From contig NZ_MQTZ01000052.1 in NCBI RefSeq assembly GCF_001939115.1, forward strand, positions 1 to 64,000: DNA of 64,000 bases. The letters run 5' to 3'. Below the pieces are notes generated by a model. The model made no database searches. It was not told the DNA's origin and saw nothing but the letters and a program-made list of their open reading frames with translations. Origin of the DNA: Leptolyngbya sp. 'hensonii'. GTDB lineage: Bacteria > Cyanobacteriota > Cyanobacteriia > GCF-001939115. This document shows, in pieces, positions 1 through 64,000 of this stretch (its first letter is position 1; every line of letters starts with the position of its first letter). The position numbers and the translations under genes were made by a program.

Positions 1-241
1 GAGTCGAAACCGCAGCGGTCAGAAAGTTACAGCCTTCCAGGTAAGACGAGGCCAACCCGTGGGTGTACCACGATGTCACGAAGGTAGTCCCGGTCAGCCA
101 TCCCCCCAATGCCATGTAGGCACAGGGAAACAGCAGCAACCCAGACCAGCCGATGAACACAAATCGATCACGCTTCAGCCAGTCGTCGAGGACGTCGAAC
201 CATCCCCGCTCTGCCTGTGCGCGTCCCATTGCTATGGTCAT
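1..241 (-). CDS. psbD: Photosystem II D2 protein, 5' part only
   Basis: The reverse strand from 241 reads [20 protein letters not shown] and continues with the highly conserved D2 N-terminus (…[14 protein letters not shown]…). About 80 codons are visible; the rest lies beyond the left edge. D2 is a core subunit of the photosystem II reaction centre in the thylakoid membrane, paired with D1 (psbA at 44441 in this window). The GAGG-like stretch about 8 bases before the ATG is a plausible ribosome binding site. It diverges from ycf4 across a 282-base AT-rich intergenic region. In cyanobacteria psbD is often followed by an overlapping psbC; that cannot be seen here. Identification is firm. Confidence 0.97.
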
Positions 242-455
242 TTCTAATCCTCTTATCTATTGCAGGAAATTCTCTCATTACCGTGACATGACCTTACACA
301 AGTAAAAAAAACTTTATGTAGGAATATCACATCTAACCCGGCCCCTGGAGGAGGTACACTAAACCACAGGTTAGGTTTATGTACCTATCGAGAAACCGGT
401 TTGGGTAGGCTTTACAACAGACGTCGCAAACTGGGAGTTAACGATTCTTATGATA

Positions 456-475
456 GTAAATATTAGAATATTTAC
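456..475. promoter_or_regulatory. Perfect 9+9 palindrome upstream of ycf4
   Basis: GTAAATATTAGAATATTTAC is a perfect inverted repeat with a 2-base centre, ending 48 bases before the ycf4 ATG. Its symmetry and place suggest a dimer-binding operator, but the AT-rich composition means chance is possible. The spacing does not fit NtcA (GTA-N8-TAC). Binding partner unknown. Confidence 0.4.
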
Positions 476-488
476 AATCTGATACGTA
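471..488 (+). promoter_or_regulatory. HLR1-like RpaB box before ycf4 (imperfect)
   Basis: TTTACAAT-CT-GATACGTA resembles the HLR1 consensus of two (G/T)TTACA(T/A)(T/A) units separated by 2 bases. The first unit is perfect; the second has two mismatches. It overlaps the right arm of the palindrome at 456-475 and lies 35 bases before the ycf4 start. RpaB is known to act on photosystem genes through HLR1; its use here is inference. Confidence 0.35.
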
Positions 489-523
489 AACTGCATAACA
501 ATATTTCATTCACGACGGCAAAC

Positions 524-1081
524 ATGACTTCTCCAGATGTTCAACAGCTTCGTCAACAGATTCTTGGTTCCCGTCGAGCCAGTAATTACTGGTGGGCCAC
601 TGTGACTACTGTTGGGGCGACAGGCTTTTTGCTGGCTGGTCTTTCCAGCTATCTCCAGACTGAGCTTATTCCCTTTGCTAGTTCAACAGATTTGATCTTC
701 ATCCCCCAGGGACTGGCCATGGGGTTTTACGGTGTAGCAGGGTTGCTGCTGAGTAGTTATCTCTGGCTAATGATTCTATGGGATGTGGGGAGTGGCTACA
801 ATGAGTTCGATCGCAAAGATGGGAAGGCACGTATCTTTCGGTGGGGTTTCCCTGGTAAAAATCGCAAGATTGAAATCAACTGCGACTTGCAGGATGTGCA
901 GGCAGTGAAAGTTGATGTTAGAGAGGGGTTGAATCCTAAGCGGGTGCTTTACTTGCGGGTCAAAGGGAGAAGAGATATTCCTCTGACGCGGGTGGGTCAG
1001 CCTCTTCCCTTGTCTGAATTAGAGAGTCAGGGTGCCACGCTGGCTCGCTTTCTGGGCGTTCCATTGGAGGGGCTGTCATGA
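524..1081 (+). CDS. ycf4: Photosystem I assembly protein Ycf4
   Basis: A 185-residue protein matching the Ycf4 family in length and layout: a short polar N-terminus, two membrane segments (about 21-45 and 62-85), then a soluble C-terminal domain ([20 protein letters not shown] and on). Ycf4 is a thylakoid factor that helps assemble photosystem I; it is not part of the mature complex. The gene ends in ATGA shared with the next start, so it is translationally coupled to the cyclophilin lipoprotein. It diverges from psbD, and the promoter region carries a palindrome and an HLR1-like box, suggesting light-responsive control. Identification is confident. Confidence 0.95.
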
Positions 1082-1893
1082 GATTTAATTTTCGACGCTG
1101 GTTTGTTGTGGTTTTCCTGGTCAGTGTTTTGTTCCTGCCTGCCTGTGTTTCGGATAAGGCAGTGAGTGAATCGTCCTCAACAACAACGAGTACTCCCAGA
1201 GTAGAGAGTCCTGAAACGGCTGCTTCAGCTTCTCCCAGTAGCACGCCCTCGCCTGAATCTACTGCCGAAATCAATGACCCACGCTTTGCTGACATGCCAC
1301 GATTGGTGGGTAAGGCAACCGTTCAACTGACGATTAAGGATGCTCCAGTCACGATCGTGGTGGATGGAACCAACGCCCCTCTAACGGCTGGTAATTTTGT
1401 GGATCTGGTGCAACGGGGTGTCTACAACGGGCTTGTTTTCCATCGTGTGGTTCGGGAGCCCCAACCCTTTGTCGTCCAGGGTGGAGATCCCCAAAGCAAG
1501 AATCCAGACACACCAGCCCAACTTTTAGGAACCGGGGGTTTTGTAGATCCGGCAACGGGTCAACCCCGGTATATCCCTCTTGAGATTAAGCCAGTGGGGG
1601 CTAAAGTTCCCCTGTATAGTCAGACTTTTGAAACTGCCAGCGTGACTAAGCCTCCTGCTCTGAAACATACGCGGGGGGCGGTGGCGATGGCCCGGTCTCA
1701 ACTGCCAGATTCGGCGTCCTCCCAGTTTTATATCACCCTCGCTGACCTCGACTTTCTGGATGGTAACTATGCTGTTTTTGGCTATGTCACCCAGGGAATG
1801 GAGGTTGTCGATAAAATTCAGCAGGGCGATCGGATCCAGTCAGCCACGGTAACGCAGGGTTTGGAAAATCTGAAGGTTAGGGGTAAATCCTAG
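1078..1893 (+). CDS. Cyclophilin-type peptidyl-prolyl isomerase, lipoprotein
   Basis: 271 residues. The N-terminus has a basic start, a hydrophobic stretch and a lipobox ending at Cys23 (LPAC), so the protein should be lipid-anchored outside the cytoplasmic or thylakoid membrane. A Ser/Thr/Pro-rich linker (about 24-65) leads to a cyclophilin domain from about 78 to the end, with FHRVV and VVQGGDP motifs of the family. It would catalyse cis-trans isomerisation of X-Pro bonds in exported proteins. The start overlaps the ycf4 stop by 4 bases, so the two are probably one transcript; a role in folding lumenal photosystem proteins is inference. No key residue was seen to be missing, though the domain is more divergent than cytosolic cyclophilins. 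Confidence 0.9.
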
Positions 1894-1964
1894 GGATAGA
1901 CCGGTTGAAAGTGGAATATGGTGTAGCTGATGATCTTAGTCTTCTGCTACACCCTGTTTTAACT

Positions 1965-3128
1965 GTGCCTATTGAAGTTGTTGTAACCGGAATTGGCTTG
2001 ATTTCGGCCCTGGGTTCGTTGCAGGAAACCTGGCATAACTTATCTCTGGGTAAAACAGGTATTGCCGTTTCCCGTCCGTTTTCAGAACTGCCCCCTTTGC
2101 CCTTAGGACTGATAGAGGCTGCCCCCCTTGCCCTGATTCCTTTAGTTCAGATGGTCATCAGGGCTGCCTTGAAAGATGCTGCTATACATCCTCCTCTACC
2201 AGACTGTGGGATTGTCATTGGTTCTAGCCGCAGTCAGCAATCGGTTTGGGAGGGGTTGATACAAGAACAATGGCACGCTGTTGATCACGGGGTTAATCCT
2301 CCAGTCCCGTCACAGCTATCTTTAGTGAATTGGCTGGATACCCTGCCCCATCGGGTTGCGATCGTAGCCGCCCATGATGTGGGAGCAACAGGACCAGTGC
2401 TGGCTCCAATGGCTGCCTGTGCCACAGGTCTGGTGGCGATCGCTCAGGGATTTGAGCTGTTGCAAACCGGACAGTGCCAGCAAGTTCTGGTTGGGGCAGT
2501 GGAAGCTCCCATTACCCCCCTCACCCTGACGGGCTTCCGACAGATGGGGGCGATGGCCAGCACGGGGTCCTATCCCTTTGATGTGGCCCGCGAGGGTTTG
2601 GTGCTGGGGGAAGGGGGGGCCGTGCTGCTGCTGGAAACCGCTGAATCGGCAGCCACACGTCAGGCTTCTATCTACGGGCGGGTTCTGGGATTTGGGATGA
2701 CCGCAGATGCTTATCACATCAGTACGCCTGAGCCCAATGGCCGGGGGGCGATCGTGGCGGTTCAGCAGTGCCTCCAGCGCAGTCAGTTAGCGCCGAACCA
2801 GGTGCAGTACATCCATGCCCATGGCACCGCGACGGAGTTCAACGATCGCCAGGAAGCTCGATTAATTCAACATCTGTTTCCAGCGGATGTTCTGGTGAGT
2901 TCCACGAAAGGAGCTACGGGCCATACTCTGGGGGCATCGGGGGCAATGGGGGCTGCTTTCTGCTTGCTGGCTCTGAAGGAACAGCACTTGCCTCCCTGTG
3001 TGGGTTTGAATAAGGCTGCTTTTGATTTAAATCTGCTAACTGCGGCTCGATCAGCCCTGGTGAACCAGGTGTTATGTTTTAGCTTTGGATTTGGCGGTCA
3101 AAATGTGGTGGTTGCTTTGGGCCGCTAA
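1965..3128 (+). CDS. Beta-ketoacyl-ACP synthase (KAS II-like paralogue)
   Basis: The protein starts with VVVTGIGLISALG, the usual opening of FabF-type ketosynthases. I chose the GTG at 1965 because family members begin close to this motif; an in-frame TTG at 1905 would add 20 unsupported residues. The thiolase-fold catalytic triad is intact: Cys152 in AACATG, His286 in HAHGTATE and His320 in TKGATGHTLGASG. It would condense malonyl-ACP with an acyl-ACP. At about 387 residues it is slightly shorter than a housekeeping FabF (about 415), and no fab genes are adjacent, so it may be a secondary paralogue serving a specialised acyl chain; this is inference. It lies 71 bases after the cyclophilin gene in the same direction. 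Confidence 0.88.
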   Translation: MPIEVVVTGIGLISALGSLQETWHNLSLGKTGIAVSRPFSELPPLPLGLIEAAPLALIPLVQMVIRAALKDAAIHPPLPDCGIVIGSSRSQQSVWEGLIQEQWHAVDHGVNPPVPSQLSLVNWLDTLPHRVAIVAAHDVGATGPVLAPMAACATGLVAIAQGFELLQTGQCQQVLVGAVEAPITPLTLTGFRQMGAMASTGSYPFDVAREGLVLGEGGAVLLLETAESAATRQASIYGRVLGFGMTADAYHISTPEPNGRGAIVAVQQCLQRSQLAPNQVQYIHAHGTATEFNDRQEARLIQHLFPADVLVSSTKGATGHTLGASGAMGAAFCLLALKEQHLPPCVGLNKAAFDLNLLTAARSALVNQVLCFSFGFGGQNVVVALGR

Positions 3129-3130
3129 AG

Positions 3131-3177
3131 AGAAATCAGGAGCCAGAAGCCAGGATAATTCAGGTCTCCTGATTTCT
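3131..3177. terminator. 12-bp stem hairpin between convergent genes
   Basis: AGAAATCAGGAG at 3131-3142 pairs perfectly with CTCCTGATTTCT at 3166-3177, with a 23-base loop. It sits just after the ketoacyl synthase stop and before the end of the convergent pilin-like gene, so it could stop transcription in both directions. There is no clear T-run, so efficiency is uncertain. Confidence 0.5.
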
Positions 3178-3230
3178 AACTCCCGATGTCTATAATCTCC
3201 TGATGCAGGCATTAGTCTCTGTTCAGGGGT

Positions 3231-3740
3231 TTACCGATTACGGTAGACCTGTTGTGTTCCAACCCCACAAACCGCTGAGCCATCCTTGTAAGACGGGAGG
3301 GAACGAATTGCTCCAGGACTGTTCCCTCGACAAAGGATCGCCAGGGTCTTAGTTTCGCCTTTCACTGCCTTTTTATCGAGATCCGTCGCTGCTACTTCAA
3401 AGACGGCACCGATGTAACTCACCTGATTGGGATTGCGGGCCGTGCCAACGTTGTAGACGACTTTATTCGCTTTTTGAATGGAATAGGTGAAAGCGCTGTC
3501 CCCGGAGGGTCTCATTCCCAATTCATTGATGGAACTGGCAAAAGTATTCTTTTCCAGATAGAAAGCCTGCTGCGCCCGGTTCATGGCACCGACAACGCTT
3601 TGGCCCTGGGGCATGGGAGGCATGCAGGCGAAGGCAATGGGCGTGAAGGCAGATAATGCACTGACCATACAAAGGGCGATCGTGGCCTGAGTTGAGGCTG
3701 AACTTAAGAGCTTTGGCTTTTGGATTGACCGGCGCGACAT
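3231..3740 (-). CDS. Type IV pilin-like G/H domain protein with Sec-type signal
   Basis: 169 residues from the ATG at 3740, which is preceded by AGGAAGAGAG, a good ribosome binding site; an upstream in-frame GTG at 3815 looks spurious. The N-terminus is basic and followed by a hydrophobic segment ending in TPIAFAC, so it looks exported. The body (NRAQQAFYLEKNTFASSINEL, then an alternating beta pattern) matches the cyanobacterial 'type IV pilin-like G and H' family. Unlike true pilins it lacks the G-F-x-x-x-E prepilin peptidase site, so it is probably a free or anchored periplasmic protein rather than a pilus subunit. Cysteines near the C-terminus (ILCRG, SAVCGVG) could form a disulfide. Monocistronic; exact role unknown. 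Confidence 0.75.
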   Translation of the reverse strand: MSRRSIQKPKLLSSASTQATIALCMVSALSAFTPIAFACMPPMPQGQSVVGAMNRAQQAFYLEKNTFASSINELGMRPSGDSAFTYSIQKANKVVYNVGTARNPNQVSYIGAVFEVAATDLDKKAVKGETKTLAILCRGNSPGAIRSLPSYKDGSAVCGVGTQQVYRNR

Positions 3741-3968
3741 AGTTCTCTCTTCCTGATTGGGTGGAGATGGATGTTTATCTGAATACAGCCTGTAACCCTC
3801 AAGTTCCGTTGACACCTATCGGATGGGAGTCGCTACAAGTCTTTTCATGCGAGTTTTGCATCATAGGTATGCAAATTACTTATCCTGCAGTAATGGAAAA
3901 AAGCGTGAAGCAACCTCCAAAGTGCTGAGAAGCACGGTATTCTATCTACGACGAATTGGAAAAGATCC

Positions 3969-4784
3969 ATGAATCCAGAAGCTATTAATGGAATTTTGAC
4001 TACAGCCAGTTCTGTAGTCACCTCATTTGCTCTCAAATTGTTGGGGGCGATCGCCCTCTGGATCTTTGGTCGCTGGCTGATTAATTTGAGCTTAGGGTTG
4101 ATCAGACGAGGGTTAAAAGGTCGGCCCATTGAGGCTACCCTGGTTAACTACCTGATTAACATTCTGGGGGTTACCCTCCAGATTGTCCTGGTTGTTGCTA
4201 TCCTGGGCTTCTTTGGCATTGAGACCACTTCCTTCGCTGCTCTTCTGGCTGCAGCCGGAATTGCCGTTGGTGCAGCCTGGTCTGGATTGTTGGCTAACTT
4301 TGCTGCTGGTGCGTTTTTAATTATTTTCCACCCCTTTCGAGTCGGTGACTTTGTCTCAGCCGGGGGGGTGACTGGTACGGTGAAGGAGATGGGGTTATTT
4401 GTAACGACGATCGACACCCTGGATAATGTACAAACGATTATCGGGAACAACAAAATTTTTTCGGATAATATTCAAAACTTTTCCTCCAATCCCTACCGCC
4501 GGGTGGATCTGGTGGCTCAGTTGAATCATGGGGTCAGCCATCAGACAGCGATCGCCCTGTTGAAAGAGAAGCTGAGCCAGATTCCCAACGTCCTGGTGGA
4601 ACCAGCTCCAGATGTGGAAATTTTGGAGTTTAATCTGGCCGGTCCAGTACTGGCCGTCCGACCTTACTGTAACAATACCCATTACTGGCAAGTTTACTTT
4701 GATACGAACAAAATGATTCGGGAAACCTTTGGCGATGCTGGGTATCCAGTTCCAGAGCAGCACTATGCAATTCGACAGTCCTGA
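3969..4784 (+). CDS. MscS-family mechanosensitive ion channel
   Basis: 271 residues, the length of the compact MscS type. Three hydrophobic helices lie at about 18-40, 60-85 and 90-120; the last is the Gly/Ala-rich pore helix (LAAAGIAVGAAWSGLLANFA). This is followed by the MscS beta domain (FRVGDFVSAGGVTGTVKEMG, then IGNNKIFSDNIQNFS) and the alpha/beta C-terminal domain. It would open under membrane tension to release solutes on hypo-osmotic shock. Monocistronic and divergent from the pilin-like gene. Identification is firm; paralogues are usual in cyanobacteria. Confidence 0.93.
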   Translation: MNPEAINGILTTASSVVTSFALKLLGAIALWIFGRWLINLSLGLIRRGLKGRPIEATLVNYLINILGVTLQIVLVVAILGFFGIETTSFAALLAAAGIAVGAAWSGLLANFAAGAFLIIFHPFRVGDFVSAGGVTGTVKEMGLFVTTIDTLDNVQTIIGNNKIFSDNIQNFSSNPYRRVDLVAQLNHGVSHQTAIALLKEKLSQIPNVLVEPAPDVEILEFNLAGPVLAVRPYCNNTHYWQVYFDTNKMIRETFGDAGYPVPEQHYAIRQS

Positions 4785-4951
4785 AGCATGACCCCTTCAG
4801 TTGAAGCTGCGACCGTTGTTTACTGCAGAGGTGCGGAAGACGCAGAGGGTATTCTCGGCGAATTCTGCGCCTTCTCGGTTTATTTTGACCGCTGAGGGGG
4901 GACCCCCTTGCGGTACTCTAGTAAGAGTGTCTTTAGCCAGCTTTTTGACCT

Positions 4952-5935
4952 ATGTCCGCTGCCGTAACATCTCCTATCTCCAGTCCTCCCCGCCCAATTC
5001 GGATTGGCTCTCGGAAGAGTCAGCTTGCTTTGGTGCAGACCCATTGGGTGCAGGAACAGTTGCAGAGCCATTTTCCGAATCGAACTTTTGAAGTTCATAC
5101 GATGAGCACTCAGGGGGACAAAATTCTGGATGTTGCCCTGGCTAAGATTGGAGATAAGGGGCTATTTACCAAGGAATTGGAAGTGGGCATGCTGAATCAG
5201 GAGATTGATTTTGCCGTCCATTCTTTGAAAGATTTGCCGACCCGTTTGCCTGAAGGGTTGATCTTAGGGGCAGTAACGGAGCGGGTTGATCCGGCGGATG
5301 CTCTGGTGGTTCATGCCCAGCACCAAGATAAGCAAATTGACACCCTGCCAGAAGGGGCGGTCATTGGTACGTCTTCCTTACGTCGCCTGGCCCAATTGCG
5401 GCACCACTATCCCCATCTCGCGTTTAAAGACATTCGTGGCAATTTGAATACCCGGCTCCAGAAGTTGGATGCTGGGGAATATGATGCCATTATCCTGGCG
5501 GTAGCCGGGTTGCAGCGATTAGGGATGGCCGATCGCATTCACCAAACTTTACCCTCTGAGGTGTCTCTGCATGCGGTGGGGCAGGGAGCCCTAGGGATTG
5601 AGTGTCGGGCAGAGGATGCCGAGGTCCTGACCTTGCTGAAGGCGCTGGAGCATTTTCCAACTACGCAACGGTGCTATGCTGAGCGGGCCTTTCTGCGAGA
5701 GTTGGAGGGAGGCTGCCAGGTTCCGATCGGGGTTAATACGGTCCTGGATGGGGATTCTTTGACATTGATTGGCCTGGTTGCCAGTCTGGATGGTCAAAGA
5801 TTGGTGAAAGACAGTATAACTGGGGCTGCAGCCGACGCCGATCAATTGGGGATTGCTCTGGCTCACCGACTGCGGGAACAGGGAGCCCAGGAGATTTTGG
5901 ATGAGATTATCAGTCAAATGCGGGAACAGCCTTGA
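4952..5935 (+). CDS. hemC: Hydroxymethylbilane synthase (porphobilinogen deaminase)
   Basis: 327 residues. It joins four porphobilinogen molecules into hydroxymethylbilane on the way to haem and chlorophyll. Motifs: [14 protein letters not shown] at the start, [28 protein letters not shown] and the cofactor-binding loop GGCQVPIG with Cys255, which carries the dipyrromethane cofactor. Length fits the family with a short extra N-terminal stretch ([13 protein letters not shown]). It lies 167 bases after mscS in the same direction; the spacer holds no gene. Supply of tetrapyrroles fits the photosynthetic context, but no other haem genes are adjacent. Confidence 0.97.
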
Positions 5936-6071
5936 GGACTGATCACCTGTGTCAACTTACCCGGTATGATCACTATGCCAGGTGGGATCGTTCATGGGGA
6001 TGGTTCTGACTATTTTTGCTGATGAGTCTGGCTGATGTCAGCTCAGGTGGACATTCAGGGAAAAGTTCAAC

Positions 6072-7490
6072 ATGCGAATTTTATTTGTCTCGGCAGAAGC
6101 AGCTCCACTTGCCAAGGTTGGCGGTATGGGGGATGTGGTTGGAGCCCTTCCCCAGGTGCTGCGAGCCATGGGTCATGATGTCCGAATTTTCATGCCTTTT
6201 TATGGTTTTCTGTCAGACAAAGCAGCGGTTTCTAAGGAGCCGGTTTGGGAAGGCTCTGCCATGTTTCAGACCTTCCAGATTTACGAAACCGTATTAACGG
6301 GGACAGAAGTTCCGGTCTATCTGTTTGCGCATCCATCTTTTTTACCTCGACGGATTTATGGCGGAGAAGGGGAGGATTGGCGATTTACCCTGTTCGCTAA
6401 TGGTGCGGCGGAGTTTTGCTGGAATTACTGGAAGCCAGAAATTATTCACTGTCATGACTGGCATGCTGGAATGATCCCGGTGTGGATGCACCAGTCTCCT
6501 GATATCAGCACTGTGTTTACGATTCATAATCTGGCTTACCAGGGGCCCTGGCGATGGCGCTTGGAGCAAATGACCTGGTGTCCCTGGTATATGCAGGGGC
6601 ATAACACGATGGCGGCGGCGGTGCAGTATGCCGATCGGGTGACTACTGTTTCCCCTACTTATGCCCAACAGATCCAGACAGCCACTTACGGAGAAACCCT
6701 GGAAGGGTTAATGTCGTTTATCAGCGGCAAACTGAGCGGTATTCTCAATGGTATTGACACCCAGCTTTATAATCCAGCGGATGACAAGTACCTGGCTCAA
6801 ACCTTTACCGCAGATACGATCGATCGACGAGTTGCGAATAAGGTGGCGCTGCAGGAAGAGATCGGCCTGGAAGTCAACTCTAAAACATTTCTGGTCGGTA
6901 TGGTGACGCGACTGGTGGAGCAAAAAGGGTTGGATCTGGTGATTCAGATTCTGGAACGCTTCATGGCCTACACGGATGCCCAATTTATCCTTTTAGGAAC
7001 GGGCGATCGCTACTACGAGACTGCCATGTGGCAAATTGCCTCCCGTCATCCTGGGCGCATGTCGGTTTATTTGCTTTACAACGATGCCCTGTCCCGGCGA
7101 ATTTATGCGGGCTGTGATGCTTTCTTGATGCCCAGTCGGTTTGAGCCTTGCGGGATTAGTCAGTTGATGGCGATGCGCTACGGCTGTATCCCGATCGTAC
7201 GTCGGACTGGAGGTTTGGTGGATACTGTCTTACACCATGACCCCATGAACCAGGCTGGAACAGGATATTGCTTCGATCGCTACGAGCCCCTCGATTTATT
7301 CACCTGTATGATTCGGGCCTGGGAAGGCTATCACTATCGGGACAGATGGCAGGAACTCCAGCAGCGAGCTATGCAAATGGATTTCAGCTGGGATAAATCG
7401 GCCAAGCAGTATGTTCAGGTTTATAGCGATATTCTGGGTATTCCTAATGAGACGCCGGAGTTAGAAAAGCAGGCAGAAGTTGTGGGTTAG
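6072..7490 (+). CDS. glgA: Glycogen synthase (ADP-glucose type)
   Basis: 472 residues, GT5 family. It transfers glucose from ADP-glucose to growing glycogen. The ADP-glucose site is visible at the N-terminus ([13 protein letters not shown]), together with [18 protein letters not shown] and the GT-B C-terminal motif [16 protein letters not shown] followed by RRTGGL. Preceded by AGGGA about 8 bases before ATG. The last 4 bases overlap the convergent nuclease-like gene. Cyanobacteria often carry two glgA paralogues; the KVGGMGD form (rather than KTGGLGD) needs a tree to assign to GlgA1 or GlgA2. Confidence 0.95.
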
Positions 7491-8080
7491 TTCTGCAGCC
7501 CATGCAATCGGAACTCGCTTGGGGTCTGGCGCATGGGATGGTCTGGATGCCACAGCCCCACACCCAGGAGGCGAGCCTTCTCCTGAGCGCGACTCAGTCG
7601 AATGTCATACTTCAGGTTGGGCGATCGTCCAGCAGCCAGGGCCAGCCCTGCTTCCACCAATCGCTCATTCACTAAAATCCCATCTTTCCACAGGTAAATC
7701 AAGGGGCGATTCTGGCTATCCCGTTCCTGGACATCGGTTTCCATCCGGAGCCATGGTGAGGGGGCTTGCCTGGAGCCATGGGATGGGCTGGAGAGGAACT
7801 GCGCCAAGTAGTCCCTGGACTGCTGCCCCCAGGGTTCTTGCTCCAGATCCGGAGCCTCAATTCCCAGGAGCAGCACCCGTTGTAAGGGCATGTCTACGTT
7901 GCCCCCCACAATTTCCAGAGCCTGACCACTGATGACCTGGTCAACCTTGACCAGATTGCCTTTGGGTAGAGAAACTGGCTGGCAGGCGACAAGAAACAGG
8001 GCGATGAGGCTGAGTAGGATAGCAGGAATCCACCAGCGCAGAAGCGCCTGGCCCGGTAACTGATAGGGATCAATCTTCAT
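7487..8080 (-). CDS. Staphylococcal-nuclease-like (SNase/TNase) lipoprotein
   Basis: 197 residues from the ATG at 8080, which overlaps the ferredoxin stop by 11 bases; the longer start at 8167 would bury the signal peptide. A strong hydrophobic stretch ends in a lipobox (LVAC, Cys33). The rest resembles a thermonuclease domain: [20 protein letters not shown], then [20 protein letters not shown] and an [13 protein letters not shown] close. Nucleolytic activity is inferred from the family; the position matching the active-site Arg could not be confirmed. It is the last gene of a four-gene minus-strand group and ends 4 bases inside the glgA 3' end. Confidence 0.8.
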
Positions 8081-8438
8081 CCAGAGGCAACCCAAAGCGA
8101 ACTTTACCTTTGGCAAAATAGCGCCCGAACTGTAGCTCATAGACTTCATCTTCATTCTGAGTCTCAACTTCCAGGTCAGAGCGAGGATAGCTGACGCAGA
8201 GTAGGGCGTAACCCTGCTCTCTTAATTCTGGGGAGAGGCCAACGGCTTCTGGTTGATACAACTCGCCGGATAGAACTCGCACAGCGCAAGTCGTACAGGC
8301 TCCGTTGCGGCAGGAGAAAGGAAGTTCAACACCCTGATTTTCAGCACTGTGCAGAATATACCGATCCTCTGGAACCTGCACGACATAATCTGTATTGGTT
8401 TGACGATAGTGAATCCGAACCTGGTGGGAACGAGTCAT
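8070..8438 (-). CDS. Plant-type 2Fe-2S ferredoxin with C-terminal extension
   Basis: 122 residues from the ATG at 8438 (MTRSHQVRIHYRQ). An ATG at 8468, directly after the preceding stop, would add ten residues. The four iron-sulfur cysteines have plant-type spacing: CRNGACTTC (C-x4-C-x2-C), then 29 residues to the fourth Cys in ALLCVSYP. The tail after the cluster domain (EVYELQFGRYFAKGKVRFG) is longer than in PetF and marks a separate cyanobacterial ferredoxin type whose partner enzymes are not settled. It would shuttle single electrons in the cytosol. It sits between the DCC-type thiol protein and the nuclease-like lipoprotein, with overlapping or near-overlapping ends, so an operon is likely. 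Confidence 0.9.
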   Translation of the reverse strand: MTRSHQVRIHYRQTNTDYVVQVPEDRYILHSAENQGVELPFSCRNGACTTCAVRVLSGELYQPEAVGLSPELREQGYALLCVSYPRSDLEVETQNEDEVYELQFGRYFAKGKVRFGLPLDED

Positions 8439-8469
8439 GAAAAGACTTAAGAAGCGTACAGATTCCATG

Positions 8470-8919
8470 CTACTGCGGGGCTGGTCCATCGGCACTGCGA
8501 CTTTCTGCTGAAATGGAGTCGAGATCGCAACCACAGGCTGGGTAAGAGGACTGGTAAGTTGTGGGACGCTTACCGAACAGGGTATAGCGGTGATCTCGAA
8601 CGTACTCGTACAGTCGATCGACCGTCTCTTTGAGCCCTGGTAACGATCGATACGCAGGGATAAACACCTCTCCCAGGGGCAGCAACCGCCCGATCTCCTC
8701 TGCTGCTGCACTTCCCTGCCATCGGCGATCGGGAGACGCCACATTAATCAAAATCATTCCCAGTTCACAGTCTGCTGGCGTGACGTTCCAGGCTGCCAGA
8801 TCCTGCGGATTTTGCATGGGCAGATACTGAAATTGCTGTCCCCGATCCAGAGCTTGCAGCAACTGCACCAGGGTTGTACAGAGATTACAGTTACCGTCGT
8901 AAATCACGAGATAGGTCAT
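8470..8919 (-). CDS. DCC-family (DUF393) thiol-disulfide oxidoreductase-like protein
   Basis: 149 residues. The N-terminus has the family signature YDGNCNLC (Asp8, Cys11, Cys14), a thioredoxin-like CxxC redox centre. The body keeps the family's PMQNPQ and W-rich patterns and ends near VRDHRYTLFGKRP. Predicted cytosolic or loosely membrane-bound. It lies 66 bases after the PP2C phosphatase and immediately before a 2Fe-2S ferredoxin, which suggests redox linkage among these genes (inference). Substrate unknown. Confidence 0.85.
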   Translation of the reverse strand: MTYLVIYDGNCNLCTTLVQLLQALDRGQQFQYLPMQNPQDLAAWNVTPADCELGMILINVASPDRRWQGSAAAEEIGRLLPLGEVFIPAYRSLPGLKETVDRLYEYVRDHRYTLFGKRPTTYQSSYPACGCDLDSISAESRSADGPAPQ

Positions 8920-8985
8920 GGGCTGTTGTGGCGCTATTGTCTTCCCTCATAGTAGAAGAGCATCTGACATCGCTCCAGCCCCATT

Positions 8986-11349
8986 TCAGGGCAGGGGGGA
9001 TTGGAGCGGGCTACCGGGCGGCTGCACCGAGCCACATCTCTCTTCTTGAGAAGCTTCCAGAGCAGGACTACCACTTGCATAGCGAACTAATACGTCCTGT
9101 TGAATCCAGCCGATCCTCCCAGGTCTCAGTGTCCCTGGAGGCGAGTTCACCCCTGCTGGCGGAATTGAGCAAACTTCGAGCTTGAACCAGTATTCCCGAC
9201 TGGTGATTTCCTGACGGCTGATGATGCGTAGAATGGTTCCCGCAGGAAGGGGGAGAGATGGCCTGGGGGCAGAATCTGGGCCTGAGGCTGATGGCAGGGT
9301 TTGCTGGGGTCTGATTCCTGGTTGAGGCAGCAAGACTACGGTCTCTGGCAAATTCTCCGTTTGACCGGGCTGAATGGCTGGACTATTAATTTGAACCAGA
9401 GATCCAGCCGTCAGAGCAGGTAGAGTTGGGGAGGAAGTTGCAGTTGAGCTGGGTGACTCAGGAGCAGGCGCTTTCAGAGAGGGGACAGGCTCTGCAATCG
9501 GCGATAAAGGGACATCTTGTGCCATGAACAAGAAAGTCAGGACACCGCCCAGGCTGACCAAAGCCAACCCGCCCAGAAAGACTGGCCAGCTCAGGCTGAA
9601 AGGAGCCACGATCGGGCGATCGTGTCCCCGGGTTACCTGGATGGTGGCTTCTTGGGGGACTTGCCGCAACGGCAGGGAGGATTCTGAAACATGCCCCACC
9701 GACGATCGGGAGGGCTGAGCCAGGTGAGTAATCGCTGGATGAAAGGAGATGGGCTCGGCAGCTAGGCCCAACTCCTGAACCTGGCAATAAAGTAAGCCAA
9801 CGGTGACGTTGTCGTGACCATTCCAGCTATTGGCCAACTCCACCAGGTGTCTCCCGGCTGTAGCCAGGTCCAGATGACCAGTCAGGCTGGGCAACAGCTC
9901 TGTTTCCCAGAGGGCCTCCACCCGATCAAAGTCACTTAAACCATCGGAGCAGAGGAGAAAAAGACAGTCTTCATCCAGAATCAACCGTTGTGTAGTGGGA
10001 TGGAGGTTGTTGGAGTGGGCCATCCCCAACGCCTGGATTAAAGAACCAGCGACTGGATTTTGTAGGGCATCCCGGTAGAAGGTATAGCCAAGCCTGACCT
10101 CACGAGCGGCAAAGTCATCATCCAGGGTGACCTGATGGCAGCCCTGTGGCGTAATCCGGTAGGCACGGCTATCCCCCACGTGGGTGATATAGATTTCATG
10201 GCCCTGGGGCAGAGCCATCACCAGGGTCGTTCCCATGCGCTGGCGATCCTGACGGTTTTCGCTGTCATTGCGTTGGGCAATCTGATCGTTGGCAATTCGC
10301 ACAGAGTCTTCCAATCTAACAATTCGGTCAGTTGATTGGGCCTCGTTGGCAGGTACAGAAAAGGACGGAACCTGCTGACGAATGGCTTCGATCGCCAGGT
10401 TAGATGCTACATTACCTCCCTCATGCCCCCCAATCCCATCACAAACAATCAGCAGAGGCGAATCGGCTTCTGAGACTGATTCCTGCAGGTTAAACCGGCC
10501 CTGAAATCCACTGGGAGGGTAGCAGGCGTCTTCATTGCGTTGTCGGGTTGGGCCTTGGTCGGATAGGCAAACCAGTTCAACCTGGCGTGCCTGGCCCTGG
10601 CCACAGGTTTTGAGGGCTGCGTCGAGATGGGTACTGACCTGCTCGATCGCGGTGATTTGCCCGCGAGTCAGAGCAAGACACAGATCTGTAAAAAAGGGAG
10701 CGATTTCAGGTTGAGCTGGTGGGAGTTGAGACCACCAGTGGCCCAGATCGCTCAATGCTGGCTGGATGCCCAGAGGGCCATCCGATCTCAATTCCAGGAG
10801 ACGAATGAGGGAGCCCTCCGTGCGGATGAGATGAGCCTCTAGTAGGGTGGCTGCAACGCCTTCCAGATGCAAGGGGTGCCAGAGCTGGGCCATCTGCCAG
10901 AGCCAGTTCAGTTGCCGGAGGGCCGTAGCCTGACCCCAACTTTGGCCGAGGGTGGGCCATAGTGCTGTCCCCTGGGGTTGGATAGGAGCCTGCTCCAGCA
11001 AAAGGATGGGGGGCGATGAGGGGTTAGCTCCGGGGAGGGCCACGTAGGGTTGTGGGATATGAAGATGGAAAGGAAAGAGATGAAGGTAGACTTCAAACTC
11101 GTCTGTGATCTCTGCAGGAGCCTCAGGTGGGAGACCGGGCTGGGTATCTAGCAGAATCCGGGAGGTTTTCACCAGGTAGCGATCGTAGAGCATCTCACCG
11201 GGCTGCTGTGGGGTAATATCCTGTCCGGCTGCCCATAGATAGCGGGCGGGAATGGGAGTATGACAATGCCGACAAAAACGGCTGTCCTCAGGATTGAGGG
11301 TTTGACAACTGATGTTGGGGCAGTAAATGGCTGCTGTGCGGTCTTTCAT
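8986..11349 (-). CDS. Membrane-anchored PP2C Ser/Thr phosphatase with zinc ribbon
   Basis: 787 residues. The N-terminus has a zinc-ribbon-like cysteine set (CPNISC … CRHC, about 10-30). A PP2C domain spans roughly 255-520: SDQGPTRQRNEDACYPP, VCDGIGGHEGGNVASNLA, HVGDSRAYRI, LLCSDGLSDFD and HDNVTVGLL, with all the metal-binding aspartates expected. A single membrane helix lies near 590-612 (VFLGGLALVSLGGVLTFLF), then a Pro/Ser-rich linker and a small SH3-like end (GTILRIISRQEI … GWIQQDVLVRY). It would dephosphorylate Ser/Thr in the cytosol with its tail probably outside. The zinc ribbon plus PP2C plus membrane layout recurs in cyanobacteria next to Ser/Thr kinase systems; no kinase is near here. 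First gene of the minus-strand group down to 7487. Confidence 0.9.
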   Translation of the reverse strand: MKDRTAAIYCPNISCQTLNPEDSRFCRHCHTPIPARYLWAAGQDITPQQPGEMLYDRYLVKTSRILLDTQPGLPPEAPAEITDEFEVYLHLFPFHLHIPQPYVALPGANPSSPPILLLEQAPIQPQGTALWPTLGQSWGQATALRQLNWLWQMAQLWHPLHLEGVAATLLEAHLIRTEGSLIRLLELRSDGPLGIQPALSDLGHWWSQLPPAQPEIAPFFTDLCLALTRGQITAIEQVSTHLDAALKTCGQGQARQVELVCLSDQGPTRQRNEDACYPPSGFQGRFNLQESVSEADSPLLIVCDGIGGHEGGNVASNLAIEAIRQQVPSFSVPANEAQSTDRIVRLEDSVRIANDQIAQRNDSENRQDRQRMGTTLVMALPQGHEIYITHVGDSRAYRITPQGCHQVTLDDDFAAREVRLGYTFYRDALQNPVAGSLIQALGMAHSNNLHPTTQRLILDEDCLFLLCSDGLSDFDRVEALWETELLPSLTGHLDLATAGRHLVELANSWNGHDNVTVGLLYCQVQELGLAAEPISFHPAITHLAQPSRSSVGHVSESSLPLRQVPQEATIQVTRGHDRPIVAPFSLSWPVFLGGLALVSLGGVLTFLFMAQDVPLSPIAEPVPSLKAPAPESPSSTATSSPTLPALTAGSLVQINSPAIQPGQTENLPETVVLLPQPGIRPQQTLPSASGPDSAPRPSLPLPAGTILRIISRQEITSREYWFKLEVCSIPPAGVNSPPGTLRPGRIGWIQQDVLVRYASGSPALEASQEERCGSVQPPGSPLQSPLP

Positions 11350-11631
11350 GCTAGGGAGGACAAAACCAGTTCTATTGTATCGCCGCCTACTTCTGGTCGG
11401 TAGGAGCCTTGGCGGGCACAGATTGGGAGTGCTTTCAACCCTGGTGATGTGGCCTGGATCTTGGCCCGCTGCTCTGAAAATTTACAGGGATTGCCGTAAT
11501 TTCGCTGTGATCTTGTGGTTATGTAGCCTATCCATTAAGATAATTTTTTGTAACTTTAGATACGGTTTAAAAGTTTGGTGATAGCTTAGAAAAGTAGACT
11601 TACACCATGCAAGCTTTTCGGTATGTCCATT

Positions 11632-11787
11632 ATGAACAAAAATCGTCAGCAACTCTTAACAAAAGCGACAGAAGCCCATCGTGAAACGCTGCGTAAGAAT
11701 TTGCAGCATCGTTTAGAAGTGGCCAGGGCAAACGGTGATGAGAACCTGGTTCGAATCCTAGAAGCAGAAGCCAATTACATTGGTTAA
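11632..11787 (+). CDS. Small conserved cyanobacterial protein, 51 residues
   Basis: An ORF starting MNKNRQQLLTKATEAHRETL and ending LEAEANYIG before TAA. It is highly charged and predicted to be almost wholly alpha-helical. Composition, a clear stop followed 70 bases later by a strong terminator, and a 282-base leader all argue for a real gene. An in-frame ATG at 11623 would add three residues. I recall similar short proteins in cyanobacteria annotated only as hypothetical; function unknown. The stretch 11748-11758 mimics a tRNA T-loop but is coding. Confidence 0.7.
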   Translation: MNKNRQQLLTKATEAHRETLRKNLQHRLEVARANGDENLVRILEAEANYIG

Positions 11788-11856
11788 TCCACTCCAGTTA
11801 ATTTTTCCCTACCTGCTTTCTCAGCAGTCAATTTTCCAGAAACTTCCGCTGACATC

Positions 11857-11904
11857 TCTCAGAACTGAAGCTTAAGAATAGAGCGCAGTTCTGAGAATTT
11901 TTTT
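11857..11904 (+). terminator. Rho-independent terminator after the 51-residue gene
   Basis: TCTCAGAACTG (11857-11867) pairs perfectly with CAGTTCTGAGA (11886-11896), 11 bp, 18-base loop, followed by a run of seven T at 11898-11904. It fits a plus-strand factor-independent terminator. Confidence 0.85.
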
Positions 11905-12024
11905 AAAGGTGCTCTCCAGCTTCCCTGATCAGGGGTGGCAGGAGACCTCTGGATCAGGAATAGCCCCAGGGAGTTCCCTGGCTTCACCCATGAGGCCAGG
12001 GTTGCAGAGGGTAATCCTTGGGGG

Positions 12025-13893
12025 CTATGGCATTGTGCCCAGCCAGCCCATGAGCTGTTGTTTTTGCAAGGGGGTGGGCTGTTCTACAGGAATAACCTGA
12101 TATCGGGTTGGCTTGGGAGCTTCCAATATGACCCGGCAATGTTTCAGTTCATCTTGATGGAATAGGGTGAGTTGCACCTGACTGCCAGGTTGGTAATCAC
12201 GTAAGCGATCGGCTAACTGTTCTGCTGTCACCCGCAGTCCCTCGATCGCCAGCAATTCGTCTCCGGTGTCTATGCCTGCGTTTTGGGCAGGTGAATTGGT
12301 CTCTACCTGCTTCACAAGGTCGCGACCATGCTCTTGTTTCACCAGCAGGCCCAGATAGGGGGGGAGATCTGCACCCTCCTCTAGATCAGACTGGAGGGAC
12401 AGGCCGAAGGGTTCTAGGTAGTCCGCCAGAGGCAGATCGTCCGTACTGTGCAGATAGCGCTGGCGGAAGTCACTCAGGTCCAACCCTGCGACTGACTCAA
12501 TCACCGCCCACAATTGATCTTCGGTAAAGCCAATTTCCGGAACACCAAACTGCTGCCACATCTGGACCATAACCTGATTGAGGGATCGTTGATTTCCATG
12601 TTGGGTCCGGATCAGGAGATCCAGGAGCAAAGAAACCAATTCTCCTTTCAAGTAGTAAGACATTTGAGAGTTATGGCTATTGGCATCTGGGCGATAGAGC
12701 TTGATCCAGGCATCCAAGCTAGATTCACTCAAAGGCTGCACCTTGCGACCGGGTGTGGTGAGAAAACGGGTAATTTCTTTACCCAAATTATTCAGGAAAA
12801 ACTGGGCGTCGTAAATACCAGCCCAGAGCGGAATCAGCAAATCATAGTAGCTGGTTGTTCCTTCACTGAACCAGAGGGAGGGGGTGTAGTTTTCCCTGTC
12901 ATAGTCAAATTTTTCCAGAGCCAAGGGACGGATGCGCTTGATATTCCACAGATGAAAAAACTCGTGGGCCACCAGTTGCATGAAGCGATTGTACTTATCC
13001 CGATTTTGGAAGCCAAAGCGGGGGTAATTCAGGGAGCAGGCGTTTTTATGCTCCAAGCCTCCGTTACCCTGGGGAGAGAGATGAAGCAGGAAAAGGTAGC
13101 GATCGTAGGGCAGCCCCCCAAACAAGCGGGCTTCCATCTCAATCACCCGCTGAGTATCCCGCATGATGCGATCGGCATTAGCATTTCCCTCCCCCCAGAT
13201 TGCCAGTTGATGAGATTTGCCCGACACCTCAAAGGTATAGAGTTGATGATTGCCAATTTCAAAGGGACTATCTACCAGCGTGTCAAAGTCAGGGGCCAAA
13301 AAGGTAGGGTGTTGGCCAGGGACAGTCTCCAGAGGCGTTGTGACTTGCCAATCTGGGTGGGGAGGCACGATCGTCACCAGAATCGGCTGGGCTAGCTTTT
13401 CTGGAACATAAAAGAATAAGGCTGCCCCGTTGAAATATCCGTGGGTGATATCCAGGTGGTTGGTGCGGACTGACAGCTCGTTAGCATAGACCCGGTATCG
13501 GATGCTGATTTGCTCAAATTGCCTGGTCTGAACTTGCCAATGATTTTTAGCCTGTTTGTGGCAGGACAGCGGGACAGCGTTTCCCTGAGCGGACAGCCCC
13601 CAGGCTGTAAAGTCTTGAACGTGACGAGCATATTCCCGAATCAGGTAAGAACCGGGGGTCCAGACGGGCATCCTCAAATCAAGGCTGGTCCCTGGCTGGA
13701 TTCCCGTCACGGCCAGGGTCACTTCAAACAGGTGGGATGCTGGTTGGGGCATGGCGACTTGGTAATGCAAGCAGACCTCCCCAGGCTGAGATCGAGCACA
13801 ACTCCCGGCTTTGACCACAGGATTTTGGGAGGTTTCCTCGGTCACTAAGAATTCTGAAAAGGTGCTTCCAGCAGATTGTTCATCTTTCATCAT
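12025..13893 (-). CDS. M61-family peptidase with PDZ domain
   Basis: 622 residues. The family order is clear: an N-terminal beta domain (MPVWTPGSYLIREYARHV), a catalytic domain with the zinc motif HEFFHLWNIKRIRP (His310, Glu311, His314) and a third ligand in WFSEGTTSYYD (about Glu344), and a C-terminal PDZ domain (about 515-600: DLVKQVETNSPAQNAGIDTG, DELLAIEG). M61 enzymes are aminopeptidases preferring glycine or alanine. No signal peptide is evident, so it is probably cytosolic. Monocistronic. A long antisense frame over it (12514-13395) is a shadow. Confidence 0.92.
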   Translation of the reverse strand: MMKDEQSAGSTFSEFLVTEETSQNPVVKAGSCARSQPGEVCLHYQVAMPQPASHLFEVTLAVTGIQPGTSLDLRMPVWTPGSYLIREYARHVQDFTAWGLSAQGNAVPLSCHKQAKNHWQVQTRQFEQISIRYRVYANELSVRTNHLDITHGYFNGAALFFYVPEKLAQPILVTIVPPHPDWQVTTPLETVPGQHPTFLAPDFDTLVDSPFEIGNHQLYTFEVSGKSHQLAIWGEGNANADRIMRDTQRVIEMEARLFGGLPYDRYLFLLHLSPQGNGGLEHKNACSLNYPRFGFQNRDKYNRFMQLVAHEFFHLWNIKRIRPLALEKFDYDRENYTPSLWFSEGTTSYYDLLIPLWAGIYDAQFFLNNLGKEITRFLTTPGRKVQPLSESSLDAWIKLYRPDANSHNSQMSYYLKGELVSLLLDLLIRTQHGNQRSLNQVMVQMWQQFGVPEIGFTEDQLWAVIESVAGLDLSDFRQRYLHSTDDLPLADYLEPFGLSLQSDLEEGADLPPYLGLLVKQEHGRDLVKQVETNSPAQNAGIDTGDELLAIEGLRVTAEQLADRLRDYQPGSQVQLTLFHQDELKHCRVILEAPKPTRYQVIPVEQPTPLQKQQLMGWLGTMP

Positions 13894-14061
13894 GGGTCTT
13901 CATCCTTGCGTGGATTGCTGATGGCCATTCCCTGGAAGGGACTACAGGGGATGTAAAACTCCCGGTTTCGATCGCTTCTGTCCAGTCGAGGCTGGCAGTC
14001 GAAGCTGAGAGAAACGAGTCTGCTGCCAGAGTTTTAAGGAGGTGGGCGCAATTCAATTACA

Positions 14062-14121
14062 GATGGCGTATGAAACCCAATACTCGTATGGGTTTCGGTT
14101 CGCTCTACCCATCCTACAAAG
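14062..14121. repeat. Palindromic dispersed-repeat remnant
   Basis: GAAACCCA at 14072-14079 pairs with TGGGTTTC at 14089-14096, followed by GGTTCGCTCTACCCATCCTA. On the other strand this reads TAGGATGGGTAGAGCGAACC-GAAACCCA, which I recognise as the core of a palindrome widespread in cyanobacterial intergenic DNA. Here only one half is well kept. It lies downstream of the CRP-type gene and may also act as its terminator. Confidence 0.55.
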
Positions 14122-14137
14122 AATGGGGTCTACCTAC

Positions 14138-14821
14138 TTAACGCTTATTTGCAAGTTGCACAAGTTGATTAAAGTGGACCAGATGAAGAATTTGTTTGAC
14201 TGAATTGATTTTGATAATGCCTTTGCTCTCAAGCTTCTCCATGATTTTGGTGGTTTCTTCTATCCCGACATCTGCGACGTTTGCCAGATCCTGGAAAGGG
14301 ATATTGTAGATGTCCACGCCATTTGCCGTTTTCTGCCCATAGTTTTCACCCAGGGCAACTAGAGTGTTGGCTAGCTTAATCGCAGAAGGCAGTTTTACCA
14401 GTTGAAATCGGAAGTTGGTTTGCCGCAAGCGACGCACCATCAACTGCAGCATGCGGTGATGCAATTGAGAGTCTTTAAAGAGGGTTTGGACGAATCTTTG
14501 AGCTGGGACGCTCATCAATTTGACGGGAGACAGGGCGAGCACATCAGTTGAGCGAGGAGACTCGTCGAGAATGGCCATTTCACCGAAAAAGTCCCCCCGG
14601 CCCAAGATTGCAAGCGTTGCGACATCATCTCCGGAATGCCGTCGGACTTTGACCCAACCGGCCACGATAAAGTAAATAGCGTTTCCCCAGGAATCCTCCA
14701 TCAGGACGGCTCTTCCAGCGGGGTATTCATGTTCCGTAGCCATGGACAGCAACTGATCAACTGTCTCCGGGGTGACAGAATTGAAAAGGGGAAAAATCTC
14801 ACTAAAAACGGCAGTCTGCAT
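14138..14821 (-). CDS. CRP/FNR-family transcriptional regulator
   Basis: 227 residues: a cyclic-nucleotide-binding beta roll (about 10-130), a long dimer helix, and a C-terminal winged helix-turn-helix (FQDLANVADVGIEETTKIMEKLESKGII). The ligand loop GEMAILDESPRST keeps the Glu and Arg-Ser that hold cyclic nucleotide in CRP, so cAMP or another nucleotide could bind. There is no cysteine cluster, so it is not an oxygen-sensing FNR. NtcA is a different branch. The recognition helix differs from E. coli CRP, so its site is unknown. It is preceded by a 352-base AT-rich leader and is monocistronic. Confidence 0.87.
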   Translation of the reverse strand: MQTAVFSEIFPLFNSVTPETVDQLLSMATEHEYPAGRAVLMEDSWGNAIYFIVAGWVKVRRHSGDDVATLAILGRGDFFGEMAILDESPRSTDVLALSPVKLMSVPAQRFVQTLFKDSQLHHRMLQLMVRRLRQTNFRFQLVKLPSAIKLANTLVALGENYGQKTANGVDIYNIPFQDLANVADVGIEETTKIMEKLESKGIIKINSVKQILHLVHFNQLVQLANKR

Positions 14822-15173
14822 GGAGGCGCATCAGAATAGTAGGTAGACAAATTTCCAGGAAATCAAAAAGCACCCAAAAATTGATGGCATTACCTGACTG
14901 AGTTCAAATGTAGAGTCGTAACTTTAAGTTTATTAAAGACTTTTTCAAAAAACTAAACTTTACCAAAACTACTTAATTTCTCAAGTAATGGACGTGAAAA
15001 TAGACTCCACTACATTAACTTTAGCAATGCCAAGCCCATAAATTAGCGGTTAGATTCCATCTATTCGTGGTTTATTCCTGAATCTTAAGCAGTTGACCCT
15101 AATTTGAGATGTAGCTTGTCGGTTGAGGCGTTGCATGCCCGTGGAAGTACTGTATGCAACGCCCCTGAGAACG
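14822..15173. other. 352-base intergenic region before the CRP-type gene
   Basis: AT-rich from about 14900 to 15020, which probably contains the regulator's promoter on the minus strand. It contains a palindromic repeat at 15127-15163, described separately. No credible ORF or RNA gene was recognised; a 70-codon frame at 15050-15262 overlaps the thioredoxin-family gene and is not convincing. Confidence 0.5.
15127..15163. repeat. Palindromic repeat, GGCGTTGCAT type
   Basis: GGCGTTGCAT (15127-15136) pairs perfectly with ATGCAACGCC (15154-15163), 10 bp, 17-base loop. The arms match the family of cyanobacterial palindromes of the form TAGAGGCGTTGCATGCAACG…; the copy at 16724-16749 is related. It follows the thioredoxin-family gene and may end its transcript. 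Confidence 0.55.
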
Positions 15174-15767
15174 TTACGAACTGGGTGACCCGAAATAGAT
15201 GGGTTCATTACCCGGTTTCCACTTAATGTTGCAGCCAATACTAGGTTTTTGTTCGGAAGCAAGGGGTTGATCGGCCAAAACAGCCCCGATCGCCGCCCTC
15301 AGGTCTTTCCCGGTGACAGGAATTTCATTGCTGGGACGGCTGTCATCCAGTTGTCCCCGATAAGCCAGCTTGAAGGCGCGATCGAAAAGGAAGAAATCAG
15401 GAGTGCAGGCTGCACTGTAGGCTTTGGCGGTTTCCTGGCTTTGATCGTAGCAAAAGGGAAAGTTGAAACCTAGCTCGATGGCCATGGCTTTCAGGCTGCC
15501 GGGGGCATCATCGGGATATTTTTCAGCATTGTTAGCACTGATGGCGACAATGCCAAGGTCCTGGTTGCTGTAGTCTTGACCAAGCTGCGCCAATTCAGTT
15601 TGGATATGTTTAACGTAGGGGCAGTGGCGACAGATGAACATCACCAGGAGCCCTTGCTTGCCAGAGAAAGTGGCCAGAGAAATTGTTTCCTCAGAAACAA
15701 CATCAGGGAGCTGAAAATCCGGAGCCTGGGTCCCCAGGTCTAGCATTGTGGATGCAGTGCGCACCAT
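15174..15767 (-). CDS. Thioredoxin-family redox protein (AhpC/TlpA-like)
   Basis: 197 residues. A thioredoxin fold of the AhpC/TSA-redoxin kind: GTQAPDFQLPDV, then FICRHCPYVKH, which contains a CxxC (Cys-Arg-His-Cys) active site, and a cis-Pro region in SAACTPDFFLFD. No signal peptide is visible, so it is probably cytosolic. Family members with the C-x-H-C-P-Y-V motif are common in cyanobacteria and assumed to reduce disulfides or peroxides; the substrate is unknown. Monocistronic on the minus strand, 218 bases from the divergent comB. Confidence 0.87.
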   Translation of the reverse strand: MVRTASTMLDLGTQAPDFQLPDVVSEETISLATFSGKQGLLVMFICRHCPYVKHIQTELAQLGQDYSNQDLGIVAISANNAEKYPDDAPGSLKAMAIELGFNFPFCYDQSQETAKAYSAACTPDFFLFDRAFKLAYRGQLDDSRPSNEIPVTGKDLRAAIGAVLADQPLASEQKPSIGCNIKWKPGNEPIYFGSPSS

Positions 15768-15985
15768 AGACAGAGCCTCCTCACTGGACAGAATTTAGTA
15801 AAAGAATAGCGATCGACTGCAGGCAAAACAACCTGCCCCGGAAAGAATGGAGGGGGGTATCTTAACCGCTCTAGAGGTAGAAAAATCTCTATGGCTGGAA
15901 TAGAAAATCATCGATACGGATAGATAGTCTGAGGTGGTAGATTAAGGGTCAATCCTCATTTTCCCTGAAGCGGCAATCTGAACTT

Positions 15986-16726
15986 ATGAAGCTGTTCGTT
16001 TACCATACGCCTGAATTGACGCCGCCGGAGGGCGTACCTGTCTGTGCTATCGCGATCGATGTCCTACGGGCCACCAGCACGATCGCAACGGCTCTAGCTG
16101 CTGGTGCAGAAGCAGTCCAAGTGTTCAGTGATATCGCGGAGCTGATGCAGGTCAGCGAACAGTGGTCCCCCGATCGACGAATTCGAGCCGGAGAAAGGGG
16201 AGGGGGGATGGTGGAAGGGTGCGATATGGGAAACTCGCCTCTGGATTGTACGGAAGAGAGAGCCAAAGGACGGCGATTATTTATCAGCACCACCAATGGA
16301 ACCCGCTGTCTAAAACGAGTTGAGGCAGCTGAAACGGTGCTGACAGGGGCGTTGATTAACCGACAAGCCGTGGTTCACCATCTTTTGACCCACAACCCGG
16401 AAACCGTGTGGATTGTTGGTTCGGGCTGGGAGGGAGGTTATTCTCTGGAGGATACAGTCTGTGCGGGTGCGATCGTGCACAGTATTTTGAAGGGGGCGAG
16501 TCACAATCTGGATGAACTGGCTGGTAATGATGAAGTCATCAGCGCGCTGGCTCTCTTTGGCCAGTGGCAGGCCCGTCTGTTGGATCTGTTACACCATGCC
16601 AGCCATGGCAAACGCCTGTTGCGTCTGAATTGTCTGGAGGATTTGAAGTACTGCGCCCAAACCGATGTCCTGGACGTGTTGCCGATCCAGCGAGAGCCAG
16701 GAGTCCTGGTGAGCCATCAGGGCTAG
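15986..16726 (+). CDS. comB: 2-phosphosulfolactate phosphatase family protein (ComB)
   Basis: 246 residues. The start ([17 protein letters not shown]), the [14 protein letters not shown] motif, [19 protein letters not shown] and [10 protein letters not shown] are the ComB hallmarks. In methanogens ComB removes phosphate from 2-phosphosulfolactate in coenzyme M synthesis; cyanobacteria keep the gene without making coenzyme M, so its physiological substrate here is unknown. The stop codon lies inside a palindromic repeat separating it from a convergent gene. Confidence 0.88.
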
Positions 16727-16749
16727 AGGCCTTGCAGGCAACGCCTCTA
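16724..16749. repeat. Palindromic repeat, also a bidirectional terminator candidate
   Basis: TAGAGGCCTTGC / GCAACGCCTCTA, 12 bp of stem with one C/C mismatch and a 2-base turn. The left arm begins with the comB stop codon TAG, and the right arm overlaps the end of the convergent LpxB-like gene. Related to the element at 15127. Confidence 0.6.
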
Positions 16750-18015
16750 CATGGAACGCAGCAGATTTTCCAAGAGGCAGGCGGCAATCCGGTGGGCAGC
16801 CCCTGGTTTCCCCATGCGACGGGGACCATTTTCGGCAATCAGTTGGAGTCGATCGGGATTCTCTAGTAAAAGCTGGATCGCACGGGCAATCTGGGTTGGT
16901 TGCTCAACCAGAATGACAGAAGGGCCGAGCAGACGGGTCTGGGCTTCTGCAAACGCAGGGGTGAATTGGGGGCCTTGGCCTGGAATGATCAGGGCCGGTT
17001 TGCCCAGGCCCACAAATTGTTCCGTTGCAGTTCCAGCCATCGCGATCGCCAGATCAGCTTGGTGCAAACAATCATTGTAAGCCTGTTGGGTCAGAACCAG
17101 GGTCGCATTCTTCTGAGTGAAGCAGAGTGCTGTGGGGTCAGCGGCCAGCAGAGGGGTTGACGAGGATTTCCAACCCTGATTCAACAGTGTTTTGACCAGA
17201 GGGTCTGGGTCGAGCCCTGGGGCGATCGCCCCCAGGAATTGTAAGGGCAAATTGCGGAAAGTGGCCATCAGATTGGGCATTCCTTGCAGGATTAACTCCC
17301 AATTGGCGTAGGCTTCCGGTGGTCGAGAACCCGGCAGCAGGAGCAGGGAAAATGGGGACTGGCCTTGGGATGAGTCCTCTACTTGGGTTGGGACATGATA
17401 GCTTCCACCGGGTTCCAGCCCATCCATCATGGGATTCCCCAGGTCGAAGACGGGAATTTGCCAATGTTTCAGGCATTGGGCTGTAATCCGGTCTCTGGGG
17501 ATGACGGCTTTACAGCGGGGATGGGTCATCATCCAACGTTCCCACGGCCAGTAAATCGAGCCCAGCGATCGGGCCAGCCGATCTCCCAGGGGACGATGGG
17601 GTAAAAACCCGACTTCATCCCGCACGTAATATTCTGACTTAGCGGTGCCAACAAAAGCATAGGGGGCACCACTGAGCCAGCCAAACAGGAGGGGGACGAT
17701 ATCGCCAACTGCCAGGATCTGACCGCCGGACTGCCCCCACTGACGCACAACACGGATCTGGCTCAGGGTCAGGCCGACTAATCCCCCCTGGATGTCGCGC
17801 ACCAGTTGCTGATTGTCCATGTAGATGAAGCCGCCGGAGGGCATGGTTTTTGTCTCTCCGGCTAGGGGGATGTCAATCTGGCAATAGGCACGACCTTCCC
17901 CGACGATCGGTAGGGCAGAAATTTCCACAGTGGGGGCCAGTTGCTGAAGTTCCTGCAAAATTCGCACGGCAATGATATCTTCGCCATGGCCATTGCTGAG
18001 GCAGAGTAATTTCAT
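16747..18015 (-). CDS. Lipid-A-disaccharide synthase-related protein
   Basis: 422 residues. It starts MKLLCLSNGHGEDIIAVRIL and keeps LpxB-like glycosyltransferase features (LLLPGSRPPEAYAN, AIAMAGTATEQFVGLGKPAL, GQGPQF). It belongs to the cyanobacterial 'LpxB-related' family rather than to LpxB itself; many cyanobacteria lack classical lipid A, so the acceptor is unknown. GT-B fold, probably membrane-associated on the cytosolic side. Stands alone, convergent with comB. Confidence 0.87.
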   Translation of the reverse strand: MKLLCLSNGHGEDIIAVRILQELQQLAPTVEISALPIVGEGRAYCQIDIPLAGETKTMPSGGFIYMDNQQLVRDIQGGLVGLTLSQIRVVRQWGQSGGQILAVGDIVPLLFGWLSGAPYAFVGTAKSEYYVRDEVGFLPHRPLGDRLARSLGSIYWPWERWMMTHPRCKAVIPRDRITAQCLKHWQIPVFDLGNPMMDGLEPGGSYHVPTQVEDSSQGQSPFSLLLLPGSRPPEAYANWELILQGMPNLMATFRNLPLQFLGAIAPGLDPDPLVKTLLNQGWKSSSTPLLAADPTALCFTQKNATLVLTQQAYNDCLHQADLAIAMAGTATEQFVGLGKPALIIPGQGPQFTPAFAEAQTRLLGPSVILVEQPTQIARAIQLLLENPDRLQLIAENGPRRMGKPGAAHRIAACLLENLLRSM

Positions 18016-18115
18016 GGGGATGGGGTCAGGTCTAGCAATCTTTGCTATAGACTACCTCAGTTCTGGCCAGAACCTCTGCTTTCCAGATTGGCGTTGGATC
18101 AACTTTAGAGGACGA

Positions 18116-21100
18116 TTACCAGGGATTGCCGATCAGGGTGAATCCAGCCCAGTAGTAAGGGTGGGCGAGGGATTGATCCCCCAGATTCTGGAGTTCCGGG
18201 GGGAGGAGTAAGTTGCCAGCGATCGTATCGGTCATCAACCGCCCGTCTGCAATCCGGACTTTTCCCTGAAGCAAACTGATTTGGGCCTGTTGCAGGACCT
18301 CCGCTTTAATCGATCCTGTTTTGAGCTTTTCGTAAAATTCGGTCATCAGGCCCAAGGTGCCTTCATCACTGACATACCAGAGGCTGGCCATGGCTGTTTT
18401 AACCCCCGCCTGAATGGCCAGTCCAGCAAACCCCAGTTCGGCCTCTTCATCTCCCAGGGCCGTGCGGCAGGAACTCAGGACTAACAGATCAACAGGTGGA
18501 TTGTTGAGCGCCAATTGGCGGATTTCGTTCAGACGGATTTTTCGATCCCAGAACTGAATGAAAGAATTTTCTGGGGAACCTGGGCGGAATTCACTGTGGG
18601 TCGCCAGATGTACAATCCGAACTGGATCACGGCGTCGTTCGGCTACCAGAGCGCTGGGGGTAAAGGCTGCATTAAGAAACAGTTTTCCCCGCCGGAGCTT
18701 TTGGGTGATCACCGCCAGTTCCAGGGGAACGGCAGGAAGGGGGTTCTGATCGCGGAATTCGGAGGCTCCCATGGCCAGAACCTCGGCATCCTGAATGTTG
18801 GTCCGGCGGGTGTCGGTCAGGCTAATGGTGGGCATCAGGCCAACACTATATTGCTCGATGATGAAGTTGCGGCCATTGTGGAGGGCTGCGATCGGAAGCG
18901 ATCGCAGGCCCCGATCCATCAGAAAGACCAGGTTCTTAACTTGTCGTTTTTGCAGTTCTGGCTCCAAAGGATCAATTAGCCACTGATAGAGTTGCTGTGC
19001 AGGCTCTAGATAGTTGGTACTACTAGGGTTAGACACTTCGCTGCGAAACTTGCGGGCAATCCGCAGAACCTCTGTCCGAGTAATCGGCAGGCGCTTGCGG
19101 AAGGGTTGCCCCTTCGCAGTCAGAACAATCAGTTCCAGTTGATCCGTATCTTTGGGAGTAACCTCTGGTTCTGCCTGAACCAGAATCTCTGTTCGCAGGG
19201 ATGGATCAGTCCTTCCTGTCCCAGAATCAGGATCTTCGGGGCGGAGGGAGATCGGAAGCGGCACCCACGCTTCCCCGGAAACTGAAGGGCTGGTTTTGCC
19301 CTGGTTCAGGGAGGCCGTTGTCACTGGAACAAAACTGACGTAAATTAGGGCCGGTTTGATTCCTGTCCCATCTTCTACCTCGGCCAGAAGTTGACAGGCA
19401 CTATCGGCTGAACTAGTCGGGGCACTACTGACGGAACCTGAGTACTTTTCGTAAGCACTCTTAAACTTTTCTTCGGCAGTGATAAATCCAACATCCGACA
19501 GGCCGCAGAAAGGTTTCAGATCCAGTCGGGATCCTTCCAGATTGCCTGGAGGACTGTTGCGGGGGTCATCATTCTGAGATTGGATCTGCAGGTTGATAAC
19601 CCCCGGATTTGAAAAAGATAACGGGCTGGTAAAACTGCCATCGTTGATGTCGGCAGCCTGAACCGTAAAGGAGTCTGGTGTTGTGGTGTTAGAGAAGGGA
19701 CTATAGACGACCAGGGTTCCTGCTGATAGAGGGCTGCCGGGGGTTAAAGCAACACCACCGACCGTCAGGGTGCCCTGGGTCGGTAGGGAGGTCAGAATCA
19801 GTTGGGTCACATCCCCGTTGGGGTCAAGCACAGAAATAATACTGGCCAGGGGGAGGCTCACAGATCCACCGGCAGCGGTGGGCAGGGTAATCACTGCAGG
19901 ACTGATCAGGGGTGCATTGTTGCTGGAGGTAATGCTGATACTGCCAGATGGTGTAACAGTGGTGGTCGTCGGTAAGATGGGAAAAACTGTAACCGGATTA
20001 ACAGCGGCTACACCACTCTGGAAAAGGGCTCCGACAGTTCCATTGCTTATGGCATTCCCGACAATAAACGGCACATTGTTGGGGCCACCCGCCTGCTGAA
20101 TTTGGATCGTTCCGGCTGTCCCAGCCCCAAACCCTGATGTGTTAATGGTGTTAGCCGTGATACCAATCACACCAGTTCCCTGAACCACTCCCTGCTGGGC
20201 CGAGATCGTCACATCTCCCCCAAACCCAGGTGGAAACACAGAACTCCCGATTCCCTGGGTGTTGATCGAGGTGAAGGTGACGTTATTGCCTGCCAGGATG
20301 GTTACGTCTCCGCCGATCGCAGGGACGGTGACTGATGCGGCACTGGTGTTCACGTTACCCACCGTGATATTGCCCGGAGCCTGCAGGATAACGGGACCAC
20401 TAACGGGATCACCCGTCAGGAATGTGGTGATGTTGCCGGTGGAAATGTTCCCTGCCGTTGTTCGCAAAATTACTGCTCGGCTACCTGTCAAGATGGCGGA
20501 GTCCGGGTCGCCTGTGGCTGTTGCATCCGGAGCATTGATGGTGATGTCCCCAGTAAACGTAATCGTGCCGCCTGCCTGAACTTTTAAGGAGGCCCCTGTA
20601 TAGGAACCTGAGGTATAACTGCCGGGGGCTGTGATAATCGGGTCATAAAAGCTGACAAAGGTTCCTGGTTGACCAGCCAGAGTAAGGATGGCAAAGTTGC
20701 CACCACTGTTAAAGTGACTATCCCCAGAGACTAAACCATTGCTGATCAAGGTCAGATTTCCCCCACTCTGGAAGGGAGCCCCCTGATCCAGGTTATTCAG
20801 GGCCAGAATATCGATCGCCTGGGCACCTTGGATCGTCAGATTGCTGCCAGATTGCACCACCAGGGAGCCATTTAACCCTTCCCGGAAGCGAACTGCATTG
20901 TTAGCCATCACAGTCACATCCCCGGCAGCCTGAATTTTCTGGGTGATGACCACATCCCCTGACTGAATCTGGAGCCCAGACCCGGTTAACTCAACCTGAC
21001 CCTGGTTATTAACGGTTAATCCCGTCGCATTACTGCCCGTTCCACCCGTTAACAATTCTGGCAGGGACACGATCGGCACAGAAAGGGGTGGGGAGCTTTT

Positions 21101-21814
21101 GCTAGGTTGGATTTCCAGACTTAAGGGACTCCCCGCTTGACTCAGCTTCACCAAACTTTGCCCTGGGACCGAGGAAATCAGAATCTGGCCGTTGGGTGCG
21201 CTCAGGGAACCAGTGCTGACTACGGTCCCCCCGATCAAAGTGAGGTTCTGGCCGACAGTCAAATTCCCACTATTGACGATCGCCCCCGGTTGCAGCCCCT
21301 GAAAGCCAAATCGATCGGGACTGCCCGTCAGGGCTGTGTAATTGTTAGGTTTTAAGGCACCAAATGGGTTATTCCCAAATCCGATACTGGTGGCTGTCGT
21401 GGCGGTAAAGGAGGCAGGGACATTCAGGATAGCCGTGGATCCAAAAATAATTCCTGCCGGGTTCATTAAATAGAGGTTGGGGCTGCCTCCAGTAACCTGG
21501 ATCAGACCGTTGATAACGGAGGGATCACCCCCTGTGACCCGACCCAGAATATTTTGCAGGGTCGGGGTGGCTAGGAAGTTGGCAATTTGGTCACTATTTA
21601 GATTGAACTGGAGAAAACTGTGGAACAGGTTGATTTGATCTGCCGAGAGTTGCCCACCTGTGATGTTGAACTGATTGCCATTCGGCATCACGATCGTATT
21701 GGTGCCATCCGTTGCTGGAATGACCGTCTGGGCTATCCAGAGAGGCTGAGGTGCGGGGGCCACGATCGGTCTTGACTGAAGCGTGATCGCCATCAGGCTG
21801 GAAGGGAAGAGCAT
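18116..21814 (-). CDS. Two-partner-secretion exoprotein fused to a CHAT protease domain
   Basis: 1232 residues. Residues about 30-270 form a filamentous-haemagglutinin N-terminal (TPS) domain: NGNQFNITGGQ, LYLMNPAGIIFG, NYTALTGSPDRFGFQ. A long Gly/Thr/Val-rich beta-helix-like region follows to about 650, then a cadherin/RapA2-like segment (about 660-800). From about 830 to the end is a CHAT domain, a caspase-like protease fold, with the expected catalytic pair His1073 in HLATHSEF and Cys1116 in VLSSCRTALGD, closing with a typical YYWAGFTLIGNPW. The TPS domain implies export across the outer membrane by a TpsB/FhaC pore, which is not in this window. The N-terminus is a weak signal peptide. Cyanobacteria have many such fusions; target unknown. 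Confidence 0.9.
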   Translation of the reverse strand: MLFPSSLMAITLQSRPIVAPAPQPLWIAQTVIPATDGTNTIVMPNGNQFNITGGQLSADQINLFHSFLQFNLNSDQIANFLATPTLQNILGRVTGGDPSVINGLIQVTGGSPNLYLMNPAGIIFGSTAILNVPASFTATTATSIGFGNNPFGALKPNNYTALTGSPDRFGFQGLQPGAIVNSGNLTVGQNLTLIGGTVVSTGSLSAPNGQILISSVPGQSLVKLSQAGSPLSLEIQPSKSSPPLSVPIVSLPELLTGGTGSNATGLTVNNQGQVELTGSGLQIQSGDVVITQKIQAAGDVTVMANNAVRFREGLNGSLVVQSGSNLTIQGAQAIDILALNNLDQGAPFQSGGNLTLISNGLVSGDSHFNSGGNFAILTLAGQPGTFVSFYDPIITAPGSYTSGSYTGASLKVQAGGTITFTGDITINAPDATATGDPDSAILTGSRAVILRTTAGNISTGNITTFLTGDPVSGPVILQAPGNITVGNVNTSAASVTVPAIGGDVTILAGNNVTFTSINTQGIGSSVFPPGFGGDVTISAQQGVVQGTGVIGITANTINTSGFGAGTAGTIQIQQAGGPNNVPFIVGNAISNGTVGALFQSGVAAVNPVTVFPILPTTTTVTPSGSISITSSNNAPLISPAVITLPTAAGGSVSLPLASIISVLDPNGDVTQLILTSLPTQGTLTVGGVALTPGSPLSAGTLVVYSPFSNTTTPDSFTVQAADINDGSFTSPLSFSNPGVINLQIQSQNDDPRNSPPGNLEGSRLDLKPFCGLSDVGFITAEEKFKSAYEKYSGSVSSAPTSSADSACQLLAEVEDGTGIKPALIYVSFVPVTTASLNQGKTSPSVSGEAWVPLPISLRPEDPDSGTGRTDPSLRTEILVQAEPEVTPKDTDQLELIVLTAKGQPFRKRLPITRTEVLRIARKFRSEVSNPSSTNYLEPAQQLYQWLIDPLEPELQKRQVKNLVFLMDRGLRSLPIAALHNGRNFIIEQYSVGLMPTISLTDTRRTNIQDAEVLAMGASEFRDQNPLPAVPLELAVITQKLRRGKLFLNAAFTPSALVAERRRDPVRIVHLATHSEFRPGSPENSFIQFWDRKIRLNEIRQLALNNPPVDLLVLSSCRTALGDEEAELGFAGLAIQAGVKTAMASLWYVSDEGTLGLMTEFYEKLKTGSIKAEVLQQAQISLLQGKVRIADGRLMTDTIAGNLLLPPELQNLGDQSLAHPYYWAGFTLIGNPW

Positions 21815-21952
21815 CGGTCAACCTCCTGGATGGGCAGCACATCCAGACTAGCCCACCCCTCAACCAAAAGCCAAAAAACGATCGGCAGGCTGAGCATCAG
21901 GAACTATTTGGTTCTCTCTATGGCTGCGGATAGGGGCTTTCCTGACAGAAGC

Positions 21953-24900
21953 CTATTTTGGCCAGGTAATCAAGGGATCCTGAGCCAGCCGATTCGAGAC
22001 TTCGTAGGCTCCATAGCGATTCAGGTGGCTGGGATCTGAGAAATAGTCTGTTTCATTAGGCCATAAGTCAACCAGGTTACGGAAAACAAAGCCCTTCCCG
22101 ATTGCTTTTTGGAGGATGAATTCCTGGAACTGCTGTTCATACTCCGATCGCACGGGATCGAGGTAGTCCTCCGTCAGGGGCAGATTGACAAAGACCAGAG
22201 GGATCTGGCGTTCCGCCAGGAACTGCACCAGGGCATCCAGGGCTTCAGCTTGTTTGCCTTCCAATTGGAAGGCTTCATAGTCACTGTCAAAATCTCCCGA
22301 TACCCGGGCGAACTTTTGATAGTAAGTTGTGGGGTTAAACCGGATCGACAACGGCATGAAGCCACTGAAGTCAATGGCCTGGAGTAGAGAATCTTTCTTG
22401 GCTTCTGGGCTGAGGAGTTTGGTCTGGGTGGCTGGTTGATTCTGATTATGGGTTGGGGCCAGGTTTTGTTGGGCCAGAAGTTGAGCAGAGGTTAGTTTTT
22501 GGCGGGGCAGCCAGGCGGCCAGTCGATCGCGCAGAAACGTTTGAAGTTGCTCCTGCTGGGGGTAGACAGCGGATACAGCAGCCAACTTCTGGTTGAGAAA
22601 ATCATTCACAGCGGCATAGCTACTGAGCTGGAAAGCAGGAGTTGTGGGGGCAGAAGGTTGCTGGGAGGTTGGACCTAGTGCAGGGGCACTCCCCTGGGAA
22701 AGACTGGGAGATGAGGTGAGGGTCGATCGACGTTCCTGGGTCAGACTTTTGTATCCTGCCGAAGCTAGCACACCATTGTAGGTGATGTCTATGCGACCGC
22801 TATTAAAGGCGCGGGCCCCATCTGCCCACAGGATGAACTTGGGCAGTTGTGCGGGGGTCAGTAACTCTCGGACCAGCAGATGGACGACCTGAACCGTTGC
22901 CCCATTAATCCCAAAATTGAAAACTCGCAGGTTAGGATGCCCTGCGGCAGCTAAGGCTTTCTCCAGAGCGACTGGGTCAATTCCCCTCAACGCCCGAGAG
23001 CTGCCAACAATCAAAATATCAGGGGGGCCAGACTCGCTAATATGCTGGAGATACAGCGCCAGTTGTCGATCGAGTTGACGGGTGTTAAAGGTGGGATAAC
23101 GACTGGGTACCTCCTGAACCAGCGGTCGATTCCACTGGTTTTGTGGCGAGTCCAGGGGATTTTCAATCCGGACAGAGGAAGAGGCAATATTAGCAATATT
23201 GCTGGGCTCCAGGGGAGGCGGGGATGCTGTATCTGTTTGGGTAAACCCCGAGGAGTTGAAGACACGCCTGCGATCCTGCCCTGATTTATTGAGGGATAGG
23301 TTGGGCAGATTGGGAATGGCTGCTGGTTTAGTGGGCTGGGCCGGAGGTTTGGGTTGAACCACAGGGGTGGTCTCTGCCAGAGCCGCCTCCTGATGCATAC
23401 GGGCCTGAAGTTGGAGAAACTCTCCCAGTAGCCGATCGCTACCTAGAACTAGGAGTAGACCCAGGATGGTCCAGACCAAGGCTGTCCGCCCATCGGGTTG
23501 CCCTGCTCCCAGCAGCGCAGGCGGGGTAGACTCAGGCAATAGAGTCATGGCAGAGGACGATTCTGGTTCCGTGGCGGCAAAGATTTGGGTCAAGATCAGG
23601 AAGCGTCGGCATCCCTCTACCAGACGCTGGGGGATCCGGACTAGTTGAGTCGGGAGATCTGGAGGAATAGGGTCTGCGGGAGGAACTAAATCTCCCGGTT
23701 CCAGGAGTAAAGCCCCCACATAGGCATCCGAGGCAGCAAATTCTGGCGTGGGTTGGGGCACCAGCCGATGCCGCTGCACAAAGTCAAAACCATAGTTCCA
23801 GAGTGGACGTTTCTGGCCTGCCCGCCGTCCATAAATCCGTAGACCCACCAATTTCGGCACCTGAAGCTGCCGGATCAGCTTCACCGCTTCGGTCGTCACC
23901 TGCTCCTGTTTGGGGCAGGTAGGCCCATCGACCATGATGTGCAGCAGATGATCACGGGGCAGCAACTGCACCCGCAGGCCGCCCGTTGCCAGCCACCAGT
24001 CCAGATCAGGATTCAGCAGCCGATGCAGTAGAAACAGGAGGGCGGGCTGGTCACCCTGGTGAGCCAGGTTTAAAGCTGAACTGGCTAGAGCTGCATGAAG
24101 CGTGGCAGGGAGGGTTAGCCATTCCACCCAGACAGGGACATCCTGTCCGGCAACCTGACCATAAAGAGCAGCGGCCAGGATGCCTTGGGGCGCAATCTTT
24201 TCCAGAAGTGGGGCCACAACCTGCAGGACTTTTCCTCGATCGGGGGCGGCTTTGCCATTGCTTCTGCCCGGAGTTTGTTCGCAGAGCAGGTGCAGGGTAG
24301 ATTCTTTCAGCGAGGCAGTCAGGGTGATGGCCTGCACCTCTAGGCTCTGATTCAGGAGGCAAACGATCGCCTGGACATCCCCCCAGCGAGCCCACTCCTC
24401 CAGCATTTCCTCGGCTGGCGTCAGATCAATTCGCAGAGTCCAGTTAATGGTGTCCTCGCCGATGACGCGGCTGAGGACGATGGCATCCCGGAAGTGGCTC
24501 AGCCTCAGATCCCGCAATTTCTGAGTAATGGGCTCAGCGATCAGGGCTGGATCAGGGCTGTAGGTGGAATCGCAAAATACACAGAGGCGACGATTACGCT
24601 GCTGCTGCTCCAGATTGGTCCCAGCCGGGTAGTCGATCGCCTTCACACTCACCTGAACAGCTACTTCCAAAGCGCTCAGGGTTTCACTCAGATAGCGAGC
24701 GATCGCGTCCCCATTTCCCTGGCGAGCCAAACTGTAGTTCGAAAGAACCAGGGCAGAACAGGAGGCAACGGCTGTCGCACTGAGCTCGGGTTGTTCTGCA
24801 GGGACCTGTGGTGGAGTGGCAGAACTGGATCGAGCTTTGCTGGATGGGTCCAGTTGTTCCAGATAGCGATCGAGTTGATTCAGGTAGATCAACTTTGCCC

Positions 24901-25318
24901 AACTGGGGCGACTCTGATTTGAAACCCGACTGTAGACATAGACCTGATATACAGGTGGGTTTTGGGGAGGCAGCAGATCTTCCAGATTGGTAGCAGCCAG
25001 GAGGCGCAACAGACGGGGAATGACAATCCCTACCCTGGGGCTCTGGCTGGCTTCGCACAGGATATGGAGGTTATTGGCTTGAACCCGGACTTTGATCTGG
25101 GCCTCTCTCAAGCCAATGCCTAACTGAGCCCACTGTTCCAGGGCAGTTTGACGGTTCCCAGAGGGCTTTTCTTGGGCAGTCGTGGGGGAAGGACTAGTTT
25201 TTTTCGGGGCGGGTTCTCCCTGTTTGGCTGGGGAAAAGCCATGACCGTTTTGCCCAACTGGAAATCCCCCCTCTGACTTGGGGATAGTTCCCCCTGGTTC
25301 ATGAGGAGTTTCAAGCAT
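21953..25318 (-). CDS. DUF1574 SGNH-type protein with four N-terminal repeats
   Basis: 1121 residues from the ATG at 25318; an upstream TTG (25357) is less likely. The first 600 residues contain about four copies of a unit of 110-130 residues, each closing with a pattern like YGRxxGQxxPxW (VYVYSRVSNQSRPSWAK, VLSRVIGEDTINWTL, ALYGQVAGQDVPVWVE, RIYGRRAGQKRPLWNY). One membrane helix follows (near 620-645, ILGLLLVLGSDRLLG). The C-terminal domain is DUF1574, of the SGNH hydrolase/acyltransferase kind: catalytic Ser773 in GSSRAL and Asp1095-x-x-His1098 in SDPSHLNRYG. The catalytic part is probably extracytoplasmic. Related domains esterify or de-esterify polysaccharides together with MBOAT proteins (one at 42636). 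Substrate unknown. Confidence 0.82.
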   Translation of the reverse strand: MLETPHEPGGTIPKSEGGFPVGQNGHGFSPAKQGEPAPKKTSPSPTTAQEKPSGNRQTALEQWAQLGIGLREAQIKVRVQANNLHILCEASQSPRVGIVIPRLLRLLAATNLEDLLPPQNPPVYQVYVYSRVSNQSRPSWAKLIYLNQLDRYLEQLDPSSKARSSSATPPQVPAEQPELSATAVASCSALVLSNYSLARQGNGDAIARYLSETLSALEVAVQVSVKAIDYPAGTNLEQQQRNRRLCVFCDSTYSPDPALIAEPITQKLRDLRLSHFRDAIVLSRVIGEDTINWTLRIDLTPAEEMLEEWARWGDVQAIVCLLNQSLEVQAITLTASLKESTLHLLCEQTPGRSNGKAAPDRGKVLQVVAPLLEKIAPQGILAAALYGQVAGQDVPVWVEWLTLPATLHAALASSALNLAHQGDQPALLFLLHRLLNPDLDWWLATGGLRVQLLPRDHLLHIMVDGPTCPKQEQVTTEAVKLIRQLQVPKLVGLRIYGRRAGQKRPLWNYGFDFVQRHRLVPQPTPEFAASDAYVGALLLEPGDLVPPADPIPPDLPTQLVRIPQRLVEGCRRFLILTQIFAATEPESSSAMTLLPESTPPALLGAGQPDGRTALVWTILGLLLVLGSDRLLGEFLQLQARMHQEAALAETTPVVQPKPPAQPTKPAAIPNLPNLSLNKSGQDRRRVFNSSGFTQTDTASPPPLEPSNIANIASSSVRIENPLDSPQNQWNRPLVQEVPSRYPTFNTRQLDRQLALYLQHISESGPPDILIVGSSRALRGIDPVALEKALAAAGHPNLRVFNFGINGATVQVVHLLVRELLTPAQLPKFILWADGARAFNSGRIDITYNGVLASAGYKSLTQERRSTLTSSPSLSQGSAPALGPTSQQPSAPTTPAFQLSSYAAVNDFLNQKLAAVSAVYPQQEQLQTFLRDRLAAWLPRQKLTSAQLLAQQNLAPTHNQNQPATQTKLLSPEAKKDSLLQAIDFSGFMPLSIRFNPTTYYQKFARVSGDFDSDYEAFQLEGKQAEALDALVQFLAERQIPLVFVNLPLTEDYLDPVRSEYEQQFQEFILQKAIGKGFVFRNLVDLWPNETDYFSDPSHLNRYGAYEVSNRLAQDPLITWPK

Positions 25319-25532
25319 TGTCCGATCGCGAGAAACAGTCCGCTCGTCTAAACTCAATCTCAGAGCCTCAACTTAATAGTCCTGAAAGGGCAGTCAATCT
25401 TGCATCATAGGGATAGCATATCTTGCCCCGTTTTAACATAGAGGTCCAGAATTTTTTGCGATTCGGCCTCACAGGCTTCGGCTCTATTTCCTCTCGTTGA
25501 TTGACCATTGATTTAGGACACCGTTAACCCCT

Positions 25533-25757
25533 ATGCCATCTTCTGAACGCAAGCCTGATGCGGCTGACACTCTGCCCATTCCTCCCCAATTATTGCTCAG
25601 TCTGACCACCGCACCGCTATTGTTGGGGCTGGTGGCAGGTAGATTTGTGATGGAATGGGTACGAGAGGTGGGCCAGTTGAGCGAAGAAATATTTCGGGGC
25701 GATCGCCTGCCTGTCCTGGATTCAGAATCTCAGAGCCCTGACCAAGAAGCATCCTGA
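25533..25757 (+). CDS. Small membrane protein, 74 residues
   Basis: The short protein has a polar N-terminus, one hydrophobic segment (about 20-42, LLLSLTTAPLLLGLVAGRFV) and an acidic tail. It starts 33 bases after a run of T/G-rich leader and diverges from the DUF1574 gene. It recurs in cyanobacteria as a conserved hypothetical, as far as I recognise; function unknown. It lies 135 bases before ppc in the same direction. Confidence 0.65.
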   Translation: MPSSERKPDAADTLPIPPQLLLSLTTAPLLLGLVAGRFVMEWVREVGQLSEEIFRGDRLPVLDSESQSPDQEAS

Positions 25758-25892
25758 GGGGTGTGGTGTGGATTTGAGGGATTGGTTCAGGAATAATTCT
25801 TCGATCCCGCAGGAGAGTGACTCTACTTAATTGCGGATTACGAATAGAATGATTGAGTAAAAAAGTTTGCCTTCATCCTGTATCAGACTCCC

Positions 25893-28800
25893 ATGAGTTC
25901 TATTCCTCACCCATCCGATGATGCGTCCCTCAATCTCTCAAGTTCAGGTAGCACCATAGAGCTTACACAAGCTTCGCCTAGGAGGCCGGAAGTGGAGGAT
26001 CTTGAGACTATCCCAGCTACATTGACCGGCGACTTATTTTTGCGCCATCGGCTCAAAATCGTAGAAGACTTGTGGGAAGCCGTACTCCAGCAGGAATGTG
26101 GCCAGGAGTTAGTTGATCTACTGAATCAACTGCGGGCTCTCTGCTCTCCAGAAGGGCAGGCTCCTGACTCCGCCGAATCGGAGGCTCTGAAGGTGGTGGA
26201 GAAACTGGATTTGAATGAGGCAATTCGGGCCGCTCGTGCCTTTGCGCTTTATTTCCAGTTAATTAACATTGTGGAGCAGCATTATGAGCAGCGGGGACAA
26301 CAACAGCAGTACCGCGCAGCTTATGAACAGGTTCCGGCTGAGATCAACCGCTCTGCTGTTCGGGCTGCCCCGCTGAGGGGGGGCCATGAGGCTGCGATCA
26401 CAGCCGAAGCTGGTGAAGAAGCAACGCCGTTTCAGGCGGGTTTGCTTGAGAAAAGCTTGCAGGAAAGTGATCCGGCCCGCCGAGAATTGGGTACCTTTCA
26501 CTGGCTCTTTCCCCGACTCAAGCGGTTGAATGTCCCGCCACAACAAATTCAAGCACTGATTTACAACCTGGACATTCGGCTGGTGTTTACGGCCCATCCG
26601 ACTGAAATTGTCCGCCATACGATTCGAGACAAGCAGCGCCGTATTGCTAAGATCTTGCGACAACTGGATCATGTTGAGGAACGGGTGGGATCGCTGGATT
26701 GTTCCTGGGAAGCGGAAGAACTGCAAGCCCAGCTAACTGAGGAGATTCGTCTCTGGTGGCGCACTGATGAACTGCACCAGTTCAAACCAACGGTTCTGGA
26801 TGAGGTGGATTACACCCTCCACTATTTCCAGGAGGTTCTATTTGATACCATTCCCCAGCTCTATCAGCGGTTTAAGCGGGCGTTGTCATTCTCCTTCCCC
26901 AGATTGCAGCCACCTCAGAACAGCTTCTGTAAGTTTGGCTCCTGGGTTGGGTCCGATCGAGACGGTAACCCATCTGTTACCCCGGCTATTACCTGGCAAA
27001 CCGCCTGTTATCAGCGTAATCTGGTGCTGGATAAGTACATCCAGTCCATTCGCCGATTAACAGAGTTGCTCAGTCTTTCCCTTCACTGGTGTGATGTCAT
27101 GCCAGAGTTGCTTGAATCTCTTGAGCAAGATCAGGGTTATCTGCCAGAAATTTACGACCAGCTCGCTATCCGTTATCGGCAAGAACCCTATCGTCTGAAA
27201 CTGGCTTATATCTATCAGCGGCTGAAAAATACCCAGATCCGAAATCAACGGCTCCAGAATGGAAATTTTCTGCAGCAGGAACTGACGGAGATTAACCCGG
27301 GGACCCTCTACTGTGCGGGCTCAGAATTCCTGGCGGAGTTGAATTTGATCCAACGCAGTTTGGCCTCGACAGGATTAAGTTGTCGAGAGCTGGATCATCT
27401 GGTTTGTCAAGTAGAAATCTATGGGTTCAATCTGGCTAACCTGGATATCCGCCAGGAAAGCTCCCGTCATTCTGATACGTTGAATGAAATCACCTCCTAC
27501 CTGCAGATTCTGCCCCGGCCTTACAACGAGATGAGCGATGCCGAACGTTCCCTCTGGCTGACCAGAGAACTGCAGACCCGTCGTCCCCTGATCCCGGCAG
27601 AATTGCCTTTCTCGGAAAAAACCTGTGAAACGGTCGAGACCTTCCGGATGATTCGCAAACTCCAGCAGGAGTTTGGCCCGGATATCTGCTGTACTTATGT
27701 GATTAGCATGAGTCATGAAGTCAGTGATCTGTTGGAGGTGTTGTTACTGTCGAAGGAAGCTGGGTTATATGATCCTGCTACTGGATTTGGCAATCTCCAT
27801 GTAGTGCCCCTGTTTGAAACGGTCGAAGATCTGAAACGGGCTCCCTCGATCATGCGCTACCTGTTTGAGTTGCCCCAATATCGGGCCTATCTGGCAGGGG
27901 GCTATGGGATGCAGCAGGGTGAAGATGCGACTCCCTTTTCTCTTCAGGAAGTGATGCTGGGGTATTCTGACAGTAATAAGGACTCCGGATTCCTGAGTAG
28001 TAATTGGGAAATCCATAAGGCTCAGCAGGCGTTGCATAAACTGGCGGATGAGTTTGATGTTGCTCTGCGGATTTTCCATGGTCGAGGCGGATCAGTGGGA
28101 CGAGGCGGTGGTCCGGCCTATGAAGCGATCCTGGCTCAACCGGGACGCAGTGTAAATGGGCGGATTAAGATTACGGAGCAGGGAGAAGTCCTGGCCTCTA
28201 AGTATTCTTTACCAGAACTGGCGCTTTATAATCTGGAGACTGTGACAACGGCTGTGATTCAAACCAGTTTGCTCCGCACTGGGTTTGATGATATCCAGCC
28301 CTGGCACGAAATTATGGAGGAACTGGCCATTCGCTCGCGGCATCACTATCGATCGCTCATTTACGAGCAGCCAGATTTTGTGGACTTTTTCCACCAGGTG
28401 ACGCCGATCGAGGAAATCAGCCAACTGCAAATCAGTTCCCGACCTGCTCGGCGGGGCGGTAAGCGGGATCTGGGTAGCTTGCGGGCAATTCCCTGGGTCT
28501 TTAGCTGGACGCAAACCCGCTTTCTCCTGCCTTCCTGGTATGGTGTTGGGACGGCCCTACAAGATTTCTTGCAAGAAGAACCGGAAGCCCACCTCAAACT
28601 ATTGCGCTACTTCTACTACAAGTGGCCTTTCTTTAAGATGGTGATTTCCAAATGTGAAATGACCCTGGCTAAAGTCGATCTTCAAATTGCCCATCACTAT
28701 GTGAGTGAGCTGACCCAGGTGGAGGATCGCGATCGGTTTGAGCGGGTCTTCCAGCAAATTGCGGATGAATTTCACCTGACCCGTGAACTGGTGCTTTCGA

Positions 28801-29039
28801 TCACAGGTCATAAGCGACTTCTGGATGGCGATCCAGATCTCCAGCGATCGGTGCAATTACGGAATGGGACGATCGTCCCTCTGGGCTTTTTGCAGGTTTC
28901 CCTGTTAAAACGCTTGAGGCAGCACCATAACAGTTCTTCCGCTGCGATCATCCGGTCTCGATATAGTAAGGGTGAACTACTACGGGGGGCGCTCCTGACG
29001 ATCAATGGTATTGCTGCCGGAATGCGTAATACAGGCTGA
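25893..29039 (+). CDS. ppc: Phosphoenolpyruvate carboxylase
   Basis: 1048 residues, the longer cyanobacterial type. It carboxylates PEP with bicarbonate to oxaloacetate, feeding the incomplete or modified TCA cycle and nitrogen assimilation. Motifs: [12 protein letters not shown] with catalytic His235, [11 protein letters not shown] (Lys696), [14 protein letters not shown] and the C-terminal AAGMRNTG, which closes the active site. The first 45 residues are poorly conserved, and no plant-type phosphorylation motif is apparent there. A TAGAAT hexamer at 25845-25850 could be its -10 element. Monocistronic. Confidence 0.97.
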
Positions 29040-29242
29040 TCCTGAATTGATGGCCAGAGGCATGCCGGGTTCATGGTGACAGTAGGGGCATTCCCTCTGA
29101 TGCACCGGACCGGTTCAACGGTTGTAGTTGGGCTTGGCACGGCTATAACAACATGTGTCAATTCGCTGGAATATGACTGTAATCCTGGCTGAGGGATTGT
29201 AGTAGTGATATATACTGAACTGAAAGTCATCGGTGATGCCCT

Positions 29243-30154
29243 ATGACTCCTTTACTTCGCTGCACATTACTACTTGTGACCCTGCTGGCTGTTCCGATCT
29301 GCGTGATAGAGCAAAGCGTTGCTGGTCTCTCTCCTGAAGTGCCGAGGCCACGTCAGATTAATCCTATTGCCCTGGGTAATACTGATTCCTTGGGGTCTGG
29401 TAATCGGCTCAAGTGTGGTTACGTGAAGGATATGAAGTACGCTCCACCTCCGACTAAAGCCCCTGATGGAGCCAATCGGGTCGCAGTAGAAGAGCCATTA
29501 AACCGCTGTGGTGGTGCGAGAACGGTAGACGGTAGGTTCGCAGTGGCTATCCTGCCCAGTTCAGGGTTTAGTCAAACCCTGGCAGAGTATCCGACATTCC
29601 TTATCTACATGCCTTTTACGTCGGTTCAGGAGGGTATCTTTAGCCTGTCAACCAGCCCTAACAGCTATCCCTACTACCAGGCAAGAGCCCAGTTGACGGG
29701 TAACCGAGGGATTATTCGTTTTCAGTTGCCTTCCAGTGCGCCTAACCTGGTGGCTGGTAAAAAGTATTTCTGGCAGTTTAGATTTAGCGCTGTGACCAAT
29801 GAAAGTGAGAATCAGCTACTGGTGATTCGGGGGCAGATTCAGCGCATTAATGCCAGCGCAACTCTCCAGAATCAGCTTGCGATAGCTGCCCCAAGGCAGA
29901 AAGCCGCAATCTATGCTAATAACGGGATCTGGCAGGATGCCCTCACAACACTGGCCCAACTGAAGTGTGCCAATCCTGGCGATCAGGGCATTGCTAGCGA
30001 TTGGTCTTCCCTGCTACAACAGGTTGAATTAAAAGAATTGGCCATGGAACCCATTATTGGGGTTACGGTGCAGCCAGACAAAAAGATTACTACGAAGAAA
30101 ACTCCCAACTCGACTGGTCCAGGACCCACATCCTGTCCCCTCTACCTTAAATAA
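29243..30154 (+). CDS. DUF928 domain protein, exported
   Basis: 303 residues. An N-terminal signal peptide (about 1-27, LLRCTLLLVTLLAVPICV) suggests a periplasmic protein. The body carries the DUF928 pattern: PDGANRVAVEEPLNRCGGA, YPTFLIYMP, FSLSTSP and YFWQFRF, with a C-terminal helical part (LAIAAPRQKAAIYANNGIWQ). DUF928 is common in cyanobacteria, often near CHAT-type or TPR secreted proteins; its function is not known. Monocistronic and convergent with the CMD-like gene 26 bases on. Confidence 0.83.
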   Translation: MTPLLRCTLLLVTLLAVPICVIEQSVAGLSPEVPRPRQINPIALGNTDSLGSGNRLKCGYVKDMKYAPPPTKAPDGANRVAVEEPLNRCGGARTVDGRFAVAILPSSGFSQTLAEYPTFLIYMPFTSVQEGIFSLSTSPNSYPYYQARAQLTGNRGIIRFQLPSSAPNLVAGKKYFWQFRFSAVTNESENQLLVIRGQIQRINASATLQNQLAIAAPRQKAAIYANNGIWQDALTTLAQLKCANPGDQGIASDWSSLLQQVELKELAMEPIIGVTVQPDKKITTKKTPNSTGPGPTSCPLYLK

Positions 30155-30180
30155 TTTTCTGACGGGCACACCCGCTGATT

Positions 30181-30516
30181 TTACATCCCAATTTGTCTGA
30201 CATGATCGAGCATCTGCAGGCCGTGAATCAGGGATGCTCCGCCGCGAATCGCAGTGGCGACGTGAATGGCTTCGGTCATCTGCTCTAGGTCGGCTCCTTG
30301 CTGCAGGGATTCTTTGCTGTAGGCATCAATACAATAGGGACATTGCACCGTGTGAGCGACGGCCAGAGCAATGAGCGCTTTTTCTCTGGCTGATAAAGCT
30401 CCATCGGCAAAGACTGCACTATAGTAAGCAAAGAATTTTGTCGCCAGTTCCGGGTTGCCTTCACGGATCTGGCTGAAGTGGTTCAGGTGCTCAGGATTGT
30501 AGTACTGCTCTGTCAT
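30181..30516 (-). CDS. Arsenosugar biosynthesis-associated peroxidase-like protein (CMD family)
   Basis: 111 residues of the carboxymuconolactone decarboxylase/AhpD fold. The start (TEQYYNPEHLNHFSQIREGN), EKALIALAVAHTVQCPYCID and AIHVATAIRGGASLIHG match the small family that usually accompanies the radical SAM enzyme ArsS. The CxxC pair is Cys59 and Cys62, the redox centre of AhpD-like proteins. In known clusters it lies with arsM or arsS; neither is visible within the window, so it is an orphan here or works with genes elsewhere. Catalytic role in arsenosugar formation is not proven for the family. Confidence 0.8.
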   Translation of the reverse strand: MTEQYYNPEHLNHFSQIREGNPELATKFFAYYSAVFADGALSAREKALIALAVAHTVQCPYCIDAYSKESLQQGADLEQMTEAIHVATAIRGGASLIHGLQMLDHVRQIGM

Positions 30517-30748
30517 GATCGAGTGCTTGGGATTACCAGGATTTAGGTTGCGGCTCAGGCATTCTGCCAGTAGCGCAAGGGTGAACTTGGCTCAACTTTA
30601 TCTGAAAAATTTCGTCTCTTGGTTCAATCAACCCTGATTTGCTACAAATTGGCTGGATGATCCTTGATAGGCTAACACTGTAGTCATAATTTTTGGTTAG
30701 ATAAAACTGGGTCGCTGAATTGCCCTTTGTTGGTTTCAATCGGGAGAC

Positions 30749-31954
30749 ATGCTAAGTCACACAATCCTATCTACCCCAATCTCTTTGCTGGCTCGCCTGA
30801 AACAGCAATTTTGGTGCCAGACATACCGCTGGTCGCTTCCTGCCCTGGTTTGGCTCGCTACTATTGCTCCAGCGGGGGCTCAGGTTGAGTTACGAGTTGC
30901 CCTTGAAGAAGGGGTTTCCCAGGTTCAGGTTGCCAGTTCTACCAAAGCGATCGTGCGGGAGAGTACCGGACGTTTGTTGGGTGAGATGCCTCCAGGGAGT
31001 GCTTATGATGCTCGCATGGGTCCCAAAGGCATTACCTTGTCCAATCAGTTTCCTGGGAGCAAGCTCTGGATTGAGCCCACTGCCGGAGGCTATGTTTGGG
31101 TGGGCGATCGCTGGTATCGAGGGCGTCTGTTGTTGCTTCCCGCCGCTAAAGGACTGACCGTCATTAACTTTGTCGATCTGGAACAGTACCTCTACAGTGT
31201 TCTGGGTGGTGAAATGAGGCCAGACTGGCCCCAGGAGGCTCTGAAAGCTCAGGCTGTGGCTGCGCGATCCTATGCGCTTTACAAGCGTCAGCATGCAAGC
31301 AAGAAACTGTTTGATCTGGGGGATAGCACTGCCTCTCAGGTTTATAAAGGGCTGATCTCAGAATCTGCTGGGACGCAGATGGCGGTTCGAGAGACACAGG
31401 GGCAGGTGTTGATTTATAAAGGTCAGATTATTCAGGCCGTGTTTCACTCTTCTGCTGGCGGACGCACAGAGAATTCCGAATTTGTTTGGACGCAAGCGTT
31501 GCCCTATCTGCGGAGTGTCCCAGATTTTGACCAGGGAACTCCCAATTATGAGTGGGTCAAAGTCTTCTCCAGTCAAGAACTGAAAGCCCGCCTACCCGGA
31601 TTGGGGAATATCTTGTCCTTTATCCCGCAACGGCTGGCACCCAGTGGACGTATTATCACGATGAAAGTTGTTGGTGATGCAGGCAGCCGGATCATGAGTG
31701 GTAATGACCTGCGCAATGCCTTGAACTTAAAGAGTACCCTGTTTGTCGTGACGCCCCAGGCTGCAACCAATGGCATTAAGGATAATGTCAGGACTCCTTC
31801 CCTGGCTTTCCAGGTGAGTGGTCGTGGTTTCGGACATGGCTTGGGCATGAGTCAATGGGGCGCCTACAACATGGCAGTTCGAGGCATGAATTATCAGCAA
31901 ATTGTTCTCTATTACTACAAAGGAGCGGCTCTCGCTCGGATTCAAGTCCGTTAG
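30749..31954 (+). CDS. SpoIID/LytB-domain protein
   Basis: 401 residues. The hydrophobic N-terminus (about 30-45, LPALVWLATIAPAGAQ) is a signal peptide. The SpoIID/LytB domain is clear: VINFVDLEQYLYSVLGGEM, EALKAQAVAARSYAL, FHSSAGGRTENSEFVW and FQVSGRGFGHGLGMSQWGAY. SpoIID of Bacillus is a lytic transglycosylase that removes denuded glycan during engulfment, and LytB stimulates an amidase. In cyanobacteria, which do not sporulate, a role in septal wall turnover or cell separation is likely but inferred. Other wall-active genes follow in the same region (34122, 41105). Confidence 0.9.
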   Translation: MLSHTILSTPISLLARLKQQFWCQTYRWSLPALVWLATIAPAGAQVELRVALEEGVSQVQVASSTKAIVRESTGRLLGEMPPGSAYDARMGPKGITLSNQFPGSKLWIEPTAGGYVWVGDRWYRGRLLLLPAAKGLTVINFVDLEQYLYSVLGGEMRPDWPQEALKAQAVAARSYALYKRQHASKKLFDLGDSTASQVYKGLISESAGTQMAVRETQGQVLIYKGQIIQAVFHSSAGGRTENSEFVWTQALPYLRSVPDFDQGTPNYEWVKVFSSQELKARLPGLGNILSFIPQRLAPSGRIITMKVVGDAGSRIMSGNDLRNALNLKSTLFVVTPQAATNGIKDNVRTPSLAFQVSGRGFGHGLGMSQWGAYNMAVRGMNYQQIVLYYYKGAALARIQVR

Positions 31955-32020
31955 TTCGGGAAATGATTCCCGGATGAAATAGCGCAGAGACCTCAGCAAT
32001 TGAGCCCTGTTGTCCTTCGA

Positions 32021-32058
32021 TGAGCACCCCTAAGATGATCGGTAAATCAGGGTGCTTA
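32021..32058. promoter_or_regulatory. Hairpin between SpoIID and the next gene
   Basis: TGAGCACCC (32021-32029) pairs with GGGTGCTTA (32050-32058), with one G-T wobble. It ends 8 bases before the next start codon. It could end the SpoIID transcript or hide the start of the next gene; no T-run supports termination strongly. Confidence 0.4.
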
Positions 32059-32065
32059 TTGAACC

Positions 32066-32707
32066 ATGACTACAGGGCAATTTGATGCGGTGCAGGTTGA
32101 CCCCCAGGGCTGGGCTCAGAGCGACGACGCTTCTGAACTTGTGTTGTCGGGGATGGGCAGACCGCTCTTTGAACAACCGGATCTCACTCCATCCGATTCC
32201 CTCCTCCTGAACTGTCTGCAACGGCTTGAGGCTGTTGAGTCATCGCTGCAGGTTTTGATGGCAGCGGCTCAGGTTCAAATCAGTGAACAACGAGATCTGC
32301 GTCAGAACAGCGATGCCCTGGCCAGCCAGTTAACGGACTTGCAAACGGCGATCGGTCATCTCAGCCAGGGACTGTCTCGACAATCCCCACTGAGTTCTAC
32401 GGATCTGAAACCCCTGGAGGATCAGCTGGTTCAACTGGGCACCTTGATTTGCCCTGGCCCTTCTAGCTTGCAGTTGTTGGGTGGAGGCATGGCGGTGCTG
32501 TCTGCCGTTCTGGTCCTCTACACCAGCCTTGTTCTCCGCCCAACTTACCTCAGCCTGAGCCGGATGCTATCCCAACAGCAGGGGGCGATCAGTCATCTCC
32601 TGGCCTGCACACTCAACCCCAAAACGACCCCGTGCAAGGACCTTCGCCGGTCGATCGACAAGCAGCAGTCCCCCACCAAGCCATCTCGCCTTCCCTCCCC
32701 CCTGTAA
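32066..32707 (+). CDS. Coiled-coil protein with one membrane helix
   Basis: 213 residues, not recognised as a named family. The N-terminal half is acidic. A helical segment at about 50-115 has heptad-like Leu/Val spacing (LLNCLQRLEAVESSLQVLMA). One membrane helix lies near 132-152 (LLGGGMAVLSAVLVLYTSLV), followed by a Ser/Pro/Lys-rich tail. It might be a regulatory or structural membrane protein. No ribosome binding site is obvious before the ATG. The stop codon is inside a hairpin (32702-32733). Confidence 0.6.
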   Translation: MTTGQFDAVQVDPQGWAQSDDASELVLSGMGRPLFEQPDLTPSDSLLLNCLQRLEAVESSLQVLMAAAQVQISEQRDLRQNSDALASQLTDLQTAIGHLSQGLSRQSPLSSTDLKPLEDQLVQLGTLICPGPSSLQLLGGGMAVLSAVLVLYTSLVLRPTYLSLSRMLSQQQGAISHLLACTLNPKTTPCKDLRRSIDKQQSPTKPSRLPSPL

Positions 32708-32733
32708 AGCCGCAATCAATCGCGGCTTTACAG
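32702..32733. repeat. Perfect 12-bp hairpin, first of a pair
   Basis: CTGTAAAGCCGC / GCGGCTTTACAG with loop AATCAATC. It overlaps the stop codon of the preceding gene (TAA at 32705-32707). The element at 32763-32790 shares GCCGC(A/G)ATCAATCGC. Lack of a T-run and the duplication suggest a mobile or dispersed palindrome used as a terminator. Confidence 0.6.
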
Positions 32734-32762
32734 ACCTGTGATGGGATGTCTTTCCCTGAATC

Positions 32763-32790
32763 TAGAGAGCCGCGATCAATCGCAGCTCTA
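32763..32790. repeat. Second hairpin of the pair
   Basis: TAGAGAGCCGCGATCAATCG pairs with its own following CGCAGCTCTA (one mismatch). It shares the central GATCAATCGC core with 32702-32733, 60 bases upstream, and lies just before the WG-repeat gene. Same family of short palindromes. Confidence 0.5.
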
Positions 32791-32834
32791 AGTCCGTCGT
32801 GGCTTCATATCTTTGCATACCCTCTCCTAAAACC

Positions 32835-34076
32835 ATGAATCAAACGCCGAAACGCTTCGCTCTCTTTTGTCTGCTGGGCTTTTGTCTGGCTGGATTACTG
32901 GCGATCGTTATTTCTGAACCAAAGATCAGCCGCAGTCAGCCCCAACCTGCTGCCACAATCGCCCTTCCTGCGACCTCTCCCACAAGCTCTGCTGGTCCGG
33001 TTGCTGGCCAGACTCTTGCAGTTCCGGATCCTGCTAAAGTCACCCGTCCTAGTCCTGCGGCAAATCCCTTGTATCCCATCAAACTCAATGGGAAATTTGG
33101 CTATATCAATGTTGCTGGCCAAGTTGTCATTCCGCCTCAGTTTGAGGAGGCCAGGTTCTTCTCTGAAGGGATGGCAGCAGTTAGGGGCAACGATCCAACA
33201 GTAAAACCTGCAGCAACCTCTCGGTATCGCCAGGCTCAATGGGGGTTCATCAATCTTCAGGGTCAGTGGATCACTGGGGCCGAATTTGATCAAGTCAAGC
33301 CCTTTTCAGAGGGATTGGCTGCCGTCCAGATCAATAGCACAGGGTCTAGTCTCTGGGGATTTGTCAACAAAACAGGTCAAATGGTTATTCCCCCTGCTTA
33401 CACAGAAGTCGAATCCTTTCAGGAAGGGCTGGCAGCCGTGGAAATCGATCGGCAATGGGGCTACATTGATTCCTCTGGCAGCATGAAGATTCAGCCGCAA
33501 TTTGCTCCAACAGCGGGAAGAAATGAACCCCCCCACTCTTTCTCGGAAGGACTGGCAGCAGTCATGCCTGCTCAAAGCAATGGCCGCTCTTCTGGCTATG
33601 GTTACATCAATTTTGCCGGTGAATTTGTGATTCAACCGTCTTATAGATTAGCCTTACCCTTCTCGAATGGCCTTGCTGCCGTAATGGTCAGAGACAAATT
33701 TGGTTTTATTGACCCTACCGGTGCGATGGTGATTCAGCCTCAGTTTCAGATGGCTCAACAGTTTTCCGAAAACCTGGCCCAAATTGCCTTTGACCAAAAC
33801 CCTGATGATAGGCGCTGTCCTTACCTGCAGGGTTATATTGACAAAACGGGACGAACCACGATCGCACCTCAATTCTGTCTGACCCGTCCGTTTTCGGCTG
33901 GGTTGGCCCTGACCGATCGGGGATTTATCAACAAATCTGGCCAGGTTGTTTTGAAACCGGATGGGGTAGTTGAGGGTGAGTCATCCTTTGGCCGTGGTTT
34001 GGTTCAGATAGCGGTCGATCGCAAAGTCGGGTACGTGGACAGAACCGGTCGATACATCTGGCAACCGACAGAGTGA
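32835..34076 (+). CDS. WG-repeat protein with N-terminal signal/anchor
   Basis: 413 residues from the ATG at 32835 (MNQTPKRFALFCLLGFCLAG); an upstream GTG at 32799 is less likely. A hydrophobic N-terminus is followed by a Pro/Ser/Thr linker and about nine WG-type repeats, such as KFGYINVAGQVVIPPQF, QWGFINLQGQW, LWGFVNKTGQMVIPPAY, QWGYIDSSG, KFGFIDPTGAMVIQPQF, each closing with FSEGLAAV. WG repeats make beta structures thought to bind proteins or glycans outside the cell. No enzyme motif is present. The gene is 45 bases upstream of the multidomain wall-active protein in the same direction. Confidence 0.88.
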   Translation: MNQTPKRFALFCLLGFCLAGLLAIVISEPKISRSQPQPAATIALPATSPTSSAGPVAGQTLAVPDPAKVTRPSPAANPLYPIKLNGKFGYINVAGQVVIPPQFEEARFFSEGMAAVRGNDPTVKPAATSRYRQAQWGFINLQGQWITGAEFDQVKPFSEGLAAVQINSTGSSLWGFVNKTGQMVIPPAYTEVESFQEGLAAVEIDRQWGYIDSSGSMKIQPQFAPTAGRNEPPHSFSEGLAAVMPAQSNGRSSGYGYINFAGEFVIQPSYRLALPFSNGLAAVMVRDKFGFIDPTGAMVIQPQFQMAQQFSENLAQIAFDQNPDDRRCPYLQGYIDKTGRTTIAPQFCLTRPFSAGLALTDRGFINKSGQVVLKPDGVVEGESSFGRGLVQIAVDRKVGYVDRTGRYIWQPTE

Positions 34077-34121
34077 TCTGGCACGAGTCATAGTCTTTCT
34101 TCGTAATTCAGGAATATTGCA

Positions 34122-36371
34122 ATGCCAAAGATTTTTTTGGATGGGCAGATCAATCTGACCCAACAGAATCCCGATCGCTACGAAACATTAGGTAACCTGT
34201 CTCAAGTAGAGGCCCAACAATTATCGAGGGCAGTTTTCGGGAATGGCCCTGGGGCTGAACTCCTGAATCTTCTGGACCAGCAGTACAGCAATGGCACAGG
34301 GACGCTGATCAAGCGAGAAATTGCCCTGGCTCGCCATGAGGGGGGGTTGAGATTTGGGCGAGAGAATCCAGACCCCGCCAGTGGTTACAATTTTGGCACC
34401 TTCCAGATTGGCGGGTTGGATACGACGGCATCAGAGAGCCGAGCGAAGTACGATCGCAATTTACAGGCAGGTCTGAAGCTATACCAGCAACTAACGGGTA
34501 AAACCGTTGATCCAGCTACCCTGACCCTGGCCGATCGAGATATTATTTGCCACCTCGGTTACATCTACACCGAAAGACAACGCTCCTACAATGGCGAGTA
34601 TTATGCAAACGCTCCAGGTCGTCCGCCAGAGGCTATTTTTCGGGATTTAGGCAATCCGGCTCTGCCTGTTAACCAGGCGGTTGAACTCATGTCGAGTGGT
34701 ATCCAGGGAGGCATTCGCGACATCGGGGAAGATGTCTATCGTATGCAAAGCCAACTGGTTGTGGACAAGCAGCAGATGAGTCAAGCGGTTGAGCAGGGCC
34801 GCACCCTCATGCAGGGAACCGTTGGCTTGGGAGATGTCGGCGCAGATGTGAAGGAAATTCAGACTCGTTTGAAAGCACAGGGCTATCCCATTCAAGTGTC
34901 TGAATCGTTTACCAGAGAAACTCAGCAGGCCGTTATGGCTTTTCAGCGTCGTCAAGGGTTGGAGGCCGATGGTGTTGTAGGGCCAAACACATGGGATGCC
35001 TTGTCCCCAGTCTCCCGATCGCAGCAAACCATGACACCAGATCGTACCCCCCAAGTAGAACAAGAGGCACAGAATAATACGGCGATGGAAAAAAATGTGG
35101 AAACTGCCGCAACGTCTGCATCTGTCACAACCAATTCCGTTGAAACCAAGCGTGTCAGTCCTGAACCCGCTCAGGCTCAGGCTGAAATTCCAAATCGAAT
35201 TGAACTCCCGAATGGAGATCGGACGGCGAAGCATAATTTCACGATCAAAGCTACTGCTCAAACTGCCGTTAACGGCAAAGTTGTGTCTGGAAGTCCTTCG
35301 AACTCAATTCAGTCAGATGCGCCATTGCTTCGGTATGGCGATCGAGGTCAGGCGGTGACGCAGGTGCAGACAGCCCTCAATCAGAGGGGGGCCAGTATTG
35401 TTGTGGATGGGGTTTTTGGTGCCCAAACACAGCGGGCTGTGGTTGGTTTTCAACGGAGTCAAGGACTGGAGCCAGATGGCATCGTCGGTCCCAGTACTCG
35501 CGGTGCCTTGGGGTTAGCGCAGCGACAACCGGGTCAATCCCCATTATCTGTGCAACAGACTCAGGCCACTGCCACCAACCCATCCTTGAAGCTAGATCGT
35601 CTGAGAATCCCTGCTGGTAATACGTACTATGGCGCACCCCGTGATGGAGGCAATCGACAGCACGCTGGCACAGATACCTACAATCCAGCACAAGATGGCA
35701 GAACTGAGGCAGCCAAATCGAGTCTGGGCGGCATCATTCTCAAGGTCGAAGTGCAAAGAGATGCTGGTGGTAACCCCGTTGGCTATGGCTCATACATCGA
35801 TATTTACAATCCCACCCTGGGAGTAGTTGAGCGGATTGCAGAATTCGATACTCCCAAGTTTTCTCCAGCAGATGTGGGCAAGGTCATTCCCGCAGGAACT
35901 GTGGTCGGAACGGGGGCAAGTCTGACTGAAGTGATTCACCGGGAAGTTCGTCCCTATGCAATCTACCGACAAGGCCCCAATTCTCAATATGGTTTTGCGG
36001 GGACAGTGGATTGGGCAGATTTCATGGTGAGGAATGGCATTTACAAGCTGGAAGGTAATGATCTAGTTCCCACAGGACGGGTATTACCAGCACAGCAGAT
36101 AGAGAAGATTCAGGCTTCTCTAACACCAGAGGTTCAGGCAGATGTTGACAATGTGATTGCCCAGGGGACGCCCCAGGACATCCCTTTTGCTCTGGCCGAT
36201 CATCTGAGCGAACAGACAACTCTGCTTGATATGCTATCGCTCGACTCCAAAAACGATTCACTAAATTCAGAGGCCCAGCAGAATCGCCAGGCCGTCTTGC
36301 AACCGTCAAATTCCCTGAGTCAGGCATCAACTCAGGCCTGTCAGCAGACCAGCGGCATGGAGCTTGACTAA
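34122..36371 (+). CDS. Peptidoglycan-active protein: lysozyme-like, two PG-binding and LytM-like modules
   Basis: 749 residues. Residues about 60-210 resemble a lysozyme/transglycosylase fold: LARHEGGLRFG, then YNFGTFQIGG. Two PG-binding_1 domains follow at about 236-295 (DVGADVKEIQTRLKAQG, FQRRQGLEADGVVGPNTW) and 400-465 (DRGQAVTQVQTALNQRG, FQRSQGLEPDGIVGPSTR). The C-terminal domain (about 492-650) resembles an M23/LytM peptidase: His514-x3-Asp518 in QHAGTD and His606 in VIHREVR. The first His of the usual HxH is Val604, so activity is uncertain. No signal peptide is visible (MPKIFLDGQINLTQ). It may leave the cell by a non-Sec route or act on lysis; this is inference. Confidence 0.78.
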   Translation: MPKIFLDGQINLTQQNPDRYETLGNLSQVEAQQLSRAVFGNGPGAELLNLLDQQYSNGTGTLIKREIALARHEGGLRFGRENPDPASGYNFGTFQIGGLDTTASESRAKYDRNLQAGLKLYQQLTGKTVDPATLTLADRDIICHLGYIYTERQRSYNGEYYANAPGRPPEAIFRDLGNPALPVNQAVELMSSGIQGGIRDIGEDVYRMQSQLVVDKQQMSQAVEQGRTLMQGTVGLGDVGADVKEIQTRLKAQGYPIQVSESFTRETQQAVMAFQRRQGLEADGVVGPNTWDALSPVSRSQQTMTPDRTPQVEQEAQNNTAMEKNVETAATSASVTTNSVETKRVSPEPAQAQAEIPNRIELPNGDRTAKHNFTIKATAQTAVNGKVVSGSPSNSIQSDAPLLRYGDRGQAVTQVQTALNQRGASIVVDGVFGAQTQRAVVGFQRSQGLEPDGIVGPSTRGALGLAQRQPGQSPLSVQQTQATATNPSLKLDRLRIPAGNTYYGAPRDGGNRQHAGTDTYNPAQDGRTEAAKSSLGGIILKVEVQRDAGGNPVGYGSYIDIYNPTLGVVERIAEFDTPKFSPADVGKVIPAGTVVGTGASLTEVIHREVRPYAIYRQGPNSQYGFAGTVDWADFMVRNGIYKLEGNDLVPTGRVLPAQQIEKIQASLTPEVQADVDNVIAQGTPQDIPFALADHLSEQTTLLDMLSLDSKNDSLNSEAQQNRQAVLQPSNSLSQASTQACQQTSGMELD

Positions 36372-36374
36372 AAA

Positions 36375-36404
36375 GGGCTCGTTCAAGAGTGGGGCTCGTT
36401 CAAG
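36375..36404. repeat. Direct repeat of 13 bases at a convergent junction
   Basis: GGGCTCGTTCAAG occurs at 36375-36387 and again at 36392-36404 (period 17). It straddles the stop codon of the minus-strand gene that follows, so one copy encodes its C-terminal residues. Probably a small slippage duplication. Confidence 0.6.
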
Positions 36405-37705
36405 CGGCGATCCCACTCCGCATCAAGTCGGGCTGACTGGTTGACTTCCTGTTCTAACAGATCCGTTTCGGTGGTGTAGGCTAGATCTTCCTGCCGGATA
36501 ACGGTTTCATTGGCAAACTGACGGGCATACTTGAGCTTCCGCTGTAGCGGCTCGTTCTCGTCTGCCCGATTCAGTTGGAGCGATCGGATCCGCCGTTCTT
36601 TATTCCGAGCCTCGATCTGACGATTGCGCCACTGGACCCAAAAGTAACGGATGAGTGGAATCCCCAGGAAACCAACCCCATAGCCCAACAGCAACCCGTA
36701 GATGGATTGGGTAAAGGCGACCAAACCCCCCAGTTTTGCAGCAACGATCCCATCTCGCAGCATGGCTCCCAGCACTAGGGCACCAATGAGATTCACAGCA
36801 CCCAATCCGGCTGCCAGCATGAGCTGGCCGGACCCTGCTTCACTAAAGCGCCAAGGCTTTTCCTCCAGATAGGCTGGAACTGACTTGGAACGCTGTCCCG
36901 CTGCAGTGGTTTGCAGTTCTGGAAAGTGATAGACAATGTCCCCCTCCGGACTGACTTCTGGCCGACCGTCGAAGCGAGCCAGAACGGGCAGCATATATTC
37001 TTCGTATTCCTGGGCAAATCCCTGACCGGTGCTATCCAGATAGGGGGCAATTTGCTCTGCTGTGACAGCCCCTTTGTTATTGCGGATGACGGCTGCGATC
37101 GTCTGCCAGCGCCGCTCCTCTAGATTAAAATTGGGATTGCCATCCCCAAAGATGAAGGAGAACACGGCCTCCAGAAAATTCATCTGGGGTTCTTGATTGA
37201 ACTGGGAGTAGCGCTGCTCATAGCGCCGATCGTAATAATCTGGGTAAAAGATCCAGAAGAAATCTGGACCAAACCAGAAATGGGGCATGTAAATTGCCCC
37301 TCCTCCCCCTCCAGAATCATGCCGATCGTCACTGTCTCGACTGGAGTTGGTCGCTGTGATGATCACAATAATAGTCACGACAATCAAGATGATAGACAGA
37401 ATCAGAACAATTCCGAATGAGATCCGAATCAAATAAAACAGAACCCGCCAGACTTTCTGCCACCATTCCTGTAAGCGCAAACGGAAATACTTATTTTGCA
37501 GGATCGATCGAAAATTTTTCGGGAAAAGATAGACAATTTCCCCCGATTCGGATACCTGTAGGTGGCCGCCTGCCTCCGATGCCAAAGCTAGTAACCCCTG
37601 TTGGGCCAGGTTGACCTCCAGACCTGCCTGGGTAGCCACGTCCCCTGTTGTAACTCGGTAGCCGAGCTTCTCGACAGCCTGCATGATGGTAGGGTTAGGA
37701 GCCAT
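36383..37705 (-). CDS. Conserved cyanobacterial/chloroplast membrane protein (At5g03900-like)
   Basis: 440 residues. Two similar parts of winged-helix-like character (PTIMQAVEKLGYRVTTGDVATQAGL and TIAAVIRNNKGAVTAEQIAPYL) alternate with hydrophobic segments (about 95-120 and 300-360). A Gly- and Asp-rich linker (DDRHDSGGGGG) lies between. The layout matches the family of plant chloroplast protein At5g03900, known only as a conserved membrane protein. The role is not established. Monocistronic; it ends 12 bases past the convergent wall-active gene. Confidence 0.72.
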   Translation of the reverse strand: MAPNPTIMQAVEKLGYRVTTGDVATQAGLEVNLAQQGLLALASEAGGHLQVSESGEIVYLFPKNFRSILQNKYFRLRLQEWWQKVWRVLFYLIRISFGIVLILSIILIVVTIIVIITATNSSRDSDDRHDSGGGGGAIYMPHFWFGPDFFWIFYPDYYDRRYEQRYSQFNQEPQMNFLEAVFSFIFGDGNPNFNLEERRWQTIAAVIRNNKGAVTAEQIAPYLDSTGQGFAQEYEEYMLPVLARFDGRPEVSPEGDIVYHFPELQTTAAGQRSKSVPAYLEEKPWRFSEAGSGQLMLAAGLGAVNLIGALVLGAMLRDGIVAAKLGGLVAFTQSIYGLLLGYGVGFLGIPLIRYFWVQWRNRQIEARNKERRIRSLQLNRADENEPLQRKLKYARQFANETVIRQEDLAYTTETDLLEQEVNQSARLDAEWDRRLNEPHS

Positions 37706-37794
37706 ACACGTTATCCCTTAGCGTTAGGAAATACCTTACTTCTTCCAGTATAAAAGCCCCAAAAGTTATTCTTACAGCACCCCATCTCTCTGGC

Positions 37795-40392
37795 TTACGG
37801 GAAAAGCGCGGCAGAACAGTATCGGTTTCGACCCAGCCGTTTGGCCTCATAAAGGGCTTGATCTGCAGTCGCAATTAACCTATCCGTTGTTAATTCTTGG
37901 CTAGGAACAACGGTTGCAATTCCGACACTGGCTGTAACGTACTGGCTGATGGGGGAAGCTCTGTGATCAATTGTCAGGAGCTGAATCCCGTTGGTAATAG
38001 CTTCAGCTACAGCAATAGCTCCTGCAGTGGTTGTGTGGGGTAAGATCACAACAAATTCTTCACCGCCATAACGGGCGGCCAGGTCAGTGGAGCGTTTAAC
38101 CGCTTGTTTGATCGCCTGAGCTACCTGGATTAGACAGGTATCGCCTATTTGATGACCATAGCTATCGTTATAAAGCTTGAAATAGTCGATATCACAAAGC
38201 AGCAGGGATAGGGTTGTTTTCTCTCGTTGTGCCCGCTGCCATTCCTGCTGGAGATAGAGGTCAAAACTGCGACGATTGGCCAATCCGGTCAGGCTATCGA
38301 TCGTAGCCAGGCGCTCCAGTTCTCCATTCGCAGTTTGGAGAGCGGCCTCGGCCTGTTTCCGATCTGTGATATCTCGTACCATGACCAGGACTTCATCCTC
38401 TCCGCAAACAGTGATGCGGACTTCCTCGTAATGAAAGTCCTCCCCGATCGTCAATTGGTGCTCGTATACCTGAAGTTCACCGGTCGCTAGGGCTTGGTGG
38501 GTGTACTGCATTCTTTTTTCTGCCAGTTCAGGTGGCAGGATGTTGTAAACGTTAGCCCCTGCTTTGGATTTTTGAGGCTTAAAGAGCTGAAAACTGCTGC
38601 TCCTGAACACCTGCAAGTATGTGCCATTCCGGTGCATGCGAATTAAGAGGTCGGGAATAGCCTGCATCATGGCTTTATTGGTCAGCTCGCTCTGGCGCAG
38701 AGCTCCTTCGATCTGTTTCAGTTCAGTGACGTCCCGACAAACCATCAATACAGAGTCGATCGACCCATTACCAGAAGATTCAGGCACTAGACGGGCATGG
38801 TAATAGGCCAACTGTGTCGGGGAAGGATAGGCAAATTCAAGGGTTTGTTCTTGTCCAGTATCGAAAACTTTCTGCCCTGCTGCTTGCCAAAGATCTACCA
38901 GTGGTTGAGGCAACCCCAGTTCCTGAGCTGTATTGTGCATAAATCTGGAGGCAGAAATCCCGGTCTTCTGTTCGATCACGGGATTGACATAGAGAGGTTG
39001 AAAGCATCGATCCCAGCGAATGATGATATCAGGGGAATGTTCGATCAGGGCTTTATTTTCCTGCGCTTGCTGATGCAGGAGTTCATCAATCAGCTTCCGA
39101 TCGTGGACATCTCGATGAGTTCCTGACATCCGCAGCGGAGAACCATCACGATCAAAGGCAACTACCTTCCCATAGTTGGCTATCCATTTCCACTCCCCTG
39201 CTTGAGTTCGTAACCGGTATTCAAACTGATAGATAAAGGCATGGTTTTCTAGATGGGCTTTTAAAATGTCCATCACCCAGGGTTTATCATCTGGATGGAT
39301 GAGGCTTTCCCAGGCCCGGATATGTTTTGGAAGATCATCAGAAGCGTAACCCAGCATGTCCAGCCAGCGGGGGCTAAAGTATGCTTCACCCGTTTTCAGA
39401 TTCCAATCCCATAATCCTTCCCCCGATCCTTCTAAAGCTAATTCGAGACGCTGACGGCTTTCCCATAAGGCTGTTTCGGCTTGTTTGTTCTGGAGATCAA
39501 TCTGGTTCAAAGTCCTGGTGGTTTTCAAAATAACGCTACCCATAACCAGTGTCACCAGAATGCTCTGCACAGCGACCTGAGCTTCTGCACTGTAGAGTTG
39601 TCTGGTGTAGCCTAGCTGACATAGTTTGCCAATCAGCGGGGGAGCTAGTATGGCGATCGGCATCACCTGACGAGCGATCAGGCTGCCCTGTCCCTCACCA
39701 CTGATCAGGAGCATAATGCCGCGATCGGGACGGGCGAAAACAATGCTGGTGCCGAGTAACAGGAAATTAATTGCTGCTGGAAGGGTCATCCCAGTATGGA
39801 GTCCCGCATGGTGAAGGAAGGCATCGCCGTACCCCAGGAAACCCAAAAAAGCAATCAGCCAACCTGCTACACCCAGCACTTGGGTGATGAGATAGTTTGG
39901 CTGTTGGATGTTCAGAATCAGCATGGCTGAGCCCAACAGCAGTGAGGCGATGACTGCATCGGGTGCCACTTGTTCTGGACTTGGATAGCTGCCTTCCATG
40001 TTGGGCTGCGGCAGTAGCACCTGATCGAGGCCCAGATCAACGTGGAATCCGTACTGAGTTAAGGTCAGCACTGCAATAATCACAAGAACTGCTGCTGCTG
40101 TTAGGTTGAGCCATTGCATAATCTGTTTGGATTGTGCATGTTGAATTTTGCCTTGCTGATGCCAGAGCCAGAGAGACAGACCTCCCAGGATAAAGGTAAG
40201 GACAGTGTTGGTCTTGATTGTTGGCCAGCTTGAAGCAAAGCCTTTGAAGAGATATAGGTCAGCGATCCAGCCTAATAGCATGGCTAAACCAATCAGGACC
40301 ACAACGATGGCTAGACTTTCGGAGGCCAGACGAAAAAAAACCATGCGTTGGGTTGAGGGCACTGGGAGTCGCGCAGCTGTGGCTGTTTCCAT
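37795..40392 (-). CDS. Membrane diguanylate cyclase with three PAS domains
   Basis: 865 residues. The N-terminal 290 residues hold seven or eight hydrophobic helices (a membrane sensor). Three PAS/PAC units follow (about 305-435, 440-560 and 570-680; for example GEWKWIANYGKVVAFDRDG and VLMVCRDVTELKQIE). A GGDEF domain closes it (about 700-860) with the active-site motif GGEEF and the product-inhibition site RSTD five residues before it. No EAL domain. It should make cyclic di-GMP from GTP and be subject to feedback. The signal is unknown. Upstream lies a 150-base region with tandem repeats. Confidence 0.92.
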   Translation of the reverse strand: METATAARLPVPSTQRMVFFRLASESLAIVVVLIGLAMLLGWIADLYLFKGFASSWPTIKTNTVLTFILGGLSLWLWHQQGKIQHAQSKQIMQWLNLTAAAVLVIIAVLTLTQYGFHVDLGLDQVLLPQPNMEGSYPSPEQVAPDAVIASLLLGSAMLILNIQQPNYLITQVLGVAGWLIAFLGFLGYGDAFLHHAGLHTGMTLPAAINFLLLGTSIVFARPDRGIMLLISGEGQGSLIARQVMPIAILAPPLIGKLCQLGYTRQLYSAEAQVAVQSILVTLVMGSVILKTTRTLNQIDLQNKQAETALWESRQRLELALEGSGEGLWDWNLKTGEAYFSPRWLDMLGYASDDLPKHIRAWESLIHPDDKPWVMDILKAHLENHAFIYQFEYRLRTQAGEWKWIANYGKVVAFDRDGSPLRMSGTHRDVHDRKLIDELLHQQAQENKALIEHSPDIIIRWDRCFQPLYVNPVIEQKTGISASRFMHNTAQELGLPQPLVDLWQAAGQKVFDTGQEQTLEFAYPSPTQLAYYHARLVPESSGNGSIDSVLMVCRDVTELKQIEGALRQSELTNKAMMQAIPDLLIRMHRNGTYLQVFRSSSFQLFKPQKSKAGANVYNILPPELAEKRMQYTHQALATGELQVYEHQLTIGEDFHYEEVRITVCGEDEVLVMVRDITDRKQAEAALQTANGELERLATIDSLTGLANRRSFDLYLQQEWQRAQREKTTLSLLLCDIDYFKLYNDSYGHQIGDTCLIQVAQAIKQAVKRSTDLAARYGGEEFVVILPHTTTAGAIAVAEAITNGIQLLTIDHRASPISQYVTASVGIATVVPSQELTTDRLIATADQALYEAKRLGRNRYCSAALFP

Positions 40393-40420
40393 AAGCTTCT
40401 AAGTTTCCTCAATGGGCAAG

Positions 40421-40483
40421 CATCTTTTTAAGATGTCATTGCATCTTAAAAATGCCACCGCATCTTAAAAATGCCACCGCATC
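40421..40483. repeat. Hairpin plus 19-bp tandem repeats before the cyclase
   Basis: CATCTT-TTT-AAGATG (40421-40435) is a short hairpin. It is followed by two exact copies of GCATCTTAAAAATGCCACC (40441-40459 and 40460-40478) and a partial third. The arms of the hairpin can also pair with the repeats. It lies in the leader of the minus-strand cyclase gene, about 50 bases upstream of the start. Confidence 0.65.
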
Positions 40484-40542
40484 ACCAGAAGAATATCAAT
40501 CCTCTGGGTTTAGATTGCAAGATAGCTTACGCCTATGAAAAA

Positions 40543-41085
40543 TTAGTATCCTCTCAGACGTCTAACCAGAGACTCAAAGCGGGTTACCGCCAGATCCAGA
40601 TTTTCTAGCACATGGGGGTTAAGGTCATTGGTTGAAGCAGAGCGCTCCTGCTGGGGCGGTTCTTTCCCATAGCCCAGATGACTAACTGTTTCTCGTAAGC
40701 GATCGGAGAGAGAGAAGGCCAGCGATCGGTACAATCGAGATGCAAACCCCAAATCATTATTGAGCTTTCGATTGAGCTGTTGTAAAGGAATTGAGAGCAC
40801 CAAGGATGGCTCGATCGCTTCCACGGTTGCAGAAGGTAGGTGAGAATCAATAAAAGACATTTCGCCGACCACCTCACCGACTGAGAGGCGGGCAATTTCC
40901 TGACCACCTAGGGCATCGACTGATACGGCCAGAGTTCCTTTTAACACGATGTAGAGGGCATCAATCTCCTCTCCTTCCTGGATCAGAATTGTGCCCGTCG
41001 GAATTTCCTCCCGACGTCCTACATAAACCATCCAATCAAAATCTTCATCGCTCAGCTCTCCAAGAATGAATAGAACCTTCTTCAT
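40543..41085 (-). CDS. Stand-alone cyclic-nucleotide-binding-domain protein
   Basis: 180 residues: one beta-roll domain (LYIVLKGTLAVSVDALGG, ARLSVGEVVGEMSFID) and a helical tail, with no helix-turn-helix. The ligand loop reads GEMSFIDSHLPSATVEA; the arginine that binds the phosphate in cAMP receptors is absent (Pro instead), so it may not bind cyclic nucleotide, or may bind a different ligand. It is 19 bases after the M23 peptidase gene in the same direction, so they may share a transcript. A sensor or adapter role is inferred. Confidence 0.84.
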   Translation of the reverse strand: MKKVLFILGELSDEDFDWMVYVGRREEIPTGTILIQEGEEIDALYIVLKGTLAVSVDALGGQEIARLSVGEVVGEMSFIDSHLPSATVEAIEPSLVLSIPLQQLNRKLNNDLGFASRLYRSLAFSLSDRLRETVSHLGYGKEPPQQERSASTNDLNPHVLENLDLAVTRFESLVRRLRGY

Positions 41086-41104
41086 AGCTTTTAGGTACTG
41101 TGGC

Positions 41105-42355
41105 CTAACTGGAAGGTTGATTAGCGGTTTGGGCAGCTTGAATCGCTTTTTCCAGTTGAGCTAAAGCATACTCCAGTTGAGGTCCTGGATCGAGAACGAT
41201 CCAGCCCTCTGGGGTCAGTTGCCAGAACTCAAAATGGAGGTGGGGACCAGTCGAATTTCCAGTACTACCAACGCGACCGATGACAGTACCTTGTTCAACC
41301 CAATCACCCGGTTTGACCAAGATTTCGGACAGATGAGCGTAAAGAGTTTGCTGGGTTCCCTTGTTATGGGAAAGGGTGATTGCCAGCCCATAGCCACTCT
41401 GGACATCCGCAACTTCAACTCTGCCAGTATAGACTGCTACAACAGGAGTGCCTAGAGGAGCTGCCAGATCGGTACCTGCATGGAACCGCTGATCGCCGGT
41501 AATGGGGTGAACGCGCCAGCCAAAATTAGAGGTAATGGGAGCCAAAACAGGTAGAGGAAAGATCAGGCTAATGTTGCCATTGCCTAATCTGACCGGGAGT
41601 TGGGTAGACCAGTTTTTGTAGTAGGCCCGGCTGGCAGCCGTGGTGACCCCTGCAGGATAAATCTCGGTATCACTGCCATACCCTGCGGGCTGGTAAGCCC
41701 TTGTACTGCCACCCCCTTCAGCACCTCGAACAGAGGCAGACTGGCCAACAATTGCGCCTAAGGTACTGGCTGCCACCCCCAGGGGATTCTGGGTGGAGAA
41801 CAGGGTGTTTAAGTTAGAAGTCAAGCCAACCAGGACTCCCTGATTGCTGCTAGCCATAATTTCTGCCTGCACTGTAGAGCTTTGGGCGACCTGACGGGCA
41901 ACATCATACTGATTTTGGCTGGCGTAGTTGGCCAGATTTTCTTTTTGCTTGGCTTGCTTGGCAGGAATATCCCGTTGGACCAGCTCTGACAATTTGCGCT
42001 GCAAGAGTTGCGATCGCTGTTGTTTCCGACTGAGGGCTTCGGAGGGTGGCGCAGGCGTGATTACAGGAGTTGGGGCAGCAGGTTGGCTTTCGGGGGGTAT
42101 GGTAGCCGCAGGTTGTGGGGCGTCAGACTGGTTTTCTTCAGGGGCCTGATCCGGAGGAATCAGGTTTGGGGCTGGGGAAGATGGGGCAACGGAGGATTCT
42201 GTCGTTGGGGGTTCAGTTGCAACCCGAAAGGGGATGGACGATCCAGGGGTTGCCCTTTGAACCAGGACAACTGCAGAACCTGGAGGGACAACCTCAATGG
42301 GCTTGTAGGGCCGATTCATCTGCTGTAGAAGCAACGAGGACGACAGATCTAACAT
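41105..42355 (-). CDS. M23 (LytM) family metallopeptidase
   Basis: 416 residues. A Pro/Ala-rich N-terminal linker and a helical stretch (KRKLSELVQRDIPAKQAKQK-like) precede a typical C-terminal LytM domain: GDQRFHAGTDLAAPLGTPV, HNKGTQQTLYAHLS and GNSTGPHLHFEFW. The zinc ligands His and Asp (HAGTD) and both histidines of HLH are intact, so it should be an active endopeptidase or a septal activator. No convincing signal peptide is visible at this start (MLDLSSSLLLQQMNRPYKP). It is 19 bases upstream of the cNMP-domain protein. Confidence 0.87.
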   Translation of the reverse strand: MLDLSSSLLLQQMNRPYKPIEVVPPGSAVVLVQRATPGSSIPFRVATEPPTTESSVAPSSPAPNLIPPDQAPEENQSDAPQPAATIPPESQPAAPTPVITPAPPSEALSRKQQRSQLLQRKLSELVQRDIPAKQAKQKENLANYASQNQYDVARQVAQSSTVQAEIMASSNQGVLVGLTSNLNTLFSTQNPLGVAASTLGAIVGQSASVRGAEGGGSTRAYQPAGYGSDTEIYPAGVTTAASRAYYKNWSTQLPVRLGNGNISLIFPLPVLAPITSNFGWRVHPITGDQRFHAGTDLAAPLGTPVVAVYTGRVEVADVQSGYGLAITLSHNKGTQQTLYAHLSEILVKPGDWVEQGTVIGRVGSTGNSTGPHLHFEFWQLTPEGWIVLDPGPQLEYALAQLEKAIQAAQTANQPSS

Positions 42356-42540
42356 TGCGATAATTCGGATAGGGTGGAAGCTACTTCGGAATCAGGGCAG
42401 AGTCGCAGTTCAATCCGTTAACCAGATCTAGTGAATCAGCTCTGGAAGTCATTTTTGCCTGTGAAATTTAACACTTGCCGAATAGCTTCCGCAATAATAT
42501 CCGCAAAACTTCCCAATGCCAATTATTCAAGATTTCTTAC

Positions 42541-42569
42541 TTGACAAATTGCTGAATGCTATGTGCAAT
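42541..42569 (+). promoter_or_regulatory. Candidate sigma70-type promoter of the MBOAT gene
   Basis: TTGACA (42541-42546), 17-base spacer, TGCAAT (42564-42569), 67 bases before the ATG. The -35 box is perfect; the -10 box is 4 of 6. Confidence 0.4.
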
Positions 42570-42577
42570 GCTTTAGC

Positions 42578-42596
42578 ATCCTATATTGAATAGGAT
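42578..42596. other. Small hairpin in the MBOAT leader
   Basis: ATCCTAT and ATAGGAT with a 5-base loop, followed by TTTT. It would fall about 10-30 bases inside the transcript. Possibly an attenuator or stability element. Confidence 0.3.
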
Positions 42597-42635
42597 TTTC
42601 CCCCGCAATCATCGTTGGCAGGAAAACCCCGACCC

Positions 42636-44201
42636 ATGGAATTCACCTCAATTACTTATGGCCTTTTGTTACTCAGTGTTCTGGGTATCTACTGGTCAGT
42701 TCAACGAGAACCGCTCAAGCTTTTAACGCTACTGGTTGCGAGTCTGGTTTTTTACTGTGCCATGCAGGTTGAAAACGTCCCAAAGGTTGAGGGAGTCCCC
42801 CGCGTGGAATATGTCCCCATTCTGCTGATCTTGCTCCTGCTGATGGTGGTGGTCAATTTCCGGCTGGGTCTAGAGTTAGGGGAAAATGTGACGACGGGCT
42901 CCCACACCAGGGACTGGCAACTGACCAATGAAGACTGGCAATTTGCTCAGCAGGACTGGGGGCATCGCCGGTTCAAGCTATTGTGGCTCGGCATCATTTT
43001 CAATGTTTTGCTCCTGTTCAGCTTTAAGTACATCCCGTTTTTCCTGGAAACGGTCCGGGCAGGATTTCATTTCGCAGCGGCTGGGCAAAGCGCAACCTGG
43101 GTGAAGGCTAATCTGATTGCCCCTTTGGGGCTGAGCTTCTTCTGCTTTGAGTGTATTGCCTACCTGGTTGATGTGTATCGGGGAGCACCGGCGACACCTA
43201 ACCTGCTGCAGTTCGCGACCTATAAATTGTTCTTTGCCAAACTCGTCTCTGGTCCTATCACTCGCTACCATCCCTTTATTGCCCAGTTGAAGAGTCAACG
43301 GGGACTCCGGGCTGATCAGGGGATTGAAGGCTTGTGGTTGATTGGCTGTGGTGCCGTGAAGAAGGTGCTGCTGGCCGATCGATTAGGAATTTTTGTGGAT
43401 ATCAGTTTCAATAATCTGCAACGGGCGGGAAGTGGTGATCTCTGGCTGGCCACCTTTGCTTACGGACTGCAGATCTACCTGAACTTCAGTGGCTATGTCG
43501 ATATTGTGCGTGGCAGTGCAATGCTTTTAGGCTTTAACCTGCCGGAAAACTTTGATTTTCCGTATTTCAGCACCAACATTGCAGACTTCTGGCGACGCTG
43601 GCATATCACTCTGGGGGACTGGCTCCGCAACTATCTGTACTTTCCTTTAGGGGGGTCACGCAGCGGGTTGATCAGAACCTGCGTGAATCTCATGCTGGTA
43701 ATGCTGATCGCCGGGATCTGGCATGGAGCAGCCTGGGGTTTTGTTGTTTGGGGCGGGTTGCATGGTCTGGCTCTGGTAGTACATCGTTTGACAGAGTCTC
43801 AAGTGAGCCGGATTGACTGGTTAAAAAGCCTGTGGCGAACTCCTCTACTCTTACTGCCATCCTGGTTCCTGACTCAGGCGATGGTGTTCTCATCCTGGAT
43901 TTTCTTCCGCTTGCCTGATTTAAAAGAATCGGGTTGGGTTGTGCAGCATTTGTGGGGTCATGGGGCTGACACCCAATTCGCCCAAAAAGTTTACGTTGAA
44001 ACCCTCGGCTTGGAGGCGGCTCAAATCAGTTTTTTGCTATGGTTACTCGCAGCTTTGATGGGGCTGACTTACTTGATTCAGCGGCAATTAAAGCTGCAAC
44101 TAAACTGGCCATTGAAGTTAATGCTGGTGCCCCTTTGCTTTTATGCGAGCTGGATTCTGGCTCCGAAGGGGGATATGCCCTTTATTTACTTTGATTTTTG
44201 A
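42636..44201 (+). CDS. MBOAT-family O-acyltransferase (AlgI-like)
   Basis: 521 residues from the ATG at 42636, which has an AGGA box before it; an upstream TTG is less likely. It is very hydrophobic with about ten membrane helices. MBOAT landmarks: FWRRWHITLGDWLRNYLYFPLGGSR and the catalytic His in AGIWHGAAWGF. Related proteins move acetyl groups across the membrane to polysaccharides such as alginate or cell-wall glycans. The usual SGNH partner is not adjacent; the DUF1574 protein at 21953 is a candidate. It ends 239 bases before psbA. Confidence 0.9.
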   Translation: MEFTSITYGLLLLSVLGIYWSVQREPLKLLTLLVASLVFYCAMQVENVPKVEGVPRVEYVPILLILLLLMVVVNFRLGLELGENVTTGSHTRDWQLTNEDWQFAQQDWGHRRFKLLWLGIIFNVLLLFSFKYIPFFLETVRAGFHFAAAGQSATWVKANLIAPLGLSFFCFECIAYLVDVYRGAPATPNLLQFATYKLFFAKLVSGPITRYHPFIAQLKSQRGLRADQGIEGLWLIGCGAVKKVLLADRLGIFVDISFNNLQRAGSGDLWLATFAYGLQIYLNFSGYVDIVRGSAMLLGFNLPENFDFPYFSTNIADFWRRWHITLGDWLRNYLYFPLGGSRSGLIRTCVNLMLVMLIAGIWHGAAWGFVVWGGLHGLALVVHRLTESQVSRIDWLKSLWRTPLLLLPSWFLTQAMVFSSWIFFRLPDLKESGWVVQHLWGHGADTQFAQKVYVETLGLEAAQISFLLWLLAALMGLTYLIQRQLKLQLNWPLKLMLVPLCFYASWILAPKGDMPFIYFDF

Positions 44202-44301
44202 GGGGCTTTCTGAGAGGAATTAATCAGGACATCTCAACAAGGTGCTGGCAATTAAAGCTGCGATTAGAAGGAATATGCGCCTCAAGTTGTATAGAGATTG
44301 C

Positions 44302-44319
44302 GTTACAAAAATTTACGTA
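44302..44319 (+). promoter_or_regulatory. HLR1 box (RpaB site) before psbA
   Basis: GTTACAAA-AA-TTTACGTA fits the HLR1 consensus of two (G/T)TTACA(T/A)(T/A) units two bases apart; only one base (G for A in unit two) differs. A further unit TTTACAAA lies at 44334-44341. The pattern sits 122 bases before the psbA start and overlaps a TATATT hexamer (44318-44323). RpaB is the response regulator that controls psbA-type genes under high light. Confidence 0.6.
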
Positions 44320-44440
44320 TATTCGTGAACAAATTTACAAAAACATGAATAAAATGAGTCCAAGGATCATCAACTTTTTAGGTTTGAGACCTATGGGTTG
44401 ATTTTCCCTCATTTCGTTACTTAGCATTCATAAAATAACC

Positions 44441-45523
44441 ATGACCACAACCATTCAAAGACGCGAAAGCGCCAACGTTTGGGATCGGTTTTGCAATTGG
44501 GTTACCAGCACCGACAACCGCCTTTATGTAGGCTGGTTCGGTGTTCTGATGATTCCTAACCTGCTGACCGCAACCATTTGCTTTATCATCGCCTTCATCG
44601 CTGCTCCTCCCGTGGACATCGATGGTATCCGTGAGCCTGTGGCTGGCTCCCTGATCTATGGCAACAACATCATCTCTGGTGCCGTTGTTCCTTCTTCTAA
44701 TGCGATCGGCCTGCACCTCTATCCCATCTGGGAAGCGGCTTCTCTGGATGAGTGGCTGTACAACGGCGGTCCTTATCAGCTGATCGTTCTGCACTTCCTG
44801 ATTGGTGTTTTTGCTTACATGGGTCGTCAGTGGGAACTCTCCTACCGTCTCGGTATGCGCCCCTGGATCTGCGTTGCTTACAGCGCTCCTGTATCTGCTG
44901 CAACTGCTGTATTCCTGATTTACCCGATCGGTCAAGGGTCCTTCTCCGATGGGATGCCCCTGGGTATCTCCGGGACCTTCAACTTCATGATCGTGTTCCA
45001 GGCTGAGCACAACATCCTGATGCACCCCTTCCACATGCTCGGTGTGGCGGGTGTGTTCGGTGGTTCTCTGTTCTCCGCCATGCACGGTTCTCTGGTGACC
45101 TCCTCCTTGGTGCGTGAGACCACTGAAGTTGAGTCCCAGAACTACGGTTACAAGTTCGGTCAAGAAGAAGAAACCTACAACATCGTTGCTGCTCACGGTT
45201 ACTTCGGTCGTCTGATCTTCCAATATGCATCTTTCAACAACAGCCGTGCGCTGCACTTTTTCCTGGGTGCTTGGCCGGTTGTCGGTATCTGGTGCACCGC
45301 TCTGGGTATCAGCACGATGGCGTTCAACTTGAACGGTTTCAACTTCAACCAATCTGTTCTGGATTCTCAGGGCCGGGTTATCAATACTTGGGCTGACATG
45401 ATGAACCGGGCTAACCTGGGGATGGAAGTGATGCACGAGCGCAATGCTCACAACTTCCCTCTGGACCTGGCTGCTGGTGAGTCTGCTCCCGTTGCAGTTG
45501 CCGCTCCTGCAATCCATGGCTAA
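44441..45523 (+). CDS. psbA: Photosystem II D1 protein
   Basis: 360 residues, full length. Reaction-centre core of photosystem II. Key residues are present: Tyr161 (YZ), Asp170, Glu189 and His190 for the manganese site and YZ, His198 for P680, His215 and His272 for iron, Ser264 at the QB site, and Ala344 before the 16-residue extension cleaved by CtpA. Residue 130 is Gln, the low-light (D1:1-like) form. Ala125 and Cys285 stand where Cys and Phe are usual, and Ala270 where Ser is common. A good HLR1 box lies upstream and a G/C-rich terminator follows. Codon use is strongly biased, as expected for a highly expressed gene. Confidence 0.98.
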
Positions 45524-45547
45524 TTGAGGTCTTACCTCGCTTTAGTC

Positions 45548-45578
45548 AAGCGCTCTCCCTCAGGGGGGGGCGCTTTTT
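45548..45578 (+). terminator. psbA rho-independent terminator
   Basis: AAGCGC (45548-45553) pairs with GCGCTT (45570-45575), extended inward by C/T-G pairs, followed by a short T-run (TTTTTAT). It is 25 bases after the psbA stop codon. Confidence 0.75.
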
Positions 45579-45684
45579 ATTGTCCTAGGGCAATGGACCT
45601 GTTACTCCCGAAACGGGGTTGCTGTGCTTCTCACCAGAATGGGCTATGACTATCCACTAGCATGGGGATTGCAGGTAGAACCAG

Positions 45685-46164
45685 ATGACGAGAAAAATCC
45701 TGTATCTATTGATTGGTCCTAAAGGAGCAGGAAAAACCTATATTGGAACCCTGGTTGACCAGCGAACTGAAATTCGATTTCTTCGAGTTGAGCCCATTTG
45801 GTTGGGCCTGCAGCCTGGAGAGGATGGCTGGCAGAAGGTAGAACAGACGATCGCAGCGATGTTTGAGCACCATGATCAGGTCATGATCGAAAGCCTGGGT
45901 GCTGGAGACGCATTCACCCAGTTCCGTGCTTCTCTGGCCCGGAAATATACGCTGAAGCTGATCCGGGTCTATGCAGAGTTGGACACTTGCCTCACCAGGG
46001 TCAAAACCCGCAGCAGTGCCGATCACATTCCTGTTTCCGATCATCAGGTCGAATACTATAACAAGATTGCTGCAGCAGTAATCTATGATTGGGATTTAGA
46101 AATCAACAATCAGTCTCCCGCCTCGGATGAGGCGATTCTGGCTGCGATTCAGACTCTGGTTTGA
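45685..46164 (+). CDS. P-loop small kinase/ATPase-like protein
   Basis: 159 residues. Walker A near the start (LLIGPKGAGKTYIG), with a shikimate-kinase or adenylate-kinase-like build and an LID-like region (RVKTRSSADHIPVSD). Its substrate cannot be read from sequence. It might phosphorylate a small metabolite. Monocistronic, between psbA and the cysA-type gene; no operon partner. Confidence 0.65.
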   Translation: MTRKILYLLIGPKGAGKTYIGTLVDQRTEIRFLRVEPIWLGLQPGEDGWQKVEQTIAAMFEHHDQVMIESLGAGDAFTQFRASLARKYTLKLIRVYAELDTCLTRVKTRSSADHIPVSDHQVEYYNKIAAAVIYDWDLEINNQSPASDEAILAAIQTLV

Positions 46165-46259
46165 TTTTTAAGTACATGATGGCAAGGACCATCCGTGTAG
46201 AAAAATATAACTAGGATCAAACCGCAAAATACGGTAAACTTGTCGGCTATGCGGGGATT

Positions 46260-46272
46260 GACCTGGGAGGTC
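46260..46272 (+). promoter_or_regulatory. Hairpin covering the cysA ribosome binding site
   Basis: GACCT-GGG-AGGTC encloses the GGGAGG box 8 bases before the GTG start at 46280. It could limit translation until melted. Confidence 0.35.
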
Positions 46273-46279
46273 ATTAAGC

Positions 46280-47296
46280 GTGGGTATTGTCGTCGAAAAT
46301 GTATCCAAACAGTTTGGGAATTTCAAGGCTGTTGATCAGGTTAGCCTGGAGATTGTTTCTGGCTCTCTGGTAGCCCTATTGGGGCCGTCTGGTTCTGGCA
46401 AATCTACCCTGTTGCGGTTGATTTCGGGGTTGGAAACTCCGGACACCGGACGGATCCTGTTAACGGGGGATGATGCCACCTATAAGAGTGTGCAGGACCG
46501 CAATATTGGTTTTGTGTTCCAGCACTATGCCCTCTTCAAGCACATGACTGTGCGGAAAAATATTGCCTTTGCCCTGGAAATTCGAAAGGTACCCCAAGAC
46601 CGGATTAAAAAGCGAGTCGGAGAGTTGTTGGATCTCGTGCAGCTAGCCGGATTGGGCGATCGCTATCCTTCCCAACTTTCCGGGGGGCAACGGCAACGGG
46701 TGGCCCTAGCCCGGGCCTTGGCGGTGGAGCCGGAGGTGCTGCTGCTGGATGAGCCTTTCGGTGCTCTGGATGCCAAGGTGCGTAAAGACTTGCGGGCCTG
46801 GTTACGGCGTCTGCACGATGAGGTCCATGTCACTACTGTTTTTGTCACCCACGACCAGGAAGAGGCGATGGAGGTGGCTGATGAGCTGGTGGTGATGAAT
46901 CGGGGGCAGGTCGAACAGTGTGGTTCCCCGGCAGAGATTTATGATCATCCCGCTTCCGCTTTTGTCATGAGCTTTATTGGGCCTGTCAATGTGCTCCCCA
47001 GTACCTCCAAAATTTTCCAGGGCAATGGCTTCGAGGCGATGCATCCGGAAGTCTTTCTGCGGCCTCAGGATGTCTTAATTGAAACCTCTGAAAAGGGGCC
47101 GACTGTTCCAGCCCGAGTCAGTCGCATTATTCATCTGGGGTGGGAAATTCAGGCAGAACTAACCCTGGATGATGGCCAGGTTGTCACTGCCCATCTGACC
47201 CGTGAACGGTTTGATGACCTGAAACTGGAGCCGAACCAGCGGGTTTATGTTAAACCCAAAGAGGCTAAATCTTTCCCAATTCACTACTCCATTTAA
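46280..47296 (+). CDS. cysA: Sulfate/thiosulfate ABC transporter ATPase (CysA-like)
   Basis: 338 residues, starting at a GTG with a strong ribosome binding site. ATPase motifs: Walker [10 protein letters not shown], signature [15 protein letters not shown], Walker [12 protein letters not shown] and the H-loop [19 protein letters not shown]. The N-terminus ([25 protein letters not shown]) and the C-terminal TOBE region match CysA. It would drive uptake of sulfate or thiosulfate. The permeases (cysT, cysW) and binding protein are not adjacent, which is common when the system is split. Confidence 0.87.
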
Positions 47297-47308
47297 GTGA
47301 CGTGAGTT

Positions 47309-48718
47309 ATGAACCCAGTCGATCTGGCTTTTACCCCAGCTCTGGAACAGGCTCGTCTAATTCGAGCAGGACAAATTACGCCGATCGATCTGGTTGAACT
47401 TTATCTGGAGCGGATTCAGCGTTTAGATCCTCAGTTAGGCAGCTATTACACGGTCATCGCCGATCAGGCCCTGGCTGATGCCAGAGCCAAGACAGAGGCC
47501 CTGGTCCATGCCGATCGGGCCAGCCTCCCTCCTTTTTTTGGAGTTCCGATCTCCATTAAAGACCTGAATGCCCTGGCGGGGGTGCGCTGTACCTATGGGG
47601 CTGCGGCCCTAGCGGATAATATTGCTGGCCATGATGATGGGGTGGTGACCCGGATTAAGCAGGCTGGTTTTGTCATTCTCGGGAAGACCGCGACGCCTGA
47701 ACTGGGATCACTCCCCTACACGGAAACGGAGGTGTTTCCGCCAGCCCGGAACCCCTGGAATCTGGACTACACGCCGGGCGGTTCCAGCGGGGGGGCGGCA
47801 GCGGCCCTGGCTGCCGGACTCTGCCCCATCTCCCAGGGGTCGGATGGGGGAGGGTCGATTCGAGGGCCAGCGTTTTGTTGTGGTGTGGTGGGAATTAAAC
47901 CAGCCCGGGGGCGGGTGAGCCAGGCTCCCGTGGGGGATTCCCTCAGCGGTTTGGCTACAGATGGTCCGATCGCCCGTACCGTGGCCGATGCTGCGGCCTT
48001 ACTGGATGTTATGGCTGGTTACATTACGGGCGATCCCTACTGGTTGCCAACTCCCCAGCCTTCCTTCCTGGAGGTGGCCCGTCAGGCTGAGACGCCTCCT
48101 CTGAAAATCGCCTTCGCAACAACCCTGCCCCTTGTGGGAGAAGTTGATCCCCTCTGTCAGCAACCGGTGCTAGAGGTGGTGCAGCTTCTAGCGGAGATGG
48201 GGCACCATCTGGAAGAAGGATGTCCAGATTTCTCTACGCTGGTTGACCCCTTTGTTGACGTCTGGCAAAGTGCCATTTCTGCCGCTGGCATTCCAACTGA
48301 ATACCTGGGTTCTGTCAATCGCTGGTTGCTGTCCCGTTGCGGAACCTGTGGAGATTACCTACGGGCCGTGGCTACCGTGCAACAAATTGGTCGCCGGATT
48401 GTAGCCTTCTTCGATACCTATGATGTGCTGATCCTGCCAACTTACACCCATCCAACTATTCGAGTGGGAGAGTGGGCCGATCTGGACCCAGAGTCAGCAT
48501 TTCAGAATATCATCCACTGGGTCGCTCCCTGTCCCCCGTTTAATGCCAGTGGCCAGCCCGCGATCGCCTTACCGATCGGCTTCACCCCTGAGGGATTGCC
48601 GCTGGGGGTTCAACTTGTGGGGCGGCCTGCCGATGAATCCACGCTGATTGCCCTGGCCGCCCAGATTGAGGCTGCCCGCCCCTGGAGCAACCACCGGCCT
48701 GATTGGGCAACGGTTTAG
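47309..48718 (+). CDS. Amidase (amidase signature family)
   Basis: 469 residues. The amidase-signature Ser-cisSer-Lys triad is visible: Lys in SIKDLNALAG, the cis-Ser region in GGSSGGAAAAL and the nucleophile Ser in QGSDGGGSIRGPA. The family includes GatA and many amide hydrolases; the lack of a gatB or gatC neighbour and the sequence suggest a stand-alone amidase rather than GatA. The gene starts 13 bases after cysA, so it is probably co-transcribed; its last 4 bases overlap the convergent MCE-family gene. Confidence 0.85.
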   Translation: MNPVDLAFTPALEQARLIRAGQITPIDLVELYLERIQRLDPQLGSYYTVIADQALADARAKTEALVHADRASLPPFFGVPISIKDLNALAGVRCTYGAAALADNIAGHDDGVVTRIKQAGFVILGKTATPELGSLPYTETEVFPPARNPWNLDYTPGGSSGGAAAALAAGLCPISQGSDGGGSIRGPAFCCGVVGIKPARGRVSQAPVGDSLSGLATDGPIARTVADAAALLDVMAGYITGDPYWLPTPQPSFLEVARQAETPPLKIAFATTLPLVGEVDPLCQQPVLEVVQLLAEMGHHLEEGCPDFSTLVDPFVDVWQSAISAAGIPTEYLGSVNRWLLSRCGTCGDYLRAVATVQQIGRRIVAFFDTYDVLILPTYTHPTIRVGEWADLDPESAFQNIIHWVAPCPPFNASGQPAIALPIGFTPEGLPLGVQLVGRPADESTLIALAAQIEAARPWSNHRPDWATV

Positions 48719-50031
48719 GGAGCAGAAATAGGAGTGGGGCTGATGTTATGCAGGGTCTGCTCAGTCAGGACGATCGCCGGATCAAGGGCTTTCAGGCGGT
48801 TGTCTGAGGTGGAAAACGTGTAGGTTGACGGGGGAACAGTGACCGTAATTTTCCGCGAGGGCTGACTTTCTTCAGGAAGTTTCAGGGGCGTCAAGCTCTG
48901 GGCAATCATGGCCTGCTCCTGCAGTTGCTCAGCAGAGGAGACCAGCGTGCTGAGGCCATTCACCAACCGCCGCAGGTTACTCCGAAACGCTGGGTCTCCA
49001 GTTAATTCATCTAGATCGGACGTGATTTTCTGGGCATTCTCAAAGGTGGCCCGGGCAGAGTCCAGAGTTTGCTGAAGCCGCACAATCACGGTCGGGTCAT
49101 TCAAATTTTTGGATAGATCCCGAAGGTTGGCTGATGCCTGGGCAGCATTCGCGGAAAGTTGCTCCAGGTTAGCGAGTAACTCGCCCTGTTCTACCCGACT
49201 GAGCAGAGGGCTTAGACTCCGCACAGAGAGCTGGAGTTGCTCACTGGCTTGACTGAGGTTGTTGAGGGTTGAGGTCAGGGTTGCTCGGTTCTCAACCAGA
49301 AGGCTGTTGATTTGTAACGCCGTGAATCCAAATTTGTCAGCGGTCGTGCCGATCGACGTCGCAGTCAGGGCCAGGGAATTGGTAGTATTCTGGGCTGAGC
49401 GTGAGAGAGAGCCGACCTCCAGGCGGACGGCCCGGGTCAGACCAGTGAGTTCGTTGGTCATCCGGGCAATACCCGCCGCTGCTGCTGAAGCATTTTTGGT
49501 CAGAACCTTGACGTTTTCCACAAAATTGGGGTCGCTCAGTTGGCGGGTGAAGCGAATCGACGATCGAATCAGTTCGTCCACGCTGGCACCAGCCTGGCCA
49601 GGGAGCCGGGAGCCATTGCAGATAATCTGAGTCCGATCACATCCGGCATCCAGAGGTCTGGCTGAGATCGCGCCCTGGGGAATAGATTTCTGGGGAATGA
49701 TATCGATGAAGGTTTCTCCGATCAGCCCCGACTGGCTGGCTTCTACCAGCGAGTCCCGGGGAATAATTAGATCGGCGGGAGAAATTTGCAGTTCTACATC
49801 AACCCCATTCGATCCGGGCCGGATGGCGATGATTTTCCCAACGGTCACACCTCGATACCGTACCGGTGTGCCCACCTGAATTCCACGGGCACTGGCAAAT
49901 TCAACGATCGCTTTGTAAGTTCTGTTAGAGGGATTGAAGCCCCGTAGCCAGAGACCCAGACCTCCAAAGAAGGCAATTCCCAGCAAAATCAGCAAACCTG
50001 CTGAACCCTCTCGAACTGTGCGTGTGCGCAT
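48715..50031 (-). CDS. MCE/MlaD-family lipid transport protein
   Basis: 438 residues. One N-terminal membrane helix (LLILLGIAFFGGLGLWL), then an MCE domain (TYKAIVEFASARGIQVGTPVRYRGVTVGKI, SGLIGETFIDI) and a long helical stretch (about 180-370) with coiled-coil character. It should be a periplasmic hexameric ring or needle moving lipids between membranes with its ATPase (50114-50896, 82 bases upstream in the same operon). The MlaE permease is not in the window. Cyanobacterial and chloroplast (TGD) systems move glycerolipids. Confidence 0.87.
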   Translation of the reverse strand: MRTRTVREGSAGLLILLGIAFFGGLGLWLRGFNPSNRTYKAIVEFASARGIQVGTPVRYRGVTVGKIIAIRPGSNGVDVELQISPADLIIPRDSLVEASQSGLIGETFIDIIPQKSIPQGAISARPLDAGCDRTQIICNGSRLPGQAGASVDELIRSSIRFTRQLSDPNFVENVKVLTKNASAAAAGIARMTNELTGLTRAVRLEVGSLSRSAQNTTNSLALTATSIGTTADKFGFTALQINSLLVENRATLTSTLNNLSQASEQLQLSVRSLSPLLSRVEQGELLANLEQLSANAAQASANLRDLSKNLNDPTVIVRLQQTLDSARATFENAQKITSDLDELTGDPAFRSNLRRLVNGLSTLVSSAEQLQEQAMIAQSLTPLKLPEESQPSRKITVTVPPSTYTFSTSDNRLKALDPAIVLTEQTLHNISPTPISAP

Positions 50032-50113
50032 GGACTCTCCTTATGGCCTATTCCCTACTTTAGGATGATAGATTTTCGATGCGTGCAAGCCTTGCCGGTA
50101 ACGACCCTACTGT

Positions 50114-50896
50114 TCATCCAATCACCTGAATTGGACCTTCGATACTGCCACTAAAAAACTGACGGATGACCGGATGATCCGCCGTATCGATATCGTGAAC
50201 TGTGCCTTCCCATTGCACCTTACCTTGATAGAGAAAGATAATCCGATCGGCAGTTCGGCGAATGGTGCTTTCCTGATGGGTCACCATGACATAGGTCCGG
50301 CATCCTCCCTGAGTACACTGTAAATTCCGAATCAGATCTTCAATCACGGTTGAGGCGATCGGATCCAGGCCGGCTGTCGGTTCGTCATACAGCAGAACTT
50401 CCGGTGTATCCCTCGGGTTATCCGGATTGGACATAATCGCTCGGGCAAAACTGACCCGTTTGCGCATGCCACCGGATAACTCAGCCGGGTAGAGATGACC
50501 GATGCCTGGTAGACCCACCATATCCAGTTTCTCCTCGACTAATTCGTGAATTCGCCCGGTGGAGAGGCGAGAATGTTGATAGAGGAGAAAACCAACATTC
50601 TCCTCAACCGTGAGCGAATCAAACAGGGCAGCCTGCTGAAACACCATCCCGATCCCGATCGGATCTTCTGCGTCCTCAATCACGCCTTGGCGGTGCTGTC
50701 CCTGGACATAAATTTCCCCATCATCAGGAGCCAGGAGGCCAGCGATGAGCCGCAAAATAGTGGATTTTCCCGTTCCAGAGGGTCCAATGATGGCCAAGGC
50801 TTCCCCCCGGTAAATCGTCAGATCGACGCCATTCAGAACGGTGTTATCCCCAAAGGTTTTGCGTATGCCTTTTAGTTCGATCAAGGGTTCGGCCAT
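50114..50896 (-). CDS. MlaF-type ABC ATPase for lipid transport
   Basis: 260 residues: Walker A GPSGTGKST, signature LSGGMRKRVSFARA, Walker B EVLLYDEPTAGLD, H-loop MVTHQESTIRRT. The LSGGM signature and N-terminal IRKTFGDNTVLNGV pattern match MlaF/Ttg2A. It powers the MCE protein that follows. The gene starts 75 bases from the divergent yvcK. Confidence 0.88.
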   Translation of the reverse strand: MAEPLIELKGIRKTFGDNTVLNGVDLTIYRGEALAIIGPSGTGKSTILRLIAGLLAPDDGEIYVQGQHRQGVIEDAEDPIGIGMVFQQAALFDSLTVEENVGFLLYQHSRLSTGRIHELVEEKLDMVGLPGIGHLYPAELSGGMRKRVSFARAIMSNPDNPRDTPEVLLYDEPTAGLDPIASTVIEDLIRNLQCTQGGCRTYVMVTHQESTIRRTADRIIFLYQGKVQWEGTVHDIDTADHPVIRQFFSGSIEGPIQVIG

Positions 50897-50983
50897 AGAA
50901 TCTGGATTAAAATTCTGTCGTCAACCTGCAACATTGATGCTATGCTCCCGGTCAGGTAAGTTCATCAACATTTGAGTAGATTA

Positions 50984-52447
50984 ATGTCGATCGGTTTACT
51001 GCGACAAGCTCTGCATGCCCTGACGGACTCGCGCCATCGAATCCCCAGTTCTGGCAGGATGCCTGTCGCTCGTTCCAGACGCCAGGATAGAAGGCCTTTC
51101 CAGTGGTTCAAGTGGCTAGCTCCCGGATTGTTTGTCAAGCGTTGGCTGCTTTTAAGTGCGGCTGGTGTCTTATTAACATGTCTGGGAATTGCGATCTGGG
51201 TCAAGCTGACACCCATCTTTTACATTACCCAGTTTATCGGGGATGTGCTGGAGCAGATTGCCCGGATTCTACCAAACCGGATTAGTGGTCCTCTGGCCGT
51301 TGTGATTGGGCTTTTGTTTATTCTCTGGGGGCAAAGTCGAACTTTGAACTCCATTACAGAAGTCTTGATGCCGGAAGGGGATGATGAACTGGTCGATGTG
51401 TTGCTAAACCACCGGCGATTGCACCGGGGGCCTAAAATTGTCGCGATCGGGGGTGGAACTGGTCTTTCCACCCTGCTCCGGGGCTTGAAGGAGTATAGCG
51501 CCAATATTGTGGCCATTGTCACGGTTGCGGACGATGGGGGGTCTTCCGGTCGGCTGCGCCGTGAAATTGGGGTGCTGCCCCCTGGGGATATCCGGAACTG
51601 TCTGGCGGCTCTGGCTGATGAAGAAAAGCTAGTCACAGAATTGTTTCAGTATCGGTTTAAAGCTGGAGATGGGCTACAGGGACATAGTTTCGGGAACTTG
51701 TTCCTGACGGCTATGGCCGAGGTGACGGGTGATTTGGAACGGGCGATCGCGGCCAGTTCTCAGGTATTGGCTGTACGAGGTGCGGTCCTCCCGGCTACCC
51801 TGAGTGATGTCAAGCTCTGGGCTGAATTGAGTGATGGGCGTTACGTGGAAGGAGAGTCCAGCATTACGGCAGCCAGGGGACAGATTGTTCGGATTGGGTG
51901 TTTGCCTGCGGCTCCTCCTGCCTTACCCAAGGCCTTGCAGGCCATCCATGAGGCTGACTATATCATCATTGGCCCAGGGAGTCTCTATACCAGTGTGATC
52001 CCCAATTTGCTTGTGCCGGAGATTGCGGAAGCGATTGCAGCCTGTCAGGTGCCGCGTATTTATGTCTGTAATGTCATGACTCAACCGGGTGAGACGGATG
52101 GTTACACAGTTTCAGATCACATCCGGGCCATTGATCTAGCTTGTGATCAGCCCCTGTTTGATGCGGTGCTGGTACAGAAACGCAGTCCATCTGCTCAGGC
52201 TCTGATTCGCTATGCTCAGGATGATTCCCAGCCCGTGATACTCGATCGGGAAACCGTCAAACAGTTGGGTCGCCGGATTGTGCTGGCGGATGTGATGCAG
52301 GAGGATGAATTGACTGGGCTGGTGCGTCACGATCCACAGCGCCTGGCTAAGGTGCTACTGCGGTGGTACGGACGGGTACAGGGACTGACTGCCCTGACCG
52401 GAGCGGAAGAAAAACTGGCTCCGGTGCGGCATCAGAAGATGGCCTGA
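50984..52447 (+). CDS. YvcK-family (gluconeogenesis factor-like) protein with membrane N-terminus
   Basis: 487 residues from the ATG at 50984. Two hydrophobic helices lie near 50-75 and 100-120 ([35 protein letters not shown]), then a CofD/YvcK-type nucleotide-binding domain: [45 protein letters not shown]. In Bacillus YvcK supports growth on gluconeogenic carbon and cell shape and binds UDP-sugars. The membrane N-terminus is the cyanobacterial form. It is 15 bases upstream of tsaE. Confidence 0.88.
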
Positions 52448-52461
52448 TGTAGACCAGGGTT

Positions 52462-52953
52462 ATGAGAAACAACTTGCCTGTCCATGAGGTGCTGTTGACC
52501 GATGCCGGTGCAACCCACCGACTGGGAGTGAGATTGGGAGAATCCCTGCCAGCCGGCACTGTTTTGCTCTTGCAGGGGGATTTGGGGAGTGGGAAGACAA
52601 CCCTGGTGCAGGGCATTGCGGCAGGACTGGGTCTGGACGGACCGATTGAAAGTCCCACGTTTACCCTGATTAATGAGTACCTGGAAGGTCGCCTGCCGCT
52701 CTACCACCTGGATCTGTACCGTCTTGAGCCACCAGAAATCGTGGATTTGCACCTGGAGGTCTATTGGGAAGGCAGGGAGGTGGAACCGGGCTTGGTGGCG
52801 ATTGAGTGGGCCGATCGATTACCCTATATCCCAGCCAGCGCTGTCAAATTGGTTCTCACCTATGAAGTGGGTGGAGCCCGTCGGGTGCAGTGGTCTCCGA
52901 TCGGAGAAGAGTCTGAGGCGGTGATGGCTGCACTGCTTCAGGTGTGGTCTTGA
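52462..52953 (+). CDS. tsaE: tRNA t6A37 threonylcarbamoyltransferase ATPase subunit
   Basis: 163 residues. Walker A in GDLGSGKTTLVQG, then SPTFTLINEY and LYRLEPPEI, typical of TsaE/YjeE. Works with TsaB and TsaD in the cytosol to put threonylcarbamoyl on A37 of ANN-decoding tRNAs. Length is normal. It lies 15 bases after yvcK, so they may be co-transcribed. Confidence 0.93.
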   Translation: MRNNLPVHEVLLTDAGATHRLGVRLGESLPAGTVLLLQGDLGSGKTTLVQGIAAGLGLDGPIESPTFTLINEYLEGRLPLYHLDLYRLEPPEIVDLHLEVYWEGREVEPGLVAIEWADRLPYIPASAVKLVLTYEVGGARRVQWSPIGEESEAVMAALLQVWS

Positions 52954-53472
52954 ACCCTGAAGATAGGGTTTGACGATGTGCCCCCCCAGGCTTAAATTTC
53001 CAACGGTTGACCACTCAGCCACCCGATGGTCGATCGTCACTTCAATTTTGCTTGTTTCAAAGCCACTCCTGGGAGGGTGCGGTTAACCTACCCCCTGAGG
53101 ACATCTGGCCTTTCCTACCCTGACATGGATCAGACTTCTATCATTGAGCCGCCCAGCCTCTATACTAAGTTCTTTGAATTTAATGCTATTTTTCGAGATA
53201 TTTAAGTATCTGAATACTTATGATTAATAGTCGGGGTCAATCTCTCAGTGGTTGACGCGGGATATGCAAACTTAGATATTTAACCTTGGATATCATCCCT
53301 GCTAATCTGAGCGGTTACTTGAGACAGTCATAGCGCGGGTAATCGGGAAAAATCGGCAGGCATCCCGGCCATTCTGGAACCTCACAACTGGTTAGGTCAC
53401 CTGAAGTGGGGGGCCGTCGGGGAAGCAAGGAAACAACGCCATCGATTCAGTAAATTAAGGACTAATCGCTAC
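52954..53472. other. 519-base leader region before the RNase gene
   Basis: The longest gene-free stretch. It begins with a small hairpin (AACCCT-GAAGAT-AGGGTT, 52953-52970) after tsaE. At 53203-53220 an inverted repeat TAAGTAT-CTGA-ATACTTA is seen. The last 100 bases are G-rich. No ORF, tRNA or recognised RNA family; could be a long 5' untranslated region with autoregulation by the RNase, or hold an unrecognised small RNA. Confidence 0.4.
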
Positions 53473-55821
53473 ATGGAATTTTCAATCGCTACACTGTTGA
53501 CCAATTTTGCGGATGATAAATTAGTTGCTCCAAAAGTTCTAGAGAAAAAGTTGGGTTGTCAGGATGATGCCAGCTTACGAAAACTACAGGTATGCCTGGA
53601 CGCACTAGAAAAAATTGGAATTTTGACTAAGGATCGGGGCCGATACAAGCGGGTTACGGAAGAAGGTGTTGTTGAAGGCAAATTGCGTTGCTCCAGTAAA
53701 GGCTTTTGCTTTGCAATTCAGGATGTTGAAGGCTCAGAAGATATTTACATTCGGGAGAGCCAACTCAGTACGGCCTGGAATGGCGATCGGGTGCTGGTGC
53801 GCATTACGAAAGAAGGCAGTCGTCGTCGGAGTCCAGAGGGTGAGGTGCGCCTGATTCTGGAGCGGGCGAATAGTTCTGTGCTGGCCCGGGTACGGCAGAC
53901 GGAAACAGAATCTTTCCGGGCTGTTCCCTTGGACGATCGATTGCTGTTTGAAATTGAATTGCTCTCCAATGGAGTGAACCTGGCAGAGGCTATTGATCAC
54001 CTGGTGAATGTGGAAGTGCAGCGCTATCCTCTGGGCCGCCACTTACCGATCGGTCGAGTGACGCAGGTGTTGGGAAGTGATGCCCAGTCTGCTGCTGATA
54101 CGGATATTGTTTGCTGCAAATATGACCTGCGGCGCATTTTCTCCCCAGGGGTGCTGCAGGAAGCCACTGCCCTGACAGGGGAGATGGATGCGGAAGAAAT
54201 CGAGAGCCGCCTGGATCTGCGGGATTCGCTGACCATTGCCCTGAAACCCAAAGACCCCCTTCCAGAGCAAAACTGTGATGATGCCTTAACCCTGGAAAAA
54301 ACGGAAGATGGGCACTGGCAATTGGGAATTCACATTGCTGACGTTGCTTACTATGTGGAGCCAGATTCACTGCTAGACCTGGAAGCTCAAAAGCGGGGGA
54401 CTTCTGTCTACCTGGGCGACACCCATCTGCCCATGTTGCCGGAGGATGTGGCCCATCTCTGCTCCTTTACTCCTGGCCAGGATCGGCTGGCGGTTTCGGT
54501 GCTGTTTACCCTGGATGCGGCGGGTCAGATTCTGGAGTATGAATTGCAGCCCACGATCATCTGCCTGGATTATCAACTGAGCTATGAACAGGCGCAGGCG
54601 ATTCTGGAGCGTCATGGCTTGGCGGCAACGGCAGAGGCTGGGGAGGAAGAAGTCGATGGGGTTGCGATCGAGGAGGAGACGCAGCATCTGTCTGCGGCCT
54701 TTGAAATTCTGGATCAACTGTTTGCCCTCAGCCAGACTTTGAGAGCCCAGCGACAACAGCGGGGAGCCTTTGAACTGAACCTGCCAGATACCCGCTTCCA
54801 CTATGACGATGAGGGAGCCCTGGGGGCGATGGTGGTGTCCTCCTCCCTGTTTGCCCGCCTGATGGTCGTAGAGTTTATGATGTTGGCTAACCAGGCGGTT
54901 GCTGCCCACCTCCAGGCTCTAGGGGTTCCGGGGATTTATCGGGTCCATCCCACACCCAATTTGGGGGATGTTCAGGAACTGATGAAGTTGGCCAGCAACA
55001 TGGGGATTGATCTGCAACTGGAGCAGGAAGATAACATTCGGCCCCGAGACTATCAGAAGTTTGTGCAGCAATTTGCTGAGTCTCGGACCGAAAAAGTCTT
55101 GACCCTGCTGCTGCTGGAAACCTTAAAACCGGCGGTTTATAATGTGACGCCCCGCCCCCATTTTGGATTGGCTCTGGAGCAGGGTTATACCCACTTCACC
55201 GCACCGATGCGGCGCTACCCGGATTTGCTGGTCCATCGGGTGTTGCAGGCTGTCTTCAGTGAAGGACGCGATCGACGCACGGCTCGGACCAAAGATACGG
55301 TGAATCTGCGTCATAGTTCCTGTCACGGCAAAATCAACTGGAATGTGCTGCCCCCGGAGCTGCACCAGGAGTTTGAGGCCCAGTTTGTGGCTCAGGTGAT
55401 TCATTTGAGCGAGCGGGAAAAAATTGCTCAGGAAGCAGAGGAAGATCTGGAAGGTCTGAAGAAGGCAGGCTTTATGAAGGCCCATACGGGCGAAATCTTC
55501 CAGGGATTGATTACAGGGGTACAATCCTACGGTTTCTTTGTGGAGATTGAAGACCTGCTGGTGGAAGGGCTCGTGCATGTCAGCTCGCTCAAAGATGACT
55601 GGTATGAGTATCGCTCTCGTCAGCAGAAACTGGTCGGGCGCAAGAATCGCAAGCAATATCGCCTGGGTGATCAGGTCGAAGTCCAGGTCAAGAGTGTGGA
55701 CTATTATCGGCAGCAGATTGACCTGATTGCGGTTGGAGGAGGGAGTGAAGCCTCCGATGAAGATGGGGACGAGGGGCAACCCGTGGGAACCGATCTGGAT
55801 GGGGATTTGGGTGAAGAATAA
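53473..55821 (+). CDS. RNase R/II-family 3'-5' exoribonuclease
   Basis: 782 residues: an N-terminal winged/cold-shock part (SSKGFCFAIQDVEGSEDIYI), the RNB domain (about 245-600), and a C-terminal S1 domain (TGEIFQGLITGVQSYGFFVEI) with an acidic tail. It should degrade RNA processively. The active site differs from E. coli RNase II: Asp261, Asp269 and Asp270 match Asp201, Asp209 and Asp210, but Asn267 stands at the Asp207 position. The domain order and other motifs (RRYPDLLVHR, PHFGLALEQGYTHFTAPM) are normal. Preceded by a long leader. Confidence 0.87.
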   Translation: MEFSIATLLTNFADDKLVAPKVLEKKLGCQDDASLRKLQVCLDALEKIGILTKDRGRYKRVTEEGVVEGKLRCSSKGFCFAIQDVEGSEDIYIRESQLSTAWNGDRVLVRITKEGSRRRSPEGEVRLILERANSSVLARVRQTETESFRAVPLDDRLLFEIELLSNGVNLAEAIDHLVNVEVQRYPLGRHLPIGRVTQVLGSDAQSAADTDIVCCKYDLRRIFSPGVLQEATALTGEMDAEEIESRLDLRDSLTIALKPKDPLPEQNCDDALTLEKTEDGHWQLGIHIADVAYYVEPDSLLDLEAQKRGTSVYLGDTHLPMLPEDVAHLCSFTPGQDRLAVSVLFTLDAAGQILEYELQPTIICLDYQLSYEQAQAILERHGLAATAEAGEEEVDGVAIEEETQHLSAAFEILDQLFALSQTLRAQRQQRGAFELNLPDTRFHYDDEGALGAMVVSSSLFARLMVVEFMMLANQAVAAHLQALGVPGIYRVHPTPNLGDVQELMKLASNMGIDLQLEQEDNIRPRDYQKFVQQFAESRTEKVLTLLLLETLKPAVYNVTPRPHFGLALEQGYTHFTAPMRRYPDLLVHRVLQAVFSEGRDRRTARTKDTVNLRHSSCHGKINWNVLPPELHQEFEAQFVAQVIHLSEREKIAQEAEEDLEGLKKAGFMKAHTGEIFQGLITGVQSYGFFVEIEDLLVEGLVHVSSLKDDWYEYRSRQQKLVGRKNRKQYRLGDQVEVQVKSVDYYRQQIDLIAVGGGSEASDEDGDEGQPVGTDLDGDLGEE

Positions 55822-55841
55822 GAGCAGCCTTGATCGCCATT

Positions 55842-56462
55842 ATGTCTAATTCTCCTGCCTTGCCCCTTATCCTGGCTGTTTCAGGGGCTTCCGGCTTGAT
55901 TTATGCTGTCCGAGCTCTGAAATATCTCCTGCAAGCCCATTACACGATCGAGCTGGTGGCTTCCAAAGCTGCATTCATGGTCTGGCAGGCGGAGCAAAAT
56001 CTGCGACTGCCCGTTGAACCGGCCCAGCAGGAGCAGTTCTGGCGGCTCCAGGCTGGTGTCGAGCAGGCAGGAACTTTGATCTGCCATCCCTGGGGGGACG
56101 TGGGGGCGACGATCGCCAGCGGCTCCTTTCGTACCCTGGGCATGCTGGTCATCCCTTGCAGCATGAGTACCGTGGCGAAACTGGCTACCGGACTGAGTTC
56201 AGATTTGCTAGAGCGGGCTGCTGATGTCCAATTGAAAGAGGGACGGCGGCTGGTGCTGGTGCCCCGTGAGACGCCCTTTAGCCTGATTCACCTGCGTAAC
56301 CTGACAGCCCTGGCTGAGGCGGGAGCCCGGATTGTGCCCGCCATTCCAGCCTGGTATCACCAGCCTCAAACGATCGAGGACCTGGTGGATTTTGTTGTCG
56401 CTCGAGCCCTGGATCAACTGGACATTGACTGTGTGCCCCTAAACCGCTGGCAGGGATATTAG
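55842..56462 (+). CDS. ubiX: Flavin prenyltransferase UbiX
   Basis: 206 residues from the ATG at 55842; an in-frame TTG at 55830 adds four. Motifs: LAVSGASGLIYAVRAL (FMN site), IPCSMSTVAKLATGLSSDLL and LVLVPRETPFSLIHLRNL. It joins dimethylallyl phosphate to FMN to make the prenyl-FMN cofactor of UbiD decarboxylases, used in quinone synthesis. It begins 20 bases after the RNase stop. Confidence 0.94.
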   Translation: MSNSPALPLILAVSGASGLIYAVRALKYLLQAHYTIELVASKAAFMVWQAEQNLRLPVEPAQQEQFWRLQAGVEQAGTLICHPWGDVGATIASGSFRTLGMLVIPCSMSTVAKLATGLSSDLLERAADVQLKEGRRLVLVPRETPFSLIHLRNLTALAEAGARIVPAIPAWYHQPQTIEDLVDFVVARALDQLDIDCVPLNRWQGY

Positions 56463-56521
56463 GGATACTGCAAACCGCTAACAGGCCGGGACCATGCAGA
56501 CGGTTGCGTTCATGGGATAAG

Positions 56522-56553
56522 CTGAAGAGGTGTTGCATCCAACCTCTCTTCAG
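56522..56553. terminator. Hairpin after ubiX
   Basis: CTGAAG…CTTCAG with an inner AGGT/ACCT pairing and small bulges. No T-run, so only a possible terminator. Confidence 0.35.
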
Positions 56554-56587
56554 TCAGGCATACGATGAAGACTCACTTTGAATCGGT

Positions 56588-57376
56588 ATGGCTATGGTGC
56601 GCCTGATTCTTTTCCTCCTGATTTTGATTGGTTTGACCCTGTTTACCCTGCAGAACTGGTCATTCTCTCTGCCATTAGTTTTTTTGGGGCTCCAGTCTCA
56701 GTCCTTGCCGCTGGCAGTCTGGGTGTTGGCTGCGATCGCAGCCGGTGCCACAACGACCTTGATCCTGTCTCTGTTGCTCCGGGTTTCGACCTATTTTTCC
56801 CTGGGACCGGTCAAACGGAAGGTCCGTTGGCGGGGGGACGATCGGCCCTCCCCAGGTTTCCGTTCCCGTGCACCTCAGCCTTCGTCTCCACCGGCTGACT
56901 CATCTCCCCCTCGCAGCCAGGTTGACTCAGAGGCCGCAACCTCCGATCGGGCCAGGGTTGTGGATCGAACCGGCGCGGATGAGGACTATTTCGATGAAGA
57001 TCTGATCGACGAGGAGGATGACTTTGTCGATCAGATGGACCCTGCACCCCGGCGCTCCTCCCCGCGCTCTCCTCATCAGACAACTGCCAAACCACGGGTA
57101 GCTGCCAAACCCAGGGATGACTCTGGCTACTCCTATAGCTATCGTGATCCGGCCAACTTTGGTGCAGGCCGCCGTGAGGCGGTTTATGATGCAGAGTATC
57201 GGGTGATTGTCCCTCCCCACAATGTGCGCGAAGACTCTATACCGAAGCCGCCCCCCAGCTATAGTCCTCCCCCACCACCCCAGCGGACGGCCTCCAGTGA
57301 TGAGGAAGACTGGGGGTTCGACTTTGACGACAATGAGGAATTTGTGGACGAAGAGCCTAATCGACGTTCCCACTGA
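56588..57376 (+). CDS. LapA (DUF1049)-like membrane protein with disordered acidic tail
   Basis: 262 residues. Two membrane helices (about 5-25 and 42-65) with the LapA pattern MVRLILFLLILIGLTLFTLQN; then a Pro/Ser-rich, Asp/Glu-rich region with little structure. A role in membrane organisation is likely, but not known. The ATG at 56588 has a weak ribosome binding site; an in-frame ATG at 56594 is possible. Confidence 0.75.
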   Translation: MAMVRLILFLLILIGLTLFTLQNWSFSLPLVFLGLQSQSLPLAVWVLAAIAAGATTTLILSLLLRVSTYFSLGPVKRKVRWRGDDRPSPGFRSRAPQPSSPPADSSPPRSQVDSEAATSDRARVVDRTGADEDYFDEDLIDEEDDFVDQMDPAPRRSSPRSPHQTTAKPRVAAKPRDDSGYSYSYRDPANFGAGRREAVYDAEYRVIVPPHNVREDSIPKPPPSYSPPPPPQRTASSDEEDWGFDFDDNEEFVDEEPNRRSH

Positions 57377-57724
57377 TTGCTGGCTTTCCGCTTGGAAATC
57401 ATTCCGTTGGGTGAGTCTGATACAGGAGCCCGGTTCGGCATAATAGGCATAGCCCGACTGTCATTGCCAGGAGTAGAGAGGCGCACAGTTGGAGGATAGA
57501 TGGCGTTCTGGAGCTTTAGTTTTACCCCCCGGCCCCAGATTAAATGTGTTAGCTTAAATGAGGTTTCTTTAAGATTCTTAACAGAAAGGGGCATTTTTCC
57601 GAGAGGGCTGGGCTGGAAATTCCTCTGTGGAAATGATGTTTCCATAACTTCTGTCTTCACAACTTAAGGGACAGCTTAAGTAACAGCCGTACTGGATGGG
57701 ATGTTCCGTCAAAGGAGTAGGGTG
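57377..57724. promoter_or_regulatory. 348-base leader of the efflux operon
   Basis: AT-rich in the middle (57540-57600). It contains the inverted repeat ACTTAAG-GGACAG-CTTAAGT at 57662-57681. A ribosome binding site AAAGGAG (57711-57717) precedes the ATG at 57725. No gene seen. Confidence 0.5.
57662..57681. promoter_or_regulatory. Inverted repeat before the efflux operon
   Basis: Perfect 7+7 repeat with a 6-base spacer, 43 bases before the start codon. Suits a dimeric regulator; identity unknown. Confidence 0.4.
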
Positions 57725-59074
57725 ATGCAATTTCCCCTGATTGGCAAAAAACTAGAGCAGCCCACTCCCCTGGTCTTTGGGATTGCAGCTACGGTCCTTG
57801 TAGGGACAACTGCTGCTATCACCTATACCCTGGTTCAAAAGCAGGCTCCACTGCCGAATGTAGCTGAGATTACGACCCCAGTAACCTTGCAGGATCTGCC
57901 GATCGGAATTGCGGCCAGTGGGGTGATCACCCCAGTGCAGACAGTTAATGTCAGCCCTAAAGTGGCAGGGCGAGTGGCCCAGTTATCGGTGGAACAGGGC
58001 GATCGGGTTCGCAAGGGGCAGGTGATTGCCCGCATGGAGGCCAGGGAACTGGAAGCTCAGTTAAATCAACTGAGGGCGACCGTAGATCGGGCTCAGGCCC
58101 GCTTGCAATTACTCCAGAATGGGGCAAGGGTGGAGGAAGTTGCCCAGGCCGAGTCGGCGGTAAACCAGGCAGAAGCTCAGGTGGAGCAGGCTCGTTCGCG
58201 GCTGATTTTGGCTGCCCAGCGCATCAATCGCTATCAGAATTTGTATACGGAAGGGGCGATTTCCCGCGATCGGCTAGATGAGATCCGTAACGAGTCCCAG
58301 ACGGCTCAGGGCAGTCTGGAGCAGGCTCAGTCTAGAGTCAACGAGCTGCGCCAGCGATTGCAGCAACTCCGTAATGGTAATCGCCCGGAAGAGATTGCCC
58401 AGGCTGAAGCGGATGTGGCCGAAGCCCAGGGAAGGCTTCAGGCGGTGGAAGCTCAGTATGATGATACCTTTGTCCGGGCTCCTTTTGATGGCATTGTCAC
58501 CCAGAAATATGCCACGGAAGGGGCTTTTGTCACGCCAACCACCTCTGCTTCTGGGGCTGCCTCAGCAACCTCTTCCACAGTTGTAGCGGTGGCGAATGGA
58601 TTGGAAGTGCTGGCGGAAGTGCCAGAGGTCAGTATTAGCCAGGTAAAACTGGGTCAGAAAGTTAATATTACAGCCGATGCCTATCCTGACCAGGTGTTTG
58701 AGGGCCGGGTGCGGTTGATTGCTCCAGAAGCCGTGAAAACTCAGAACGTCACCTCCTTTCAGGTGCGGGTGGCCGTGGTGACAGGCAAGACCCAATTGCG
58801 CTCTGGAATGAATGTGAATTTGTCGTTCCAGGGGGAAACGCTGGCCAATGTACTGGCGGTGCCCACGGCCACGATCGTCACCTGTCGGGGAGAAAAGGGG
58901 GTGCTGGTGCCTGATGATCGCAACCGGGCGAAATTCCAACCGGTGGTGGTTGGCGTAACCAGTGGGAAGCAAACCCAGATTTTGCAGGGGCTCAAATCCG
59001 GCCAACCGGTGTTTACTGAGTTGCCGAAGGGTCAAACTCTGGCGGATATCAAGGCCTGTAAACCCGAAAAGTAG
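57725..59074 (+). CDS. Efflux periplasmic adaptor (HlyD/MacA/DevB-like)
   Basis: 449 residues, chosen from the ATG at 57725 with AAAGGAG before it. One N-terminal membrane helix (LVFGIAATVLVGTTAAITYTL), lipoyl-like halves, a long coiled-coil hairpin (about 115-240: QAEAQVEQARSRL, AEADVAEAQGRLQAV) and a beta-barrel (VRAPFDGIVTQ, LGQKVNITADAYP). It bridges an inner-membrane ABC pump and an outer-membrane TolC-like duct. With the next two genes it forms a three-gene operon. Confidence 0.9.
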   Translation: MQFPLIGKKLEQPTPLVFGIAATVLVGTTAAITYTLVQKQAPLPNVAEITTPVTLQDLPIGIAASGVITPVQTVNVSPKVAGRVAQLSVEQGDRVRKGQVIARMEARELEAQLNQLRATVDRAQARLQLLQNGARVEEVAQAESAVNQAEAQVEQARSRLILAAQRINRYQNLYTEGAISRDRLDEIRNESQTAQGSLEQAQSRVNELRQRLQQLRNGNRPEEIAQAEADVAEAQGRLQAVEAQYDDTFVRAPFDGIVTQKYATEGAFVTPTTSASGAASATSSTVVAVANGLEVLAEVPEVSISQVKLGQKVNITADAYPDQVFEGRVRLIAPEAVKTQNVTSFQVRVAVVTGKTQLRSGMNVNLSFQGETLANVLAVPTATIVTCRGEKGVLVPDDRNRAKFQPVVVGVTSGKQTQILQGLKSGQPVFTELPKGQTLADIKACKPEK

Positions 59075-59109
59075 TATTGCGATGCATAGGCTGATCAGGA
59101 GATTAGAGT

Positions 59110-60360
59110 ATGGACCTGGTTGAAAGCGTCAAGATGGCAACCACGACCCTGGCTGCGAATAAATTGCGCAGTGCCCTGACGATGCTGGGAATTATTATTG
59201 GCAATGCCTCGGTGATTGCTATGGTGGGGATTGGTCAGGGGGCACAGCGCTATGCAGCTAGCCAATTTGAGTCCTTAGGTCCGAACGTACTTTTTGTGAT
59301 TCCTGGGACGGATAGTGCCCGCAACCGCACCTTTGAGATCCCGAAAACTCTGGTGCTGGCTGATGCCGACGCGATCGCCACTCAGGTTCCTACGGTGCGC
59401 GAGGTGGCTCCCCAGATCCAGCGCCAACTGACGGTGGCCTATCGGGGGCGATCGAAAAATAATCTGGAAGAGGTGAACAAGACGACCCTGGTGCTGGGAA
59501 CAACGCCCAGTTTTGTGACGGTGCGCAACTTTGAAGTCGCAACTGGGCGGTTCATGACCCAGGATGATGTCAAGGAAGCCGCTCAGGTGGTGGTACTGGG
59601 TTCGGAGTTGGCCCAAAGTCTGTTTGGTAGGGACCCCAAAAAAATAGTGGGGGAGCAGTTGCGGATTAATAACCTGCCCTTTCAAGTGATTGGGGTATTG
59701 AAGGAGAAGGGAGACTTCCTGGGTAGTAGCCAGGATGATCTGGCAGTGATTCCCTGGTCTACCATGTCCAATCGGATTGTTGGACGCACCTCTCCCTATG
59801 GGATTGAGGTGACGGCTATCTCGATGTCAGCTCGGGACGAGAAGAGTGTTCCAGCAGCCGAATTCCAGGTGGCAAATCTGCTCCGGTTGCGCCATCAGAT
59901 TACCCGGGAGGATGACTTTACCGTCCGCAGCCAGAAGAGTGCCCTGCAGATTATCGGCAACATTACCGGGGCCCTGACGGTGATGCTGGCTGCGATCGCC
60001 GGGATTTCTCTCCTGGTAGGAGGCATTGGCATCATGAACATCATGCTGGTGTCGGTGACCGAGCGGACCCAGGAAATTGGCCTGCGGAAAGCGATCGGAG
60101 CCTCTCAGCAAGACATCCTGATTCAGTTTATGATCGAGGCCATGATTCTTTCTGCTCTTGGGGGGCTGGTCGGGACGCTGGTTGGATCAGGTGGTGTTCT
60201 CGTGGTGGGTCTTATTTTTCCACCCCTACAGGCTGGTATTTCGGTGCCAGCCGTACTTTTAGCCGTGGGAGTATCCGGTGGCATTGGCCTGTTTTTTGGC
60301 GTGTTACCGGCCCAGCGAGCAGCACAATTAGACCCGATCGTGGCCCTGAGAACCGCCTAA
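59110..60360 (+). CDS. ABC exporter permease, FtsX/MacB/DevC type
   Basis: 416 residues with four membrane helices: one at the start, three near the end, and a periplasmic domain (about 50-290). Landmarks: ALTMLGIIIGNASVIAMVGIG, LVGGIGIMNIMLVSVTERTQEIGLRKAIGA. It is the separate-permease form rather than the fused MacB. It starts 35 bases after the adaptor gene. Confidence 0.9.
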   Translation: MDLVESVKMATTTLAANKLRSALTMLGIIIGNASVIAMVGIGQGAQRYAASQFESLGPNVLFVIPGTDSARNRTFEIPKTLVLADADAIATQVPTVREVAPQIQRQLTVAYRGRSKNNLEEVNKTTLVLGTTPSFVTVRNFEVATGRFMTQDDVKEAAQVVVLGSELAQSLFGRDPKKIVGEQLRINNLPFQVIGVLKEKGDFLGSSQDDLAVIPWSTMSNRIVGRTSPYGIEVTAISMSARDEKSVPAAEFQVANLLRLRHQITREDDFTVRSQKSALQIIGNITGALTVMLAAIAGISLLVGGIGIMNIMLVSVTERTQEIGLRKAIGASQQDILIQFMIEAMILSALGGLVGTLVGSGGVLVVGLIFPPLQAGISVPAVLLAVGVSGGIGLFFGVLPAQRAAQLDPIVALRTA

Positions 60361-60438
60361 CCGTTAAAAATATGCCCCGTAGAACTGCGATTGTTCGCGG
60401 CTCTGCCGATTCAAAAATTGTGTTTCATTGGATTTCCC

Positions 60439-61158
60439 ATGGCCAACATCATTATTCGGTTAGAAGATATCCAGAAAATCTACGGTGCCGGTGAAACCGA
60501 AGTTCGGGCCTTATTTGACGTTAATCTGGTTGTGGAACGGGGAGAATACTGCTCCATCATGGGGGCCTCTGGCTCTGGAAAGTCCACCATGATGAATGTG
60601 ATTGGTTGCCTCGATCGACCCACTGCCGGACGCTACTACCTGGACAATGTGGACGTGGCTGGATTGGGTGATGCCGAACTGGCCCATGTCCGCAATCGCA
60701 AGCTGGGATTTGTGTTCCAACAGTTTCATCTACTACCCCAATTGACAGCCCTGGAAAATGTCATGCTGCCAATGGTTTATGCCAACGTTTCGGCAGAGGA
60801 GCGGCGGCGGCGGGCAACGGAGGCCCTGACCCAAGTGGGCCTGGAGAACCGATTGAACAACAAGCCCAGCCAGCTTTCGGGGGGGCAGCAACAGCGCGTG
60901 GCGATCGCCCGAGCGATCGTGAACCGTCCTGTATTGTTGCTGGCGGATGAACCCACTGGTGCCCTGGATACCCGGACTACGAAAGAAGTAATGGATATTT
61001 TCACAGCCCTCAATGCTGATGGGATGACGGTGGTGATTGTGACCCATGAACCAGATGTGGCTCGGTTAACCCGTCGGATTATCTGGTTTCGGGATGGGCA
61101 GATTCTCCATTCCCATTTAGCTCCTCAGGAGTTAGGTCAGGTTAGCAGTTCTTCCTGA
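60439..61158 (+). CDS. ABC exporter ATPase (MacB/LolD/DevA type)
   Basis: 239 residues from the ATG at 60439; an upstream TTG (60391) is less likely. Walker A GASGSGKST, signature LSGGQQQRVAIARA, Walker B LLLADEPTGALD. Third gene of the adaptor-permease-ATPase set, resembling DevBCA. In heterocyst-forming strains DevBCA exports glycolipid; outside them related pumps export varied substrates. The TolC partner is elsewhere. Confidence 0.92.
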   Translation: MANIIIRLEDIQKIYGAGETEVRALFDVNLVVERGEYCSIMGASGSGKSTMMNVIGCLDRPTAGRYYLDNVDVAGLGDAELAHVRNRKLGFVFQQFHLLPQLTALENVMLPMVYANVSAEERRRRATEALTQVGLENRLNNKPSQLSGGQQQRVAIARAIVNRPVLLLADEPTGALDTRTTKEVMDIFTALNADGMTVVIVTHEPDVARLTRRIIWFRDGQILHSHLAPQELGQVSSSS

Positions 61159-61258
61159 GGTCAGTCTGGAAAGTTTTGCAAAACCTGATCGGTGGTTGGC
61201 CAAATGGGGAAAGATAGGTTCAGTAGGAACACCAGTTTCTGCAAACCTGTCATGGGTT

Positions 61259-61290
61259 ATGGAGGCGCAATAGTATGGAGGCGCAATAGT
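61259..61290. repeat. Exact 16-bp tandem duplication
   Basis: ATGGAGGCGCAATAGT occurs twice in a row at 61259-61274 and 61275-61290, just before the ATG at 61297. It brings two GGAG boxes to 11 and 27 bases upstream. Confidence 0.75.
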
Positions 61291-61296
61291 AAGGTC

Positions 61297-61518
61297 ATGC
61301 CCAAGAAAACGATCACGCTTGTTATAACGCTGCTGGCCGCGATCGTGCTCCTGTTTGGAGACTTTCTGCCCGCACCATTCAGCACGATCAGTAAGAATAC
61401 TCGCAATACGATGAACAACTTTGTGGCTGGGCTGTTTCCGTCCTGGCGACCCAAAAGCAGGCCGAACGAGCGAACCGAAAAGGCGCTGGAGCAAGAACAG
61501 CAACAAAACACCCGCTAA
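61297..61518 (+). CDS. Small single-helix membrane protein, 73 residues
   Basis: From the ATG at 61297 (MPKKTITLVITLLAAIVLLFG). One membrane helix (about 5-22), then a basic, Gln- and Glu-rich tail. Function unknown; not recognised as a named family. A frame reaching back to 61192 is not needed. It is convergent with the DUF445 gene, 16 bases apart. Confidence 0.6.
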   Translation: MPKKTITLVITLLAAIVLLFGDFLPAPFSTISKNTRNTMNNFVAGLFPSWRPKSRPNERTEKALEQEQQQNTR

Positions 61519-61534
61519 GAATCTGCAGGGTGCA

Positions 61535-62779
61535 TCATCCCAGGCGAAGCAGGAGTGAGGCTGCTTGCGCTAAACCAATCACAAATCCGAGAATGCCGCC
61601 CAAATTGACGATCGCCTGTAACTCGCTCTTGACGATCCCCTGAATCCCAGCTTCCAACTCCTGGGGAGAGGTAGATTTGACTCGATCGATAATCACCTGG
61701 TCAATATTCAGAATCGGAATTGCTTCGGCCACAATTTTTTCCAGATCTTTTTCCAGGTAGCGCTCCAGAATCAAAGCCAGTTCTTGACTCACCACTTCCA
61801 GGGAAACCTCAACGGTGACTGAACTGCTGAGCTGCCGCAGGATGAGTTCGGAGATTTTCTCCCAATCGGTGGACCCACTCAAGCCCAGGAGTAACTCCGA
61901 CCCCTGGTCTTGCAGATAGGAGCGGACTGAGTCTCGCATCGTTTTGCGCAGTTGCCGGACGGTAGAAATGGGCAGACTTTGCAACGATAACTTCTGCAGA
62001 AATTCCTTCAAACGATTGCGGATTTTGAGCGATAGTAGAAGTTCGGCCAGACGAGCATTGCTGGCATCCTTTTCATCCAGGCAGTAGGTGCGCAGTCGGC
62101 TCAGAGCATTGCGCATCCCAAAGAGGTTAGCGATCACCCAGTAGGTGCCACTGGTTTTCTCCCGAAACCCTTCATCGATGATCTGGATATTTTCATCAGT
62201 GAGAAAATCGACCAGGATTTGGCGCAAGGCATCAGGGGGCAGGGCAATTTGCAGGATCCAATCCGATAATTTACCAGCCTGTTCTTCATTCAATTGAAAT
62301 TCCAACAGTACCTGGTCAAAAATCTGATTCAGTTGGGCTTCCAGAAAGTCTTCCCGATGGGCCAGAACGCTTAAGAGACGCGGCAGAGACTTTCCGGTTA
62401 AATCTTCAAGGATGCCTGCCAGAACGGTGGTGGCTTTATGGTTATTGTCGAGGCGGATTTGGTCGATCGCCAGTCGGAGCAACCAGAGAATACCCTGTTG
62501 TACCCGTTCAGTTTGCAGCAACCGCCGGGCCAGAGTTTGCAACTCATCTGGTGTCAGCAAGGACCCCATGATGGTATCTGAAATCCGCTTAGCCAGGCGT
62601 TCCTGATTGCGAGGAATCAGGCCAGGGGTAAACGGTACCTGCCAAGTGCCGATGTACAGGGTTTTATAAGGGCGAAACAACATCTTAATCGCGATGTCAT
62701 TTGTAAAGTACCCAATTATGCCCCCTACGATCGGAGGACCAGCAAGCAGCCAGAGGGTTGAAAGATCTACAGCAGTCAC
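61535..62779 (-). CDS. DUF445 family membrane protein
   Basis: 414 residues. A hydrophobic N-terminal segment ([20 protein letters not shown], then [19 protein letters not shown]) typical of DUF445/YheB, long helical middle and a final hydrophobic segment ([19 protein letters not shown]). Probably anchored at both ends. Function unknown; relatives in Bacillus are spore-associated but that does not apply here. It starts 16 bases after the menG end on the same strand. Confidence 0.85.
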
Positions 62780-62794
62780 GTTAATCTTGAACGG

Positions 62795-63493
62795 TTAATT
62801 GCCCTTCGTGAGGACTAGTACTCCCATCGTACCTCCGGCAATAGGGTAATGGGTGGCCTCGGCAAAACCGGCTTTGTGAGCTAATTTCACCTGCTCTGGG
62901 CCAGACAGAAATGCGTCCAGACTGGGACCAATGTATTGATATTCTGCGGCCAATCCAAAACGCTCGGCAGTAGGGACGACGATCGTTGCCAGATACCAGC
63001 GCTGAAACGCCTGCATCAGGGGTTGGGTGGGTTGGTGGAAATCCAGTATAGCGGCAGTTGCTCCCGGTTTCAGGACTCGATGAAGTTCTTGCAGGGATTG
63101 CAGCCGATCGGTGACGTTTCGCAGCCCATAACCCATGGTTGCGGCATCAAAATGATGGTCTGGAAAGGGCAAATGCTGCACATCGGCCTCTATCCAGGTA
63201 ATGGTGGGGCTGGGCCAGTCCTGAGCAGCCTGCTGACGAGCGATATCCAGTTGTGCCGAAGCAAAATCCACCCCAAAAACCTGGCCTGCCGGAGTGACTT
63301 GGCGAGCCAGTAGGCGGGCCAGATCGCCGCTGCCGCAGCATAAATCCAGGCAGACATCCCTCTGTTTGGCCCGACTCCATTTCACTGTCATCTGCTTCCA
63401 AACGCGATGCTGCCCCAGGCTCAGCCAATCATTCAACGGGTTGTAGACGGGGGCAATGCGATTGAATAGGGCCTGAATGTCGGTAGATTGCAT
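62795..63493 (-). CDS. menG: 2-phytyl-1,4-naphthoquinone / quinol C-methyltransferase (MenG/UbiE)
   Basis: 232 residues. SAM motif DLCCGSGDLARLL, GVDFASAQLDIAR, then YGLRNVTDR and LKPGATAAILDFHQP, typical of UbiE/MenG. In cyanobacteria it methylates the phylloquinone precursor of photosystem I. It lies 15 bases upstream of DUF445 and 9 bases after a GAF-domain gene, all on the minus strand, so a shared transcript is likely. Confidence 0.93.
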   Translation of the reverse strand: MQSTDIQALFNRIAPVYNPLNDWLSLGQHRVWKQMTVKWSRAKQRDVCLDLCCGSGDLARLLARQVTPAGQVFGVDFASAQLDIARQQAAQDWPSPTITWIEADVQHLPFPDHHFDAATMGYGLRNVTDRLQSLQELHRVLKPGATAAILDFHQPTQPLMQAFQRWYLATIVVPTAERFGLAAEYQYIGPSLDAFLSGPEQVKLAHKAGFAEATHYPIAGGTMGVLVLTKGN

Positions 63494-63502
63494 GGGAGAC
63501 CC

Positions 63503-64000
63503 CTACACTGTGGGGCGATAGTAGCGGGTGCAGGTCATGGCCAGGGCAGTCTGCTGGGCAGACAGATGGAGTAGATTCAGCTCATCTTCCCTGAGTTTGC
63601 AGGGTTGTTTCCATTGCAGAGAGAGAACAGCCAGAACCTCTCCCCGGTAGGTAATAGGAATGACGATATGGGCCTGAATGCGATGGCTCTGATAAGCCGC
63701 CACCCCGGAAAGCTGGGGATCCGAGGAAACATTAGCCACATTCTGGATCGCCTGACTGGTAATGGCTTCCCGAGAGAGGGGGTCGTCAGCCAACCAGCTT
63801 GTGGCCGAACCCCCTGAACTATAGATGCCACAGGCGGACACCAGAGCATTCCCTTCAACCACCTGCAAAATGCACACATCGGCCAGAAAGTTTTTACCAA
63901 AAGCGCTGGCGATTGGATCCAGACAGGCTTCCAGATTAGCCGAGTCTTGAGCAACCTGGCCAATTATGGAAAGGAGATCAGTCTGGGCTTGGGCTCGACG
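63503..64000 (-). CDS. GAF-domain protein, C-terminal part only
   Basis: About 165 residues visible, the N-terminus being beyond the right edge. The frame is open to base 64000 and reads RRAQAQTDLLSIIGQVAQD, then a GAF domain (about 25-165): FLADVCILQVVEGNALVSACGIYSSGG, IPITYRGEVLAVLSLQW, LLHLSAQQTALAM. The domain is also the end of the protein. GAF domains bind small ligands or chromophores; no chromophore Cys was evident in the visible part. It might end a longer sensor. Confidence 0.82.
   Translation of the reverse strand, partial: RRAQAQTDLLSIIGQVAQDSANLEACLDPIASAFGKNFLADVCILQVVEGNALVSACGIYSSGGSATSWLADDPLSREAITSQAIQNVANVSSDPQLSGVAAYQSHRIQAHIVIPITYRGEVLAVLSLQWKQPCKLREDELNLLHLSAQQTALAMTCTRYYRPTV

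Follow-up and report, generated by a model that had tools for sequence, protein, structure and literature searches.

A probable TPS-domain exoprotein fused to a CHAT protease module in Leptolyngbya sp. 'hensonii', and its setting among putatively exported CHAT proteases of cyanobacteria

What would a CHAT protease be doing at the end of a protein built for two-partner secretion (TPS)? Most of what is known of CHAT proteases concerns defence and cell division. The question is raised by one gene of Leptolyngbya sp. 'hensonii', at positions 18116-21814 on the minus strand of the 64,000-nucleotide stretch of DNA that was analysed (the window), whose product an earlier note, written from the letters alone, had read as an exported, possibly contact-dependent or self-processing protease. 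The gene is a real open reading frame of 1232 codons, stop-free throughout, with AGGAGG placed 7 bases upstream of its ATG.

Profile searches bear out both ends of the architecture that had been proposed. The filamentous-haemagglutinin N-terminal domain is recognised as PF05860 (residues 34-229, E 4.6e-38), and the CHAT domain as PF12770 (residues 937-1230, E 5.4e-71), the latter spanning profile positions 2-289 of 289 with a bit score of 239.8 against Pfam's curated cut-off of 24. The N-terminal region also matches, at residues 64-142, the NCBIfam model of the NPXG haemagglutinin motif (TIGR01901, E 4e-22); a Pfam scan found no domain besides TPS and CHAT in the 1232-residue protein. We place the TPS secretion domain, which carries NPAG at residue 118, at 21128-21715 (minus strand, as for all parts of this gene), on the strength of these profiles and of a fold match to HMW1, EtpA, HxuA and FHA.

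Between the two ends lies a region that was modelled with AlphaFold2 as part of the N-terminal portion of the protein (763 residues from residue 29, pLDDT 80), and which comprises a long beta-helix, a beta-sandwich and a low-confidence linker. The beta-rich repeats that had been described appear in the model as a helix-like stack of short strands up to approximately residue 600, and the corresponding passenger, a fast-diverging beta-helix with approximate borders at 19940-21127, is supported by the model, the EtpA profile and identity to paralogues. The cadherin-like piece is plausible as far as the model goes, with Ig/cadherin-like strands at model residues 598-707 (protein residues ~626-735; a beta-sandwich at 19613-19939, borders again approximate), but its sequence match to the bacterial Ig profile Big_9 falls just under the cut-off when this stretch is searched alone (E 2.8e-4). 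The linker that follows (19480-19612; pLDDT below 50 at model residues 710-751) is probably disordered and would be the likeliest site of processing, if processing occurs as we infer. The remainder, at 18119-19500, is a CHAT module consisting of a pre-CHAT region and the CHAT domain itself.

When the full-length sequence was searched against solved structures there was no match, and a profile search with the CHAT module gave no convincing one, so structural comparison of this module rests on its predicted model. Structure prediction, which the earlier note had suggested as a check, yielded a confident model for residues 754-1232 (pLDDT 88, pTM 0.86, from 32 aligned sequences) with fold matches in peptidase clan CD. 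Foldseek ranked Csx29/TPR-CHAT first (8eex, E 7e-14), followed by separases (5fc3, E 5e-7), the DdvA anti-sigma factor (8rw5, 8rot; E 4e-6) and gingipain RgpB (4ief, E 4e-4). For the N-terminal model, Foldseek matches were to the secretion domains of HMW1, EtpA, HxuA, FHA and HpmA, and the N-terminal sequence profile matched EtpA, a two-partner-secreted adhesin, with E 6e-48.

These matches allow the protein to be set against systems of known function. It resembles TpsA exoproteins (FHA, HMW1, HxuA, EtpA) in its TPS domain with NPxG, its beta-helix and its fold and profile matches, and departs from them in ending in CHAT, in having no TpsB beside it and in lacking a recognisable signal peptide. 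Gingipains are secreted members of the separase/gingipain superfamily; the CHAT model is like both separase and gingipain in fold, at an identity of approximately 10-12% over the match. DdvA, despite its fold match, is an anti-sigma factor with a transmembrane segment, unlike the fusion. HetF, a cyanobacterial divisome and heterocyst protein of the CHAT family (PMC8406250), differs in having its CHAT domain N-terminal, together with a transmembrane segment and TPRs, and neither TPS domain nor beta-helix. The comparison with Csx29 of Craspase (type III-E CRISPR; PMC9729208, PMC10028731), which the earlier note had drawn, holds for the CHAT fold and the His/Cys dyad and stops there: the fusion has no TPR match, neither Cas7-11 nor Csx30 was seen beside the gene, and Csx29 acts inside the cell, in a crRNA complex, while relatives of the fusion are equipped with export signals. 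The neighbouring proteins that were scanned with Pfam include no Cas protein. We considered a Craspase-like role in defence and rejected it, as no defence-gene context was seen and the sole PADLOC match was weak (BovA, E 7e-4).

The active site is intact as the earlier note had claimed, with His1073 in HLATH (codon 18596-18598) and Cys1116 in SSCRTA (codon 18467-18469). Neither residue varies in any of the 59 fused or 55 unfused CHAT domains compared, and Asp1150 is likewise invariant in all 114, a pattern that has the look of selection for catalysis. Located beyond the next strand after the Cys, Asp1150 might be the acid giving basic P1 specificity, by comparison with Asp1082 of the separase model (PMC4626109), although this is only a lead. 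The TPS domain shares 65-67% identity with the two paralogues described below, the stalk 27-28% and the CHAT module 56-60%; among relatives, identity over the CHAT module is 44-57%. Comparison of the window copy with its paralogues shows fewer changes at first and second codon positions than at third positions within the TPS and CHAT parts, as would be expected under purifying selection.

The first 29 residues (21728-21814) stand in the place of a signal peptide, and none is recognisable there. Export was assessed with a hydrophobicity heuristic checked by eye, under which 56/58 fusions with a complete start have, ahead of the TPS domain, a stretch that resembles a signal peptide and in most cases ends in AQ or the like. 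The N-terminus of the window copy, MLFPSSLMAITLQSRPIVAPAPQPLWIAQ, scores 1.68, the second lowest of the 58 (median 2.34), and internal segments reach this value in 14% of cases and a value of 2.0 in 7%. It contains an Arg mid-stretch, and an in-frame TGA lies two codons before the ATG. A hydrophobic stretch, FLMLSLPIVFWLLVEGWASL, is found upstream of the gene in another frame (window 21815-21910, minus strand). The window-copy N-terminus may be a weak signal, a lost signal or the product of an assembly error. Signal-peptide-like N-termini are also present in free-standing CHAT proteins of approximately 460-500 residues and in at least 22 of the ~30 CHAT proteins of this genome, and the two paralogues have clear signal peptides. 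Export as previously proposed is supported for the family, with TpsB genes available elsewhere in the genome, but not for the window copy, whose signal peptide cannot be recognised. A periplasmic or membrane location, reached without crossing the outer membrane, may be an alternative.

By its relatives the genome is cyanobacterial, and it contains 33 CHAT, 9 TPS and 6 POTRA_2 places. A search for the paralogues and the TpsB partner that the earlier note had wished to see located returned two further TPS-CHAT fusions, a tandem pair on C12 that brings the total to three, and ShlB-type TpsB genes at C43 and C42 (Pfam-confirmed) and C41 (by profile). Further afield, the fusion occurs in 49/78 homologous loci of GTDB genomes, 48 of them cyanobacterial; the exception comes from a Myxococcales MAG, on a contig of 4.8 kb (L123, JABSQW010000440.1, 286-4845), and may reflect transfer or contamination. 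Matches at E 1e-30 were found in 48/59 comparison genomes, the genome itself included, in part to just one of the two domains, CHAT or TPS; the 58 others are all of the same class and none is closer. One homologue covering 81% of the query is on a plasmid record of Kovacikia minuta (NZ_CP083583.1), a 1.2-Mb replicon that contains seven matching places. The TPS-CHAT architecture is ordinary in cyanobacteria, and both halves of it are already named in public records. A full-text literature search, outside which most subscription papers lie, returned no published account of the fusion or its role, and as far as the searched literature shows it is functionally unexplored. An Anabaena exoproteome paper mentions neither TPS nor CHAT domains. 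A Nostoc water extract yielded a peptide, SLSLLGGTVV, that was attributed to a 'CHAT domain-containing protein' (PMC9895726) and is similar to NLTLIGGTVV, a stalk motif of the window protein; we did not accept it as evidence of secretion, given its weak score and its origin in an extract, not a secretome.

The immediate surroundings of the gene agree with what had been noted. A profile search found no TpsB gene anywhere in the window, let alone beside the fusion, and the flanking genes encode a lipid-A-disaccharide synthase-related protein (TIGR03492) downstream and a DUF1574 protein (Pfam) upstream, neither of them an immunity gene. A DUF928 protein is encoded 7.4 kb away on the opposite strand (29243-30154, plus strand; E 2.5e-48), and its link to the fusion is uncertain. 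No DUF928 site of this genome is more than 10 kb from the nearest TPS, TpsB or CHAT gene.

Across seven whole genomes, TPS, TpsB, CHAT, CHASE2 and DUF928 genes cluster far above chance, in a consistent pattern. Fusions account for 16/47 TPS places in these genomes. The 31 unfused TPS genes have within 10 kb a CHAT gene in 13 cases (1.7 expected), TpsB in 8 (0.3 expected), CHASE2 in 8 (1.1 expected) and DUF928 in 7 (0.6 expected), where the expectations are Poisson and take neighbouring paralogues as independent, making the P values too optimistic. For the fusions themselves, the corresponding counts are 3/16 for CHASE2, 3/16 for DUF928 and 2/16 for TpsB. In the separate GTDB set of 49 fusion loci, the commonest recurrent neighbours are CHASE2 (near 14), TpsB (9-10), DUF928 (7) and a DUF4347/RTX giant; the last of these is near fusions at 5/49 loci (e.g. 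L116, 12684-20507). The unfused layout occurs three times in the genome of the window, as TpsA-TpsB-CHAT on C43 (L125) and TpsA-CHAT on C20 (L126) and C49 (L127). In a CHAT tree, fused and short free-standing CHATs group together in a well-supported region, from which the generic TPR-CHATs are separate; the C43 and C20 rows have their CHATs at the base of this region, and the CHAT of the C49 row falls among the generic TPR-CHATs. This tree was built by a quick method and has long branches.

Two gene rows of the same genome are worth describing individually. At L126 (C20:48001-68000), positions 1250-13960 hold seven genes on one strand, in the order SpoIIE phosphatase, sigma-70 region 4 protein, DUF1822, CHAT-CHASE2, DUF928, TpsA and TPR-CHAT, a run that links the EACC2-caspase/DUF1822/sigma systems (PMC8195603) to the TPS-CHAT group. 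At L178 (C12:52000-58500), positions 3-4656 hold a row of DUF928, CHASE2-GGDEF-EAL and a free-standing CHAT with a signal-peptide-like N-terminus.

Genes found next to each other in some genomes and as a fusion in others generally work together. Our main argument follows from this: because TPS and CHAT genes show both layouts, the CHAT protease would be expected to act on or with the exoprotein. We give about an even chance to the reading that the fusion is a TpsA-type exoprotein bearing a CHAT protease active outside the cytoplasm, most likely for processing. The TPS domain would be one that a TpsB pore (ShlB/FhaC-type), with its gene elsewhere in the genome, can recognise, the beta-helix would form the extended stalk of the exoprotein, and the C-terminal CHAT module would be an active Cys/His protease of separase/caspase fold working extracytoplasmically. 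It may cut its own exoprotein, a partner exoprotein or a surface protein, leading to maturation or release; the unfused counterpart would be a TpsA gene beside one for an exported TPR-CHAT protein, with a TpsB gene intervening at one site. This reading predicts that the module is proteolytically active on such a target, that a TpsB is used in trans and that the window copy is exported. Self-processing of the fusion can reasonably be inferred. Caspase-like domains in large bacterial surface proteins have been proposed as autoproteolytic (PMC3482391). The same survey gives HINT alone as the processing protease of the type V route, so the combination of TPS and CHAT is absent from its table. Counting against the exoprotein-protease reading are the absence of a recognisable signal peptide in the window copy and of an adjacent TpsB gene, TpsB being within 10 kb of only 2/16 fusions.

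The main rival for the window copy is that it is a decaying or re-purposed paralogue that has lost its signal peptide and is cytosolic, the function being left to the tandem copies on C12. We regard this as doubtful. Its N-terminus, the second least hydrophobic of 58 with an Arg inside and an in-frame stop just upstream, the out-of-frame hydrophobic stretch FLMLSLPIVFWLLVEGWASL and the clear signal peptides of the C12 paralogues are all what such a history might leave behind; against it, the copy retains 1232 codons with no stop or frameshift, intact catalytic residues, constrained codon positions in its TPS and CHAT parts and a strong ribosome-binding site before its ATG, and a sequencing or assembly error near its start is possible. 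A toxin of the CDI-like or polymorphic kind, whose CHAT domain would be delivered into neighbouring cells to kill them, has the right layout, a TPS domain with a C-terminal enzymatic domain, and caspase-like C-terminal toxins have been described for other secretion routes (PMC3482391). We nevertheless consider it very improbable, because the CHAT end is conserved (44-57% over the module, and 56-60% to paralogues vs 27-28% in the stalk) where a polymorphic C-terminus would be expected to vary. No immunity gene adjoins the fusion in the window, a motif search found neither VENN nor NxE/QYN in the protein, and the commonest neighbours recurring at the 49 loci are those named above. The possible contact-dependent action raised in the earlier note therefore finds no support.

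For the family as a whole, the main rival is a sensory role, in which exported CHAT protease and DUF928 are outer parts of a CHASE2 pathway and cleavage at the surface or in the periplasm makes a signal that is read by CHASE2, with a cyclase, histidine kinase or GGDEF-EAL output; this direction of signal flow is putative. The CHASE2 genes near 14/49 fusion loci do have cyclase, kinase and GGDEF-EAL outputs, and DUF928 genes lie within 10 kb of CHASE2 in 20/35 cases (1.2 expected) and of TPS in 11/35 (0.9 expected) in the seven genomes. The DUF928-CHASE2-exported CHAT cluster at L178 is of the sort this pathway would predict, a signalling role has been proposed for related EACC2-caspase-CHASE2 systems that include a sigma factor and DUF1822 (PMC8195603), and one such cluster runs directly into DUF928-TpsA-CHAT at L126. 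However, CHASE2 is within 10 kb of only 3/16 fusions in whole genomes, the window gene not being one of them, and we judge this sensory role to be unlikely.

What makes the locus of moderate interest is the picture, across the family, of exported CHAT proteases. Most CHAT proteases of the cyanobacteria examined have export signals, and none has lost its active site. We tentatively suggest, as a possibility somewhat short of probable, that the exported CHAT branch of cyanobacteria (free, TPR-linked and TpsA-fused) carries out extracytoplasmic proteolysis tied to TpsB, DUF928 and CHASE2. If this is true, separase-like proteolysis would have been relocated to the cell surface, where it would serve in exoprotein maturation and in sensing; and if they are active outside the cytoplasm, CHAT proteases would form a class of their own, new among the proteases that act in maturation or signalling at the surface. 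A large and so far unstudied set of genes, with 33 CHAT places in this one genome, would then also have a function, and DUF928 would gain a context.
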